Positions 1 through 53,360 of a stretch of 53,360 nucleotides of DNA are shown here, one piece after another (the first letter of the stretch is position 1; each line of letters starts with the position of its first letter). Below the pieces are notes generated by a model, which was not told where the DNA came from, searched no databases, and saw only the letters and a program-made list of their open reading frames with translations. The position numbers and the translations under genes were made by a program. This stretch comes from Candidatus Cloacimonadota bacterium (GTDB taxonomy: Bacteria; Cloacimonadota; Cloacimonadia; Cloacimonadales; Cloacimonadaceae): assembly GCA_020532545.1 (NCBI GenBank), contig JAJBAW010000017.1, positions 1 through 53,360 on the forward strand. The letters run 5' to 3'.

Positions 1-2285
1 CCAAATATGTTTATCTTATCCAAATTTCTCAAATGCCCGATTATGCTTTTTGCGGTTTCTACAACACTATCTGTAACTGCAGCCATACTGCTGGTGTAAT
101 CCAAAGCTACAGCTAATTCAATAGCATCACTATTTACCGTGAATCCCGGCTCAGTAAGCCCATCAAAACCATCCCTTACATTCGCGGCATTGAACGCAAA
201 ATAAATATGACCATCGGGGGTTGTCGGACTTCCAAAATCTACTATTATATCAAATTCCCCATCTTCGGATACTACCCATAGCGGGCCACTCCATTTACCT
301 TCGGCATTGGTCTGCACATTGGCTATGGGGCTAAAGCCAGCCGGAAAGTACTGATCTATTCCTTCTACAGAGGCCCCATTAATATAGCCGTAATCACCAT
401 GCCGAATCAAGTAAACGGCTATCTTGGTATTCTGAGGAGCATTGGTGATGTTCACATATACTGTATCATTGAAGCTATAGATATTCCTGCTTTTGTTTCC
501 TCCGCTATAGCTCTCCACTTTGGGATAGAAATGAAGTCCTCGGTCTGAATAAGCCTTGTCGATGATTTTTTGTGCTGCCGGAGTAGAGTTACTCATTAAA
601 ATATTGTAGAAGTATCTCGGCTTGTATCTATTTTGATCATTCTCATCTACAGCCGCCAAAGCTTCAAGCAATTTACTATCAAAATTATCAAACAAGAGAC
701 TCATTCGGATATTATCCCAAACTGCTGCAATAGGCATCCCACAATAATACCATGAATAGAAATCCTCGTTCAGAGGCAATCCTTGAGTGTTATAGATTGA
801 AGATGACTGAACATTATACATGTCGAGCAAATCAATTGCAATTGAATTCCCATCATAATTCCGAATAAAGCTGTTGGTATCAAGACCTTTCCCCAACCAA
901 TATTCTGCGAATGCTTCGTCCATTGCTTTAACCAGCATAGTAGAGGCAACACCACTAAAAGTTAAACTATTCATTCTGTTGTATGTATAGAAATGGGATA
1001 ACTCATGTAATATGATGTATGGATTGTATCCATTATGGTAATGAATCTCAATTACACCATCAGGGTAGACTTGGAAGATACCTCCCCAGTCATTAGCCGG
1101 CAATGCTTCATTATCATTGAAAATAACTGGATAGTTTACATTTGAGAATGACGAACTTAGATTTGTAAAGACACTGTCTATTCTCTGGAGATGATAGTAA
1201 ATATTTGCTGCATACAAGGAGGGAGGTCTTGGATTAAGTAAATCTTGAGTATCTATAGTGTCCTGGATAACTGTCTCGTAGTTCATCGAATCGATTTCTG
1301 TAACGTAGTGAACGTTTAACGCGTTTGTGCCATAATAAACTGACCTAATGTCCCATCTTGTGCTACGCAAGCTTACAGTAAAATTGTCTTGGGGAACAGA
1401 AGATAAAGGGATGATCCCATTAAGATCAGTGTAATCAGCTTCGCTGCCATTCTCAACATGTATAGCCTTTAACGGTGATTCTGGAGGATTTGTGGGATCA
1501 AACACCAACCCGCTAATTGTTGGCTTGTATGTTTTACCTTTAACTGCGTAGTCGTAACGTAAATCGTGTGCTTTATCGTGGTAGATTTCTAAAGTTTCAA
1601 CATCAATGCAGTACCAGTCTGAGAAAAAGCCAAGTGACCAACACAACCTATACTGCAATGGATCCTTAGATGTTGGAATTCTAATATAGCCAATACTAGG
1701 TTCTCGGTAACTTCTTGTTATTCGATTGTCATAGAATTCAGACTGTTTGTATACATTGAACATTATCTCTTGAGCATCTTCTTTACTGATGTTTATTGGA
1801 ATCGGTGTATTGGGAATATCCGCGGTTGAATCATTAATATGAAACTTTTGGGTCTCGGGGATATAAGCTATCCGAATAAATCCACCTGGATACACGCTAT
1901 AACCATTAACTCTTTGCTCCCACTTTTTTGCTACCGAGTATTGGCTGCTTTCAATTTTCAATGGAAATAGCTGACCTTCACGAGCGGATATGAAGGGAGC
2001 CATCCTGAGCAGTACCTGATCTATAGCAAGTCCCGCCAGGGTAGTATCTTGAGGATCTGTCAATTGTATGCCACTAAAGTTTCCAGACATCTGTGAAAAT
2101 TTCATAAACTGGAGATTGTGACCGATATACCCCACAAATCCCGTTTCAGCCTTAAATCTCTCCGCCATTTGATTCATTTCCTGGGTTTTACGCCAGTACA
2201 CTTCCGGATCGTTGATGTCTTCACTGGCGTAGATGGCCATGCAAAGTGCCAGCAGTAGTAAGGTGACGATTGCTCTTGTTTTCAT
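1..2285 (-). CDS. Secreted gluzincin-type metallopeptidase with C-terminal von Willebrand A domain (3' end outside window)
   Basis: The frame is open from an ATG at 2285 to the window edge (761 codons), so the gene is cut at its 3' end. The start follows an AAGGAG ribosome site and begins a signal peptide (MKTRAIVTLLLLALCMAIYA). Residues ~200-250 look like a PepSY/FTP-type propeptide (RLCWSLGFFSDWYCIDVETL). The zinc site is HELSH at 427-431, and AMDEAF, with Glu457, resembles the third-ligand helix of thermolysin-like (M4/M36) peptidases. From ~residue 722 a von Willebrand A domain begins, with a MIDAS-like DYTSS at 729-733. It is a full-length paralogue of the next gene (2476-4764), which lacks the VWA part. 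A role as a secreted protease feeding amino acids to the cell is inference; the family assignment rests on motifs only. Confidence 0.8.
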   Translation of the reverse strand, partial: MKTRAIVTLLLLALCMAIYASEDINDPEVYWRKTQEMNQMAERFKAETGFVGYIGHNLQFMKFSQMSGNFSGIQLTDPQDTTLAGLAIDQVLLRMAPFISAREGQLFPLKIESSQYSVAKKWEQRVNGYSVYPGGFIRIAYIPETQKFHINDSTADIPNTPIPINISKEDAQEIMFNVYKQSEFYDNRITRSYREPSIGYIRIPTSKDPLQYRLCWSLGFFSDWYCIDVETLEIYHDKAHDLRYDYAVKGKTYKPTISGLVFDPTNPPESPLKAIHVENGSEADYTDLNGIIPLSSVPQDNFTVSLRSTRWDIRSVYYGTNALNVHYVTEIDSMNYETVIQDTIDTQDLLNPRPPSLYAANIYYHLQRIDSVFTNLSSSFSNVNYPVIFNDNEALPANDWGGIFQVYPDGVIEIHYHNGYNPYIILHELSHFYTYNRMNSLTFSGVASTMLVKAMDEAFAEYWLGKGLDTNSFIRNYDGNSIAIDLLDMYNVQSSSIYNTQGLPLNEDFYSWYYCGMPIAAVWDNIRMSLLFDNFDSKLLEALAAVDENDQNRYKPRYFYNILMSNSTPAAQKIIDKAYSDRGLHFYPKVESYSGGNKSRNIYSFNDTVYVNITNAPQNTKIAVYLIRHGDYGYINGASVEGIDQYFPAGFSPIANVQTNAEGKWSGPLWVVSEDGEFDIIVDFGSPTTPDGHIYFAFNAANVRDGFDGLTEPGFTVNSDAIELAVALDYTSSMAAVTDSVVETAKSIIGHLRNLDKINIF

Positions 2286-2475
2286 CTTGTTCTCCTTTTG
2301 TTTAGCTTGTGTTAAACTATTATCCTGGTCTATAAAGACCAAGCTCTGCTTTCGACGTTATATCACCAGGTGCAAGCCTCTTAAGTATGATACATAAGAG
2401 CTTGCTTTATTACTCTTTCTGCAGAGATAGATACCCAGGAAAATTGATATCTGCCTGTGCAGAAAGTGCTTCATT
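2145..2475 (-). repeat. Left copy of a ~330-bp duplicated block (gene start, leader and upstream tail)
   Basis: This block nearly matches 4625-4955. It covers the first ~45 codons of the metalloprotease gene, its ribosome site, a leader with two hairpins, and a fossil of the 3' end of the 4888-5400 gene. Read on the minus strand just after the stop at 2476, 2410-2475 still encodes EALSAQADINFPGYLSLQKE then two stops, against EALSAQADINFPGYPSMQKV in the intact gene. One hairpin is CTTGGTCT-TTAT-AGACCAGG (2324-2343). Similarity ends abruptly at the stop codon of the 2476-4764 gene, which marks the duplication breakpoint. Confidence 0.85.
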
Positions 2476-4764
2476 TTAATCAATCAACATGCGCTGGTAG
2501 CTGGATTTCACTGAGCTTGTCGCCACATCAATACTATCATCATAAACTGTAAAACCAGGTCCATTAAGCCCATCAAAGCCGTCCATTACATCTGCTGCGT
2601 TGAAAGCAAAATGAATACGACCATCCGGCTGCTCAGGGCTGCCGAAATCTACGATTATGTCATAATCACCAACCGCGTTTTTTGCTATGGTCGGGATAGT
2701 CCAGATAAGTCCGCTCCATTTACCATCAGCATGGGTGCTTTCCTCGATAGGGGTGAACTCACTGGCAAGGTGATCGTTTAGGGTAGATACTGAAGCACCA
2801 TTGATATATGTGTAATCACCATGCCTTATTACATATACCTTAAATGGGGTATTCTGAGGAGCTTCGGTGATGTTCACATGCACCTGATTACCTGGAGAAA
2901 AGGAGTTTCTCGGCTTTTGAGCAAGGCTATGGCTCTGAACTCTCGGATAGAAATGAAAGCCGCGGGACGTATAGGCTTTTTGGATGGCTACCTGCTTGGG
3001 ATTCAATGGATAGGGAGTGGTATCATCATCCACCCGTTTCATCAGGATATTGTAGAAATAACGGGGCTTGTAGCGGTAGGTAGCGTTATCATCAAGTTCC
3101 CGTTTAACAATACCCAAAGCACCAACAAGCAGTGTATCAACGGCATTAAAATCATTATCATTCAGATCTGGGAAGTGTGTCCTATTGCGTAAATCCCACC
3201 AGGCAGAAGCAAGAGGGAACCTCATGTCATAGCGTGCATAAATGTCTTCATTTACTGTGGAAGTTGGATACTCGCTGCTATGAACACTTGCAACCGTTAA
3301 TGCAGGGTCACTAAGACCCTTAGTGTATAGGCTTGATCTATAGTATGGATTGTTTCTATACATACAGGGGAAATATGATGAAAATGCATCATCCATAGCA
3401 CCCCTTAATTCTGAAGTTGAGCCATACCGGAAACTATTAAATATCAGACTTCTATTTACCATATCGTGCGTCATTTCGTGACATAGAGTTGAACTATATC
3501 TTCCATTGCCTGTACTAATTTCAATTTTGCTAGGTGTATCTTGCGTACCATACAATATTTGACCATTAGTTTCGGGACCTAGATCACAATCTGCCGTAAT
3601 AATAGGTTCATCCAAAGTACTACCATAATAACAACTTGACCCGTTAAGCACCATTAGTTCTTTAATCTTATCTCTAAATCGGAGAGCGGAATAATAAAGG
3701 TTGCTTGGATTACCAGTTGGAACAGAATCAGTGTCAGTGTAGTTGAAGACTAAATTGGGCAAATCTGTAATTAGACTATTATGTTTAACCCAACCCCCAC
3801 TTTTCTTAAATACTTTAATACCACACGAAGCCATGAGACAAGATTCGATATCTGTTATTTCATTCCCCAAAAGTAGTATACTCCCTTCTCCGTTTGTGTA
3901 TCTTATTTCACTAGGGACCCCGTCGCAATTAGCTGTTACCTCGGTGCTATCAAGGGAAACTACAGTAGTCAAGAACGAACCAATATTGTCCGAATACGGC
4001 ATGACATGAGCAGAAACATTTATCATCCTATCATCTGATTTATTGTCAATAATCTTGTATATTTTTCCAGTTAACGCATCAATGTATATTTTTTTATACC
4101 ACCCGCCGACCCAACATAGTCGATAAACGGGCATGATGTCAGCAGATTCAGATGCACTAATATTACAAAAAGATATCCCCAAGAACGGTGTTGTTTTACG
4201 GATATTTTTCGTTACTTCATCATCAACAATATGTTCATCGTAGATTCTAACCGCATCTTCGTAGCTTAGGACAGGAGATATATTATCAAACGGTAGCATC
4301 ACAGTATTATCACCGATTGAAAAGTGCTTGCGTCCAGCCTCGTAAGTGATCATTATGAATCCCGAACCTTCTAACCGGTAGCCATTGACTTGCTGCCTAT
4401 AATCAGTGGTAAAACCATTCAACTGTTTTTCTATTCTGCACATGGATAGCTGCATTCGCTTGGCTGCAGAATAGGGTAGTAACTTTTCCACTATTCTTTC
4501 ACAGGCCTCTCTGAAAGCTGTGGTGTCCGCATTGGCAGTGAAAGGAATATCTGAGAAATTCCCTTCGAAAGAACCTAATCTCATTCTCTTGTAGCCGTAA
4601 CTAATCTGTCCTTCGAAACCTGTGTCTTCCTTAAATCTTTCCACCATTTGATTCATTTCCTGGGTTTTACGCCAATACAGTTCCGGATCGTTGATGTCCT
4701 CACTGGCGTAGATAACAGTGCAAATTGCCAGCAGTAGTAATGCGACTAATACTCTTGTTTTCAT
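2476..4764 (-). CDS. Secreted gluzincin-type metallopeptidase paralogue, third zinc ligand changed
   Basis: The protein has 762 residues counted from the ATG at 4764. That start lies behind AAGGAGAACAAG and opens a signal peptide (MKTRVLVALLLLAICTVIYA), so an ATG 19 codons upstream is unlikely. The propeptide-like region contains a PepSY-type strand (KKIYIDALTGKIYKI). The metallopeptidase motif is HEMTH at 429-433. The later helix reads GAMDDAF, with Asp459 where the left paralogue has Glu457, so the third zinc ligand is Asp or the enzyme is altered. The C-terminal region ends in a beta domain (VDFGSPEQPDGRIHFAFNAA) shared with the paralogue and stops where that one enters its VWA domain. It is probably a secreted protease, though it could be a degenerate partner of its neighbour. 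Confidence 0.8.
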   Translation of the reverse strand: MKTRVLVALLLLAICTVIYASEDINDPELYWRKTQEMNQMVERFKEDTGFEGQISYGYKRMRLGSFEGNFSDIPFTANADTTAFREACERIVEKLLPYSAAKRMQLSMCRIEKQLNGFTTDYRQQVNGYRLEGSGFIMITYEAGRKHFSIGDNTVMLPFDNISPVLSYEDAVRIYDEHIVDDEVTKNIRKTTPFLGISFCNISASESADIMPVYRLCWVGGWYKKIYIDALTGKIYKIIDNKSDDRMINVSAHVMPYSDNIGSFLTTVVSLDSTEVTANCDGVPSEIRYTNGEGSILLLGNEITDIESCLMASCGIKVFKKSGGWVKHNSLITDLPNLVFNYTDTDSVPTGNPSNLYYSALRFRDKIKELMVLNGSSCYYGSTLDEPIITADCDLGPETNGQILYGTQDTPSKIEISTGNGRYSSTLCHEMTHDMVNRSLIFNSFRYGSTSELRGAMDDAFSSYFPCMYRNNPYYRSSLYTKGLSDPALTVASVHSSEYPTSTVNEDIYARYDMRFPLASAWWDLRNRTHFPDLNDNDFNAVDTLLVGALGIVKRELDDNATYRYKPRYFYNILMKRVDDDTTPYPLNPKQVAIQKAYTSRGFHFYPRVQSHSLAQKPRNSFSPGNQVHVNITEAPQNTPFKVYVIRHGDYTYINGASVSTLNDHLASEFTPIEESTHADGKWSGLIWTIPTIAKNAVGDYDIIVDFGSPEQPDGRIHFAFNAADVMDGFDGLNGPGFTVYDDSIDVATSSVKSSYQRMLID

Positions 4765-4955
4765 CTTGTTCTCCTTTTGTTTAGTTTGTGTTAGACTTTT
4801 TTCTTGGTCTATAAAAACCAAGCTCTGCTTTCGACATTATATCACCAGGTGCAAGCCTCTTAAGTATGATATATATAAGAGCTTGCCTTATTGCACTTTC
4901 TGCATAGATGGATACCCAGGGAAATTGATATCTGCCTGTGCAGAAAGTGCTTCTT
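4625..4955 (-). repeat. Right copy of the ~330-bp duplicated block
   Basis: Near-identical partner of 2145-2475. Here the upstream part is still the functional 3' end of the 4888-5400 gene, so this copy looks ancestral. The hairpin at 4803-4822 reads CTTGGTTT-TTAT-AGACCAAG. It differs from the left copy by changes that keep pairing (T-A for T-G, T-G for C-G), which hints at a structure kept in the mRNA leader. A second bulged stem pairs CAAG-CTCTTA with TAAGAG-g-CTTG around 4850-4885. No T-run follows it, so a terminator role is uncertain. Confidence 0.8.
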
Positions 4956-5400
4956 TGTCATGAAGTAGTATTATCTGGGAAGAGAATTTCATTGGGTTTG
5001 TTACTGCGATTTCTCGCCAATTCTCAGAATTATCGCAGCTTATAGCCCCAATGTTTTGCATGAATTCAGGATAATGTGCGCTACCATCAAATGTGATCTC
5101 ATCCTTAACATGATCGAGCATCAAAAAATAAGTTTCATCATCGTAGCAGATAGGTAAAATGGGGGATTTATAGTTCCAATAGCGTTTGTATTGATGAGAT
5201 TGAAATACCAGTGAGACAGAGGGATGATTCGAATCACTATGAAAGATAGGGATAGAGTAATATGTTCCGCTGGCACCAGTACACGAATATTTAAAACTCC
5301 CAGATACACCCATTGGCGGCTGTAACGCGTTTTGGGCACATAATGGCACAGTCCATACAGCCATTACGAAAACCATAGCCATGTTCTTCAAGGTAATCAT
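4888..5400 (-). CDS. Small secreted protein of unknown function
   Basis: The 170-residue product starts with a signal peptide (MITLKNMAMVFVMAVWTVPL, cleavage probably after CAQ), and the ATG follows a GAGGAG ribosome site. The mature part is rich in aromatic residues and Ser/Thr (YKRYWNYKSPILPICYDDET), with three Cys residues, and looks like a beta-sheet protein. I do not recognise the family. It is the first gene of the minus-strand group that continues into the two metalloproteases, so co-export or a chaperone/inhibitor role is possible but unsupported. The last 21 codons lie in the duplicated block, and a decayed copy of them sits at 2410-2475. Confidence 0.7.
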   Translation of the reverse strand: MITLKNMAMVFVMAVWTVPLCAQNALQPPMGVSGSFKYSCTGASGTYYSIPIFHSDSNHPSVSLVFQSHQYKRYWNYKSPILPICYDDETYFLMLDHVKDEITFDGSAHYPEFMQNIGAISCDNSENWREIAVTNPMKFSSQIILLHDKEALSAQADINFPGYPSMQKVQ

Positions 5401-5891
5401 AAAAACTCCTCATAGAGATTAGTTATCAACGCATATTCGCCATAAAAAATGGATTCATGGAAGAAGGTGGGAAAATCAGATAAGCTTTTCTTCAATGATT
5501 TCTCTTATGCTTGCAAGATATTCAATATCCATTTTCCAGTCAATAAGAAAATTTAAGTATTGTCAAAATTATGATTATACTGTTCAAAACAGAGATCCAT
5601 GCTTAGGCTATTCTCTGGTAAATCTCAAAAAAACAGATCTGAATAATCCCAGATCAAGTACAATCTGGGTCACATCAAAGACGAAATGAATTCCAAGCAT
5701 GGTCTTAATGTATATGCTATAAAGGCATAAAATATGAAAACCTCACCAGAAAAATCATGCAGATAAGTAACTGTATGACTGATATATTCACATCTATGAG
5801 GGTAACAACCGGTCCTGCAGACGAAGATTCTACTTGACAAAAAAGCAGGCTTTGCGGACTGTGTTTTAACATATGCAACAAGAACAACGCT
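5401..5891. other. Non-coding divergent region
   Basis: This A/T-rich stretch separates the minus-strand protease group from the plus-strand tRNA operon. A 64-codon frame at 5495-5689 has no ribosome site and no recognisable composition, so I do not call it. A TTGACA lies at 5834-5839, 52 nt before the tRNA. No repeats or conserved RNA fold were seen. Confidence 0.6.
5834..5869 (+). promoter_or_regulatory. Possible promoter of tRNA-Asp
   Basis: TTGACA at 5834-5839 matches a -35 box. At the usual 17-nt spacing the -10 candidate is poor (GACTGT); a better A/T-rich TTTTAA lies 24 nt downstream, which is too far. Only the -35 half is convincing. Confidence 0.3.
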
Positions 5892-5969
5892 GGGGGCGTA
5901 GTTCAGTTTGGTTAGAACGTCTGCCTGTCACGCAGAAGGTCGCGAGTTCGAGTCCCGTCGCTCCCGCCA
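5892..5969 (+). tRNA. tRNA-Asp (anticodon GTC)
   Basis: Acceptor arms GGGGGCG (5892-5898) and CGCTCCC pair with one G-T. The anticodon stem TCTGC/GCAGA closes a CTGTCAC loop with GTC at 5927-5929. The T-arm has GTTCGAGTC. The discriminator base is G, and the CCA at 5967-5969 is encoded in the DNA. Confidence 0.97.
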
Positions 5970-5976
5970 GAAATTC

Positions 5977-6001
5977 GGACGCCTTTTGGGGCGTCCTTTT
6001 T
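5977..6001 (+). terminator. Rho-independent terminator after tRNA-Asp
   Basis: A perfect 7-bp G+C-rich stem (GGACGCC/GGCGTCC) is followed by five T. It lies between the tRNA and waaA, whose ATG is only 17 nt past the T-run, so waaA mRNA would need read-through or a promoter inside the tRNA gene. Confidence 0.88.
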
Positions 6002-6018
6002 CTTATGAGAGAAGAATT

Positions 6019-7254
6019 ATGAAACTTTATAAAGCTCTGTTTTCCCTGCTTAACCTCTTGCTCGAGGTGATTTACTATATCAGCTATCCACTGCTGAGGC
6101 TAATAGCTGCGCTATATCATTATAATGAAGGGTTTCAAACGCCCGCAAAGCGCATGGACAGGCCGATCTTGATTCACGCAGCCTCTGTGGGTGAGGTCAA
6201 TGCCGCAGTTGCTTTGATCCGAGAATTGCTGAGGGAAGGCTATCCCATCCATATAAATACAGTTACCATCACAGGCAGAGCTTTGGCGCAGAGCATTTTC
6301 CCAGAGCTGACCATCAGTTTGGCTCCTGTGGATGTCTTGCACCTCCGGCAGAGGCAGATGCGTATGTTGCAGCCTCGCTTGATCCTGATCGTGGAAACGG
6401 AAATCTGGCCGAATATGCTGTATGCAGCCAGACAATACAATATTCCCATCGTCTTTGTCAATGCCCGGCTTTCGGAGAAATCTCTGAAAAGCTATCAGAA
6501 GATAGGGCCCCTGCTGCGGATGATTGGCAGCTCTATCAAAGCCATTATGGCGCAGAGCGCAGAGGATAGGGCGCGCTTTGAAAGGCTCTTCAATAATGTC
6601 CCGGTAACTGAGGCTGGGAATCTGAAATATTGTCTTAGTTTACCTGATTATGATGAGAGTAAAATCAAAGCGGATCTGGGCATCAGAAAAGACGATTTCG
6701 TTATCTCTTGGGGCAGTTCACGTCCCGGAGAAGAGGAACTTATTTTAGGGATATTAGCAGAACCAAAACGCAACATTCCTGCTCTGAAAGTGATCCTGGC
6801 TCCCAGACATCCGAAACGCATCCCGGAAGTTGAGAGATTGCTGAGGGGCACGAACTATCAAAAGCTCTCGACATTCGATCCCCAAAGGGGTTGGAACATC
6901 CTTTTGATTGATACCCTGGGGCAATTGAGCGCAGCCTATGCTGTCTCTGATCTGGTGATAGTGGGAGGCAGTTTTTACGATTTTGGGGGGCACAATCCCC
7001 TGGAGCCTGCCTACTATGCCAAAGCGATCATCATGGGAGAATATCACTCCTCCTGCCGGGATTCGGTGCGGACATTGCAAAAAGCTAGCGCGATAGTAAT
7101 CTCAAACCCGGATAAGCTCTTGGAGGACATCCTGACTTTGGCCGCCAACCGTCCACAAAGGGAAGAAATGGGCCGAAAAGCAAAAATAGTCTTGACGGAA
7201 AATGCGCATGCGCTAAACGTTCATATCAGAGGTATAAAACAATGTCTGAAATGA
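6019..7254 (+). CDS. waaA: 3-deoxy-D-manno-octulosonate (Kdo) transferase
   Basis: This GT30 enzyme transfers Kdo from CMP-Kdo to lipid IVA at the inner face of the inner membrane. The product has 411 residues, the usual length. A hydrophobic N-terminal anchor (residues 7-33) precedes HAASVGEVNAA, whose Glu59 corresponds to the catalytic Glu of WaaA. The C-terminal half has the family motif GGSFYDFGGHNPLEPAYY for the donor sugar. The ATG at 6019 follows GAGAGAAGAA; a longer frame starting inside the tRNA is not real. The next gene overlaps it by 13 nt. Its presence indicates a lipid A-Kdo outer membrane. Confidence 0.93.
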   Translation: MKLYKALFSLLNLLLEVIYYISYPLLRLIAALYHYNEGFQTPAKRMDRPILIHAASVGEVNAAVALIRELLREGYPIHINTVTITGRALAQSIFPELTISLAPVDVLHLRQRQMRMLQPRLILIVETEIWPNMLYAARQYNIPIVFVNARLSEKSLKSYQKIGPLLRMIGSSIKAIMAQSAEDRARFERLFNNVPVTEAGNLKYCLSLPDYDESKIKADLGIRKDDFVISWGSSRPGEEELILGILAEPKRNIPALKVILAPRHPKRIPEVERLLRGTNYQKLSTFDPQRGWNILLIDTLGQLSAAYAVSDLVIVGGSFYDFGGHNPLEPAYYAKAIIMGEYHSSCRDSVRTLQKASAIVISNPDKLLEDILTLAANRPQREEMGRKAKIVLTENAHALNVHIRGIKQCLK

Positions 7255-8246
7255 TTCGTGAAGCGATGTATTACAAGAAGCTCGAGGGTGATCTATTGCA
7301 GTGCGAGCTCTGCCCACATTACTGCGTAATCCCGGTGGGGGAGATGGGCAAATGCAGATCCCGGGAGAATATCGCGGGTAAACTTTGGGCAGTGAATTAT
7401 GCCAAAGCTTTGGGTATCTCGGTGGATCCCATCGAGAAAAAGCCCTTTTATCATTTCCGGCCCGGCACCAGGATCTTGTCTCTGGGGCCGAATTCCTGTA
7501 ATCTGAACTGCCAGTGGTGTCAGAATTATCAGATTTCACAATTTGAAAGCCCGACTATAAACCTTTCTTTGGAAGAGCTTTACAGTGGGGTCTTGAGGCA
7601 TAATCCCACCACCAGGCAGATTGCCTTTACCTATACTGAGCCGCTGACCTGGTATGAATATATCCTCGATTTTGGGGTTAAATATCCAGATGTCAAGATT
7701 GCTCTGATCTCCAATGGCTTTGTGAATCCAGAGCCTCTGGCTCAGCTCCTACCACATATCGCAGCGATGAATATCGATATCAAGGGGATCACGGAAGATT
7801 TGTACAAAGCCCAATGCGGCGGAAGTTTGAAGCCGATAAAAGAGAATATCCGTGCGGTCTGGGAAGCCGGTGTGCATCTGGAGCTTACTTTGCTGCTCAT
7901 CCCCGGCCTCAACGACAAAGAGGAAGAGCTGAGTGAACTGGTGGATTTTATCGCTGAGATCAGCCCTGAAATCCCGCTGCATATCTCGGCCTATTATCCT
8001 ACTTATCTAACCGATCTGCCTGCGACCAAGGTGCAGGATATTGCCCGGGCTCGCAAGATTGCGCTGAAAAAGCTCTCTTATGTATATGGTGGGAATTTGG
8101 CTGAGGATGGTTTTCAGGATTGTCTGTGTCCGGGCTGCGGCAAGACGCTGATTCGTCGGTCACTGTTTTCTCGCGATTGCCAAATCAAATCGGACAATAA
8201 GTGTCCGCATTGTGGGAGATTGATCTACGGGCTATATGACCACTAA
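7242..8246 (+). CDS. AmmeMemoRadiSam-type radical SAM enzyme (pyruvate formate-lyase activase-like)
   Basis: The 334-residue product carries the radical SAM cluster motif CNLNCQWC (Cys86, Cys90, Cys93). Ahead of it is the N-terminal cysteine set CELCPHYC (21-28) and the family signature DPIEKKPFYHFRPG. The C-terminal end adds a ribbon-like CLCPGCG...CPHCG. These features match the radical SAM member of the AmmeMemoRadiSam system, named for its frequent association with Memo and AMMECR1 homologues. Neither partner is visible nearby. The ATG at 7242 overlaps the end of waaA; a second ATG three codons on is possible. The substrate of this family is not established. Confidence 0.88.
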   Translation: MSEMIREAMYYKKLEGDLLQCELCPHYCVIPVGEMGKCRSRENIAGKLWAVNYAKALGISVDPIEKKPFYHFRPGTRILSLGPNSCNLNCQWCQNYQISQFESPTINLSLEELYSGVLRHNPTTRQIAFTYTEPLTWYEYILDFGVKYPDVKIALISNGFVNPEPLAQLLPHIAAMNIDIKGITEDLYKAQCGGSLKPIKENIRAVWEAGVHLELTLLLIPGLNDKEEELSELVDFIAEISPEIPLHISAYYPTYLTDLPATKVQDIARARKIALKKLSYVYGGNLAEDGFQDCLCPGCGKTLIRRSLFSRDCQIKSDNKCPHCGRLIYGLYDH

Positions 8247-8598
8247 GCTACTCAAAAAGCTCACCATCAGTGATGTGATCCTGATTCTAGCTTGCCTGAT
8301 AGTAGCAGGTCTGCTGTGGCGCAACCATGCTGCGGCAGAGGGCGAAATGCTCTATATATATAAGGATGGCTCCCTGTGGGGAGAATATGCCTTGGCTCAA
8401 GATAAAGTCATCGAAATTGACCAGCATAATACTGTGCAGATCCTGGACGGCAAAGCGCGTATACTCAGCTCTGACTGTCCGGATAAACGCTGCGTAAAAC
8501 AGGGCTTTAACAAAACCATGCCCATCATCTGTCTGCCTAACCGCCTGGTGCTGGAATTTGAACATCGTAGCAAAGAGCGCAGACTGATACTGCAATAG
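8236..8598 (+). CDS. NusG domain II (NusG_II/DUF1312) membrane-anchored protein
   Basis: The product has 120 residues with one N-terminal membrane segment (residues ~12-30), so the rest is probably outside the membrane. The soluble part has the small beta fold of NusG domain II, with the typical stretch SSDCPDKRCVKQGF followed by MPIICLPNRLVLEF; its paired cysteines (CPDKRC, and Cys in IICLPN) are characteristic of the family. It overlaps the radical SAM gene by 11 nt, suggesting translational coupling. In other anaerobes such proteins sit beside ApbE and redox genes; apbE occurs here but 12.5 kb away. Confidence 0.85.
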   Translation: MTTKLLKKLTISDVILILACLIVAGLLWRNHAAAEGEMLYIYKDGSLWGEYALAQDKVIEIDQHNTVQILDGKARILSSDCPDKRCVKQGFNKTMPIICLPNRLVLEFEHRSKERRLILQ

Positions 8599-8605
8599 GA
8601 AAAAT

Positions 8606-10537
8606 ATGAAGATCGCACTATACGCTTCCAGTCACGGCTTTGGCCATGCCTCTCGAATTGCTGCCCTGGCAGATAGTTTCATCCGCTTTGGCATCTACAT
8701 ATATATATGTACAGACCGTCCCCGTTTTCTTTTTCAAGATTTGAAGGCTGAGGACTATCAATATCGGGAAATCAGCATCGATAGGGGAGTGGTGCATGGC
8801 GCTAATCTGGTTACGGATCTGCCTGCCACGAAGAGCGCTTTGCTCAGGCTGTTTGGCCAAAGAGAAGAGATCGTGGCCCGGGAAGTGGAGTTTCTGCGCC
8901 AGGAGCAGATCGATCTGGTGATTGCGGATATTCCCTTCTTTATCGTGGAAGCTTGCGGCTATGCGGAGGTTCCGGTCTTTGGGGTTTCAAACTTTGATTG
9001 GGCCTTTATCTATGGCGGCATCTTCGCAGGTGACGCGGATATGCAGCCGATAATCAATACCATCTGGAGCCTGCATCGCAGAATGGACAAGAGCTATTTG
9101 CTGGACTTGGGTAATAAAGACAGTGTGCCCGGCTTCAAGAATCCTGTGCCTGGAGGGCTGCTGACCCGGGAAAAGCCTACTTTCAAAGACATTCGCAGCG
9201 CATATGACATCGCCTTGGGCGTGCCCATCTTGCTGATGATGTTTGGTGGAGAGGGGACTATAGATCTGCCTTTATCAGAGATCTGTAAAGCCTGGACTGG
9301 CGTGATAATGAGCCCGTATCAGGCCTCTGGGATCGACAATTTAATCAGAGTTTCGCCGGATGAAGATTTCCTCAGTCTCATGCAGGCTGCCGATCTGGTG
9401 ATTTGTAAGCCAGGGTACAGTACTTTCTCGGAAATCCTGTCTTTGGGCAAATCCATGATCTGCGTTCCGCGCAAGAACTATCCTGAAGAAGTAGTTCTCC
9501 TGGCTGGAATAAAAGACTATCCGCCGGCGGTGGTCGTAGAAGATTTTCCACAAGATATGGACAGCATCAGGACGCTTTTTGCACAGGTTCCTCACGGGGA
9601 TTTTGCGCAAAAGACTTCCAATAGCGAGCTGGCAGGAAAGATGCTGGCTGATTATCTGAGGCTAAAGTATCCTGAAGATAGACTGCTCAGCGTTTGCGAT
9701 CTGGGCTCAAACAATATGAACTTTATTTTGTATAATAAGAGCAGGGGAGAGCTGATCCACCGGACCTGGTGCAGTACCTATCTGGGCCTGGATATAGCGG
9801 ATGGGGTACTGCCAGAGCAAAGTCTGCTGCGAGCTTTTGAGGCTATAGGGGACATTCTGAATAGGGACCGCTGGCTGCCCTCAGAAAAGTATCTCATTGC
9901 TACAGGGGTGAATAGAGTGGCAGCAAACGCCTCTGAACTGCTGGATCGCATCTCGAAAGAGTATCAATATAAGACCAAGATCATCAGCGCAAAAACCGAG
10001 ATGCACTATGCCTGGCAGGCTGCTGTGCCTCGGATGAAAGAGGGCATGAATAACCTCGTGATCGATATCGGGGGAGCCAGCACAGAAATCGCCTGGTTGG
10101 ATGCTAAGGAAAGAATTCGTGGTATCTCCCTGGATTTCGGTTTGCAAAGCCTTTTGCGCTATGCAGAAGCAGGCAAGTCTCCGGCTCTTAAGGTGCAAGA
10201 TGCGATTAAGGATCTCCCTAAACTGCAGAATGTCAAGATCATCGCAGTGGGACTTACGGCTACAGTGTTGGCCAGGGTCCTGAGGAAAATTAATTATCGC
10301 AAGGTTTTGCATAGTTCTGAGCTGGTAATCAGTCTAAAAGATATTCAGGACTACAAATCTGCGCTGGAAGATGATGAGAATAATGGGTATAAACAACTGG
10401 TAAATAGCAGGTTTGAACTAAATACCATCAGCCTGGCAGCTATGGTAATGGAGCAATTACTGGACAGATATGGCTGCTGTGATTTTATGGTATGCAACGA
10501 TGGAATATCTTTAGGATATGCAAAATGGATAAAATGA
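8606..10537 (+). CDS. Fusion of a glycosyltransferase-like domain with a Ppx/GppA phosphatase domain
   Basis: The product has 643 residues in two parts. Residues 1-~355 look like a GT-B glycosyltransferase: N-terminal SSHGFGHASR, similar to the GHGFGHATR motif of the glycosyltransferase-like half of plant L-arabinokinase, and a MurG-like KPGYSTFSE site near the domain end. From ~360 the Ppx/GppA fold begins, with CDLGSNNMNF (Asp365, phosphate 1 loop), ISAKTEM (a Glu aligned to the catalytic Glu of exopolyphosphatases) and DIGGASTEI (Asp487, phosphate 2 loop). Both halves keep their key motifs, so the enzyme is probably active. The joint substrate is unknown; polyphosphate, (p)ppGpp or a sugar phosphate are options. 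The ATG at 8606 follows AGGA; the next gene overlaps its end. Confidence 0.82.
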   Translation: MKIALYASSHGFGHASRIAALADSFIRFGIYIYICTDRPRFLFQDLKAEDYQYREISIDRGVVHGANLVTDLPATKSALLRLFGQREEIVAREVEFLRQEQIDLVIADIPFFIVEACGYAEVPVFGVSNFDWAFIYGGIFAGDADMQPIINTIWSLHRRMDKSYLLDLGNKDSVPGFKNPVPGGLLTREKPTFKDIRSAYDIALGVPILLMMFGGEGTIDLPLSEICKAWTGVIMSPYQASGIDNLIRVSPDEDFLSLMQAADLVICKPGYSTFSEILSLGKSMICVPRKNYPEEVVLLAGIKDYPPAVVVEDFPQDMDSIRTLFAQVPHGDFAQKTSNSELAGKMLADYLRLKYPEDRLLSVCDLGSNNMNFILYNKSRGELIHRTWCSTYLGLDIADGVLPEQSLLRAFEAIGDILNRDRWLPSEKYLIATGVNRVAANASELLDRISKEYQYKTKIISAKTEMHYAWQAAVPRMKEGMNNLVIDIGGASTEIAWLDAKERIRGISLDFGLQSLLRYAEAGKSPALKVQDAIKDLPKLQNVKIIAVGLTATVLARVLRKINYRKVLHSSELVISLKDIQDYKSALEDDENNGYKQLVNSRFELNTISLAAMVMEQLLDRYGCCDFMVCNDGISLGYAKWIK

Positions 10538-11298
10538 ATGAATTAAGCTTTGGAGCCGATGATTTTAAGGTGATTGCCGGTCCCTGCTCTATAGAAGATT
10601 ACGAAAGCCTTTACGAAACCGCGAAAGACCTGAAAGCGCGTGGTATCACTATGTTACGTGGAAGTGCCTATAAACTGAGAACCTCAGTGCACAGCTTCCG
10701 CGGGCTGGGTGATGCCGGAATCATGCACATGGCCCAGGTAGGTAAAGAACTGGGGCTCATCACCGTATCTGAAATTACTCAGACCGATAAGGTGGAATAT
10801 ATGGCCAGCCATATCGACATCCTGGTAGTGGGGACCCGAAATATGAACAACTACCCCTTGCTGGAGCTTTTAGGAAAGATAGATAAACCGGTAATTCTCA
10901 AACGCGGAATCGCTGCCACCTATGATGAATGGTTGGCTGCCGCGGAGTACATCATCGAAAGCGGAAATGAGCGTGTGATCCTCTGTGAACGCGGAATCCG
11001 CACTTTTGAGACTGGAACGCGTTATACGCTGGATATTTCGGCCATAGCAGTGATGAAGCACAAAAGCAATCTACCCATCATCATCGATCCCTCTCATGCT
11101 GCCGGAAATCGGACATTGGTCCCATCTTTGGCTTTGGCCGCTATCGCTGCCGGAGCAGATGGACTGATGATCGAATCTCAAATAAACCCCAAGGACAGCA
11201 TTTGTGATGCAAATCAAACCGTGAGCCCGGACGTGATCAGCAAAATACTGCAACTCGTTCCGGAACTGCGCTTGCTCTTAAAGAAGGCTAATTTTTGA
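10525..11298 (+). CDS. aroF: 3-deoxy-7-phosphoheptulonate (DAHP) synthase, AroF/AroA-beta type
   Basis: First step of the shikimate pathway: phosphoenolpyruvate plus erythrose 4-phosphate gives DAHP. The product has 257 residues without an added chorismate mutase domain. Motifs include VIAGPCSIED, LRGSAYKLRTS, VGTRNMNNYPLL, LKRGIAAT, LCERGIRTF and IIDPSHAAGNR (metal and phosphate ligands). I prefer the ATG at 10525 because AGGA lies 8 nt upstream; the ATG at 10534 is the alternative, and a frame starting at 10492 lacks support. The close relative KdsA is excluded by the GTRNMNNY/RGIRTFE signature. Confidence 0.9.
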   Translation: MDKMNELSFGADDFKVIAGPCSIEDYESLYETAKDLKARGITMLRGSAYKLRTSVHSFRGLGDAGIMHMAQVGKELGLITVSEITQTDKVEYMASHIDILVVGTRNMNNYPLLELLGKIDKPVILKRGIAATYDEWLAAAEYIIESGNERVILCERGIRTFETGTRYTLDISAIAVMKHKSNLPIIIDPSHAAGNRTLVPSLALAAIAAGADGLMIESQINPKDSICDANQTVSPDVISKILQLVPELRLLLKKANF

Positions 11299-12575
11299 AA
11301 TACTATATAGAGACCTATGGCTGCCAGATGAATGTGGCGGATAGTGAACTGATCATCTCCATCTTGAATGATGCAGGGCACACTCTGTCACAAGACATTG
11401 ATGCAGCGGATGTTCTGCTCTTTAATACCTGCTCGGTGCGTGATCATGCAGAACAGCGGGTTTTGGGCAGAATCTCAAACGAACGACATCGTAAAAAGAG
11501 CAAACCAGAGCTGAAGATAGTGCTCTTGGGCTGCATGGCACAGCGAATAGGGCAGAGGCTGATCTCGGAAGATCTCGGCATAGATTACGCCGTGGGGGTG
11601 GATCAATACAGAGCCCTTCCCCGCCTTCTGGATCAGAATCAGGGCTCAGAACTGGATTTCGATTCCTCTGAAAACTATGAACGTCTGTTGCCGGTTCACC
11701 AGGGCGAACAATGCGCTTTTGTGACTATTATGCGAGGCTGTAACAATTACTGTTCTTACTGCATCGTGCCCTATGTGCGTGGTAGAGAACGCAGCCGTCC
11801 TTATGAAGATATCCTGCTGGATGTGCAGAACGCAGTTGCTCGAAATATGATGGATGTCACCCTGCTCGGGCAGAACGTCAATTCATATCACTGGAAGGAT
11901 CTAAGCTTTCCAGCTTTGCTTGAGAGACTGCAGGAAGATGTGCCCCAGCTTTACCGTTTACGTTTTGTGACCTCTCATCCCAAAGACCTGTCCGATGGCT
12001 TGGTTCAGGTAATGGGAAAAGGCGGTAAGCTCTGTGAACATATACATTTGCCTATGCAAAGCGGTAGTAACGAAAGTCTAAAACGCATGAATCGCTCCTA
12101 CAGCTATGATCAGTATCTAAATCGCGTAAAAGCTCTCAGAAAGGCCGTGCCAGGCATCGCTATTACCACAGACCTCATTGCCGGCTTTCCGGGTGAAACC
12201 GAAGAGCAATTTGAAGCTACTCTATCTGCAATGCGCGAAATTGAGTTTGATTATGCATTTTGTTTTAAATATAGCGAACGGGAAGGAACTGCAGCGGCAA
12301 AGTATCTCGATCAGCTTCCGGAAGCGATTCGCCTCAGTAGATTGCAAAAAATGATCGAACTGCAGCGAGAAATCAGTTTAAAGATATATCGCGCTCAGAT
12401 CGGAACAGAAATCGAAGTCTATGTGGAAGACTTTAGCAAAAAAAGTATGCGTCAGGTATCAGGCAAGACCAGGGATTTTAAAATCGCGGTACTGACTGGT
12501 AATGAATCTAAGATTGGAACCTTGGCGCGGGCGAAAGTTATCGATGCCACAGCGGGGACCCTGATCTGTGAGTGA
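11295..12575 (+). CDS. miaB: tRNA (N6-isopentenyl adenosine-37-C2) methylthiotransferase
   Basis: Adds the methylthio group to i6A37 of tRNA. The 426-residue product starts with the UPF0004 domain (YIETYGCQMN, Cys10), has the radical SAM motif GCNNYCSYCIVPYVRG (Cys149, Cys153, Cys156) and ends in a TRAM-like domain (~360-426). The start codon is TTG at 11295 in a TTGA overlap with the aroF stop; AAGAAGG sits 7 nt upstream and no in-frame ATG fits the conserved N-terminus. MtaB-type relatives exist, but the YGCQMN and PYVRGRERSR context favours MiaB. Confidence 0.92.
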   Translation: MKYYIETYGCQMNVADSELIISILNDAGHTLSQDIDAADVLLFNTCSVRDHAEQRVLGRISNERHRKKSKPELKIVLLGCMAQRIGQRLISEDLGIDYAVGVDQYRALPRLLDQNQGSELDFDSSENYERLLPVHQGEQCAFVTIMRGCNNYCSYCIVPYVRGRERSRPYEDILLDVQNAVARNMMDVTLLGQNVNSYHWKDLSFPALLERLQEDVPQLYRLRFVTSHPKDLSDGLVQVMGKGGKLCEHIHLPMQSGSNESLKRMNRSYSYDQYLNRVKALRKAVPGIAITTDLIAGFPGETEEQFEATLSAMREIEFDYAFCFKYSEREGTAAAKYLDQLPEAIRLSRLQKMIELQREISLKIYRAQIGTEIEVYVEDFSKKSMRQVSGKTRDFKIAVLTGNESKIGTLARAKVIDATAGTLICE

Positions 12576-12683
12576 CGCAAGCACTTGTAGTCTTAAGACA
12601 TGTTATGTAAACTTACTGGCATCCAGGCATCTTGCTTGGCCACAGATACTTGCCTCTACCCTATCTAAAACATTGGAGACCAT

Positions 12684-13565
12684 ATGAAAAGCATGACCGG
12701 CTTTGGTAAAAGCCATAAAGCACAAAGCAATATCGAATGTGACATTGAAATAAAAAGCGTGAACGGGCGCTATCTGGACTTGAAAAGCTACATTCCCAGG
12801 GAGCTGAGCTTTTTTGAACACTCCCTGCGTAAAGAGCTTTCTAAGCACGTCAACCGTGGCACGATCGAGATCAGGGTCAACATAAGTGACCTGCGTGAAC
12901 CCAAAGTGCGCTTAAATGAGTCCAAATTGCGCAAATACCATGAAATCATCCTGCAGGCTCAAAAGGTGCTGGGTATCAAGGGTGATCCTCCATTGGCCTT
13001 TATCCTGGATGAGCCCGGTGTGATCCAAAGCATTAACCAACTGGATGAAGACCCCGATATGCTCTTAATTCTGCAGGAAACCTTAAGTGAAGCCTTGACC
13101 AATCTGCTAAACTCTATGTATAAGGAAGCTGAGCAGACCAAGGAAGTGCTGATTGATTCCATGAAGCAGATTCTGCCCGCAATCACGCGCATCGGAGAGC
13201 AGATTCAGCCTTTTAAAGAAGAGCTCTTTAAAAATATGATGAAGCGCAGCCAGGAAATAGTGAACACTTATAAGCTGGAAAACATGGAGCAACGCATTGT
13301 GCAAGAGCTTGCTATATATATCGATAAATACGATATACAGGAAGAGATCAGCCGCCTGGAATCACATATTACTACCTTTTTGGACACTATGAAGCGACCG
13401 AAGCTGGAAGATATAGGGAAGACCCTTAATTTTATCATGCAAGAAATGCAGCGAGAAGCCAATACTTTGGGCTCCAAATTCTCCAATACGAAGACCTTCC
13501 ATGATATCCTGATTATCAAAGAAGAGATCGAAAAGTGCCGGGAGATCGTGCAAAATGTCGCCTAA
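12684..13565 (+). CDS. yicC: YicC-family protein (endoribonuclease family)
   Basis: The 293-residue product has the YicC signature start MKSMTGFGKS, the N-terminal IKSVNGRYLDL stretch and the C-terminal DUF1732 part (GKTLNFIMQEMQREANTLGSK). YicC proteins are reported to act as RNases in E. coli. The ATG at 12684 follows GGAG. A 108-nt gap without a clear signal separates it from miaB. The following membrane protein overlaps its end by 11 nt. Confidence 0.9.
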   Translation: MKSMTGFGKSHKAQSNIECDIEIKSVNGRYLDLKSYIPRELSFFEHSLRKELSKHVNRGTIEIRVNISDLREPKVRLNESKLRKYHEIILQAQKVLGIKGDPPLAFILDEPGVIQSINQLDEDPDMLLILQETLSEALTNLLNSMYKEAEQTKEVLIDSMKQILPAITRIGEQIQPFKEELFKNMMKRSQEIVNTYKLENMEQRIVQELAIYIDKYDIQEEISRLESHITTFLDTMKRPKLEDIGKTLNFIMQEMQREANTLGSKFSNTKTFHDILIIKEEIEKCREIVQNVA

Positions 13566-13992
13566 ACCACTACTATCCTGGAGATCCTGGCCTTTTGCGG
13601 AACGCCCTCTCAGTTCAACCCTGTTGATTGCCTTCCTCTTATTTCTCAATTTCTTCCTATATAGACTGGCGATAGTAGAGTGGAACATGCCCTTCTTCTA
13701 TATCGCAGGCTGGGTCCTGGTGGTGGGCAACCTTCTCCCCTACTTCATTATTACAGAATACGATCTGTACGATCGTGAGATCCGCATACGTTATATATTT
13801 ATCAAAGTCAAACGTCCCTGGACAGATTTTGGCTGTTTTTATCAGGACAAACGCGGAGTGATGCTATCAACATTTAAACTGCCCAGAAGACTGGATCCTT
13901 TTAGAGGACTGTCTCTGCGCTTTTCCAAAACTAAAGCAGAAATGCCGGCTCTGCTTGAGATCTTAAGAGACAAAATCGGCAAGGAATATTAA
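13555..13992 (+). CDS. Small two-helix membrane protein of unknown function
   Basis: The 145-residue product has two membrane segments (about 22-42 and 47-67), followed by a basic soluble domain (YDLYDREIRIRYIFIKVKRP) that looks like a small bPH-type beta domain. It overlaps yicC by 11 nt and precedes rnr by 9 nt, so it is co-transcribed. I do not recognise a named family. Confidence 0.75.
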   Translation: MSPKPLLSWRSWPFAERPLSSTLLIAFLLFLNFFLYRLAIVEWNMPFFYIAGWVLVVGNLLPYFIITEYDLYDREIRIRYIFIKVKRPWTDFGCFYQDKRGVMLSTFKLPRRLDPFRGLSLRFSKTKAEMPALLEILRDKIGKEY

Positions 13993-14001
13993 AGGAATTA
14001 T

Positions 14002-16323
14002 ATGAGTACCAACAATATAAATGATAAGATATTAAGTATATTATCGGAAACCTACCCTAAAGGACTTACCTACAGTGAGATCTGTGACCAAACTGGCTAC
14101 ACCAAGAAGACAAAGTCCTCGGTGAGCCAAAGCCTGGCGGCGATGCTGTTGGGTGGAGAATTGATTAAAGAACGAAAACGTTACCGGCTCAGCAAAGAGC
14201 CACAAAGACAAGAAGCAGAGATTCCTGCAAAAGCTAAGACTCCTGCCAGGGGCGAGACTCCTCAAAAGGAAAAGCAGCAGCAGAGCTCTACTCTCATCGA
14301 AGGCACCTTTGATGCCACCTCGCTAGCCCGGGATCGCTCCTTTGCTTTTGTGCGAACTCCTGAGCATGACTATTTCGTCGATAGTGAAGACACCTTGAAT
14401 GCCTATCACAACGATAAGGTCCTCATCGAACCGCGCAAACGCAGCAGGCAAGGCGAAAGCGGAGCGGTAAGACGTATCCTGGAACGGGCTAATGAAATGC
14501 TCCCGGGCAGCGTCTCCAAGGTGCAAAACCGCTGGATATTTGTAGCATCCAACCCCAAAATACACAGTTGGTTCGAGATCAGTGATCTGGGCAGCGCCCA
14601 ACCAGGACAAAAGGTCATACTCACGGTCACGAATTGGGGTAACCCCCTCAGCAACAAGATGCCGATGGGCAAGATCACAGAGATCTTGGGCGAATCCGGC
14701 GATCCCCAGGTAGAACTCCTGGCAGTGATCCGTGAATATCAATTACCGCTGGAATTTCCCGAAGAAGTGATAGAAGAAGTATCCCGCTTACCAGAGCATC
14801 CTCTGAAGGAAGATCTCTCCAAGCGCCAGGATCTTCGAAGCCTCTTTACCTTCACGATCGACCCTGCTTCCGCCAAGGATTTTGATGATGCCATCTCTAT
14901 CAAGAAGCTCGAAAAGGGCTGGAGACTATGGGTCCACATAGCTGATGTAGCGCATTATCTGCCAATCGGTAGCGCTGCCTTTACCGAAGCAGCCAAACGC
15001 GGTAACAGCTTCTATTTCCCCAAGAAAGTGATTCCCATGATCCCGGAGCGGCTTTCCAATCTCATCTGTAGTCTCAGGCCAGGAGAAGACAAGCTTTGTA
15101 TGACTGTGGAGACAGAATTTGACTCAGGCGGCAAGGTAATGAAACAAAGGCTCTATGAGAGCGTGATCTCATCCGATGCCCGCCTCGCCTATGAAGATGT
15201 GGACGAGCTTTTTGACGGCAAGGAGACCAAGCTCTCCCCCACTCTCAAAACAGCGTTGCAAGAAGGCCGGAAGCTTTCCGCAAAGCTAACCAGAATGGCT
15301 AAAGACGCAGGTTATATCTTCTTTGATCTACCTGAAATCGAATACGAATATGATGAAGACGGCTTTGTGCATCGCTTGGGCATAGCCGAAGAGACTGAGA
15401 GCCATAAACTGATCGAAAACTTTATGCTCGTGGCGAATAAATATGTGGCGACAGAGCTTTCCAAGCGTGCACCAGTCACGATCTACCGCATCCATGAAGA
15501 CCCTGATAGTCAGAAGATCGAGCGTATGGCAACCGTGCTTGATTTCTACGGAATATCCTATGTGGAACAGGAGAACCTGAATAAAAGCATTCAGAACCTC
15601 TTGTACTCGCTGCCCAACAAGGATTATCACAGAGTCTTTGATCGCATCATCCTCCGCAGCATGAAGAAAGCTAAGTATACCACCGAGCACATTCGTCACT
15701 TTGGTCTGTCTTTGGAGGATTACACACACTTTACCAGCCCCATTCGCCGGCTTTGCGACCTCACTGTGCACCATCTGTGCAAGCGCTATATTTGCAAAAC
15801 CAGCCAGGAAAACATCTCACAAGAGCAGATCAAGCATTGGGCCAGCGTGGCCTCAGAACAGGAACTGCAAGCTGATCAATCTGAACGGGATATTGAGCGC
15901 GTATATAGCGCTACCTTTATGAAGGATCGCATAGGAGAGGAATTTACCGCCCTGTTGGTCTCGACCAACAGCTCCTCAGCTTTCCTGCGTTTGAATGAGA
16001 TGCCAGTGACGGCTGTGTTGAAAAAGGATCAATTTGGCAAAGGTAAATGGGAATACCACGATCGCGAAATGCGCTTTGTGAATCCCAGCAACAACAGGTC
16101 TTTTGAGCTGCTGGACAGCCTGAAGGTCAGGATCATGGAAGTGAGCGACGATGTGTATCTGGAGCTTACCGATGCCCCTGATGCACATACACATTACCAC
16201 AATATCAAGAGGCCCGTCGCAGCGAAAACTAAAAGCAGTAAAGACAGAAAAAGGGTTGACGTAAGACCAGCCCGCAAAAAAGGTGACAATAAGACAAGAA
16301 ATCAAAGCAGGAAGAAGAAATAA
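14002..16323 (+). CDS. rnr: Ribonuclease R
   Basis: Processive 3'-5' exoribonuclease. The 773-residue product begins with a winged helix (residues ~1-65), then a basic linker, cold-shock domains, and the RNB catalytic domain with DFDDAISI (Asp293, Asp295, Asp296 as metal ligands), followed by an S1 domain. The C-terminal tail is strongly basic (ends RNQSRKKK), as in RNase R rather than RNase II. The ATG at 14002 follows AAAGGAA. The stop TAA overlaps the murI ATG (TAATG). Confidence 0.93.
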   Translation: MSTNNINDKILSILSETYPKGLTYSEICDQTGYTKKTKSSVSQSLAAMLLGGELIKERKRYRLSKEPQRQEAEIPAKAKTPARGETPQKEKQQQSSTLIEGTFDATSLARDRSFAFVRTPEHDYFVDSEDTLNAYHNDKVLIEPRKRSRQGESGAVRRILERANEMLPGSVSKVQNRWIFVASNPKIHSWFEISDLGSAQPGQKVILTVTNWGNPLSNKMPMGKITEILGESGDPQVELLAVIREYQLPLEFPEEVIEEVSRLPEHPLKEDLSKRQDLRSLFTFTIDPASAKDFDDAISIKKLEKGWRLWVHIADVAHYLPIGSAAFTEAAKRGNSFYFPKKVIPMIPERLSNLICSLRPGEDKLCMTVETEFDSGGKVMKQRLYESVISSDARLAYEDVDELFDGKETKLSPTLKTALQEGRKLSAKLTRMAKDAGYIFFDLPEIEYEYDEDGFVHRLGIAEETESHKLIENFMLVANKYVATELSKRAPVTIYRIHEDPDSQKIERMATVLDFYGISYVEQENLNKSIQNLLYSLPNKDYHRVFDRIILRSMKKAKYTTEHIRHFGLSLEDYTHFTSPIRRLCDLTVHHLCKRYICKTSQENISQEQIKHWASVASEQELQADQSERDIERVYSATFMKDRIGEEFTALLVSTNSSSAFLRLNEMPVTAVLKKDQFGKGKWEYHDREMRFVNPSNNRSFELLDSLKVRIMEVSDDVYLELTDAPDAHTHYHNIKRPVAAKTKSSKDRKRVDVRPARKKGDNKTRNQSRKKK

Positions 16324-17126
16324 TGAAACAAGCGATTGGGATATTTGATTCTGGAGTGGGCGGACTTACGGTCTTTAAAGCGATACGTCAGGCTTTCCCC
16401 CATCAGGATTTGATCTATTTTGGGGATACTGCCCGGGTGCCTTATGGGCCCAAGTCTCCCAATACGATCATAGAATACTCTGTGCAAAATGCCAGATTCC
16501 TTTTGCAACAAGGGATCAAGACCCTGATCGTGGCCTGCAATACCTCTTCCTCCGTGGCGATTCCTTATCTGAAGAAGCTCAGCAAGATTCCTATAATCGG
16601 GGTGATCGATCCCGGCAGTGAAATAGCCGTAAGATCCTCGAAAAGTAAAAGAATCGGGGTGATCGGAACCGAAGGAACCATCCGCAGTATGGCCTACAGC
16701 AAGGCGATCAAACGCCTTGAGCCTTCTGCGAAGATATTTTCCCTGGCCTGCCCTTTGTTTGTGCCCATCGTGGAAGAAGGCTGGCAGGATCATCCGATTG
16801 CGCTGAAAATCGTGCAGGAGTATCTGAAGCCCATGAAAGATAACGATATAGATACCTTGGTCCTGGGCTGCACTCACTATCCCCTGCTTTCACACGTGAT
16901 CCGTAAGTACATGGGTGACAAGGTGAAACTGGTGGATAGCGCCGATGCCATCAGCGAACACCTTACAGAGCTCATGCCTGTAGAGAATGATGATGAGCCC
17001 GGTAAAGACTGTTTTTTTGTAAGTGATAACGAAGATAAATTTGCCAGCATCGCCAGCCGGATTCTCGGGGCAGACTTAAGTGCTCTGAAACGGGTGCGGC
17101 TGTTTGAAAGCTGGTTCGTAGATTAG
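16323..17126 (+). CDS. murI: Glutamate racemase
   Basis: Makes D-glutamate for peptidoglycan. The 267-residue product shows GIFDSGVGGLTV (Asp9, Ser10), the first catalytic cysteine in VACNTSSSVA (Cys72) and the second in LGCTHYPLL (Cys183). Length is typical. It overlaps the rnr stop by one base, so translation is probably coupled. A 94-nt gap follows, before kce. Confidence 0.94.
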   Translation: MKQAIGIFDSGVGGLTVFKAIRQAFPHQDLIYFGDTARVPYGPKSPNTIIEYSVQNARFLLQQGIKTLIVACNTSSSVAIPYLKKLSKIPIIGVIDPGSEIAVRSSKSKRIGVIGTEGTIRSMAYSKAIKRLEPSAKIFSLACPLFVPIVEEGWQDHPIALKIVQEYLKPMKDNDIDTLVLGCTHYPLLSHVIRKYMGDKVKLVDSADAISEHLTELMPVENDDEPGKDCFFVSDNEDKFASIASRILGADLSALKRVRLFESWFVD

Positions 17127-17196
17127 AATATTTCATGCGGGAAGGGTGAACCCCAGCGGGCGCAGCTCTTACCGGTTTATGCAAAGCAATTAATAG

Positions 17197-18054
<858 letters not shown>

Positions 18055-18062
18055 GAGAGCCA

Positions 18063-20339
18063 ATGCACCTAAGCGAAAACGCGCAAATAGTGCTACAAAG
18101 GCGCTACTACCGAAAAGACGAAGAAGGTAATTTTATTGAAGATTGGGCGGCTTTGGTGGACCGGGTTGCGAGCAATATCGCCGGTGGCGACAAAGCCTTG
18201 TATGAGAAGTTCCACACGCTTTTGGATAGCGGAGATTTCTTACCGAATTCCCCCACCTTGATGAATGCCGGGGCGGATTTGCAACAGCTTTCTGCCTGTT
18301 TTGTGCTGCCCATTGAGGATAGCATGGAAAGCATCTTTGAGACCGTGAAGAACGCGGCTTTGATCCATAAAAGCGGTGGTGGTACCGGCTTTTCCTTCAG
18401 CAGACTCCGGGAGTCCAATGCCCGGGTACGCTCCACCAATGGTGTATCCAGCGGACCGATCTCCTTTATGAAGGTCTTCAATTCCGCTACCGATGCTGTG
18501 AAACAGGGCGGAACCCGTCGTGGCGCCAATATGGCTATCCTGAATGTAGATCATCCTCAGATCATGGATTTTATCACCTGTAAAAAGGACCCTCAAGAGC
18601 TGACCAATTTCAATATCAGCGTAGGTCTTACCGAGACTTTCATGCGCGCCGTGGCTGAGGATAAAGAGTACAATCTTATCTCACCGAATACCGGCAAAAT
18701 AGCCGGACAGCTACCTGCCGGGAAAGTCTTTGACCTCATGGTGGAAATGGCTCACAAGAATGGAGAGCCCGGCATGGTCTTTTTGGATAGGATCAACCAG
18801 GTCAATCCCACGCCGGCTTTGGGCAATATCGAATCCACCAATCCCTGTGGTGAGCAGCCTTTGCTCCCCAATGAGTCCTGTAATCTGGGTTCTATAAATC
18901 TAGCTGCCATGGCCGTTGAAGACGACCTTAATTGGGTGCGCTTGCGAGAAGTAGTGCGAGACAGCGTGGACTTTTTGGACTGCGTGATCGACCGCTCCAA
19001 ATACCCCTTGGAGACTATTGCCGAAATGTCCAGATCAAACCGTAAAATCGGCCTTGGCGTGATGGGCTGGGCAGATCTGCTGTATCAGCTTAAGATACCT
19101 TATATGAGCCAGGAAGCAGTAGATTTGGCAGAGCATGTGATGGAAAGCATCGATTTTGAAGCCAAGACCAGAAGCATGGAACTGGCTATGGAAAAAGGCA
19201 GTTTCCCGAATTTTCCTGAGAGCATCTACGCTAATGGCGAACTGAATCGGGAAGGAAAGTATTGCGATTGGGCAAAACTGGCCCGGGATATTCAGCAAAA
19301 CGGCATCCGTAATGCTACGCTTACCACTATCGCGCCTACCGGAACCATCAGCATGATCGCGGATACATCCAGCGGGGTGGAACCTCAGTTCTCCCTGGTT
19401 TATGTGAAAAAAGTGATGGACAACGATAAACTGCTTTATATCAACAAATGGTTTGAAGCGGCTTTGGAAGAATGGAATCTCTTGACCCAAGAGCTTTTGG
19501 AAGAAGTGGGCCAAAGCGGCTCGGTAGCTCATATCACAGAGATGCCGGGTGAGTTGCAGGAGATCTTCCAGACTGCGCACGACATTAATCCCAATTGGCA
19601 TATCCGCATGCAGGCGGCTTTTCAGAAGTACACCGATAATGCGGTAAGCAAGACCATCAATTTCCCCAATAGCGCTACGATCGAAGACATTCGAGAAGCG
19701 TATTTATTGGCTTATAAGCTTGGTTGCAAAGGCGTCACCGTATATCGCGATGGCAGCCGGGACAATCAGGTTCTTTCCGTGGGATCGGGTACTTCGCATA
19801 AGAGCCCAGATGCTGCAGATAAAGGCTCTGATGATCGTAAGGTCGCCCCCAGACAGAGGCCGGAAGTCACCCATGGCATCACCCAAAGGCTGGAAACCGG
19901 CTGTGGGCACATGTATGTGACCATCAATAAAGACACCCAGGGCGCCTGTGAAGTCTTTGTGCAGATGGGCAAGGTGGGCGGTTGTGCTTCTGCACAGCTC
20001 GAAGCCATAGCACGTCTCTCCTCTTTGGCGCTGAGATCCAGGATCAAGATTGAAGCCATCATCCGTCAGCTCAAGGGCATCCGTTGTCAATCCCCAATGT
20101 GGCACAAGGGTAAGATGATTACCTCTTGCGGCGATGCTGTGGGCCAGGCCCTGGAGAATTTTCTCAGTATGAACGTCGATGGCGAACTCACATCCATCCA
20201 CATCAGAGCAGAGCAAAGTGCAGCTCCTGCGGAACACACTCCCAGAGCTCAGGTTGCCACCTGTCCGGATTGCGGTTCGGGAATCGAACATGTGGAAGGA
20301 TGTCTCAAATGTCCATCTTGCGGATGGTCAAAATGTTAA
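18063..20339 (+). CDS. nrdJ: Adenosylcobalamin-dependent (class II) ribonucleoside-diphosphate reductase
   Basis: Reduces ribonucleotides without oxygen. The 758-residue product has the class II barrel with SGGGTGFSFSRLR, the active-site loop NPCGEQPLLPNESCNLGS (Asn260, Cys262, Glu264) and TIAPTGTISMIADTSSG. The C-terminal extension includes the TSCG-like redox part and a zinc ribbon (CPDCGSGIEHVEGCLKCPSC). No cobalamin riboswitch is visible because only 8 nt separate it from kce; its ribosome site lies over the kce stop codon. Confidence 0.94.
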   Translation: MHLSENAQIVLQRRYYRKDEEGNFIEDWAALVDRVASNIAGGDKALYEKFHTLLDSGDFLPNSPTLMNAGADLQQLSACFVLPIEDSMESIFETVKNAALIHKSGGGTGFSFSRLRESNARVRSTNGVSSGPISFMKVFNSATDAVKQGGTRRGANMAILNVDHPQIMDFITCKKDPQELTNFNISVGLTETFMRAVAEDKEYNLISPNTGKIAGQLPAGKVFDLMVEMAHKNGEPGMVFLDRINQVNPTPALGNIESTNPCGEQPLLPNESCNLGSINLAAMAVEDDLNWVRLREVVRDSVDFLDCVIDRSKYPLETIAEMSRSNRKIGLGVMGWADLLYQLKIPYMSQEAVDLAEHVMESIDFEAKTRSMELAMEKGSFPNFPESIYANGELNREGKYCDWAKLARDIQQNGIRNATLTTIAPTGTISMIADTSSGVEPQFSLVYVKKVMDNDKLLYINKWFEAALEEWNLLTQELLEEVGQSGSVAHITEMPGELQEIFQTAHDINPNWHIRMQAAFQKYTDNAVSKTINFPNSATIEDIREAYLLAYKLGCKGVTVYRDGSRDNQVLSVGSGTSHKSPDAADKGSDDRKVAPRQRPEVTHGITQRLETGCGHMYVTINKDTQGACEVFVQMGKVGGCASAQLEAIARLSSLALRSRIKIEAIIRQLKGIRCQSPMWHKGKMITSCGDAVGQALENFLSMNVDGELTSIHIRAEQSAAPAEHTPRAQVATCPDCGSGIEHVEGCLKCPSCGWSKC

Positions 20340-20348
20340 GGAGTAGCA

Positions 20349-21137
20349 ATGCGTTGTAAGAAATGCAATACCCATCTGGGCAGCCACGATCTGTGGTGTA
20401 TGTCCTGTGGGGTTCAAAGCCCAGTGGTAAAGACTGATCTGGCGGCCTTAAGAAGCCTGAAGAACACACGTAAAGAACTGAAGGGCAAGACCTCTTCCAT
20501 GGTTCCCGCGATGGGCTTCAGCATCATCCTGGGAGTCATCCCGATTGCCATTCTAATCTGGATATTTGCAAGTTTTATCAATAACGAGAGCAATACCATC
20601 GGTAAACTTATGATAAACCTATCTCTGAAGTCAGTACTGATAAGCCTCTTTGTGCCAATGCTATTGCTGCCTTTTAGCTTGATCAGCAATCAACGGGATT
20701 ACTCCCTTAAATTGAAGGATCTGCTGCTGAATATGAAGCATTATCCCAAGTACCTGCTTTTTGCTCTGATCAATGCGGTCGTACTGATGGTCCTTTATCT
20801 GGTCTGCTTTGGTTTCCCTGGCTTTGCCAGCGATCCCATTTTGAGATTGGTCTGGATCGTCCTGATCAATTACTGGCTGGCTATCGCGCTGCCGGCTGTG
20901 GTGGTGATGGAGATCAAACAAGTCAATCCGCTCAAGGCTCTAAAGCTCAGCTATCAGCATTTTACGGACGTACGCTGGAATATTTACCTGCTGGCCTTGC
21001 TAATGGTTATTTTCAATGGTCTCGCCTTTGCGCTTGCCATCTTCCCCCTGCTCTTCACTTTGCCTGTCATGTATTTTTCCTTCCGGGATTACGTCTTAAA
21101 ACTGGAAGAATACGAACTCTTGGAATACAGGCTCTAA
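20349..21137 (+). CDS. Zinc-ribbon membrane protein of unknown function
   Basis: The 262-residue product starts with a short zinc ribbon (CKKCNTHLGSHDLWCMSCG) and a basic linker (residues ~35-48). About five to six membrane segments follow (near 55-77, 95-115, 135-158, 165-190 and 215-245). The start follows AAGGAG. It sits between nrdJ and apbE with 9- and 3-nt gaps. No named family recognised; the ribbon is likely on the cytoplasmic side. Confidence 0.75.
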   Translation: MRCKKCNTHLGSHDLWCMSCGVQSPVVKTDLAALRSLKNTRKELKGKTSSMVPAMGFSIILGVIPIAILIWIFASFINNESNTIGKLMINLSLKSVLISLFVPMLLLPFSLISNQRDYSLKLKDLLLNMKHYPKYLLFALINAVVLMVLYLVCFGFPGFASDPILRLVWIVLINYWLAIALPAVVVMEIKQVNPLKALKLSYQHFTDVRWNIYLLALLMVIFNGLAFALAIFPLLFTLPVMYFSFRDYVLKLEEYELLEYRL

Positions 21138-21140
21138 ACT

Positions 21141-22142
21141 ATGAACCGCAAAGAGATCTTTTCCCTGATCATCCTGATCGTGGTGGTATCCTACGGTGCT
21201 TACAAATACTTCACCCGCGAGTACACCGAAATTCGCAGCAAATACATCCTGGATACCATCGTAGAAATCTCAGCCACTTCAAAATCCAAGAATGTGAGCT
21301 CTGAGATCGAGAGGACATTCAACCTGATCCATGACCTAGAAGGCAAATTCAATGAATACAATGCCGAAAGTATGCTTGCGAAGATCAATAGCAGCGAGGA
21401 AGAGCATTTTGAGATGGATCCTGACCTGTATGAACTGCTGGTAATTGCAGACAGTCTTTGGCAGATGACGGAGGGCGCTTTTGATCCCACCATCAAGCCA
21501 GTCTGGGATCTGTGGAATTTCGGCGCAGAAGAGCCCGTCATCCCGGATTCTCTGCTCATTTTAGCTGAACTTGAGATAGTAGATTTCAGCCGCATCAAAT
21601 ATGATAAAGAACAGCTTTACAAACCTCGAGGCATGCAAATCACCTTCGGAGCCATTGCCAAGGGCTACATCCTGGATAAAGCTCGGGACTATATGAAAGA
21701 GCGGCATCTCTTAAAAGGCTTTATAAACAGCCGCAGCTCCATGACCTTCTTTGGTTACAAGATCAGTCCTCTGGTCTATATCCAGCATCCCAGAAAGGAT
21801 GATAACAGCATTGCCAGCTTTAGGGTGAATAACCTCAGCATTGGTACCAGCGGAGATTATCAGCAATATTTTGAACTGGATGGCGAGCGCTATCACCATA
21901 TTCTGAATGCCCATACCGGAATGCCCGTGCCCAATATCTTTTCGGTAACCGTGGTCTCTGATAAAGCAGCTTGGGCAGATGGACTCTGCACAGCGCTATT
22001 TACCATGGATCCCCAAGAGGCTTTGGAAAAAGTTCGGGCGATGCCAAATACAAATACCGTAATCTATTACAGCCAGGATGATGCCATCTTCTCTCTAAAG
22101 ACAGAAGGCATGAAGAGCCTGCATTTTAACGAGAATCTATGA
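21141..22142 (+). CDS. apbE: FAD:protein FMN transferase (ApbE family)
   Basis: Links FMN to threonine in redox proteins such as Rnf/Nqr subunits. The 333-residue product has an N-terminal membrane anchor (residues 6-22, no lipobox Cys). ApbE landmarks are present: GAFDPTIKPVWDLW, FGAIAKGYILDKA, GTSGDYQQYFE, HHILNAHTGMPV and SDKAAWADGLCTALF. The usual Gly-rich NxGG loop reads INSRSSMTFFG here, a departure that could change FAD binding. The last four bases overlap folE2 (ATGA). Confidence 0.88.
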   Translation: MNRKEIFSLIILIVVVSYGAYKYFTREYTEIRSKYILDTIVEISATSKSKNVSSEIERTFNLIHDLEGKFNEYNAESMLAKINSSEEEHFEMDPDLYELLVIADSLWQMTEGAFDPTIKPVWDLWNFGAEEPVIPDSLLILAELEIVDFSRIKYDKEQLYKPRGMQITFGAIAKGYILDKARDYMKERHLLKGFINSRSSMTFFGYKISPLVYIQHPRKDDNSIASFRVNNLSIGTSGDYQQYFELDGERYHHILNAHTGMPVPNIFSVTVVSDKAAWADGLCTALFTMDPQEALEKVRAMPNTNTVIYYSQDDAIFSLKTEGMKSLHFNENL

Positions 22143-22915
22143 AAATACCAGACTTACAAAGTCAAAATGATACCCGCAATACAGTGATCGACAAGGTAGG
22201 CATCAAAGGCCTGCGCTACCCTATCGTGGTGGAAGATCGTGCCAATGAAACCCAGCACACGGTGGCGGATCTGAATATCTATGTAGAGCTCCCGCATCAC
22301 ATGCGCGGCACGCACATGAGCCGTTTCGTGGAGATCCTGCACCACTATCATCAGGAAGCCCTTATCGGCAATCTGGAGCCCTTCCTTAGAAAGCTCAAGG
22401 CCTCCCTCAAAGCCGAGGCAGCTTATATAGATATCGCCTTTCCTTACTTTTTGACCAAAACCGCTCCAGTTTCCAAAATAGCCTCGATTCTGGCTTACGA
22501 TTGCGTATTCAGCGCTTCTTTGAAGGATGAATTTGATCTTTGGATCGGAGTCATCGTACCCGTCACCACGCTCTGCCCCTGCTCCAAGGAGATTTCTGAG
22601 GCCGGAGCCCACAACCAACGCAGCAAAATCACCATCAAAGTGAACTACACAGGCTTTGTCTGGTTGGAAGAGCTCATCGAGCTGGCCGAGGCCACCGCTT
22701 CTTGCGAGATATATTCTCTGCTCAAACGTGTGGACGAGAAGTACGTCACCGAAAAGGCTTACAATAATCCCAAATTTGTCGAAGACATCGTGCGTGAGAT
22801 CACTCTAAAACTGGAGAGTGATGAGCGGATTACCGGCTTCTTTGTGGAATCCGAAAACGCTGAATCCATACATTTACACAATGCCTATGCCATGATCTCG
22901 CGCCCTGTTAAATGA
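22139..22915 (+). CDS. folE2: GTP cyclohydrolase IB (FolE2)
   Basis: Converts GTP to 7,8-dihydroneopterin triphosphate at the start of folate or queuosine-type synthesis. The 258-residue product has RGTHMSRFVE and the metal/active-site TTLCPCSKEISEAGAHNQR (Cys146, Cys148). It overlaps both neighbours by ATGA junctions. FolE2 is the form that can use metals other than zinc. folA lies at 31036-31506 on the other strand, so both ends of folate cofactor synthesis are represented. Confidence 0.93.
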   Translation: MKIPDLQSQNDTRNTVIDKVGIKGLRYPIVVEDRANETQHTVADLNIYVELPHHMRGTHMSRFVEILHHYHQEALIGNLEPFLRKLKASLKAEAAYIDIAFPYFLTKTAPVSKIASILAYDCVFSASLKDEFDLWIGVIVPVTTLCPCSKEISEAGAHNQRSKITIKVNYTGFVWLEELIELAEATASCEIYSLLKRVDEKYVTEKAYNNPKFVEDIVREITLKLESDERITGFFVESENAESIHLHNAYAMISRPVK

Positions 22916-25521
22916 AGATCAGCGATAAACGGTCTTTGGCGCTGAAGCAGCATTTTGCGCCCAATTCCTTGAAACTACTCTATGCTGAGGATTCCTCCAA
23001 TCCCTTGATCTGTTTGCAGCTATACATCCGCACCGGCTCTGTTCAGGAAGAGAAAAGCGAACATGGCTACGCCCATTTTCTCGAACACCTTAGCTTCAAA
23101 TCCACAAACAAGTATCCCGATAACGCCCTTAGCCGCAAAGCCTCTGAGATCGGTGCGATGCTCAATGCCTATACGGATTATGACGCCACTTGTTACTATC
23201 TGATTCTGCCTTCAGAGCATCTGGAGACAGGGATGGAGCTCTTGGCGCAGATGGCTTTTCAGGCAGATTTTGATGCTGAGGATGTAAAGACTGAGAAAAA
23301 CATTATTATCGAGGAAATCTACCAATATGAAGCCGAACCGGAGATGGATTTTATCGAATACATCCAGACTCACTATTTTGGAGACAACCCTTTGGGGCGC
23401 CCGGTTCTGGGTAATGTAAAGTCTGTCCGAGCCGCTTCACTGCGCAAATTGAGAGCTTTTTACAAAAAACACTATCATGCCGGCAATGCCTTCGTGGTCG
23501 CCACTGGTGATTTTGACGAAGATAAGCTGAAGTCCCTGTTCGATGCTCAGTTCAAAGACTGGCAAGAGCAAACCCCGCAAAGGATCAATGCCGCACCAGA
23601 TCTCCCCCACTCCTGGCGCGTATTCAGCCGCACAAAAAACGGACAGGAATACCTTGCCATTGCGCTGCCGGAGCTCAATGAAAGCCATCCGGACAGCGAG
23701 GCCTTGCACATCGCAATCCGCCATCTGGCAATTGGTAAATCTTCTGTATTGCACCGGGCTCTGGTGGAGAAAGAAAAGCTCTGTTCTTCGGTAAGAGTTT
23801 CCTCCCTGGCCGGACTGCTTCCCGGTGCCAGTGTGATCCTCTTCTCGCCCAGCAAAAAAGGGCAGGAAGCCAGGATCATGAAGATATTCTTCAAAGCCTG
23901 GGCAGAACTGCTTAAGTTTGGAGTGCCCACCGAGGACGCTGAACTCATCAAGCAGGATATCATTCACAATTGGATTTATAGTTTTGACGGAGTGGAACAC
24001 ACTGCCAATCTCATTGCTGCCGAAGAGTTTAATGGTGATCTCAGTCGCGTCTCAAATTACGGGGCTTATATCGAATCCATTACAGATCAGGAAATCCTCT
24101 CTGCAGCGCGAAGATTTTGGCAGGCCCAGCATCTGGCCTTCTTCCAGCAATCCAAACAGCCTCTTAGCCCCGCTCTGCACAAAGCTTTGGAAGCCGGACG
24201 CAGCCAAATCCTGCCTCTGGCAGATGAACACAGTACTCATCCTTATCAAGATAGCCCACAGGCTATTAGCCCGGAAATCTTGCAAAGCAAAGCCCGTACT
24301 CCCGGGTATCATACCTACAGGCTCCCCAATGGTCTGAAATTCATTTATAATTATTTGCCTGGTAAGGAGATCTGCGGATACGCCTTATCCAGCCCACTCT
24401 CGCAGCTCACAGAAAATAAGGTGGGCACGAATTATTTTAGCACAACGCTGATGCTCTATGGCACCCAGAAGCACAGCCACGATGAGATCATGCGTTTTTC
24501 GCGACAGCACGGTTTTAATATCCGGGTGATCCATCATCTGGATAGCACGATCTTTCGCGGAAAGTGCAGTATTGCCGATCTACCCTCTGTACTGGATTTG
24601 CTCAGCGAGATCGTCCATGAGCCTTTGTTTGACAAAGCCTATCTGGGTATGCTGAAAAGCGCCTCTGCCGATAGTATCCGCCGTGAGCGTGATTATCCCA
24701 TCAGCATGGCTTACAAAGCCTGGTTCAGACAGCTCTTTGGCAAAGACAACAATCTCTACAGCCCCAATGGAGATCTTTCTGATATCGCTGCCATTAAGTT
24801 AGAGGATTGCGAAAGCTGGCACGAAAGCTGGAGTTTGGGAGAGGATTTTGCCCTCGCCATTGTGGGTTCGCTGGAGCCTAAGGAAGTCTATGACCTGGCA
24901 GAAAAGTATTTTGGCCAGGGTGCTGGCGACAAGCGCATCCCGCCCACCACTTTGAAATATGAACACCGTCCCGCTTCTTCCCGTCGGGTTTATCAGAAAT
25001 TGGATCAATCCATCATCCATATCGGCGGCATCGGCTGTCCGGCCTCCAGACGCAGCGACAATTCCGCTTTCCACGTGCTGGCTCACATCATGGGTGGCGA
25101 TCTTTCCTCCCGCATGTATGACATTCTGCGCGAACGCTTTGGCTTTGCCTATCAGACCGGCTTTGATTTCTATTCCATCCAGGATCTGGGCTTTTGGTAT
25201 GCCTATGCTTTTTGCGATCCCAAGCTGTATCTGAACTGTCTCAACAGTATGCGCGAAATTCTGGCAGATCTTTTAAGAAACGGTATCACCCAAAAAGAGC
25301 TGGATACAGCCAAGAACTTTCTGATCGTGATGTCACGCTTTGACAATGAAAGTGCATCTTTTAAAGCAGCCACGCTCGCGAACCTGATTTCGCTGAATTA
25401 TGATCTGGATTTTTATCTGGATGTGGAAAAGCGCATCGCCAATACCAATATGGCGCAGATTCATGAGCTGGTTCAGCTCTATCTAAACCCGGAAAATCAA
25501 ACCAGCTTTGTGATGGTATAG
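22912..25521 (+). CDS. M16-family zinc peptidase (two-domain)
   Basis: The 869-residue product has the inverted zinc motif HFLEH (His55, Glu58, His59) and the distal acidic helix EKNIIIEEIYQYE (~120-135) in the first half. A second M16 fold follows from ~460 (TYRLPNGLKFIYN) without the zinc motif, as in insulinase/pitrilysin-type enzymes. No signal peptide is seen, so it is probably cytoplasmic. ATGA overlap with folE2 couples translation. Some M16 enzymes of this length degrade peptides, which suits an amino-acid fermenter; PqqL-type or processing roles are alternatives. Confidence 0.88.
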   Translation: MKISDKRSLALKQHFAPNSLKLLYAEDSSNPLICLQLYIRTGSVQEEKSEHGYAHFLEHLSFKSTNKYPDNALSRKASEIGAMLNAYTDYDATCYYLILPSEHLETGMELLAQMAFQADFDAEDVKTEKNIIIEEIYQYEAEPEMDFIEYIQTHYFGDNPLGRPVLGNVKSVRAASLRKLRAFYKKHYHAGNAFVVATGDFDEDKLKSLFDAQFKDWQEQTPQRINAAPDLPHSWRVFSRTKNGQEYLAIALPELNESHPDSEALHIAIRHLAIGKSSVLHRALVEKEKLCSSVRVSSLAGLLPGASVILFSPSKKGQEARIMKIFFKAWAELLKFGVPTEDAELIKQDIIHNWIYSFDGVEHTANLIAAEEFNGDLSRVSNYGAYIESITDQEILSAARRFWQAQHLAFFQQSKQPLSPALHKALEAGRSQILPLADEHSTHPYQDSPQAISPEILQSKARTPGYHTYRLPNGLKFIYNYLPGKEICGYALSSPLSQLTENKVGTNYFSTTLMLYGTQKHSHDEIMRFSRQHGFNIRVIHHLDSTIFRGKCSIADLPSVLDLLSEIVHEPLFDKAYLGMLKSASADSIRRERDYPISMAYKAWFRQLFGKDNNLYSPNGDLSDIAAIKLEDCESWHESWSLGEDFALAIVGSLEPKEVYDLAEKYFGQGAGDKRIPPTTLKYEHRPASSRRVYQKLDQSIIHIGGIGCPASRRSDNSAFHVLAHIMGGDLSSRMYDILRERFGFAYQTGFDFYSIQDLGFWYAYAFCDPKLYLNCLNSMREILADLLRNGITQKELDTAKNFLIVMSRFDNESASFKAATLANLISLNYDLDFYLDVEKRIANTNMAQIHELVQLYLNPENQTSFVMV

Positions 25522-25527
25522 TATAGT

Positions 25528-26289
25528 ATGAAAACCCTCGGCATAGACATCGGCTCCCGCAATACCAAGATCGTGATCTTTGATCATGATAAGTGCAAAA
25601 TAGTTTTTAGTGCCTGGCAAGCTACTCAGATTTCGGCAACCGGAGCTGTGGATGAGCTTTTACAAAAAGCCCAGGAAGCTGGGGCTGCAGTAGACATAGT
25701 GGTTTCCTGTGTAACCGGCTATGGCAGAAAGATGTACACTCAGGCAGATATCATCAAAAGCGAGATTAGTTGCCATGCCGCTGCTTGCTACCAGCTCTTC
25801 CCCATGGCCAGGACTGTGATCGATATCGGCGGCCAGGATTCCAAAATCATCACTTTGAATGCTGATGGCAGCGTTAAAGACTTTGTGATGAACGATAAAT
25901 GCGCGGCTGGCACAGGCAGGTTTCTGGAAATGACCGCTATGCGTCTGGAATGCGATCTGGATGAACTCTCGCGTCTGGCCTCACAGTCTGATCTTGAAAT
26001 ACCCCTAAGCTCTACCTGCGTGGTCTTTGCCGAAACCGAGATCATCGGCCTGCTAGCAACCGGAAACACAGTGGCCAATATCGCCAGAGCGGTGAATATG
26101 AGCATCGCCCGCCGGATCTATACGCAGATGGCACCTCTGATCTGTGAGCCTCCCATAGTCTTTACCGGTGGTGTGGCCCAGGGTGCAGATCTTGCCCTGT
26201 GTATAGGCAAAATGCTAAAGACAGAGCTGCTTATTCCTCCAGACCCCGAAATTACCGGTGCCTTGGGTGCCGCACTGCTGGCCAAATGA
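25528..26289 (+). CDS. Acyl-CoA dehydratase activase (BadF/BadG/BcrA/BcrD family)
   Basis: The 253-residue ATPase matches the activator (HgdC-type) of 2-hydroxyacyl-CoA dehydratases, which injects one electron by ATP hydrolysis. It shows the ASKHA nucleotide loops GIDIGSRNTKIV and DIGGQDSKII. The two cysteines that bridge the [4Fe-4S] cluster across the dimer lie in KCAAGTGRF and STCVVFAETE. The dehydratase subunits are not nearby, so it may serve a component encoded elsewhere. It is spaced 6 nt from the M16 gene without a strong ribosome site. Benzoyl-CoA reductase subunits are similar but less likely for a stand-alone short protein. Confidence 0.88.
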   Translation: MKTLGIDIGSRNTKIVIFDHDKCKIVFSAWQATQISATGAVDELLQKAQEAGAAVDIVVSCVTGYGRKMYTQADIIKSEISCHAAACYQLFPMARTVIDIGGQDSKIITLNADGSVKDFVMNDKCAAGTGRFLEMTAMRLECDLDELSRLASQSDLEIPLSSTCVVFAETEIIGLLATGNTVANIARAVNMSIARRIYTQMAPLICEPPIVFTGGVAQGADLALCIGKMLKTELLIPPDPEITGALGAALLAK

Positions 26290-27035
26290 AATACGATTTT
26301 CACCTGCATACCCAGTACAGTTTCGATAGCAGAATGACGGGAGACGAGCTGCTGCAAAAGGCGGTCGATCTGCAGTATGACGAGATCGCCATTACTGAAC
26401 ATCTGGACCTTTTGCCCCAGGAACTCAGCATCTATGGCTTGCCATCGCTCAGCAAGTATCAGGCCTATATCAAAGCCCTGCAAGATAAATACCCCCAAGT
26501 CAAGTTGCATAAAGGCATCGAGATCGGAGATTATCACCAGGTACGGGATTTTGCCCAGAACCTGATCGCTGCTTTTGACTTTTTCCCCATCCTGGGCTCA
26601 GTCCACTTTGTTTCCGAACACTTGAACGTAGCCATCCCCCTCAAAAAGCCTCTCAGTCCTAAAGAGGTGGAAGAATACTATCTGCACAATCTCAAGCTGG
26701 CGAGCACTTGCGAGATAGATGTTCTGGCGCACCTGGGTGTGTATAAGAGATACTACGAAAATGCTCCAGATGAGAGCTCTGCACTTCCCATCCTCAAAGA
26801 TATCTTCCAGGTGATCATCGAGCGCGGCATCGCCCTGGAAATCAATCTGAGCAGCTTGCGCAAACCCTATCAGGAAGTGATCCCGGAACCGCTATATCTC
26901 CAAATGTATCGAGACCTGGGTGGCAGCCTCTTTTCCCTGGGCTCAGACGCCCATGTTTTGGAGGGCTTTGGCGATGCGCATATTATAGCGGAAAGGTTGG
27001 GCATAGAGTCCATTGCTCCCCGGCGCAGAAGATAG
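26286..27035 (+). CDS. PHP-domain phosphatase, histidinol-phosphatase type
   Basis: The 249-residue product starts MKYDFHLHTQYSFDS, the first metal-binding motif of PHP phosphoesterases, and continues with ITEHLDL, GSVHFV, DVLAHLGVYK and SLGSDAH. This set fits HisK-type histidinol phosphatases. The ATG at 26286 overlaps the activase stop (ATGA); a longer upstream frame is out of place because it reads through the activase gene. No other his genes are close, so another phosphate ester is possible. It closes the plus-strand run. Confidence 0.82.
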   Translation: MKYDFHLHTQYSFDSRMTGDELLQKAVDLQYDEIAITEHLDLLPQELSIYGLPSLSKYQAYIKALQDKYPQVKLHKGIEIGDYHQVRDFAQNLIAAFDFFPILGSVHFVSEHLNVAIPLKKPLSPKEVEEYYLHNLKLASTCEIDVLAHLGVYKRYYENAPDESSALPILKDIFQVIIERGIALEINLSSLRKPYQEVIPEPLYLQMYRDLGGSLFSLGSDAHVLEGFGDAHIIAERLGIESIAPRRRR

Positions 27036-27408
27036 CTTTAAATAATAATTATCATTGCAGAGCTAAAATCTTCCTTGAAAGACTCCAGGCAGGGGTTTTA
27101 ATCCCTGCGCCATAAGCTTTTATCTACTCAAGACTCCTTCCCTGCCTTTGAAGGCAGGGCACCCGCAGCTCCATTTCCTATTTCATAAATTATCTCGATT
27201 TGCCTGCAATCATGAATCCCTCAAACACGGCCCCAAGCGCCAACTCCAAGCAATTCATAAACAGATCGAACACTTCCCTTTACAAATGTCCCAACTCCAG
27301 GGACGCGCGGACGCCCACAAGCCAGCAAGTCACATGTAGTACAAGGCCACAGCCCTTCAAAAAAGGGACAACAAAAGATGCCAGCCCTTTATGTACCGGC
27401 GGGCATCA
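27036..27408. other. Convergent intergenic region
   Basis: This lies between the plus-strand operon end and the minus-strand secreted gene. It contains element copy A (27061-27174); the rest shows no credible gene. Short frames at 27148-27412 have no ribosome site. The two hairpins of the element may end transcription from one or both sides, although no T-run follows them. Confidence 0.6.
27061..27174 (+). repeat. Two-hairpin intergenic element, copy A
   Basis: Copy B is at 29353-29466 in inverted orientation. Shared blocks are ATCTTCCTTGAAAGA (27068-27082), a first hairpin, the stretch TCAAGACTCCTTCC, a second hairpin, and CCGCAGCTCCAT. Hairpin 1 is GCAGGGGTT-TT-AATCCCTGC (27089-27108). Hairpin 2 is CCCTGCCT-TTGA-AGGCAGGG (27140-27159). 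The 47-nt block 27128-27174 differs from copy B at seven positions, four of which form two compensatory pair changes. Confidence 0.82.
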
Positions 27409-29013
27409 CTAATCACATATGGCATAAACCCGATAAAATCTCTTGTTCTGCGCCGGATCAAGATAGTAGTTTTCATTGCTGATAGTTAGTTCAGCGAAGC
27501 CGCTGTCGGGATAGTCTGAGGCTTCGATGCGGTAACTCGTGGCATTGGGTACTGCTGCCCAAGAAACTTGCACCCCAGCATCTACCTTCTCAATCTGCAG
27601 GATCGGCAAGCTCAGAGAGGAGACGATATTTCTAAAGACAAAGCTATCCACGCCTATATTGCATTGGTTGATCCCCCAATTAGCCATACCCGTGATGCTA
27701 ATATATGCTGCTGCATGGTGATAATCCGCCAAGCTCACAGTGTGCTTTGCCCACACGCCATAAGGGCTCTGCCCAACATAGAACTGAGTCCAAGTCTGTT
27801 TGTTATCCAGTGAGATCTCCAAAGTAATCGGGTATGGATTCCAGGATTGAGCTCCCCGCCAGGCCCAATAGCTAATCTCTTTGTCATCACCTCTCAGATC
27901 CAGGGGTGGAGATATCAGGCGGAGAGGATTATTTTCAAAGCCGATACTATAGCTATTCACCCGGGCAAAGTAAGTGCCCTCATGTGGTGCAGAGGCTCCA
28001 TGCGCAGTGTCACTGGATACAAAATCCCAATTGCCTGATCCTTGTGAACTGCGTGACCAGCCCGGAGCCATTTCGCCAAAGTGATCAAAGCCTTCGCTGT
28101 AGGGAGCTGATACCGAAGGCTCAGAGGGGGTGGTGCAAGAAGCATCCAATCCGACCGAAAAATTATCGGCACCGATGGACCAGATCTTATAATAATAGTG
28201 GGTGAGCGGTTCTAAGGCAGTATGGATGAAATCGCTATCTCCGCCACTGTAAATCACCGTTCCCCCGCCGGGGATAGTGCTGTTGTTGATGGGATCATAG
28301 CTCTCCCCCGCCACGGGATTGCCAAATACGTTTACCGTGTTGAAAGCGATGAGCACGGGATTCTGATCCAGGTTTAGCTGCCAATTCAATTCCACCCTAT
28401 TAGGATGAACGGAGGCAGCGGTGAATTCCCCTATGCTGGCCACGCCAGAACCATTCGATATTTCATAAAGCTTCAGCAGATCAACATAGACTTGAGATCC
28501 AATAGTATTAGAAGGGGTAAAACAATTGAAGGCAAAATAGTAGGTTCCGGTAGTGCGGGGAACAAAGATGTCCGTCACGCGATTGATGTAAGCCTGATGT
28601 TGCACGCGCGCCAGATCCAAAAGCACCTTCGTCTGTGCCCCTACAGTGGCTGCAGAACCCACGCTAACCTTCATCCATTCATAAGCGCGGTTAGTTTTTT
28701 GGAAGAAATCCAAGTAATAATGATTTCCCGCCGTAAGCTCAAAGCTCTTCGTAAAAGCCCATGCATTTGCCGCTACTTCATTCCAATCGCTCCTGGCGTA
28801 GCGCATTAAATGAGTACCGCTGTAGCTGGCACTCCATGGACCGTTTTCAATGCAAGGATTCCAGTTCCCGCCAGCGCCTATATTCATAAATGTCCATCCC
28901 ATCGGGGGAGTAGCCGAGAAATCCTCGGTGTAGATTAGTTCTTGAGCCGCCAAAGTGCTCAACAATGCCAAACAAAACAACAGGCAGACAATTTTGTAGT
29001 ATAATCGAGACAT
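27409..29013 (-). CDS. Secreted protein with cleaved-adhesin/choice-of-anchor J-like and fibronectin III domains
   Basis: The product has 534 residues from the ATG at 29013, which follows AAGGATG and opens a signal peptide (MSRLYYKIVCLLFCLALLST, cleaved near LAAQ). An in-frame ATG 25 codons upstream is less likely because it would bury the signal. Residues ~25-190 and ~310-470 are two related jelly-roll domains (EDFSATPPMGWTF; EGFDHFGEMAPGWSRSS) like the cleaved-adhesin family. Fibronectin III domains lie at ~195-300 and ~480-534. It ends FYRVYAICD without an evident sorting tail. It is likely a cell-surface or released adhesin or carbohydrate-binding protein. It has its own promoter-like sequence and stands alone between inverted repeats. 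Confidence 0.8.
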   Translation of the reverse strand: MSRLYYKIVCLLFCLALLSTLAAQELIYTEDFSATPPMGWTFMNIGAGGNWNPCIENGPWSASYSGTHLMRYARSDWNEVAANAWAFTKSFELTAGNHYYLDFFQKTNRAYEWMKVSVGSAATVGAQTKVLLDLARVQHQAYINRVTDIFVPRTTGTYYFAFNCFTPSNTIGSQVYVDLLKLYEISNGSGVASIGEFTAASVHPNRVELNWQLNLDQNPVLIAFNTVNVFGNPVAGESYDPINNSTIPGGGTVIYSGGDSDFIHTALEPLTHYYYKIWSIGADNFSVGLDASCTTPSEPSVSAPYSEGFDHFGEMAPGWSRSSQGSGNWDFVSSDTAHGASAPHEGTYFARVNSYSIGFENNPLRLISPPLDLRGDDKEISYWAWRGAQSWNPYPITLEISLDNKQTWTQFYVGQSPYGVWAKHTVSLADYHHAAAYISITGMANWGINQCNIGVDSFVFRNIVSSLSLPILQIEKVDAGVQVSWAAVPNATSYRIEASDYPDSGFAELTISNENYYLDPAQNKRFYRVYAICD

Positions 29014-29156
29014 AGCATCATCCTTTTTTAAAAGGTTCGAGGCTTGAGTACTGCATCCTGCTGTGTTTTCCATCTCAGGCTTACTCATTCTCTTTTTGAA
29101 GGCCTATCGCAGGTCCTCGCTTCACACACTATATATCATTTGACCTGACTGTGCTC

Positions 29157-29186
29157 AGTTTATTTAAAACACAGATATCTTGTCAA
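29157..29186 (-). promoter_or_regulatory. Promoter of the 27409-29013 secreted gene
   Basis: On the minus strand TTGACA (29186-29181) is followed after 18 nt by TAAACT (29162-29157), four of six matches to TATAAT. The predicted leader is ~140 nt. Just before the start codon, CCTTTT-AA-AAAAGG pairs over the ribosome site, which could dampen translation. Confidence 0.5.
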
Positions 29187-29352
29187 GATCAATCTGAGCG
29201 AAAAATCAGTTCAGACGGGAAACTGTTGATAACATTCCACAAGCTTAGGCTGTGCATAAGGATGGCAGCGAACTGAAATCTCCATCGTCCATAATTTAGG
29301 AATATCTGATTTCCATTTCGCAGCCATCTTTATTATCTGGGTAAATGTAAGG

Positions 29353-29466
29353 ATGGAGCTGCGGCTTCCTGGCCATCAAAGGCCAGGAAGGAGTCTTGAC
29401 CAGGCAGCATTCCGTAGCGTGGCGGTTAAAAACCGCCACCTTGATTCTTTCAAGGAAGATGTAGCT
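29353..29466 (-). repeat. Two-hairpin intergenic element, copy B
   Basis: Inverted copy of the element at 27061-27174. Its hairpin 1 is GTGGCGGTT-TTT-AACCGCCAC on the minus strand (29439-29419). Hairpin 2 is TTCCTGGCC-TTTGAT-GGCCAGGAA. Stem sequences differ from copy A while pairing is kept, and linker and flank blocks (TCAAGACTCCTTCC, CCGCAGCTCCAT, ATCTTCCTTGAAAGA) are identical. Confidence 0.82.
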
Positions 29467-29634
29467 TTGTTTTAACCCAAAAACGACCCAGGTAATTTCA
29501 AAAAAACCTTGCTGACAAGAGATTACAGTGTGACCCAAGCCAAACGGCCGAAGCAAGAAAGATCGTTTTAAGGTCAAAAAAAGGCTCAGCTGTTAACTTG
29601 TATAGGATGGCACAGATGGCTTCAGCCCATTTGT

Positions 29635-29699
29635 TGTCGTGTAGATGCCGTGGAAATAAGAGGATTTATTCCTACTATCTCCACGGCATCTACACGACA
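29635..29699. repeat. Perfect 20-bp inverted repeat with 25-nt loop
   Basis: The left arm 29635-29654 (TGTCGTGTAGATGCCGTGGA) is the exact reverse complement of 29680-29699. The loop itself contains a smaller AATAA/TTATT pair. No T-run follows on either strand, so it is not a classic terminator. Alternatives are a termination/processing hairpin or a remnant of a small mobile element. Confidence 0.85.
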
Positions 29700-29823
29700 G
29701 GCTATCCGGGAAGGCTACTGTAAGTCTCGGGACGAAAAAGCTAATAAAAGCTAAATACACTTATAATAAAATGGGGAATTATGGATAAGCTCGGACCGAA
29801 AGAACGCAGAAAACACGCCAAGC

Positions 29824-31017
29824 TTAGCTATCTGCACCACCTTGCATAGTCTCCAGCAATCTCTTGCAATGCCGCTCCCAGCTAAAGTCTTCCAGGCGTT
29901 TATAGGCTCTGGCGGTCAATTGATTCGCCAGCTCCACACTCTGCAGAACACTTGACATAGCCTTGGCGATCTCTTTGGGGCGCTGGGGATTGAAGGTCAG
30001 AACAGCGTTTTTGCCGATTTCCGGCAGGGAGGAAGTATTTGAGCAAACTACCGGCACTCCGGAGGCAAAGGCTTCCAGCAGGGGGATGCCATAGACTTCA
30101 TGTAAAGAAGGAAGTACATACAGGGAGGCGTGTTTGTAGAGGCCAGCCAGATCTGGTCTTTCTACATAACCGGGGAAATGTATCTGCCTTTGGCAGCCCA
30201 GCCTGCTCCAGGATAGCATCACCTTGTCTGCCCCATCCAGTATTTCTCCAACGCAGACCAGTTCATATTGGTCACCTACAGTTTGAACTAATTTTTGATA
30301 GGCAGCCAGCAGGTTCAGATGGTTGCGTGCGGGATCTCCGATGCGTGACACGTAGAGAATGTATTTACCTTTGATGCTGTATTTCGTTATGAGATCACTC
30401 AGCGCCGTCGGATTTTCCAGACTTGCGGGATCGTAGCCGTTGTAATTCACTCGGATGCGATTTCCCGGGATACCAAAAAGCCGGCGCAAATCGTTTTTAG
30501 TACTTTCGCTGGTGGCATAGATGATTGGGGCTTTGTGCAGATAGCGGCCCATCATGAATTTGAGATAAAGCAGGCGGATAAAATCATGCTTATGACTAAG
30601 GGAGAACTGAGGTAGAACGTGAAAAGTAAGAATGGTCTGGGGAGGGTAGTGCGCAAAGAGGCGGCGGTTTCCTGCAGGTAAAAATACAAGATCATAGCGT
30701 TTGAATCCCGGCCACCAAGGGAGGATATAGAGATGGAAGAGTGCGGAGAGGACAGGTTTCTTGAGCGATTCAGGGATTTCGATAAAGTGTAAGTTGTCAT
30801 GTAGAAGAGGGAACATTGCCCGGTCTGAAGGATGGATGAGCAGGGTGACCTGGTGATCTTTCAGGAGCTCTGTGGTGGTGGCCACTATATAGTGCAAGAT
30901 TCCGGAATGGCCTGAGCCCAGGATCAGAGCGCTGATGATGATTTTCTTCTGCTCTGGCAGGCGATCCAGAGCTGGATCATGGCGGGTAAGTAGCTTGAAA
31001 AATGCTTTGAATTTCAT
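29824..31017 (-). CDS. Glycosyltransferase, GT4 type
   Basis: The 397-residue product has a GT-B fold. Its C-terminal half has the nucleotide-sugar site HEVYGIPLLEAFASGVPVV with the usual E(x7)E spacing, followed by SNTSSLPEIG. The N-terminal half contains VSRIGDPARNHLNLL at the domain boundary. The ATG follows GAGG. It ends the minus-strand run that starts with cyuA, lying 18 nt after folA, so the context says little about substrate; a glycan of the cell envelope is likely. Confidence 0.87.
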   Translation of the reverse strand: MKFKAFFKLLTRHDPALDRLPEQKKIIISALILGSGHSGILHYIVATTTELLKDHQVTLLIHPSDRAMFPLLHDNLHFIEIPESLKKPVLSALFHLYILPWWPGFKRYDLVFLPAGNRRLFAHYPPQTILTFHVLPQFSLSHKHDFIRLLYLKFMMGRYLHKAPIIYATSESTKNDLRRLFGIPGNRIRVNYNGYDPASLENPTALSDLITKYSIKGKYILYVSRIGDPARNHLNLLAAYQKLVQTVGDQYELVCVGEILDGADKVMLSWSRLGCQRQIHFPGYVERPDLAGLYKHASLYVLPSLHEVYGIPLLEAFASGVPVVCSNTSSLPEIGKNAVLTFNPQRPKEIAKAMSSVLQSVELANQLTARAYKRLEDFSWERHCKRLLETMQGGADS

Positions 31018-31035
31018 GGGAACCTCACTGTTTCC

Positions 31036-31506
31036 TTATTTTCTCATATATTTGCAAAACCTCAGCTTATATCCGCTGGCAGCAAGAAGCTCCGTGCAGG
31101 CTTGTTCTTGCCAGAGCGACCAATCCAGTTCCGGGAACTTGCGATCTCCTTCTATATCCGCTTCGATGTGCGTGATATACAGCTCGTCCACCAAGGGCAA
31201 AGCCTGCTCGAAGATGGCTGCTCCACCGATGATAAAGGCATCCGGCTCTGCTGCGATGGCCTCTGCCAGGCTATGATAGACTATCAGGTCTTTTCCGGCA
31301 AAAGCTTCATCCCGGCTCAGCACGATGTTCTGGCGGTTTGGCAAAGCCCGGCCTATAGAAAGATAGGTCTTGCGGCCCATGATGATGCTGTGACCAGTAG
31401 TCTCTCTCTTGAAGTGAGCCAGGTCTTCCGGGATATGCCAGGGCATCTGATTGTCTTTTCCGATCACACGGTCCTGTGTCATGGCGACGATGATTTTCAG
31501 GCTCAA
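31036..31506 (-). CDS. folA: Dihydrofolate reductase
   Basis: NADPH-dependent reduction of dihydrofolate. The 156-residue product has the N-terminal IVAMTQDRVIGKDNQMPWHI, with the Asp/Glu-region catalytic helix PEDLAHFKRETTGH, then IIMGRKTYLSIG and IIGGAAIFEQALP. The start is TTG at 31506 in a TTGA overlap with the mlaF stop, the same junction seen at aroF-miaB. Length is typical. Confidence 0.93.
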   Translation of the reverse strand: MSLKIIVAMTQDRVIGKDNQMPWHIPEDLAHFKRETTGHSIIMGRKTYLSIGRALPNRQNIVLSRDEAFAGKDLIVYHSLAEAIAAEPDAFIIGGAAIFEQALPLVDELYITHIEADIEGDRKFPELDWSLWQEQACTELLAASGYKLRFCKYMRK

Positions 31507-32249
31507 AACTTCCCCACTTCAAAGAAATGATCAATTTGCGGGATTTTGGCCGTTTTGGCTTCATCCAGAGTGCCATAAAAAAGCATCGTGCCAGAATCCA
31601 GAAAAATGATCTTATCGGCAATGCGGTGGATGGAGGCCAGCTCATGGGTCACGATCACGATGGTCATTTTGAACTGCTCTTTGAGACTCAAAATAAGCTC
31701 ATCCAGGGAAGCAGAGGTGATGGGATCCAAGCCTGCGGAAGGCTCATCACAAAAGAGTAAAGGCGGATCCATAGCCATAGCTCTGGCCAAAGCAGCCCGT
31801 TTCTTCATGCCCCCGGAAAGTTCGGAGGGGAACTGGTACATAGCATTTGACAATCCTACCAGAGAAAGTTTTACGCGGATCATCCGGTCTCTTACTTTGG
31901 CGGAAAGCTGGGTGTGCATCTCCAGGGGAATGGAGATATTCTCATAGAGCGAGATGGAATTCAGGAGTGCTCCACTTTGGAAGAGCATGCCAGTCTTCTT
32001 GAGCACTTCGTTAAAGGCATTTTCATCCATGGTCAGGATATCTTCGCCCCAAAATTTCACACTGCCGGCGGCGGGTTCGTAGAGCCGAAGCATGTTTTTG
32101 AGCAAGGTGGTCTTTCCACTACCGCTACCGCCCAGAATGACCGTGATTTCCTGGGGAAGGATATCCACGTTGATGTCTGACAAAATGGTCTTGGTGCCGT
32201 ATTTGGCGACCATATTGCGGATTTCGATGACAGGCTTTAGCTCTTTCAT
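31503..32249 (-). CDS. mlaF: MCE-system ABC transporter ATPase (MlaF-like)
   Basis: Powers lipid transfer by the permease encoded just upstream. The 248-residue product has Walker A GGSGSGKTT, signature LSGGMKKRAALARA, Walker B LLFCDEPSAGLDP and the H-loop IVTHE. The LSGGMKKR form of the signature is typical for Mla/MCE ATPases. It overlaps the mlaE stop by 4 nt. The operon order MCE, lipoprotein, permease, ATPase marks it as part of a trans-envelope lipid transporter. Confidence 0.92.
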   Translation of the reverse strand: MKELKPVIEIRNMVAKYGTKTILSDINVDILPQEITVILGGSGSGKTTLLKNMLRLYEPAAGSVKFWGEDILTMDENAFNEVLKKTGMLFQSGALLNSISLYENISIPLEMHTQLSAKVRDRMIRVKLSLVGLSNAMYQFPSELSGGMKKRAALARAMAMDPPLLFCDEPSAGLDPITSASLDELILSLKEQFKMTIVIVTHELASIHRIADKIIFLDSGTMLFYGTLDEAKTAKIPQIDHFFEVGKF

Positions 32250-33325
32250 AAGTATAACAAACTAAATACCGCATCAAACAAAATAACGGCAAAAATTGAG
32301 CTAACCACAGCGGCTGTAGTGGCTTTACCCACTCCCTCGGCTCCACCTTTTACCTGGAAACCGTAGTAGGAACCGATGATCACGATCACCCAGGCAAACC
32401 AGATACTCTTGCTAAAAGTTACGATAAGATCTTTGATGGTAATAATATCAATAGCGCGGGTAAAGAAAGTATGGGGCGCAATATCGAGCATACCAATGGC
32501 GATAAAAGCACCGCCCAATATACTGACTATGATGCTGAACATCACCAGGAGCGGCATGACAATGGTGATGGCATGAAACTTTGGTACCACCACATAAGCG
32601 ATGGGGTTGAGCGCCATCATTTTCAAAGCGTCTATTTCCTCTGTGACTTCCATGGTGGCAATCTCAGAGGCGATGGCACTGCCGCTGCGACCGGCAACTA
32701 TGATTGCTGTGATGAGCGGCGCCATTTCCCGAACCATGGTGATGGACAGAAGATCTGCTATAAAGACATTGGCACCAAAATTCTTGAGCTGCACGCCGGA
32801 TTGCAAGGCCAGGATAAAGCCTATGATCAGAGAAAGCAAGGCCACGATGGGCAAAGCCTCCGAACCAAGCTGTGCCGCCTGTTGCAGGAGCGAACCCCGG
32901 CGTTGATCCTTACGGCTAAATAGTCCCACTCCACTGTAATAGAAGATCTCAGCGGCCAGGGTGAGAGCCTTGACCAGCTCATTGTATGAATTTAAGAGAC
33001 TATCTCCTACTTGCTCAAAAAAGCCCATTTTGGGTGGCTTTTCTACCAGGGGTAGCTCCAGAGTGCTGTAGGTATCTATCATGGCCTGGATCTTGGCTGG
33101 TACTTTCTGGAAAATTTGCTCCTTAGAGTACTCGCTCAGTTTCAGGTGCATCTCATCCAAAAATGCCACACCGGCACTATCGATCATGGTGAGTTCTCCC
33201 AGATCGATCTTGCTGATGGTGCCCTCTTTAAACAGCCTACTGATCTCTTTGGCAGCATCAGGCACTGTATGATGATTCAGTTCGCCTGTGAGGGTCAGGG
33301 CATCGCTGGTTAATTCTATTTGCAT
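32246..33325 (-). CDS. mlaE: MCE-system permease with N-terminal STAS domain (MlaB-MlaE fusion)
   Basis: The product has 359 residues from the ATG at 33325, which overlaps the preceding stop (TAATG). Residues ~1-95 are a STAS domain (IDLGELTMIDSAGVAFLDEM), as in the separate MlaB. The MlaE permease core follows, with the conserved FILALQSGVQLKNFGANVFI, TMVREMAPLITAIIVAGRSG and EEIDALKMMALNP and five or so membrane segments. A start 17 codons upstream (33376) would lie inside the previous gene and precede the domain, so it is less likely. MlaB and MlaE are often separate genes; here they are one chain. Confidence 0.9.
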   Translation of the reverse strand: MQIELTSDALTLTGELNHHTVPDAAKEISRLFKEGTISKIDLGELTMIDSAGVAFLDEMHLKLSEYSKEQIFQKVPAKIQAMIDTYSTLELPLVEKPPKMGFFEQVGDSLLNSYNELVKALTLAAEIFYYSGVGLFSRKDQRRGSLLQQAAQLGSEALPIVALLSLIIGFILALQSGVQLKNFGANVFIADLLSITMVREMAPLITAIIVAGRSGSAIASEIATMEVTEEIDALKMMALNPIAYVVVPKFHAITIVMPLLVMFSIIVSILGGAFIAIGMLDIAPHTFFTRAIDIITIKDLIVTFSKSIWFAWVIVIIGSYYGFQVKGGAEGVGKATTAAVVSSIFAVILFDAVFSLLYL

Positions 33326-35487
33326 TAGTAAAACAGGCTCATTCTTAAGTAGGCGCTGTAGTTGTAAGTCAACCAATCCCGGATTGCTTCATTATATTGA
33401 AAGTTCAAGCTCGCATCCAGGGAGATATTGCGGTAAACACGGATATTGATACGGTTCTCATTATCTATGCTCGGCTTCATACCGGTATCACTAAAGGGAA
33501 AGAGAGCATCGAAAGTAGAATTCAGTGAAAGGAAATTGAAGATATTCACTGCGGAAAAGATCAAAGTTGCTTCCAAACCACGGTCAAAGCGGTCTTCTGC
33601 TTCTGTAAAGACATCGTAGCTGATGCTATCGATCATTACAGAACTGGCAGAGCTGAGGGATTTGAGATTGAGATCTTGCACCCAGCCATAACCACTGCGC
33701 AAGCTCACCCAGGTTTTGGGGCTGAAAGCAACCCGGTAGGTAAGCCCTGTGCCTTCTTTGAGCCGCAGAGGAAACAGCGCAATTTTGGTGCGGACCTTGT
33801 CTTGATTCAAGGCCCTTTCAAGCTCAAGGCCTTCGGAATCATATACTATATTGTTCTTGGCATCTGAAAAATACTTATACTCGTCCCAAAAATGGGTGCT
33901 CAGATCCGCTCTTCCATAAAAGGCGAGGTTGTTGAAAAACTTCTTTTCCTTTCCCCAAGGATAGAGCAGGAGAGTATTTTTCAACGAGTAATTATCCTTA
34001 TTGATGCGGAAATCTTCGTTATCTATGGTGTAGTTTGCCCCTATATCATAGATGCTGCGCATGTTGTAATGAAAGGGGCGGAATTCATGATCGATAGTGT
34101 TGTCAAATTGTCCCACCAGATTCAAGGCGAAGGTGGGATTATTCTCATCTACTTCGTTGTTTGAAGCCACATTGATATTAGCGTGGATGGCGCCTTTATG
34201 AAACTTTACCTGTCCCACGCCCAGCTCATCAGCCAGCACTCCGGCTCCGATCAAGTTGTTATTCGCATCAGCGGCAGTATCCACGATCAAGGTCAAGACC
34301 GGGCTTTCACCTTCGATGAGGCTCACAGTGATAAAGTCTCTGAGGGAGCTCCAGGAATTTCCGCCCAGGGTAACCATGTAGTTTCCTGCAGGCAGAATCC
34401 ATAATCCTTCTTCGATGCCGTGTTCATCTTCGCCCAGGCTGATGCCAGTTCCTACCTTGGTATATCCGTAATCATCTTCATTTTTTACCCACAAATCATA
34501 GATCATGCGTACCCTGGTCTGGGCGTCGTCCAAAATGCGCACCCTGAGTTCACTCCAGGTTCTTTGCACCACGGATCTCATTCTAGGAAAGACATCTATA
34601 GTAGATTTGATGTCTTCATTATAGCCAGTGACAATTCTATATCGTCCCGGCTCCAGTAGATGCGGAACGTTGTATTCGCCCGTAGCTTCGCTGATCTTTG
34701 TATTCAGGCTATCCACACCTTCTATGCGATATTGCAAATCGCTGGTCATAGGCGCTTTGGTGCTCAGCAGCAATTCCCCAAAGAGTTTATGGGTCTCCTG
34801 ATTCTCCAATTGTTGGAAATACACTCGCTCCGGCGCACTCATATCACTGGTAAAGTCCCTTTGTCCGGGAGTGATAGGCCGACCGGCAAAATGCATGATA
34901 CATAGTGCTGCAAAAGCATTGGTTTCAGCCATCACCATTTCGTTGAAGAGCTGCACCAGATAGATGTTGGAGTCGTCCGTGAGTTCCCGATAGTGTCCAT
35001 TGCGATGCGTGAGGATAGTCCTCTCACTGGTGCTATCCCGCAGAGTAAATTCCATGCGCAAGAAGGCACGAGGACTGGCCCCTTCTATCTTTTCAATGTT
35101 CAGGATCGAGGTTTCCAGATAGTAATTCGGATCTGCCGCTGTAGCATCACGGTACACATTCCCAAAGATGTTATATGCTCTCAGGCGATCCGCCACGATA
35201 TTTGGCACGGAGTCCGACAGGCGATTTGCCCACAGATCGTCACGCATAAAGCGCACTTGGGAAAAGCTTTCTTTGGCCACGAGTTGATTGCGGTTGTAGA
35301 TACGATTCACACGGCTGTTCATTACATACAGACTCTTCCCGTTGGAAACTTCCATTTTGAGTTCGGGCTTTTCTGTGGATTTTTGATAATCGAGCACATA
35401 GTAATTCGTTTGCCGTTCCACTTTCCCGAAACACCCACTGAGTGCCAGGGTGATGATTGCCAGACAGATAAGGTAAAATCTTTTCAT
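33325..35487 (-). CDS. Lipoprotein with PqiC-like N-terminal domain and C-terminal beta-barrel
   Basis: The product has 720 residues from the ATG at 35487 (an ATG two codons earlier sits too close to the AGAGG site). The signal sequence has a lipobox LALSGC (Cys19). Residues ~25-200 resemble ABC-transport auxiliary lipoproteins (PqiC/DUF330-like: TNYYVLDYQ, then DRLRAYNIFGNVY). Residues ~230-420 are beta-rich repeats (LEPGRYRIV; LPAGNYMVTL). From ~430 to the end alternating aromatic strands (ALNLVGQF, LAFYGRADLSTHFW, VRTKIALFPLRL) end in LRMSLFY, a terminal aromatic typical of outer-membrane barrels. It lies between the MCE protein and the permease. It probably forms the outer-membrane end of the transporter; the barrel is inferred from strand pattern only. 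Confidence 0.75.
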   Translation of the reverse strand: MKRFYLICLAIITLALSGCFGKVERQTNYYVLDYQKSTEKPELKMEVSNGKSLYVMNSRVNRIYNRNQLVAKESFSQVRFMRDDLWANRLSDSVPNIVADRLRAYNIFGNVYRDATAADPNYYLETSILNIEKIEGASPRAFLRMEFTLRDSTSERTILTHRNGHYRELTDDSNIYLVQLFNEMVMAETNAFAALCIMHFAGRPITPGQRDFTSDMSAPERVYFQQLENQETHKLFGELLLSTKAPMTSDLQYRIEGVDSLNTKISEATGEYNVPHLLEPGRYRIVTGYNEDIKSTIDVFPRMRSVVQRTWSELRVRILDDAQTRVRMIYDLWVKNEDDYGYTKVGTGISLGEDEHGIEEGLWILPAGNYMVTLGGNSWSSLRDFITVSLIEGESPVLTLIVDTAADANNNLIGAGVLADELGVGQVKFHKGAIHANINVASNNEVDENNPTFALNLVGQFDNTIDHEFRPFHYNMRSIYDIGANYTIDNEDFRINKDNYSLKNTLLLYPWGKEKKFFNNLAFYGRADLSTHFWDEYKYFSDAKNNIVYDSEGLELERALNQDKVRTKIALFPLRLKEGTGLTYRVAFSPKTWVSLRSGYGWVQDLNLKSLSSASSVMIDSISYDVFTEAEDRFDRGLEATLIFSAVNIFNFLSLNSTFDALFPFSDTGMKPSIDNENRINIRVYRNISLDASLNFQYNEAIRDWLTYNYSAYLRMSLFY

Positions 35488-35503
35488 TTTCATATCCTCT
35501 TAA

Positions 35504-36703
35504 TCAATTTCCCCTGATTAAAACAGCGGGGTTATCCACGATTTGGCGGGAAAAGTCGTTGAGATTTGCAGTAGCATCGCGCATATTTTCCATGATCTCG
35601 GCAAGATCATCCTGCGAGCGCAATACAGTTCTATTCAAGGTATTTATCAGCACACCAGTACGTTGCACCGTGACTCCCAGATTGCCAACCATGTCTTTTA
35701 AGTTCGCATCGGCTAATTGTCCGGCCAGGATGTCAAGATTGGACATCATTGAGCCGAATGCATCAGAGGTCAAAATCTTATTAACTGAATCCAGGGAGCT
35801 ATTGATCGTCGCACTGACGTACGCGATCTCCTTTGTGGTATCCAGTACCAGAGTATTGGTATTTTCACCGATGTTGTTGATGTGAAATCTGGTATCCTGG
35901 ACCAGGTAAGTGGTCTGTTCGGCAATCTGATCGATATTATCATTAAGGTTTCGGGTGATCAGCACCAGCTCGCTATTCAGAGTATTGGTCAGCAGTTCCA
36001 GAGAGGTCACGGTGGTGACGTTCAGAGAATCGATCGCGTTCACTGCGGATGCGCTGATATCATCGATATTCTTGCTGAGACCGGTAGTCATATCCGCGAC
36101 ATTATTGGCGATTTTGCTGATTGCGTCCAGGGTGCCGGCCAGATTCGATTGGGTTCCTTCCAGGATGAGACCGGTTTGCTCCAGGATTTTGGAGATGTGC
36201 TTCTGGTTTTCGTCATTGGTAAGTTTGCCAATATTGGCGGCGATAAGCTCGACCTGCTCCACAATAGTCATGGCGCGCTCGGAGATATCGTCTATCAGTG
36301 TGGAACCAGATTTGATCTGGCTTCCGGGAGTCATGTTTTTGGCTTCATTGGTTCCGCCCTTGATCTCCACAGATTTCATGCCGGTGAGAAGTGCCGTACT
36401 GAGTACAGCCTCTGTGTCCACTTTGATCGGTGTTCCTGGCTCAATATTTATCGTGACAATCACTTTATTCACATCTTTAGGATCGATCTTGACTTCTTCC
36501 ACCCGGCCTACCTTGATGCCCTGATAGTTCACGGTACTGCCTACCTGCAATCCGCTGACTGGGTAGTCATCAAATACGATAAAGTAAGAATCCCATTTCT
36601 GGGTTAGCCGATTTCCGGCCACGACGGCAGCAAAAACCAGAATCAACACGGCTCCTACCACCAGGAATACTCCCAGGCGAACTTTAGTAGCTTTTGATAC
36701 CAT
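35504..36703 (-). CDS. MCE (MlaD-family) substrate-binding protein
   Basis: The 399-residue product has one N-terminal membrane segment (residues ~8-30) and one MCE domain at ~38-115 (FDDYPVSGLQVGSTVNYQGI). The C-terminal ~270 residues are largely helical with heptad-like spacing, consistent with a coiled-coil tube or needle. The ATG follows AAAGGAG. It is encoded immediately upstream of the lipoprotein-barrel gene and is likely the periplasmic bridge of the lipid transporter. Confidence 0.9.
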   Translation of the reverse strand: MVSKATKVRLGVFLVVGAVLILVFAAVVAGNRLTQKWDSYFIVFDDYPVSGLQVGSTVNYQGIKVGRVEEVKIDPKDVNKVIVTINIEPGTPIKVDTEAVLSTALLTGMKSVEIKGGTNEAKNMTPGSQIKSGSTLIDDISERAMTIVEQVELIAANIGKLTNDENQKHISKILEQTGLILEGTQSNLAGTLDAISKIANNVADMTTGLSKNIDDISASAVNAIDSLNVTTVTSLELLTNTLNSELVLITRNLNDNIDQIAEQTTYLVQDTRFHINNIGENTNTLVLDTTKEIAYVSATINSSLDSVNKILTSDAFGSMMSNLDILAGQLADANLKDMVGNLGVTVQRTGVLINTLNRTVLRSQDDLAEIMENMRDATANLNDFSRQIVDNPAVLIRGN

Positions 36704-36714
36704 CTTTGCTCCTT

Positions 36715-38079
36715 TTATTCATAGATTAAATCACCGGTGATCAGGCGATTGCTAATTTTAACCGGATTTAGTGCCTTGATATTCACCCGGCCATCACAGA
36801 CCACATCTGTGCCAAAGCTCACGTCGCCCTCAATTTTGAGTTCTTTGCATCCTGATAATGAGGGTGGAGCTTCAAAGCGTTTTTGCATTTGTTCGATATT
36901 GCCATAGTATTTGGGGTCCAGCTCAATATAGGGTGGTTTGGACATTCCGTGCTTCAGTCTGATCTGATACTGATCGTTCAGTTCATAGGCATCAGACCAC
37001 ACGCTGAGCAGGTCCTCGGTTTTCTTCACCGGGGAGAATCTCTGCCGGGGTACTATCACAGCCCGGGCTCCGGTGAAAGAGCTGATTGCGGCTCCCATCG
37101 CGGTTTCCAATTGATACACTTTGATTCCGTCCACCTCTTTGGGATTCACGATCAAGGGCAAAAGCATCAGGCCATCATTGGTAATGAGATGCCATTCCAG
37201 AGCCTTGAGATCGATCCAGAGATTATTGGTATTGAAATATCGGTATTTGTTGATATCCTGAAAAGCCTCAAGATCTTCAGCGGGACATTGGGCGATTTCA
37301 CGCAAGAGCAATTGGCCGTTTTCATCCTGAGCCAAATGTCCGCCTTTTTTATCCATCTCGCTGCGTTCACAGACTTCCATCAGGAAGGGGATATCATGCT
37401 CTTCCATGTAGGCAGCAATGGAGGCATCCACCGTGGCACCAAGGTTATCGGAATTCGACACAAAGGCATAGCGATAGCCGGTGGCGATCAGCTTTTCCAA
37501 AATTCCGGAGGTGGAAATAGCGGTATAGATATCTCCGTGTCCAGGAGGATTCCAGCGCTGATCTTTGTCTTTGGGCAGAAAAGGCGAGAGGTCTTCCTGC
37601 AAGATACGGGGGAATTTGTTCTGTACAAAGCTGATCGGTAGATCTTGTTTGGATAGATCAGGATATTTGTTCAGGTAATCCAAAGTGTCTTTTTCTGTGG
37701 CAAAGCTATTCATGAACATGAGCTGGATATCATAGCCGCTTTCGGATCTAAGAGCCAAAATGTGACGGGTGATGATGTCCAGAAAATTCATGTTTCCCTT
37801 CACTGGCAATAGGGATTTTGCCTTGGAAAGGCCCATACTGGTTCCCAGGCCACCATTGAGTTTGATCGCAACAATTTTGCGCAGGAGTCCCGCGCTACCT
37901 TTCGATTCGAGATTTTCAAAGGGGATTACAGTTTGAGGGCTGGGCGGACTAATGGTATCCTCCGGGATCTGGCCACTACTGCCTTTTTGCAAAGCTTCAT
38001 AATACGCCGAAAACGTGCGTATTACCATGTCTGACAATCCTTCTGCTTTCATCGCGCGAACAAACTGGTTTAGCATCAT
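36715..38079 (-). CDS. UTP-glucose-1-phosphate uridylyltransferase, eukaryote-type UDPGP family
   Basis: Makes UDP-glucose from UTP and glucose 1-phosphate. The 454-residue product belongs to the UDPGP (eukaryotic UGPase) family rather than to bacterial GalU: IKLNGGLGTSMGLSKAKSLL is the nucleotide loop, followed by NPPGHGDIYTAI and VSNSDNLGATVDA. The C-terminal end is a left-handed beta-helix (KIEGDVSFGTDVVCDGRV). Two consecutive ATG codons follow AAGGAAGG; the second (38076) is also possible. A UDP-N-acetylglucosamine pyrophosphorylase would be the alternative. It is co-oriented with hutU, 8 nt away. Confidence 0.85.
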   Translation of the reverse strand: MMLNQFVRAMKAEGLSDMVIRTFSAYYEALQKGSSGQIPEDTISPPSPQTVIPFENLESKGSAGLLRKIVAIKLNGGLGTSMGLSKAKSLLPVKGNMNFLDIITRHILALRSESGYDIQLMFMNSFATEKDTLDYLNKYPDLSKQDLPISFVQNKFPRILQEDLSPFLPKDKDQRWNPPGHGDIYTAISTSGILEKLIATGYRYAFVSNSDNLGATVDASIAAYMEEHDIPFLMEVCERSEMDKKGGHLAQDENGQLLLREIAQCPAEDLEAFQDINKYRYFNTNNLWIDLKALEWHLITNDGLMLLPLIVNPKEVDGIKVYQLETAMGAAISSFTGARAVIVPRQRFSPVKKTEDLLSVWSDAYELNDQYQIRLKHGMSKPPYIELDPKYYGNIEQMQKRFEAPPSLSGCKELKIEGDVSFGTDVVCDGRVNIKALNPVKISNRLITGDLIYE

Positions 38080-38087
38080 TCCTTCCT

Positions 38088-40076
38088 TTAGATCAGGCTG
38101 TCCAAATATTCATCATCGGCTGGTTCGGGAAGGGTGATAGCCCCTTCTCCCCCATGCTTTTCATTCCAAAGAGTTGAAGTGCTGATGGCTCCATCATTGC
38201 GGGCCCAGGCACGTCTGGCCACACCGCCCATTACATCCCAGGAGAGAGCGTTTTTGATCACAGCATCCATACGTTCACTGCCATCGAGCACGATGCCATT
38301 GCCGCCATTGATACTGCGGCCAATGCCTACTCCGCCGCCATTGGAAAGCACCACCAGGCTCATGCCCCGGGCTACGTTGCCGGCGAAACACTGAGTGGCG
38401 GTATCTGCCATTACATTGCTGCCATCATAGATATTGGCAGTCTCACGGAATGGAGAATCGGTACCGGAGGTATCGTGGTGATCCCGCCCCAGCATTACCG
38501 GACCAATCTCTTGATTGCGGATCATTTCGTTAAACTTTAAGGCAAGGCGTACCCGCCCTTCTTCATCAGCATACAGGATCCGGGCTTTGGTACCCACTAC
38601 GAGGGCGTTCTCTTCTGCTGTGCTGATCCAATGATGATTGTCCCGATCCATGGAATTGCGGTTCGGGTCTATCAGAGCGCAGGCAGCCTGGTCTGTAGCC
38701 CTGAGATCGCTATCCTTGCGGGAAAGGCATACCCAACGGAAGGGGCCATAGCCAAAATCAAAGCACATGGGTCCCATGATATCTTCCACATAGCTTGGCC
38801 AGATGAATCCGCTTTTTGTGCTACATTTATCTTTGGCTATCTCTCTCACACCTGCATCGAATACGGAGGCCATGAAGCTGTTGCCATAATCCCAAAAACG
38901 GCTACCTTTATTTGTGAGCGATTTCAGGACATCAAAATGGCGTCTCAGTGAGGTATCCACCAATTGCTTGAACTTCGGCAAATTCTCTGCCAGAACCATA
39001 CGGGCTTCGGCAAAGCCTACACCAGCAGGAGTATAGCCTCCCTCATATACTGCATGACATGAGGTTTGATCGCTAATAAGCTCTGCCTTTATGTTGTTAA
39101 CATCGATATATTCCAGTAAATCTACTATATTACCATGATAGCCAATGGATAGGGCTTTTCCTGAGATGCGGGCTTCATCCACCCATTTGAAGATTTCAGG
39201 CAGATCGTCCGAAACCCGGGCTACCCAACCCTGCGAGTGCCTGGTTTTGATGCGGGAATCATCCACTTCCGCGATGACGCCAATGCCACCGGCTATTTCC
39301 ACAGCTTTGGCCTGCGCACCACTCATGCCACCCAAGCCGGAAGAGACAAAAAGCACACCGGATAAATCTTTATCCACAGGAATGCCCAGGTACTTGCGGC
39401 CTGCATTCAACAAAGTGATATAGGTACCATGCACGATGCCCTGAGGGCCGATATACATCCAGCCTCCGGCGGTCATTTGGCCATAATTTGCCACGCCCAA
39501 AGCGGTGAGGCGTTTAAAGTCTTCGGGATTGTCCCACTTGCCGATCACCAAACCATTGGTAGAGATAACTCTCGGTGCCTGAGGGCTTGAGGGGAAAAGC
39601 CCCACGGGATGGCCGCTGGAGACCACCAGGGTCTGCTCATCTGTCAGCACTTCCAGATACTTCTTAATCAGTCTGTATTGCATCCAGTTTTGACAGACCT
39701 GTCCTGTCTCTCCATAGGTTACGAGCTCGTATGGGTAGAGCGCAATCTCAAAATCAAGATTGTTATCGATCATCACTTGCATGGCTTTGGCCGCGGTAAT
39801 GCCCTTGTATTCTTCAATGGGTTTGCCGCTGAGTTGGCCCTCTGGGCGCCAACGATAGCCATAGATCCGGCCCATGGTCCTCAGTTCAGCCAGGAATTCC
39901 GCAGCAACTTCTTTGTGTAGTTCACTGGGAATATAACGTAAAGCGTTTTTCAAAGCTTGCTTGATCTCTGCATTGTTGAGATTCAATCCACGATTTGGAG
40001 CACGGCGAATATCCTGTTCAAAAACAGGATCAGGCGGAAGCACAGCATCCAGCTTCACTTGAAATTGGTTAGACAT
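38088..40076 (-). CDS. hutU: Urocanate hydratase, long (eukaryote-like) form
   Basis: Converts urocanate to imidazolonepropionate in histidine breakdown. The 662-residue product is longer than typical bacterial HutU (~555) and resembles the mammalian form: NALRYIPSELHKEVAAEFLAEL, then GQMTAGGWMYIGPQGIVHGT, SGLGGMSGAQAKAVEIAGG and the RDHHDTSGTDSPFRET region. NAD-binding motifs are intact. The ATG follows GAGG inside the end of the cyuA-like gene (8-nt overlap). Other hut genes are not in the window. Confidence 0.92.
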   Translation of the reverse strand: MSNQFQVKLDAVLPPDPVFEQDIRRAPNRGLNLNNAEIKQALKNALRYIPSELHKEVAAEFLAELRTMGRIYGYRWRPEGQLSGKPIEEYKGITAAKAMQVMIDNNLDFEIALYPYELVTYGETGQVCQNWMQYRLIKKYLEVLTDEQTLVVSSGHPVGLFPSSPQAPRVISTNGLVIGKWDNPEDFKRLTALGVANYGQMTAGGWMYIGPQGIVHGTYITLLNAGRKYLGIPVDKDLSGVLFVSSGLGGMSGAQAKAVEIAGGIGVIAEVDDSRIKTRHSQGWVARVSDDLPEIFKWVDEARISGKALSIGYHGNIVDLLEYIDVNNIKAELISDQTSCHAVYEGGYTPAGVGFAEARMVLAENLPKFKQLVDTSLRRHFDVLKSLTNKGSRFWDYGNSFMASVFDAGVREIAKDKCSTKSGFIWPSYVEDIMGPMCFDFGYGPFRWVCLSRKDSDLRATDQAACALIDPNRNSMDRDNHHWISTAEENALVVGTKARILYADEEGRVRLALKFNEMIRNQEIGPVMLGRDHHDTSGTDSPFRETANIYDGSNVMADTATQCFAGNVARGMSLVVLSNGGGVGIGRSINGGNGIVLDGSERMDAVIKNALSWDVMGGVARRAWARNDGAISTSTLWNEKHGGEGAITLPEPADDEYLDSLI

Positions 40077-41364
40077 GTTTTGCCTCTTTATTGTTCTTTT
40101 TATTCATAATTATATTGAGTATAGCTTGATCTGTATCTTGCAAACCGTTTTTGATATAATCAGCAAGATTGTCTATGGTCTCATCGATATCGTCTGTGAT
40201 GATGCCATCCCGCGAAGATATGCAGGTGCCCATATTGGCCAGAAGTGCGGCCTGTACTGCTGCGGAGGTGTTTGTAGCAACTTTCAGGGAGCAGCCCCCT
40301 TTGGCGCCATCGCACAACATGCCGGTGGTATTGCCGATCATATTCTTGATCGCATACTCTACCTTTAGATAATCTCCGCCCAAAAGCAAAACAATACCGG
40401 AAGCGGCTCCGGCAGAGGCAGAAAGGCATCCGCACAAGCTGGACAAGAGGCCAATCTTTTCTTTGATATGCACAGTCACCAGATGTCCCAAGGCCAGGGC
40501 GCGCAGCAATTGCTCATGGCTGCATCCCAATTTTTCCACTGCGGCAATGATGGGCAGAGTGATGGATAGCCCCTGGTTACCACTCCCGGTATTTGCCATC
40601 ACCGGTAAGTTGCAACCGCTCATTCGGGCATCGGTCGCAGCAGCGGTGAGAGCCATGGCCCAGTGGTGAATATCGTCACCCAAAAGTCCCAGCTCGATCT
40701 GCTGCAAAATCATCTTGCCCACAGACATACCCATCTCATCGCTGAGGCCATAATCCGCTATCTTGCGGTTCAAGGCTTCACCAAGATCAATCTGTAAAAG
40801 AGTGTCATAATCCACCTGGGTACAAAAGTCATAATAATCCTGAAGCCGGAACTGGGAGGCTGAAATGAGCTTGGGAGCATCTCCTTCGCCGATGGTTTGA
40901 CATTTCAGGATAGCATCATCCAGCTCCAAAAGGTATAACCAGGAGTGTCGCCAGCGGATGATAGCGCGGCTCTTGTGCTTGCCATCTGATAAGATAGCCT
41001 CGACGTAAATATTGTCGTCATCGGGATTGATGCCAATCTCAAGACCTGCTGCCAATTTCTTGCCCGCTTCTAATTGCAGCGGGCTAATATCTTCAAGGAC
41101 TTCCAGTTGCTTTTGTGGATTAGCGCACACAGCACCAAGGGCTGCAGCGATTTCGAGGCCTATGAGCCCGGTATTCGGAATGCCCACCCCCATGCCGTTT
41201 TTATATATGGAGGGGCTTACCTTCACCTGAATATCCGTGATGGGTCCGGGCAGTATGCTGGCAGCGTATGCTGTGGCCAATGCAACAGCCGCAGGCTCCG
41301 TACAACCAAGTGCCGGAACTACTTCCTGCTTTAGCAAGGCCAATATCTCTAAAAAATTACGCAT
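40069..41364 (-). CDS. cyuA: L-cysteine desulfidase/serine dehydratase-alpha family protein (UPF0597, CyuA/YhaM type)
   Basis: The 431-residue product has the family start LLKQEVVPALGCTEPAAVAL and the later conserved stretch NTGSGNQGLSITLPI, then GLLSSLCGCLSASAGAASG and the CDGAKGGC cluster region. Cysteines in GCTEP, CGC and CDGAKGGC may bind a [4Fe-4S] cluster. It most likely splits cysteine to pyruvate, ammonia and sulfide; serine is an alternative substrate. It heads the minus-strand run, with a TTGACA (41422-41417) upstream. Coupled to hutU by overlap, so both fit amino-acid catabolism. Confidence 0.85.
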   Translation of the reverse strand: MRNFLEILALLKQEVVPALGCTEPAAVALATAYAASILPGPITDIQVKVSPSIYKNGMGVGIPNTGLIGLEIAAALGAVCANPQKQLEVLEDISPLQLEAGKKLAAGLEIGINPDDDNIYVEAILSDGKHKSRAIIRWRHSWLYLLELDDAILKCQTIGEGDAPKLISASQFRLQDYYDFCTQVDYDTLLQIDLGEALNRKIADYGLSDEMGMSVGKMILQQIELGLLGDDIHHWAMALTAAATDARMSGCNLPVMANTGSGNQGLSITLPIIAAVEKLGCSHEQLLRALALGHLVTVHIKEKIGLLSSLCGCLSASAGAASGIVLLLGGDYLKVEYAIKNMIGNTTGMLCDGAKGGCSLKVATNTSAAVQAALLANMGTCISSRDGIITDDIDETIDNLADYIKNGLQDTDQAILNIIMNKKNNKEAKHV

Positions 41365-41715
41365 ATCAATCCTATGTAAAAATACTTTAATTTAGATTCT
41401 CAAACAAGCTAATTCCTGTCAAGTGAAAACTGTGGTTTACGGGATCTCCTCAAAAATAGCAAAACGGCACAACCAAATAGTAAGCCTATAGCTCGCCTGT
41501 TTCCCTGATTTGCTTTTAACATGGCTTGGACTCGAACTCACTCGTACTTTCGAGTGAGTTCGAATCTAAAGCTCATTTAACCCAAGGTAAAAGATCGGGC
41601 AAGGACTGGGATCTCAGCAGAGGTAAAACGTGGTTACAACATCAAAGGCATATTTCAAGCGTGTAAATTGAAACATCGCCAAGGCGCTACGCCAGCTCTA
41701 TCTGCTAAAGCTTAT
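41365..41715. other. Intergenic region with hairpin
   Basis: Between the cyuA-like start and the stop of the Gfo/Idh gene. It holds a TTGACA at 41422-41417 (minus strand) with no good -10, and the inverted repeat at 41529-41566. The rest shows nothing recognisable; no gene seen. Confidence 0.6.
41529..41566. repeat. Short-loop inverted repeat (16-bp arms)
   Basis: The arm 41529-41544 (GACTCGAACTCACTCG) pairs with 41551-41566 with one G-T type mismatch and a 6-nt loop. The right arm reads GAGTTCGAATC, like a tRNA T-arm, but no other tRNA parts are present. It follows the 41716-42744 stop on the minus strand and could end that transcript, though no T-run follows. Confidence 0.7.
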
Positions 41716-42744
41716 TTATAGTGGCAGGGATACTCTTTTACCGGTTTTGGCAGAGCGGTAGATAGCCTGAATGATTTCCACCGATTTCCGGCCATCGCGT
41801 CCATCTGTAGAGGGAACGGCGCGACCCAAGAGGGTGTCAATCACATTGCGGTAATAGGGGTTGTGCCCAAAGCCGTAGATATTGGGGGGAATATAATTGC
41901 TTCCCAAGGCGAGGCGGTCGTCATCGTCATATTCTTCAAATTCCCATTGCTCGATCTTATTCACTGCTACCCCGCCCACTTTCACAGTGCCTTTTTCACC
42001 GATGATGGTGATGGAGCCTTCAAAGTTTTTGGGATAGGTAAGCATGGTCACGTTGATCGAGGCGATGATGCCATTGCGGAAATGAATGATGGCACTTCCG
42101 GTATCTTCGGCTTCGATGTTTCTGGCCATGGTGGCGGTATAAGCTGAAACGCTTTCCACATTGCCCAAGAGCCAGTACATGGCATCCACATAATGGCTGG
42201 CTTGATTCATATAAGCCCCGCCGTCAAATTCCCAGGTGCCACGCCATTTTTCCTGGTCGTAGTAAGCTTGCGGCCGCTGCCAAAAGACATTGGCTTGAGC
42301 CATGTAGATGCGACCAAAGCGGTTTTTATCCACAGCTTGTTTGAGCAATTGCATGGTGCTGTTCAGGCGGTTTTGTTTTACTACAAAAAGATGCACATGA
42401 TTGTCGTCACAAGCCTTGATCAGCCTGTCTGCTGCAGCGATATTGATTGCCATGGGCTTTTCTGTAAGTACATGCACACCAGCATTGGCCACATCCACGC
42501 CATGCTCAGGGTGCATGCCGGATGGAGTACAAATGGAAACTAAATCAAGTTCTTCTTTAGCGAGCATTTCATGGTGGTCCAAATACACCTTGCTGATGCC
42601 ACGCTCTTCGGCCACCTGTTTGGCTTTTGCCGGGATAGTGTCACATACTGCCACAAATTCCGCTTCCGGTATTTGAGATACTGCATCCAGATGGTTCTTG
42701 GCGATTCGGCCACAACCAATGAGGCCAATTCTTACTTTTTTCAT
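41716..42744 (-). CDS. Gfo/Idh/MocA-family sugar dehydrogenase (WlbA/WbpB-like)
   Basis: The 342-residue product has the NAD(P) fold start IGLIGCGRIAKNHLDA, the EKPMAIN motif with the catalytic Lys and the C-terminal GGAYMNQASHYVDAMYWLLG. The fit to UDP-N-acetylglucosaminuronate 3-dehydrogenase (WlbA/WbpB) is good but not proved; myo-inositol-type dehydrogenases share the motifs. AAGGAG lies 8 nt before the ATG. It is last in the polysaccharide cluster, so nucleotide-sugar modification is the likely role. Confidence 0.82.
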   Translation of the reverse strand: MKKVRIGLIGCGRIAKNHLDAVSQIPEAEFVAVCDTIPAKAKQVAEERGISKVYLDHHEMLAKEELDLVSICTPSGMHPEHGVDVANAGVHVLTEKPMAINIAAADRLIKACDDNHVHLFVVKQNRLNSTMQLLKQAVDKNRFGRIYMAQANVFWQRPQAYYDQEKWRGTWEFDGGAYMNQASHYVDAMYWLLGNVESVSAYTATMARNIEAEDTGSAIIHFRNGIIASINVTMLTYPKNFEGSITIIGEKGTVKVGGVAVNKIEQWEFEEYDDDDRLALGSNYIPPNIYGFGHNPYYRNVIDTLLGRAVPSTDGRDGRKSVEIIQAIYRSAKTGKRVSLPL

Positions 42745-42756
42745 AGAGGATTCTCC

Positions 42757-43935
42757 TTATCTTAAACTCATAATATGATTTATACGTTCTGCGATAAGCT
42801 GTGTTACCGCATCACGTGAATATTTCTTTCTTACCAAAGCCTGACCAGATTTACCAATCTGCGCCAGAGTCTCTGGGTTTTCTATTAGCTGTTCTACTTT
42901 TTGCACAAAGCCATAATTGTCTGCAGCGATCAGCAGTTCCACCTCATCTACCGCATCCAGACTGTTGGCTACATGGGGTGTGGTAATTACGGGAAGAGCA
43001 CAAGCCATGGCTTCCAAAGCTTTGTTTTGGATGCCTGCGCTGAAATACATGGGCGCAATGAAGATATCGCTCGCCATCAGTTCAGCATAGAGATCCTCCA
43101 CATAGCCTAGCACGGTAGTCTGATTGATATTGTCCAGAGCCTTGATTTCTGCGGAGGGTTCTGCGCCCACGATCACGAATGTCAAAAGAGGATATTTCTT
43201 GATCAAGGCCGGCATAATCTTTTTGCAGACGTTCTCTGCAGCCATGATATTGTGGGGAACGCTCATATTGCCAGAGAAGATGAGGCGCCAGGCAAATTCA
43301 TGATCCGAAACGACCTCAGGTATCCTCACTTGATTTGGCATAAGTACACTGCGGTGATGATTTTTGAGCCCCAGATGCGCGATATCTACCGGTGAGATCA
43401 CCCAGTTTTCGCTGAAACGGTCTGCCACCTGGATTTCATAATCAGAGGTCCGTTTGGCCTCTATAGTGAAAAAGAGTTTTTGTAAACCTTTCAGATGCTC
43501 AAGCCGGCGGGTGTATTCCAAAGAGACGCAATCCGTGTAATCAAGGATCACCTTCGAGGTACGCGCCAGATCCGCATAGGGCACCATCGGGATGAGATGA
43601 CAATACACGAGGTCATATTCATGCTCTGCCAGCAGATTTTTGAGCAGGTTTTTGAGCTTGGGATTTTGATAGTAAGCCACCTGAAAAGGCAGCTTACGAA
43701 ATATATTCTTAAGCATATTCATTGTCGCCCGGAAGATGCTATGCTCTACAAATCTGGTCTCGGGAATTTCTTCCCGCATCACTTCCATGGCCTGCTTATC
43801 AGCATGGCCGTTTACCAGCGATACCAAAGTCAGCTCTCCGAAAGAGGCTAATTGCCGCAGCAGAAATAGGGTACGAACCTTGTCTCCGCGATCTGGCGGA
43901 TAAGGTATGCTTGAGGTCAAAACTAATATCTTCAA
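42757..43935 (-). CDS. Glycosyltransferase, GT4 type
   Basis: The 392-residue product starts at a TTG at 43935 (LKILVLTSSIPYPPDRGDKV), preceded by AGGTGGT, just past the stop of the previous gene. An ATG at 43998 would lie inside that gene and add a basic stretch with no relation to the fold. The GT-B C-terminal half has YFSAGIQNKALEAMACALPV for the nucleotide-sugar. The PPDRGDKVRTL start resembles the PEP-CTERM/exosortase-associated sugar transferases. It probably adds a sugar to the surface glycan. Confidence 0.82.
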   Translation of the reverse strand: MKILVLTSSIPYPPDRGDKVRTLFLLRQLASFGELTLVSLVNGHADKQAMEVMREEIPETRFVEHSIFRATMNMLKNIFRKLPFQVAYYQNPKLKNLLKNLLAEHEYDLVYCHLIPMVPYADLARTSKVILDYTDCVSLEYTRRLEHLKGLQKLFFTIEAKRTSDYEIQVADRFSENWVISPVDIAHLGLKNHHRSVLMPNQVRIPEVVSDHEFAWRLIFSGNMSVPHNIMAAENVCKKIMPALIKKYPLLTFVIVGAEPSAEIKALDNINQTTVLGYVEDLYAELMASDIFIAPMYFSAGIQNKALEAMACALPVITTPHVANSLDAVDEVELLIAADNYGFVQKVEQLIENPETLAQIGKSGQALVRKKYSRDAVTQLIAERINHIMSLR

Positions 43936-43946
43936 GTAGTTACCAC

Positions 43947-46181
43947 CTATAAAAGCTCTTGATACAGCCTTAGATACTTTTCCTTTTCTTTCTCCCAAGA
44001 AAGCTCCTGGGTTACATATCTCTTGCCTTCAGCTCCCATCTTGGCGAGTCTTTCGGGGTCCGACAGCATTTCTGTGAGAGTTTTTTGAATCAAAGATACA
44101 TCACTAGGGTCTATATATAGACCCACGGCAGCTCTGTCAAGCAATTTCCAATATTCGGGTTGATCTGAAACCAGTATCGGCAGTCCCGCCGCCATGTATT
44201 CAAAGATCTTGGTCGCCAGTGAGAACAGGTGATTGGGGTTGCTATTCTGGAGCAGTACCCCTATCGCACATTTGGAAAACATCTCAGCGGCCTCTTGCCG
44301 GTTTACAAAGCCGTATTCTACCACTTTTTTAAAGCCCGGCATGGCCACCAGCTCTTCTCTGTATTCGGGGATTGCGTAGGTGCCTGCCAGATGAAAGGTG
44401 CAATCTACATTCTCCAGAGCTTTAACCACTTGGCCGACACCGCGTTCTTCGCTAATGCTACCCAGATAGCAGATGTTCCGGCTGGCATAGCGCTCGGGAT
44501 TGTCTGCCACACTCTCCCATTCCGAAAGCAGAGGGTAATTGTTCAGAACCACCGCATCGGAAAATTGCTCTGCGATGCTTTCGGTGGCAGTGATGGTGGC
44601 ATCAAGGCAGCGTGCTGCGATTTTCTCCACGATTCTGATGCCAGATGAAATCAGCTTACCCTGCCAGGGGGACAAGTATTCTTTGTGCAAAAACAGTCGG
44701 GGATAGCTTTCGTGGACGTCATAGACCACGGGCTTACCACTGATATATTTCAGCAGAATTGCCATGGGAATCAGCTCCGGATCATGAATCTGGTAAGCAT
44801 CCGCAGGGATGAATCTCGCTCTATGCAGGATTTTCCAGGGAGCAATGAGAAAGCGCTTTTTGCGGCTGGTAAAATCTCCGATATCGTGGATGATTACACC
44901 GGATTTGCGTTCGTGCCGCGCTCCATCTGCGACCACGAGATGAACTTTGTAGCCATCTTCCGCCAGACTGACGCACTGTTTATAAAATACTCTTACATCG
45001 CCTCTTACGTGCACAGAGCTGAGATGGCAGATGCACTTGCCTTTTTGAGCTTTGGGGTATTCATTTATCGTCCGGGCCACCACATTCTGGATGGAATAAT
45101 TGTCTTTCACATAATCTCGTAAAACTTGGGGATCAAAATGTCTTTGCCGCAGCTCTGTGATGCCATCTGCCAGAGCCTGGGCATCGCGAGGAGGCACCAA
45201 TACACCATGTTCAGGCTTCAAGATGTACTCACTACCACCATTGCACGTAGCTACCACAGGGATGCCGGATGCCAAAGCCTCCAGCACCACGATGCCAAAG
45301 CTTTCCCTAAAGCTGGGATGCACCAGAGCGTCGTGATTTGTGAGCAGCAGAGCCACCTCGTCCGGAGTTTTCTCGCCCAGGAATTCCACCTGTTTTTCGA
45401 TGCCATATTCAGTGCAAAGACTTTTCAGCTTGGCAGAGTAAGGCCCATCTCCCACGATGCTGAGTTTGAGCTCAGGATCTACAATGAGTTGTAAGGCTTT
45501 CAGTAAGAAATGTACCCCTTTGAATTCCAACAGGTTGCCGATGTAAATCAATTTACTAATTCTTTTTGAGGGCAAGGCAGGTTGAAAGAGACTGGGATCG
45601 ATGCCATTGGGAATTACCCTGAGGTTGGCGAGGGCAGGATCCGCTTCCAGAATGGTCTTGCGGGTAGTCTCTGATACTGCAATCACCTTAAAAGCGTCAC
45701 GATAAGCGCTTTTGAATAGCTGTCTCAGGTTCCTCTTTGCCAATAGTTCTTTTAAAGAACCTTGATGTTCTGTAATGATATATGGGATGTCCAGCTTTTT
45801 GGCCAACATTCGCGTAGCTATCCCATCCGGCATAGCAAAATTCGCATGCAGCAAGTCTATCTTGCCTTGCCGCATCAATCTTTTGAGTAGGGGCAACACA
45901 CAGAGATACTCGATATAGGGGACCCAGGGCCTGATTAGATTTCGCGGCAGCATCACAAAACGGGGATGATAGACCGTAAGCTCGCGCGAGCCCAGAATGA
46001 TGGTGCGCTGCAAGGGAACTTTCAGCTTTTTACCACGCCTGTGAGCCAAGCCCACTGGCACCGGAGAGATTACTTCCAGCTCTATATCTTCAGGATAAAA
46101 GCTCAGATTTCTGAGAACAAAAATGCCACTGTTGGTCTCCACTGGATTGGGGAATATACTATTGATAAAGATCACTCGCAT
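43947..46181 (-). CDS. Double glycosyltransferase (two GT4-like domains in one chain)
   Basis: The product has 744 residues. The first GT-B unit spans ~1-370: LIYIGNLLEFKGVHFLLKAL, then FRESFGIVVLEALASGIPVV. The second starts at ~380 (CICHLSSVHVRGDVRVFYK) and ends near the terminus with FSLATKIFEYMAAGLPILVS. Both keep the acidic E/K nucleotide-sugar motifs, so both may be active on consecutive sugars. The ATG at 46181 follows GAGG. No stop or frameshift at the joint. It could also be one active and one structural domain. Confidence 0.87.
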   Translation of the reverse strand: MRVIFINSIFPNPVETNSGIFVLRNLSFYPEDIELEVISPVPVGLAHRRGKKLKVPLQRTIILGSRELTVYHPRFVMLPRNLIRPWVPYIEYLCVLPLLKRLMRQGKIDLLHANFAMPDGIATRMLAKKLDIPYIITEHQGSLKELLAKRNLRQLFKSAYRDAFKVIAVSETTRKTILEADPALANLRVIPNGIDPSLFQPALPSKRISKLIYIGNLLEFKGVHFLLKALQLIVDPELKLSIVGDGPYSAKLKSLCTEYGIEKQVEFLGEKTPDEVALLLTNHDALVHPSFRESFGIVVLEALASGIPVVATCNGGSEYILKPEHGVLVPPRDAQALADGITELRQRHFDPQVLRDYVKDNYSIQNVVARTINEYPKAQKGKCICHLSSVHVRGDVRVFYKQCVSLAEDGYKVHLVVADGARHERKSGVIIHDIGDFTSRKKRFLIAPWKILHRARFIPADAYQIHDPELIPMAILLKYISGKPVVYDVHESYPRLFLHKEYLSPWQGKLISSGIRIVEKIAARCLDATITATESIAEQFSDAVVLNNYPLLSEWESVADNPERYASRNICYLGSISEERGVGQVVKALENVDCTFHLAGTYAIPEYREELVAMPGFKKVVEYGFVNRQEAAEMFSKCAIGVLLQNSNPNHLFSLATKIFEYMAAGLPILVSDQPEYWKLLDRAAVGLYIDPSDVSLIQKTLTEMLSDPERLAKMGAEGKRYVTQELSWEKEKEKYLRLYQELL

Positions 46182-46183
46182 GT

Positions 46184-47503
46184 TTAACCTCGTAATTTTG
46201 CAAATAAAGAACCCAGCATAACGCGCATATCCTGGAGATCACTTTTACGGACGATGAGATCGGTCACTTTTTGTTCCCGATGGGTACAGAAGTACCAGGT
46301 CATGAGCATTACCAGCCACAGAATATACACGGCTGATGATGCCATCGCAGCTCCGATATAGCCAAATTTGGGGATCATGATGTAGCTCATTATCACCTTC
46401 ATCAGTGCTCCCACCGCAGGTGCAATGATGGTAAAGACGGGAAAGCCCTTGCTCCAGAGGAAGGTATTGAAGAGTGAGCCCAAAGTGAGCCCAAAAATGG
46501 CCGGAATAAGATAAATAAAGGCTTTGTAAGCACCGATGTATTCCGCTGTGTACATAAAAGAGATGATAAAGTGTCCAAAGAGCAGCATCCCCGTGATGCA
46601 GGCCAGATTAAACACTATCATCAGCACAAATATCTTGCGCAAAATGGCCAGAGATGCCTTGTCATCATTCAGCGCAGCAAATTTATTGAGTAGAACCACA
46701 CCGATCATATTGCTCGTCACGCTGATGATATCAATGAAATTGATCGCCAAAGTATATACTCCCAGCTCTGCAAAGCTGCCCAAACGCTTCAGGATCAGTA
46801 TATCGGCCCGGGTCATCATGATGGCCATGTACTCGCTCAGAAAGGCCTTGAATCCAAGTGAATATGAACGTTTGACCAAGGGGAAATCCCAACGGAAGTG
46901 AAAATCTATCTTACGCACAATGCGACGGTGAAATACGAGACTGATAGCTATCATCACACAGACATTGAGCAGGTAACTGCCCTGCATACGCAGATGAACG
47001 GGGAACAGCCAGAACAGCGGCAACAAAAGCAGCATAAAAACCACTGTGGGCATAGTCAGCAGCAGCGCGTAATCCTTGATATTGTTCATCCCGATGGACA
47101 TGACTTTCTGGCGGTTATGCAGTTGGAATATCGCAATATATATACTCAAAGCCAGAACAATCAAGGTGGAATACTGATTGCTGCCCAATATCCTGCTGGA
47201 GAGAAACTGAAATACCAATATCGAAACCAGCATGCTGATGCCAAAAAAGACTAAAGACAGGCTGTATAAAGCAGAAGGATCCGCCTTATCGCGCTGCAAA
47301 GAATACATCAGAGATTTTGAGACGCCCAGGTCCAGTAGCAGCCAGACCACTGAGTTCACGGTAAACAGATACACGTATTGTCCCCTGAGCTCTGGACCCA
47401 AGAAACGTGCCAAAAACCAATTTGCAACAAAAGAGGCCAACATAGTGATGGCCTGCGAACCGGTGGTAAAGGCTATATTACGCTTTAAATTTATTTCGTT
47501 CAT
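46184..47503 (-). CDS. Polysaccharide flippase (Wzx/MOP family)
   Basis: The 439-residue membrane protein has about twelve hydrophobic segments. The N-terminal stretch FVANWFLARFLGPELRGQYV (the "FLGPE.G" signature of Wzx/RfbX proteins) supports export of lipid-linked oligosaccharides. It lies between the transferase genes and the EamA gene, whose 3' end it overlaps by 26 nt. No gene symbol is given because families within MOP are hard to tell apart by eye. Confidence 0.85.
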   Translation of the reverse strand: MNEINLKRNIAFTTGSQAITMLASFVANWFLARFLGPELRGQYVYLFTVNSVVWLLLDLGVSKSLMYSLQRDKADPSALYSLSLVFFGISMLVSILVFQFLSSRILGSNQYSTLIVLALSIYIAIFQLHNRQKVMSIGMNNIKDYALLLTMPTVVFMLLLLPLFWLFPVHLRMQGSYLLNVCVMIAISLVFHRRIVRKIDFHFRWDFPLVKRSYSLGFKAFLSEYMAIMMTRADILILKRLGSFAELGVYTLAINFIDIISVTSNMIGVVLLNKFAALNDDKASLAILRKIFVLMIVFNLACITGMLLFGHFIISFMYTAEYIGAYKAFIYLIPAIFGLTLGSLFNTFLWSKGFPVFTIIAPAVGALMKVIMSYIMIPKFGYIGAAMASSAVYILWLVMLMTWYFCTHREQKVTDLIVRKSDLQDMRVMLGSLFAKLRG

Positions 47504-48386
47504 AGAGGCTTATCCAAAGCCTTCTGCTCAGCGCTATCATGATCAGCACGATGCCTCCGATCTGCAGTAAGCTGAGCTGCTCACCCAGGAAGAAGTAGGC
47601 CAATAGTGTGGCCAGGGCGGGTTTTAAAAAGAAGTAAAACGAAGCTCTGGCAGCGCTGAGCTGCTTCATAGCTTCAAAATAGAGTACATATGCCAGTCCG
47701 GTGATGATCACTCCCAGATAGAGCATCAACCAGATATTGTGCCAACTGGGCGTAAAGCTCATGCTCTTGCCAATGGCCAGATTGATGCCGCTGAGGACTA
47801 TGCCTCCCAAAAGGAAGGACACAGAATTTGTAATCAGATTGCCATACTGACTCACTGCCCATTTGGTAAGCACCGTGTATAAGGCAAAGGTGATGGCTGC
47901 CAAAATGGCAAAGACAATGCCCAAAGGCAGATTGACAAAGTGCTGTTGGAAAAGTTCTATTTCGCCCAGAATGATGATAACCAGCCCCACAAAGCCCACG
48001 AAGAGGCTATAGATCTGAAATCTGCTGAGTTTCTCCTTGAGCAAAACGAGCGCAAAAAGACTGACAAACAGGGGATTCATGCTCACTATCACAGCAACCA
48101 GAGACGCCTTTCCATAGAATATGGCCCATTGTAAAAGCAGCATACTGATCACGACATTCAGGATTCCCAAAAGGCCGAGTTTCAGTATGCTGCTAACAGT
48201 GAGTTTTAGCTTATTTCGAGTCCAGGCTCTGACTGCGAATGGTGCGATGCAGGCTCCTCCGATCAGAAACCGCCAGGCAGTGATGGCAAAAGGCGAGATG
48301 CCTTTTCCCAAAAGCTTGCCAGCGAGTTCCAGAGAGGACCATATACATATCGCGACCAGGCAGTACAGGTGACTCTTGAGTTTCAA
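47478..48386 (-). CDS. EamA/DMT-family transporter
   Basis: The 302-residue protein has ten predicted helices in two EamA repeats (WSSLELAGKLLGKGISPFAI; LGVIITGLAYVLYFEAMKQL). The start is TTG at 48386, one base past the previous stop and without a good ribosome site, so coupling to the upstream gene is likely. The substrate is unknown: amino acids, nucleotide sugars or metabolites are common in this family. Confidence 0.82.
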   Translation of the reverse strand: MKLKSHLYCLVAICIWSSLELAGKLLGKGISPFAITAWRFLIGGACIAPFAVRAWTRNKLKLTVSSILKLGLLGILNVVISMLLLQWAIFYGKASLVAVIVSMNPLFVSLFALVLLKEKLSRFQIYSLFVGFVGLVIIILGEIELFQQHFVNLPLGIVFAILAAITFALYTVLTKWAVSQYGNLITNSVSFLLGGIVLSGINLAIGKSMSFTPSWHNIWLMLYLGVIITGLAYVLYFEAMKQLSAARASFYFFLKPALATLLAYFFLGEQLSLLQIGGIVLIMIALSRRLWISLYERNKFKA

Positions 48387-48387
48387 A

Positions 48388-50070
48388 TTACTTCATCAAG
48401 ACCATTTTCTTGGTGGAGCTGTAGGATCCGGATTTTAAACGGAAGTAATACACACCGCTGGATACAGATGTTCCACTGTCGTCCATGCCGTTCCAATGCA
48501 GGTTGTTGATTCCCTGGCTTGCTTGAACTACAAAGTTCCTCACGGTCTGACCCTTTTGGTTATAGATAGTCACATGGGCAGGGGCTGCATTTACCATCTG
48601 GAATTGGATGGTGGTATCGGGATTGAAAGGATTCGGATAGTTCCCGATCAGGCTTACCTGTGCAGGTGACAGGGTGGGGTCTTCGTTTGAGACAGGATTG
48701 AAATCTGCCAGCATGCGCGGGGTAATCTGAGCTGTGCTTTGGAAGTGAGCGATAATGCCCATTATGTTAAATTGACCGCTGTGCATGGGAGCACCGATAT
48801 AATCCACATCGTAGAAACTGGTACGGAAGCTCATGGCACCGGTGCCGTCAGAAATGGCATAGGTCACAGCCGGATCGGTGGCATAGTTGCCGCTGGGGCT
48901 GTCAAAGCTCACATCGTTGATGCGCACCAGGCGGGATTGATAACGGTTTACACCGATATCGGAGTTCAATTGTGCGATGGTGAGGGTAGGAGCATAGATG
49001 TCGTTACCACTGGATTCCGCAGGACCTGGGTCCGCTGTAGGCAGGAATTGCAAAGTCTCAAAGTACATATTCAGCTTACCCGTGAGGCCAGAAATGGCAT
49101 CGCCGACTTGGTAGTTAGTGGATATCACACCAGCTTGATCATCGATCAGAATACCCGCTCCAGCATCTTGCACATATTTCTGATTGCGGTTATTCTGTTT
49201 GAATGTGAGTATCACGCTATTCGGAATGTGATATACTGTGCTATTATCTGCATTTTGTTGCCACAGCTCGCTGAGATTGCTGACATAGACATAAAAACCA
49301 TATTCAGCTACTACGACGGCACTGGGCTCATAGCCCGGAGCATAGGCTCTGGCTTTGATAGTGGTGGGAGTGCTGACATTGATCGGAGCGTTAAAGAGAG
49401 TAGAAGATTGGCTCGGTTCGCTGCCATTGGTGGTGTAATAAATGCTGGCACCTTCAGTGGTAGTGGAGATTGATACTCCGATAGCAGATCCATAGTGTCC
49501 AGCGGGAGGATTGAAAGTAGGATTAGCCACAAATTGCTGGCCACTACCGTAGGCCGTCCAGGTGATATTGTCTATAGTTACCTGACGATTTACAGTGTCG
49601 CCCTGAATATTGCGTATTTCCATGGTGAAGTCACCGGGAACATTTACGCCGTTTACCACGAAATTACGAATAGTGGGGTCTGCACCTGAAGTACCGCCAA
49701 AGGTTTCAGAATCTGCCACCCAGATATCATTGATATACAAGGCAAGCTGGCGATCTCCCACAGAGGTGTAGGCCTTGCGCATTTGAACTGAGAAATTGCC
49801 AATACCATTGGGAATGGTTCCGGATACAATCCTGCTGGGAACTGCACTGCGCCGTAGCACCATGCCGTTGCCATCAATGGAATTGTCATTGTCTCCAGCT
49901 ACGGAACCAGTTACGTGAAAATAGTTCCAGGTTACTCCACCATCGCCGACGAAGTTTCCATCGACGTAGTTGGTGCCAGTGTAATCATAATTGGTGAATG
50001 TTTCGAGGCCTTGTGCCCAAACAGCTACCGCTGCGACAAGGCAAATGGTTAAAATGAGCATTTTTTTCAT
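48388..50070 (-). CDS. Secreted multidomain protein with C-terminal sorting domain (T9SS type A/FlgD-like)
   Basis: The 560-residue product opens with a signal peptide (MKKMLILTICLVAAVAVWAQ) behind GGAGG. Residues ~25-185 form a beta domain. ~190-265 is a chitobiase C-terminal-like (CHB_HEX_C) repeat (ISTTTEGASIYYTTNGSEPS). ~270-460 resembles a DUF5689-type OB domain. The end (NYPNPFNPDTTIQFQM, then GVYYFRLKSG) is the FlgD-like/T9SS sorting domain common in Cloacimonadota and Bacteroidota. It is likely a surface or exported carbohydrate-binding protein. Neither the enzyme activity nor the partner is visible. Confidence 0.85.
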   Translation of the reverse strand: MKKMLILTICLVAAVAVWAQGLETFTNYDYTGTNYVDGNFVGDGGVTWNYFHVTGSVAGDNDNSIDGNGMVLRRSAVPSRIVSGTIPNGIGNFSVQMRKAYTSVGDRQLALYINDIWVADSETFGGTSGADPTIRNFVVNGVNVPGDFTMEIRNIQGDTVNRQVTIDNITWTAYGSGQQFVANPTFNPPAGHYGSAIGVSISTTTEGASIYYTTNGSEPSQSSTLFNAPINVSTPTTIKARAYAPGYEPSAVVVAEYGFYVYVSNLSELWQQNADNSTVYHIPNSVILTFKQNNRNQKYVQDAGAGILIDDQAGVISTNYQVGDAISGLTGKLNMYFETLQFLPTADPGPAESSGNDIYAPTLTIAQLNSDIGVNRYQSRLVRINDVSFDSPSGNYATDPAVTYAISDGTGAMSFRTSFYDVDYIGAPMHSGQFNIMGIIAHFQSTAQITPRMLADFNPVSNEDPTLSPAQVSLIGNYPNPFNPDTTIQFQMVNAAPAHVTIYNQKGQTVRNFVVQASQGINNLHWNGMDDSGTSVSSGVYYFRLKSGSYSSTKKMVLMK

Positions 50071-50125
50071 AATTCCTCCATGAAATTACGTGAGTTTTTT
50101 CTTAGGTTCATTCAAATATCGAAAT

Positions 50126-50932
50126 TTAACGCAACCAGGCTTTCCCTAATACCGCCAAAGCGGCATACAGGAAACTTCCTGCCAGCAATATACTATCCGT
50201 TCTATCTAACATGCCCCCATGTCCCGGAATGAGACGGGAGCTGTCCTTCACTTTACAAAACCTCTTAAGCATGGATTCCAGGAGGTCTCCTATCTGGCCA
50301 AAGATACCTGCTGCAATCGCAATCAAAGCCATCTGCAACATGGGTATCGCTGAGAATCCACTCACATATAATATAAACAATATCACAAACGGCGCAAGGC
50401 CTCCGGCAATGAAACCTTCACGACTCTTTTTGGGGCTAACCGGCGTTATATTACGCTTTTTGCCGAAACGCATGCCCACAAAGTAAGCTACTGTATCCAC
50501 TATCCAGATCATTAGAATTAAGGCAAGTAAAATTTTCTTGGGTTGATATTGCCTGCTTATATTCACGATCATGGCAGGCATTAAGGCCGTGTAAATCAGG
50601 CCAAATACGATTGCCATCAAGCGGGGTACACTTTTGTCTTCGTGCCAATACACCAGAGGCTCGATCAAAGCGATGAATACTCCCAACCAGATGATGTGCA
50701 TAGCATGTTCCGGGAAAAATACGAACATAGTATATAGCAAGGGGTAAAGACCAAACCAGGGCCAGGCAATCTTGATCTCTGCCTTGCGCATCATGCAGAT
50801 ATATTCCTGAGCTCCAAATATACTAAGCATCAGGAACATCAGGAGTAAAGGTGTCCCTTCAAAATACAAGGCCAAAACCAAGAACGGAATGAAGATAACC
50901 GAGACTATAATGCGTTGGCCGAGCTCTTTCAT
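50126..50932 (-). CDS. cdsA: Phosphatidate cytidylyltransferase
   Basis: Makes CDP-diacylglycerol from phosphatidate and CTP. The 268-residue membrane protein has about seven segments and the C-terminal family signature GDLLESMLKRFCKVKDSS then PGHGGMLDRTDSI. The ATG overlaps the uppS stop (TGATG), so translation is coupled. The uppS-cdsA pair is a common bacterial arrangement. Confidence 0.93.
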   Translation of the reverse strand: MKELGQRIIVSVIFIPFLVLALYFEGTPLLLMFLMLSIFGAQEYICMMRKAEIKIAWPWFGLYPLLYTMFVFFPEHAMHIIWLGVFIALIEPLVYWHEDKSVPRLMAIVFGLIYTALMPAMIVNISRQYQPKKILLALILMIWIVDTVAYFVGMRFGKKRNITPVSPKKSREGFIAGGLAPFVILFILYVSGFSAIPMLQMALIAIAAGIFGQIGDLLESMLKRFCKVKDSSRLIPGHGGMLDRTDSILLAGSFLYAALAVLGKAWLR

Positions 50933-51657
50933 CAGTTGAGTCCTCCATAGCGACGATTGCGGCTCTGAAACTCTTGTAAAGCTTTAATCATCTCAATTTT
51001 ATCAAAATCGGGCCACAAGGTTTCGGTAACATAGATTTCGGAATAGGCCGCTTGCCAGAGCAAGAAGTTTGAGAGCCGCTTTTCTCCGCTGCTGCGGATG
51101 ATGAGATCCGGATCCGGCTGCTCTTTGGTCCACAGATAGTGACCAAAATTATCGGGTGTAAGGGACGCAATGTCCTCTGGTTTAAGTTTTTTGATAGCTT
51201 CAATGATCTCCAGGCGGCCACCGTAATTAAAGGCGATATTGACCACCATGCCTGTGTTCTGATGAGTTTTGGCTGCCACAGCCCTGATTTCTGCCAGATA
51301 TTCCGGTTCCAAATGGATTTCTGAGCCGATAAATTGCACATAGATGTTTTGCTGGTTCAATTCTGGGATCTCTTTGATCAGCCTTTCCCGGAGCAACTTC
51401 AGCAGACCTCGCACCTCGTCTTCCGGACGGCTCCAATTCTCGGTAGAAAAAGCGTAAAACGTGAGATACTGCAGCTTTAGCTCTACTCCCAATTCCACTA
51501 CTTGCCGAATTGATTTGGCTCCGGCGCTATGTCCATATAGCCGGGGACGATTGTGCTGCTTGGCCCAACGTCCATTGCCATCCATGATGATGCCCACATG
51601 ACGTGGCAGGCGGCTCATATCCAAACTGGGCAGGAGCTTTTTATAATCCTTAGCCAT
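50932..51657 (-). CDS. uppS: Isoprenyl transferase (undecaprenyl diphosphate synthase)
   Basis: Builds the lipid carrier used for peptidoglycan and glycans. The 241-residue product shows IIMDGNGRWA with catalytic Asp26, FYAFSTENWSRP and IRSSGEKRLSNFLLWQ. The start follows GAGGATGA and overlaps prfB by 8 nt. It fits the neighbouring flippase and transferases, which need undecaprenyl phosphate. Confidence 0.95.
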   Translation of the reverse strand: MAKDYKKLLPSLDMSRLPRHVGIIMDGNGRWAKQHNRPRLYGHSAGAKSIRQVVELGVELKLQYLTFYAFSTENWSRPEDEVRGLLKLLRERLIKEIPELNQQNIYVQFIGSEIHLEPEYLAEIRAVAAKTHQNTGMVVNIAFNYGGRLEIIEAIKKLKPEDIASLTPDNFGHYLWTKEQPDPDLIIRSSGEKRLSNFLLWQAAYSEIYVTETLWPDFDKIEMIKALQEFQSRNRRYGGLN

Positions 51658-52765
51658 TCATCCTCGATTTTGCGTTCATTTTGAGCCAGGCATAGATAAA
51701 GGGGTCCAGCCCGCCATCCATCACCTTGTCCACTTGGCCGATCACATGGTTTGTCCTAAGATCTTTCACCTGTTGATAGGGTTGGAAGACATAAGAGCGA
51801 ATCTGATTTCCCCAGCCGATCTCGGTCTTGGAGGCCTCGTTGCTCTTTTTTTCTTGTTCGCGCTGCTGCTCGTAATGCTGATACAGTCTGCTTTTGAGGA
51901 TAGCCATGGCCTTATCACGGTTCTGATTTTGAGAACGCTCATTTTGACAGCTAACCACTATATTCGTGGGCAGATGGGTGATGCGGACCGCGGAATCAGT
52001 AGTATTCACATGCTGTCCACCCGCGCCGCTGGATCTATATGTATCTATTTTCAGGTCTTTGGCATCTATTTCGACCTCTATGTCATCGTCTATTTCCGGG
52101 TAAACAAATACAGAAGCAAATGAGGTCTGACGTTTGCCCTGGGCATTAAAGGGACTAATGCGTACCAGCCGGTGAATGCCGATCTCGCTTTTAAGCTTAC
52201 CAAAGGCCAGATTTCCGGCAATCTCGACGGTAGCGCTTTTGATCCCAGCCTCTTCTCCAGACAGGCTATCTATTACATTGAAAGTATATCCGCTATCTTC
52301 TGCCCAACGCATATACATGCGCATCAGCATCTGAGCCCAATCCTGAGCTTCAGTGCCCCCGGCTCCGGCATGAATGGTAAAGATAGCGTCATTGTGGTCA
52401 TATTTCTCATTGAGTAAAACTTCTATTTCTGCTTTTTCCACAAAAATACCGATGGGGGCCAAAGCCTGGATGGCTTCTTCAAACAGCTCTTGGGTAAATT
52501 CTTCGTCCAAAAAGGTGATATATGTCTCCAGCTCGTCTTTGGTGGCTTCCAGGTGTTCTATATGAGCAATTTCATCTCTGATTTGCGCCATGTTTTTGCT
52601 TACCTTGCGGGCTTGGTCCTGATCATTCCAAAAACCGGGCACGTTCATTTCCGCTTCCAAGGTCTTTACATCCTGCTTCTTTTGCTGCAAATCCATCAGT
52701 TTGAGTATCTCAGATATCTTATCTATCAAATCATTGGCTTCGTTTTTAAAATCTATATATTCCAT
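51650..52765 (-). CDS. prfB: Peptide chain release factor 2 (no programmed frameshift)
   Basis: Terminates translation at UGA and UAA. The 371-residue product from the ATG at 52765 (AAAGGAAAG upstream) has the codon-recognition SPF tripeptide (RISPFNAQG) and the catalytic GGQ in SSGAGGQHVN. The N-terminal coiled coil reads through as one frame, with no in-frame stop where E. coli uses its +1 frameshift, so the usual autoregulation is absent. It heads the prfB-uppS-cdsA group. Confidence 0.93.
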   Translation of the reverse strand: MEYIDFKNEANDLIDKISEILKLMDLQQKKQDVKTLEAEMNVPGFWNDQDQARKVSKNMAQIRDEIAHIEHLEATKDELETYITFLDEEFTQELFEEAIQALAPIGIFVEKAEIEVLLNEKYDHNDAIFTIHAGAGGTEAQDWAQMLMRMYMRWAEDSGYTFNVIDSLSGEEAGIKSATVEIAGNLAFGKLKSEIGIHRLVRISPFNAQGKRQTSFASVFVYPEIDDDIEVEIDAKDLKIDTYRSSGAGGQHVNTTDSAVRITHLPTNIVVSCQNERSQNQNRDKAMAILKSRLYQHYEQQREQEKKSNEASKTEIGWGNQIRSYVFQPYQQVKDLRTNHVIGQVDKVMDGGLDPFIYAWLKMNAKSRMNG

Positions 52766-52800
52766 GGGCTTTCCTTTCTTAAAACACTTAATGTACAATG

Positions 52801-52824
52801 CCATACATGAGGTGCTTTTGTCAA
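52801..52824 (-). promoter_or_regulatory. Possible promoter of the prfB group
   Basis: TTGACA at 52824-52819 (minus strand) is a clean -35. The -10 at 17-18 nt (CATTGT) matches only three of six positions, so only the -35 half is convincing. A leader of about 35 nt would follow. Confidence 0.35.
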
Positions 52825-53085
52825 GACCAAATATTCAGCGAGCCTTCCCCCGCTTTTGAGACTGTTCAATTCCTCTCCTCAAGTCATGCCACTTTCTTTA
52901 CACTTTAAGGTGAGTAAGTGGACAAGTCTATTCCAATCTATTCCAATCCGTATTATCCAGGCATAATACCTGCAAAGCTAGAACGGGACGTTATTTTAGA
53001 TATCAACTTGGGATAGAGGGGCTTAGCTGCTTATTTTGAAAGAGATTCTTTTTCATCCTGCGGATAAACCAGCATTCTTGGACTC

Positions 53086-53206
53086 TCCTTTCTCATTTGA
53101 GAAGCTTGATCACATATCTATCTACCCTTAATCAAGCGTTAATAATTAACGCTTGATTAAGGGTAGATAAAGATATGATCGATGCCCTGTAAAGAGAGAG
53201 AAAGGA
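53086..53206. repeat. Long palindrome with perfect 24-bp core arms
   Basis: The core arms 53120-53143 and 53145-53168 are exact reverse complements around a single central A. Outside them the similarity continues imperfectly: GATCACATATCT on the left against GATCATATCTTT (reverse complement) on the right, and TCCTTTCTC (53086-53094) against GAGAAAGGA (53198-53206). The total length is ~120 bp. No T-run follows. It may be a MITE-like element or a cruciform-forming site. Confidence 0.85.
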
Positions 53207-53281
53207 TCAAATACATATAGGATTTGCTATCTAACGTGGCGTGTCACCCTTATAAGTATCCACCCTAAGGAGCTGGTTATA

Positions 53282-53360
53282 ATGCCACAAAAAGATGTAA
53301 ATAAGATGACGAGTTTGATTCAGAGCCTATTGCCAACATATGGGATAGCGGCAATTGAGC
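53282..53360 (+). CDS. Start of an unidentified protein (3' end outside window)
   Basis: An ATG at 53282 lies 9 nt after AAGGAG (53267-53272), and the frame stays open for 26 codons to the window edge (MPQKDVNKMTSLIQSLLPTY...). The segment is too short to name. The clean ribosome site makes a real gene likely. Confidence 0.6.
   Translation, partial: MPQKDVNKMTSLIQSLLPTYGIAAIE

Follow-up and report, generated by a model that had tools for sequence, protein, structure and literature searches.

Few bacteria other than Proteobacteria have MlaA, MlaB or MlaC, and the outer-membrane partner is therefore unknown for many non-proteobacterial MCE transporters, according to the available part of PMC10665443. 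Several described systems, here taken from the accessible portions of the sources cited, come close to the locus analysed below. The E. coli system, MlaFEDB-MlaC-MlaA, combines MlaE, MlaF, MCE and STAS components with MlaA and MlaC. In Brucella abortus, Mpc (MpcEFDA) joins a MlaE/MlaF-type ABC transporter to an MCE protein that builds a needle, and has a PqiC-like lipoprotein at the outer membrane but neither MlaA nor MlaC; pull-down showed a complex of MlaEFD plus the PqiC-like protein, which stands alone, is encoded last in the operon and has no barrel subunit in the portion of the description available (PMC12436622). Proteobacterial type I MCE operons likewise hold together a permease, an ATPase, an MCE protein and a downstream DUF330 (= ABC_trans_aux) lipoprotein; no barrel figures in the available description, and the fusion given there is DUF330-MCE, not DUF330-barrel (PMC5561183). 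E. coli PqiABC has three MCE domains in PqiB, a PqiA without an ATPase domain, and an octameric PqiC of roughly 187 residues without a barrel (PMC10897342; PDB 8q2c). Veillonella parvula MlaD, which works with MlaEF and without MlaA or MlaC, offers a precedent for an MCE system with an outer-membrane barrel, but this barrel is carried on the chain that forms the MCE needle and no outer-membrane lipoprotein takes part; in the same text the FCB group, for which Fibrobacteres, Chlorobi and Bacteroidetes are named, yielded no MlaD barrel (PMC10665443). Finally, PelBC of Pseudomonas aeruginosa sets a lipoprotein ring on an outer-membrane beta-barrel (PMC12141448), and PelC is a structural homologue of PqiC (PMC10897342).

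The Cloacimonadota locus shares the MlaE, MlaF, MCE and STAS parts with E. coli Mla, although its STAS domain is fused to MlaE. It has the traits of Mpc, namely an MlaEFD-type transporter, a long MCE needle (judged here by sequence only) and a PqiC-like lipoprotein, and the gene content of the type I operons. Its lipoprotein has the predicted fold and the lipobox of PqiC, but a predicted barrel is fused to it or encoded next to it in the phylum, and thus lies on the lipoprotein chain rather than on the MCE chain as in Veillonella. The arrangement can be likened to PelBC, although PelBC exports polysaccharide, consists of separate proteins with twelve PelC on PelB, and is not an MCE transporter (PMC12141448). 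The original prediction knew of no described example of such a fusion, and we found no description of an MCE-PqiC-barrel operon or fusion in the open-licence literature (titles and abstract openings, supplements aside).

Organization of the operon

The window, the whole stretch of DNA that was analysed, comprises positions 1-53,360 of contig JAJBAW010000017.1 from a Candidatus Cloacimonadota bacterium (GCA_020532545.1). Its span 31503-36703 holds a tight operon of four genes transcribed in the order MCE, lipoprotein-barrel, STAS-MlaE, MlaF (Table 1). The coordinates are exact, the first two genes are 10 nt apart, and the following pairs overlap by 1 nt and 4 nt; together with the Pfam matches, this upholds the compact operon that had been proposed.

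Table 1. Features of the operon, its flanking genes and the lipoprotein-barrel protein.
Feature	Position	Strand	Basis
UTP-glucose-1-phosphate uridylyltransferase (UGPase), 11 nt upstream of MCE; outside conserved core	36715..38079	-	
MCE (MlaD-type) protein, 399 aa	35504..36703	-	MlaD PF02470
Lipoprotein-barrel fusion (722 aa, or 720 aa if started at the second ATG)	33325..35493	-	Pfam, AlphaFold2, Foldseek, homologues
Lipobox Cys codon (Cys21 by the first ATG, Cys19 by the second), then Phe	35431..35433	-	
PqiC-like (ABC_trans_aux/DUF330) domain, residues 21-205	34879..35433	-	Pfam, Foldseek, profile
Low-confidence linker (fusion junction), about residues 206-235	34789..34878	-	AlphaFold2; split-gene relatives
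Beta-rich region, about residues 236-420	34234..34788	-	Predicted secondary structure
Predicted outer-membrane beta-barrel, residues 430-722, ending LRMSLFY	33328..34206	-	Fold model, Foldseek, strand alternation
STAS (MlaB-like) + MlaE permease, one chain, 359 aa from ATG at 33325	32246..33325	-	Pfam, TIGR00056
MlaF-type ATPase, 248 aa	31503..32249	-	ABC_tran
folA (DHFR), overlaps MlaF stop; outside conserved core	31036..31506	-	

The MlaE, MlaF, MlaD and STAS components of Mla are all found in the operon, MlaF by best match only. The MCE protein matches MlaD over residues 49-117 (E = 7.3e-14) and is built from an N-terminal TM helix (the 19-residue window of peak hydrophobicity begins at residue 10), a single MCE domain and a long helix-like extension that ends in RGN. 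Its sequence, aligned in 23 rows, gave no barrel-like C-terminus and weak matches to helical families. The permease chain matches MlaE over residues 147-356 (E = 1.7e-74) and exceeds the cut-offs of TIGR00056 and STAS (PF01740), with STAS_2 (residues 10-85) just below its own; the MlaB-MlaE fusion is thus seen on a single polypeptide. The ATPase matches ABC_tran (E = 9.1e-29), and in NCBIfam the MlaF model ranks first for it, under the cut-off of that model.

MlaA and MlaC were each found in 0 of 124 Cloacimonadota genomes, with E. coli and Caulobacter as positive controls, and MCE and MlaE in 119 of 124 each. The absence of MlaA and MlaC fits the earlier claim that the system needs only four genes, but a second MCE gene is present in this genome and in most others of the phylum, which leaves that claim standing only in part. 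The second MCE system of this genome has an Omp85-type neighbour, and may handle a large share of lipid transport; LolA and BamA-type Omp85 matches are also present.

The substrate of the four-gene system may be another hydrophobic compound, such as a glycolipid or a hydrocarbon, and not bulk phospholipid. MCE substrates do vary, with fatty acids and cholesterol reported in mycobacteria in the accessible part of PMC9882608, and a second MCE system exists in the genome. However, UGPase, urocanase, folA and a glycosyltransferase were not kept next to the core in the distant loci compared, and so no metabolic partner is apparent among these four neighbours. We consider a substrate of this kind unlikely.

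The lipoprotein carries a PqiC-like domain

The second ATG of the lipoprotein frame has the better-spaced AGAGGA, and the original numbering of the lipobox cysteine as Cys19 holds from this start. The lipobox reads LSGC; its cysteine is invariant in 30 aligned rows, and a crude lipobox pattern fits 28 of the 30 named relatives. The HMM search places the N-terminal domain over the family cut-off of ABC_trans_aux, with a match at residues 54-187 of the whole protein (E = 9.3e-9; 35.5 bits against a cut-off of 26) that sharpens to E = 5.3e-10 for the N-domain segment alone. All 23 N-domains scanned match the family at E <= 0.01. The predicted N-domain model gave 2iqi (E = 1.8e-9, TMt 0.84) and PqiC (8q2c, TMt 0.68) as top Foldseek matches. 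Against solved structures, direct searches with the full protein and with the N-domain segment returned nothing useful, and a whole-protein profile gave weak matches only, with PqiC third (E = 0.76); significance for PqiC was reached only with the N-domain profile (E = 9e-4 against the PDB). The agreement of Pfam, profile and predicted fold supports the assignment of the N-terminal half as PqiC-like, as had been proposed.

AlphaFold2 predicts this domain to be followed by a low-confidence linker (pLDDT below 50 at mature positions 189-215, residues 209-235), beta-rich domains and long antiparallel strands at the C-terminus. The whole-model pTM is 0.46, and the relative placing of the domains is not fixed by the model. 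The original prediction of two beta-rich repeats agrees with the predicted secondary structure, where the middle region can be read by eye, from alignments, as two domains that each contain an L-x-PG/AG-x-Y motif. PEGA matched this region at E = 0.074 only, in one of 16 members.

A predicted barrel at the C-terminus

The model of the C-terminal part (pLDDT 82.1, pTM 0.73) consists of amphipathic, antiparallel strands with short periplasmic turns, except for one presumed periplasmic turn that is long, and two strand pairs are not membrane-like. All 50 Foldseek matches listed from the PDB are outer-membrane barrel proteins, at TM-scores of 0.5 or lower. Strong alternation (2.7 or more) was found in 12 of the 16 predicted strands; column shuffles average 4.9 such strands, and about 1 in 1000 reaches 12. 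LRMSLFY is the C-terminus of the lipoprotein, and all 29 named relatives that are complete end in Tyr. The barrel profile returned antibody chains only from solved structures (E > 1), and a viral fold library gave largely other barrels, with a DUF481 protein as the top match, plus unrelated matches. In Pfam the window barrel does not match DUF481 (cut-off 21.1 bits), and three of ten scanned proteins exceed it (L035, 28.9; L051, 24.3; L045, 22.7).

Taken together, the C-terminus is probably an outer-membrane barrel of 12 strands, as judged from the model. Fold prediction yielded a PqiC-like fold in the N-terminal half and barrel-like strands in the C-terminal half, and neither a C-terminal part devoid of a barrel nor an N-terminal domain foreign to the lipoprotein family emerged. 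Of the C-terminal barrel that had been proposed, the outer-membrane character of the strands is supported by model, Foldseek and alternation, but its closure is itself a prediction.

Fused and separate genes

A homologue of the 722-residue protein is present in 110 of 124 Cloacimonadota genomes, and in 66 of the 70 high-quality ones. The match is unbroken over essentially all 722 residues in 84 of the 110 (by eye), one of which, G042, has an internal TAG; lipoprotein and barrel are separate adjacent genes in 14 in-phylum genomes. ABC_trans_aux matched once each in 104 of the 124 genomes, on the contigs and at the positions of the 722-residue homologue (by eye). A sample of 262 genomes from outside the phylum gave nine matches, none of them fused; separate lipoprotein and barrel genes lie side by side in seven, and the remaining two (G228, G251) have no neighbouring PqiC-like gene, with the MCE gene also absent from G228. 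Within the phylum, as judged from the stretches read and with enough sequence at hand, the gene set departs from the full complement in G057 (no MCE), G115 (neither MCE nor PqiC-like gene), G106 (no MlaE or MlaF) and G059 (no MlaF).

Related lineages do carry two genes at the fusion site, and the frame is broken in one fused relative (G060), as might be seen if the fusion were an artefact of assembly or gene calling. This is ruled out, with virtually no probability left to it, by the 84 single matches over both halves and by the 30 of 30 named loci in which both halves form a single frame. The fusion, put forward as a novelty, is therefore real and widespread in the phylum, but it is not what is chiefly new, as its two parts occur as separate genes in the same operon of other lineages within and beyond Cloacimonadota.

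The direction of change was followed on trees. A quick transporter-protein tree of 42 in-phylum rows requires three changes between separate and fused states. A careful one with seven out-of-phylum rows added, built without L048, L049 and L120, whose MlaE was missed when the rows were collected, without L038, whose stretch lacks MlaE, and without five members of the window's family, requires four; its root split has support of 75/86, and the outgroup forms one side of no branch. The beta-plus-barrel tree, built without nine named rows and without rows below 380 residues, requires two changes with a midpoint root when L049, L117 and L124, in which no PqiC-like gene adjoins the barrel, are scored as separate. 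Separate genes are likely to be ancestral and the fusion derived, with a weakly supported root. We tentatively read the sequence trees as one main fusion, after which the gene may have split again in G055 and G057, with a gene replacement in G116.

The predicted barrel probably belongs with the MCE transporter

An MCE or MlaE gene adjoins the barrel gene in all 72 genomes inspected (63 of 63 distinct in-phylum genomes, out of the 110, and 9 of 9 outside), and in 30 of 30 named loci, which probably overlap in species with the 63. This constancy bears on whether the barrel might be an unrelated porin or surface protein that entered the operon by chance and later became part of the fusion without contributing to MCE transport. 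Such an origin would suit the membership of the barrel half in a broad outer-membrane-protein class, seen in DUF481/DUF3078 matches of its relatives (mostly weak), and its C-terminal matches to proteins outside MCE operons, including L125-L127. It does not suit the unfailing adjacency to MCE or MlaE. Nor does it suit the 14 genomes without the 722-residue homologue, of which seven have a single MlaE match, five have none and two (G089, G109) have two; four of the single-MlaE genomes have, among the matches listed, frames of 252-302 residues, the length of the second system. We regard a chance association as highly improbable. Four of the 14 are high-quality genomes of one genus (G016, G019, G020, G027), so the system can be lost.

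We favor, at a probability of roughly 0.78, a trans-envelope MCE lipid transporter that has its own outer-membrane barrel subunit and works without MlaA and MlaC. By analogy with Mla, MlaF would hydrolyze ATP and, with STAS-MlaE, shift lipid into or out of an inner-membrane MCE hexamer. The MCE chain would form a helical needle across the periplasm, as suggested by its sequence, PqiB and Mpc. This needle would dock on the PqiC-like domain, which, by analogy with PqiC, would be tethered to the outer membrane through the lipid at its N-terminus. The beta-rich region and barrel, on the same chain, would secure this docking site in the outer membrane and make up or border the place at which lipid passes into or out of that membrane.

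Within this transporter the barrel may be the outer-membrane exit, a conduit; a role as an anchor fits the data equally well. As an anchor only, it would hold the PqiC-like part and the needle, and lipid would be exchanged at the ring, with the inner leaflet, without passing through or along the barrel. A 12-stranded barrel, which the model suggests is the probable size, is generally narrow for phospholipid. PqiC has been described as stabilizing the needle-membrane contact (PMC10897342, available part), and the Veillonella MlaD barrel was called too narrow for lipid passage by its authors (PMC10665443, available part). However, a lipid anchor is already present, and yet other lineages retain the barrel as a gene of its own, which suggests, not decisively, a role beyond anchoring. 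Anchoring alone is thus a serious contender, to which we give slightly less than even odds.

Implications for MCE transport

As read from sequence, a putative MCE-PqiC-barrel transporter occurs in several lineages and is fused in Cloacimonadota. Its lipoprotein-barrel, separate or fused, is a conserved candidate outer-membrane partner that is genetically tied to an MCE transporter. We raise tentatively, and with more doubt than belief, that these lineages hold a distinct, unrecognized class of MCE transporter with a PqiC-type ring and a dedicated barrel at its outer-membrane end. In Cloacimonadota there would be one barrel per ring subunit, hence a crown of about eight barrels around the needle tip if the ring, like that of PqiC, is an octamer, with lipid leaving between or through the barrels. 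That the two are fused speaks for lipoprotein and barrel acting next to each other, and a constant 1:1 ratio between them is predicted. With both on one polypeptide, the contact between a PqiC-type ring and the outer membrane, and the passage of lipid via the barrel, become directly testable.

Operon layout and gene identities

The four genes of the MCE operon lie on the minus strand, in the order and at the exact positions of the original prediction. The MCE and lipoprotein genes are separated by 10 nt, and the next two junctions overlap by 1 and 4 nt. On the upstream side, the UGPase gene ends 11 nt from the MCE gene; at the other end of the operon, folA overlaps the MlaF stop. Pfam and NCBIfam assigned MlaD (the MCE protein), ABC_trans_aux (DUF330), STAS and MlaE on one chain, and an ATPase, for which MlaF was the best NCBIfam match with a score under the model's cut-off. 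The presumed fusion of a MlaB-like STAS domain to MlaE was thus recovered; STAS-MlaE fusions are common and not new. The lipoprotein reading frame encodes 722 aa from its first ATG. Since an AGAGGA motif is better spaced before the second ATG, the 720-aa numbering, which places the lipobox cysteine at Cys19 as predicted, is probably the true one. This cysteine is directly followed by Phe, which we take to fit the outer membrane under the E. coli sorting rule. The window's own genome contains matches to LolA and to a BamA-type Omp85 protein.

Positions of features in the window and at other loci
Feature	Sequence	Positions
Core operon, minus strand	window	31503-36703
Fused gene with frame break	L037 (G060)	3258-5495
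Separate barrel gene	L034 (G055)	4099-5679
Variant operon outside the phylum	L124 (G251)	6007-12291
Barrel, MlaE and MlaF genes outside the phylum	L117 (G228)	4302-9491
Second MCE system	L084 (own genome, contig C34)	1708-5646
Second MCE system	L085 (own genome, contig C147)	104-4042
Second MCE system	L086	1425-5356
Second MCE system	L090	4596-8439
Low-G+C segment	window	1-6000
tRNA-Asp	window	5892-5969

A PqiC-like domain joined to a predicted barrel

ABC_trans_aux matched the lipoprotein at residues 54-187, over the Pfam family cut-off, and all 23 aligned N-domains, fused and separate. Searched against solved structures, the N-domain profile matched PqiC of E. coli (8q2c, E 9e-4) as well as XCC0632 of Xanthomonas (2iqi, E 1.1e-3). 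Among the Foldseek matches listed for the AlphaFold2 model, 2iqi ranked first and PqiC sixth, both ahead of every barrel. Together these matches uphold a PqiC-like N-terminal domain. PDB entries 13hq and 13hr, titled ABC-type transport auxiliary lipoprotein, weakly matched the same profile (E 0.042); they contain 8 chains in one entry and 16 over the two, and may be related lipoprotein rings.

AlphaFold2 modeled the mature protein (30 sequences; mean pLDDT 78.3, pTM 0.46) with a low-confidence linker, beta-rich domains and long antiparallel strands up to the C-terminus. Modeled alone, the barrel reached a pLDDT of 82.1 and a pTM of 0.73. The best 50 of its 112 PDB matches (E <= 0.001) were all barrel proteins of the outer membrane, and none had a TM-score above 0.5. 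Sixteen strand segments were predicted in residues 433-721, 12 with strong alternation (2.7 or more on a scale specific to this analysis); shuffled sequences averaged 4.9 such strands and about 1 in 1000 reached 12. In a twelve-strand reading, the presumed periplasmic turns span 2-4 residues with a single exception of 12, and the remaining four segments (538-570, 613-631) resemble extracellular hairpins. The modeled fold, its Foldseek matches and the strand alternation agree with the proposed C-terminal barrel, predicted to be closed and probably 12-stranded. DUF481/DUF3078 profiles matched several relatives, mostly weakly, and had no match in the window's own barrel. This pattern suggests an outer-membrane protein family that has diverged.

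Distribution and gene linkage

We searched 124 Cloacimonadota genomes, including the window's own, and found a lipoprotein homolog in 110 (66 of the 70 high-quality ones). Counted by eye, the match was one stretch across both halves in 84 genomes, two stretches in 16, and partial or fragmentary in 10. Inspection of all 16 two-stretch genomes revealed separate genes in 14 and a fused gene in G061, with a longer linker, and in G060, where it is frame-broken. The frame break in G060 lies within the fused gene, which was read as separate open frames. In the split genomes, a lipoprotein gene of ~205 aa precedes a ~520-aa gene with the beta-rich and barrel parts, whose product has its own hydrophobic, signal-like N-terminus. 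In G055 the separate barrel protein starts with a lipobox-like LSSC, and may itself be lipidated. ABC_trans_aux matched once in each of 104/124 genomes, at the fusion protein or its separate lipoprotein as compared by eye. MCE and MlaE were each found in 119/124 genomes; MlaA and MlaC profiles each matched 0/124, with positive controls matched. The closest named relative of the lipoprotein (92% identity) comes from a Candidatus Cloacimonadota MAG, and all 30 named loci are assigned to Cloacimonadota or Cloacimonetes.

The barrel gene adjoins MCE or MlaE at 63/63 loci inspected in the phylum (from 63 of the 110 matching genomes), at 30/30 named loci and at 9/9 strongly matching loci outside. 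Where sequence was available, MCE was not found in G057, MCE and lipoprotein in G115, MlaE and MlaF in G106, and MlaF in G059; the remaining gaps coincide with contig or stretch ends. The UGPase, urocanase and folA neighbors were matched only in closer relatives (the named loci and G046), and the more distant loci inspected keep the core genes with these neighbors unmatched. Among the 14 genomes without the protein, MlaE had no match in five, one in seven (G006, G016, G019, G020, G025, G027, G075) and two in G089 and G109; the four of the seven single matches that were listed are frames of 252-302 aa, the second-system length. These counts mostly fit joint loss of the barrel protein and its transporter.

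Relatives outside the phylum and origin of the fusion

A beta-plus-barrel profile search of 386 genomes (124 in the phylum, 262 outside) matched 25/262 outside genomes, nine at E < 1e-70 and 16 weakly. We inspected the nine strong neighborhoods and three weaker ones, and saw no MCE operon at the latter. Beside the nine barrels we found MlaE (9/9), MCE (8/9), MlaF (8/9) and a PqiC-like lipoprotein (7/9), with no lipoprotein-barrel fusion among these loci. ABC_trans_aux matches to the seven lipoproteins ranged from E 0.0014 to 8.9e-20, and two of them scored under the curated cut-off. These genomes share only the domain Bacteria with the window. In one variant operon (L124), in which no PqiC-like gene was found, a 659-aa beta-plus-barrel protein is encoded together with MlaE, MlaF and a tandem pair of MCE proteins. 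At L117, a 596-aa protein with no Pfam match occupies the usual lipoprotein/MCE place.

With seven outside rows included, each with separate genes, a tree built from the concatenated transporter proteins required 4 state changes, with an outgroup that is not clean and a weak root; it required 3 without these rows, and the barrel protein's own tree 2. Read most simply, the genes were separate first and became fused in the window's taxonomic order. In G116 (L052) the fused gene groups with family f10 and MlaE, MlaF and MCE with family f13, a conflict that suggests gene replacement within the operon.

Relation to known MCE systems

PMC5561183 already describes MCE proteins that occur with a DUF330 lipoprotein, as well as fusions of DUF330 to MCE, and Mpc is a known MCE system with a PqiC-like lipoprotein. 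In Veillonella the barrel is on MlaD itself, and that study reports none in the FCB group (PMC10665443). Our searches of the open-licence literature turned up neither an MCE operon that combines a PqiC-like protein with a dedicated barrel nor a PqiC-like/barrel fusion, in line with the originally claimed lack of a described example.

The window's MCE protein has a TM helix, a single MCE domain and a long helix-like extension of variable length, an architecture that we liken to PqiB- and Mpc-type needles. PqiC forms an octameric ring that takes in the PqiB C-terminus (PMC10897342), a Brucella MlaEFD and PqiC-like system co-purifies and is proposed to span the periplasm (PMC12436622), and in PelBC twelve PelC lipoproteins form a ring on an outer-membrane barrel (PMC12141448). 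By analogy, the PqiC-like domain would be the docking site of the MCE needle, a site that the barrel would hold in the outer membrane. That the barrel is an anchor only has, in our estimate, somewhat less than an even chance.

The first segment of the window has a G+C of 0.39-0.42, compared to 0.44-0.51 in the remainder, ends near tRNA-Asp and is possibly foreign. In the second MCE system, a ~300-aa MCE protein adjoins a ~1000-aa protein with Peptidase_MA_2, a PD40 propeller and a C-terminal Omp85 domain. The window's own genome has two copies of this pair, with 1004-aa proteins 89% identical; duplication, strain mixture and contamination are candidate explanations. At these four loci, both kinds of MCE gene in the phylum adjoin a gene for a predicted outer-membrane barrel protein.
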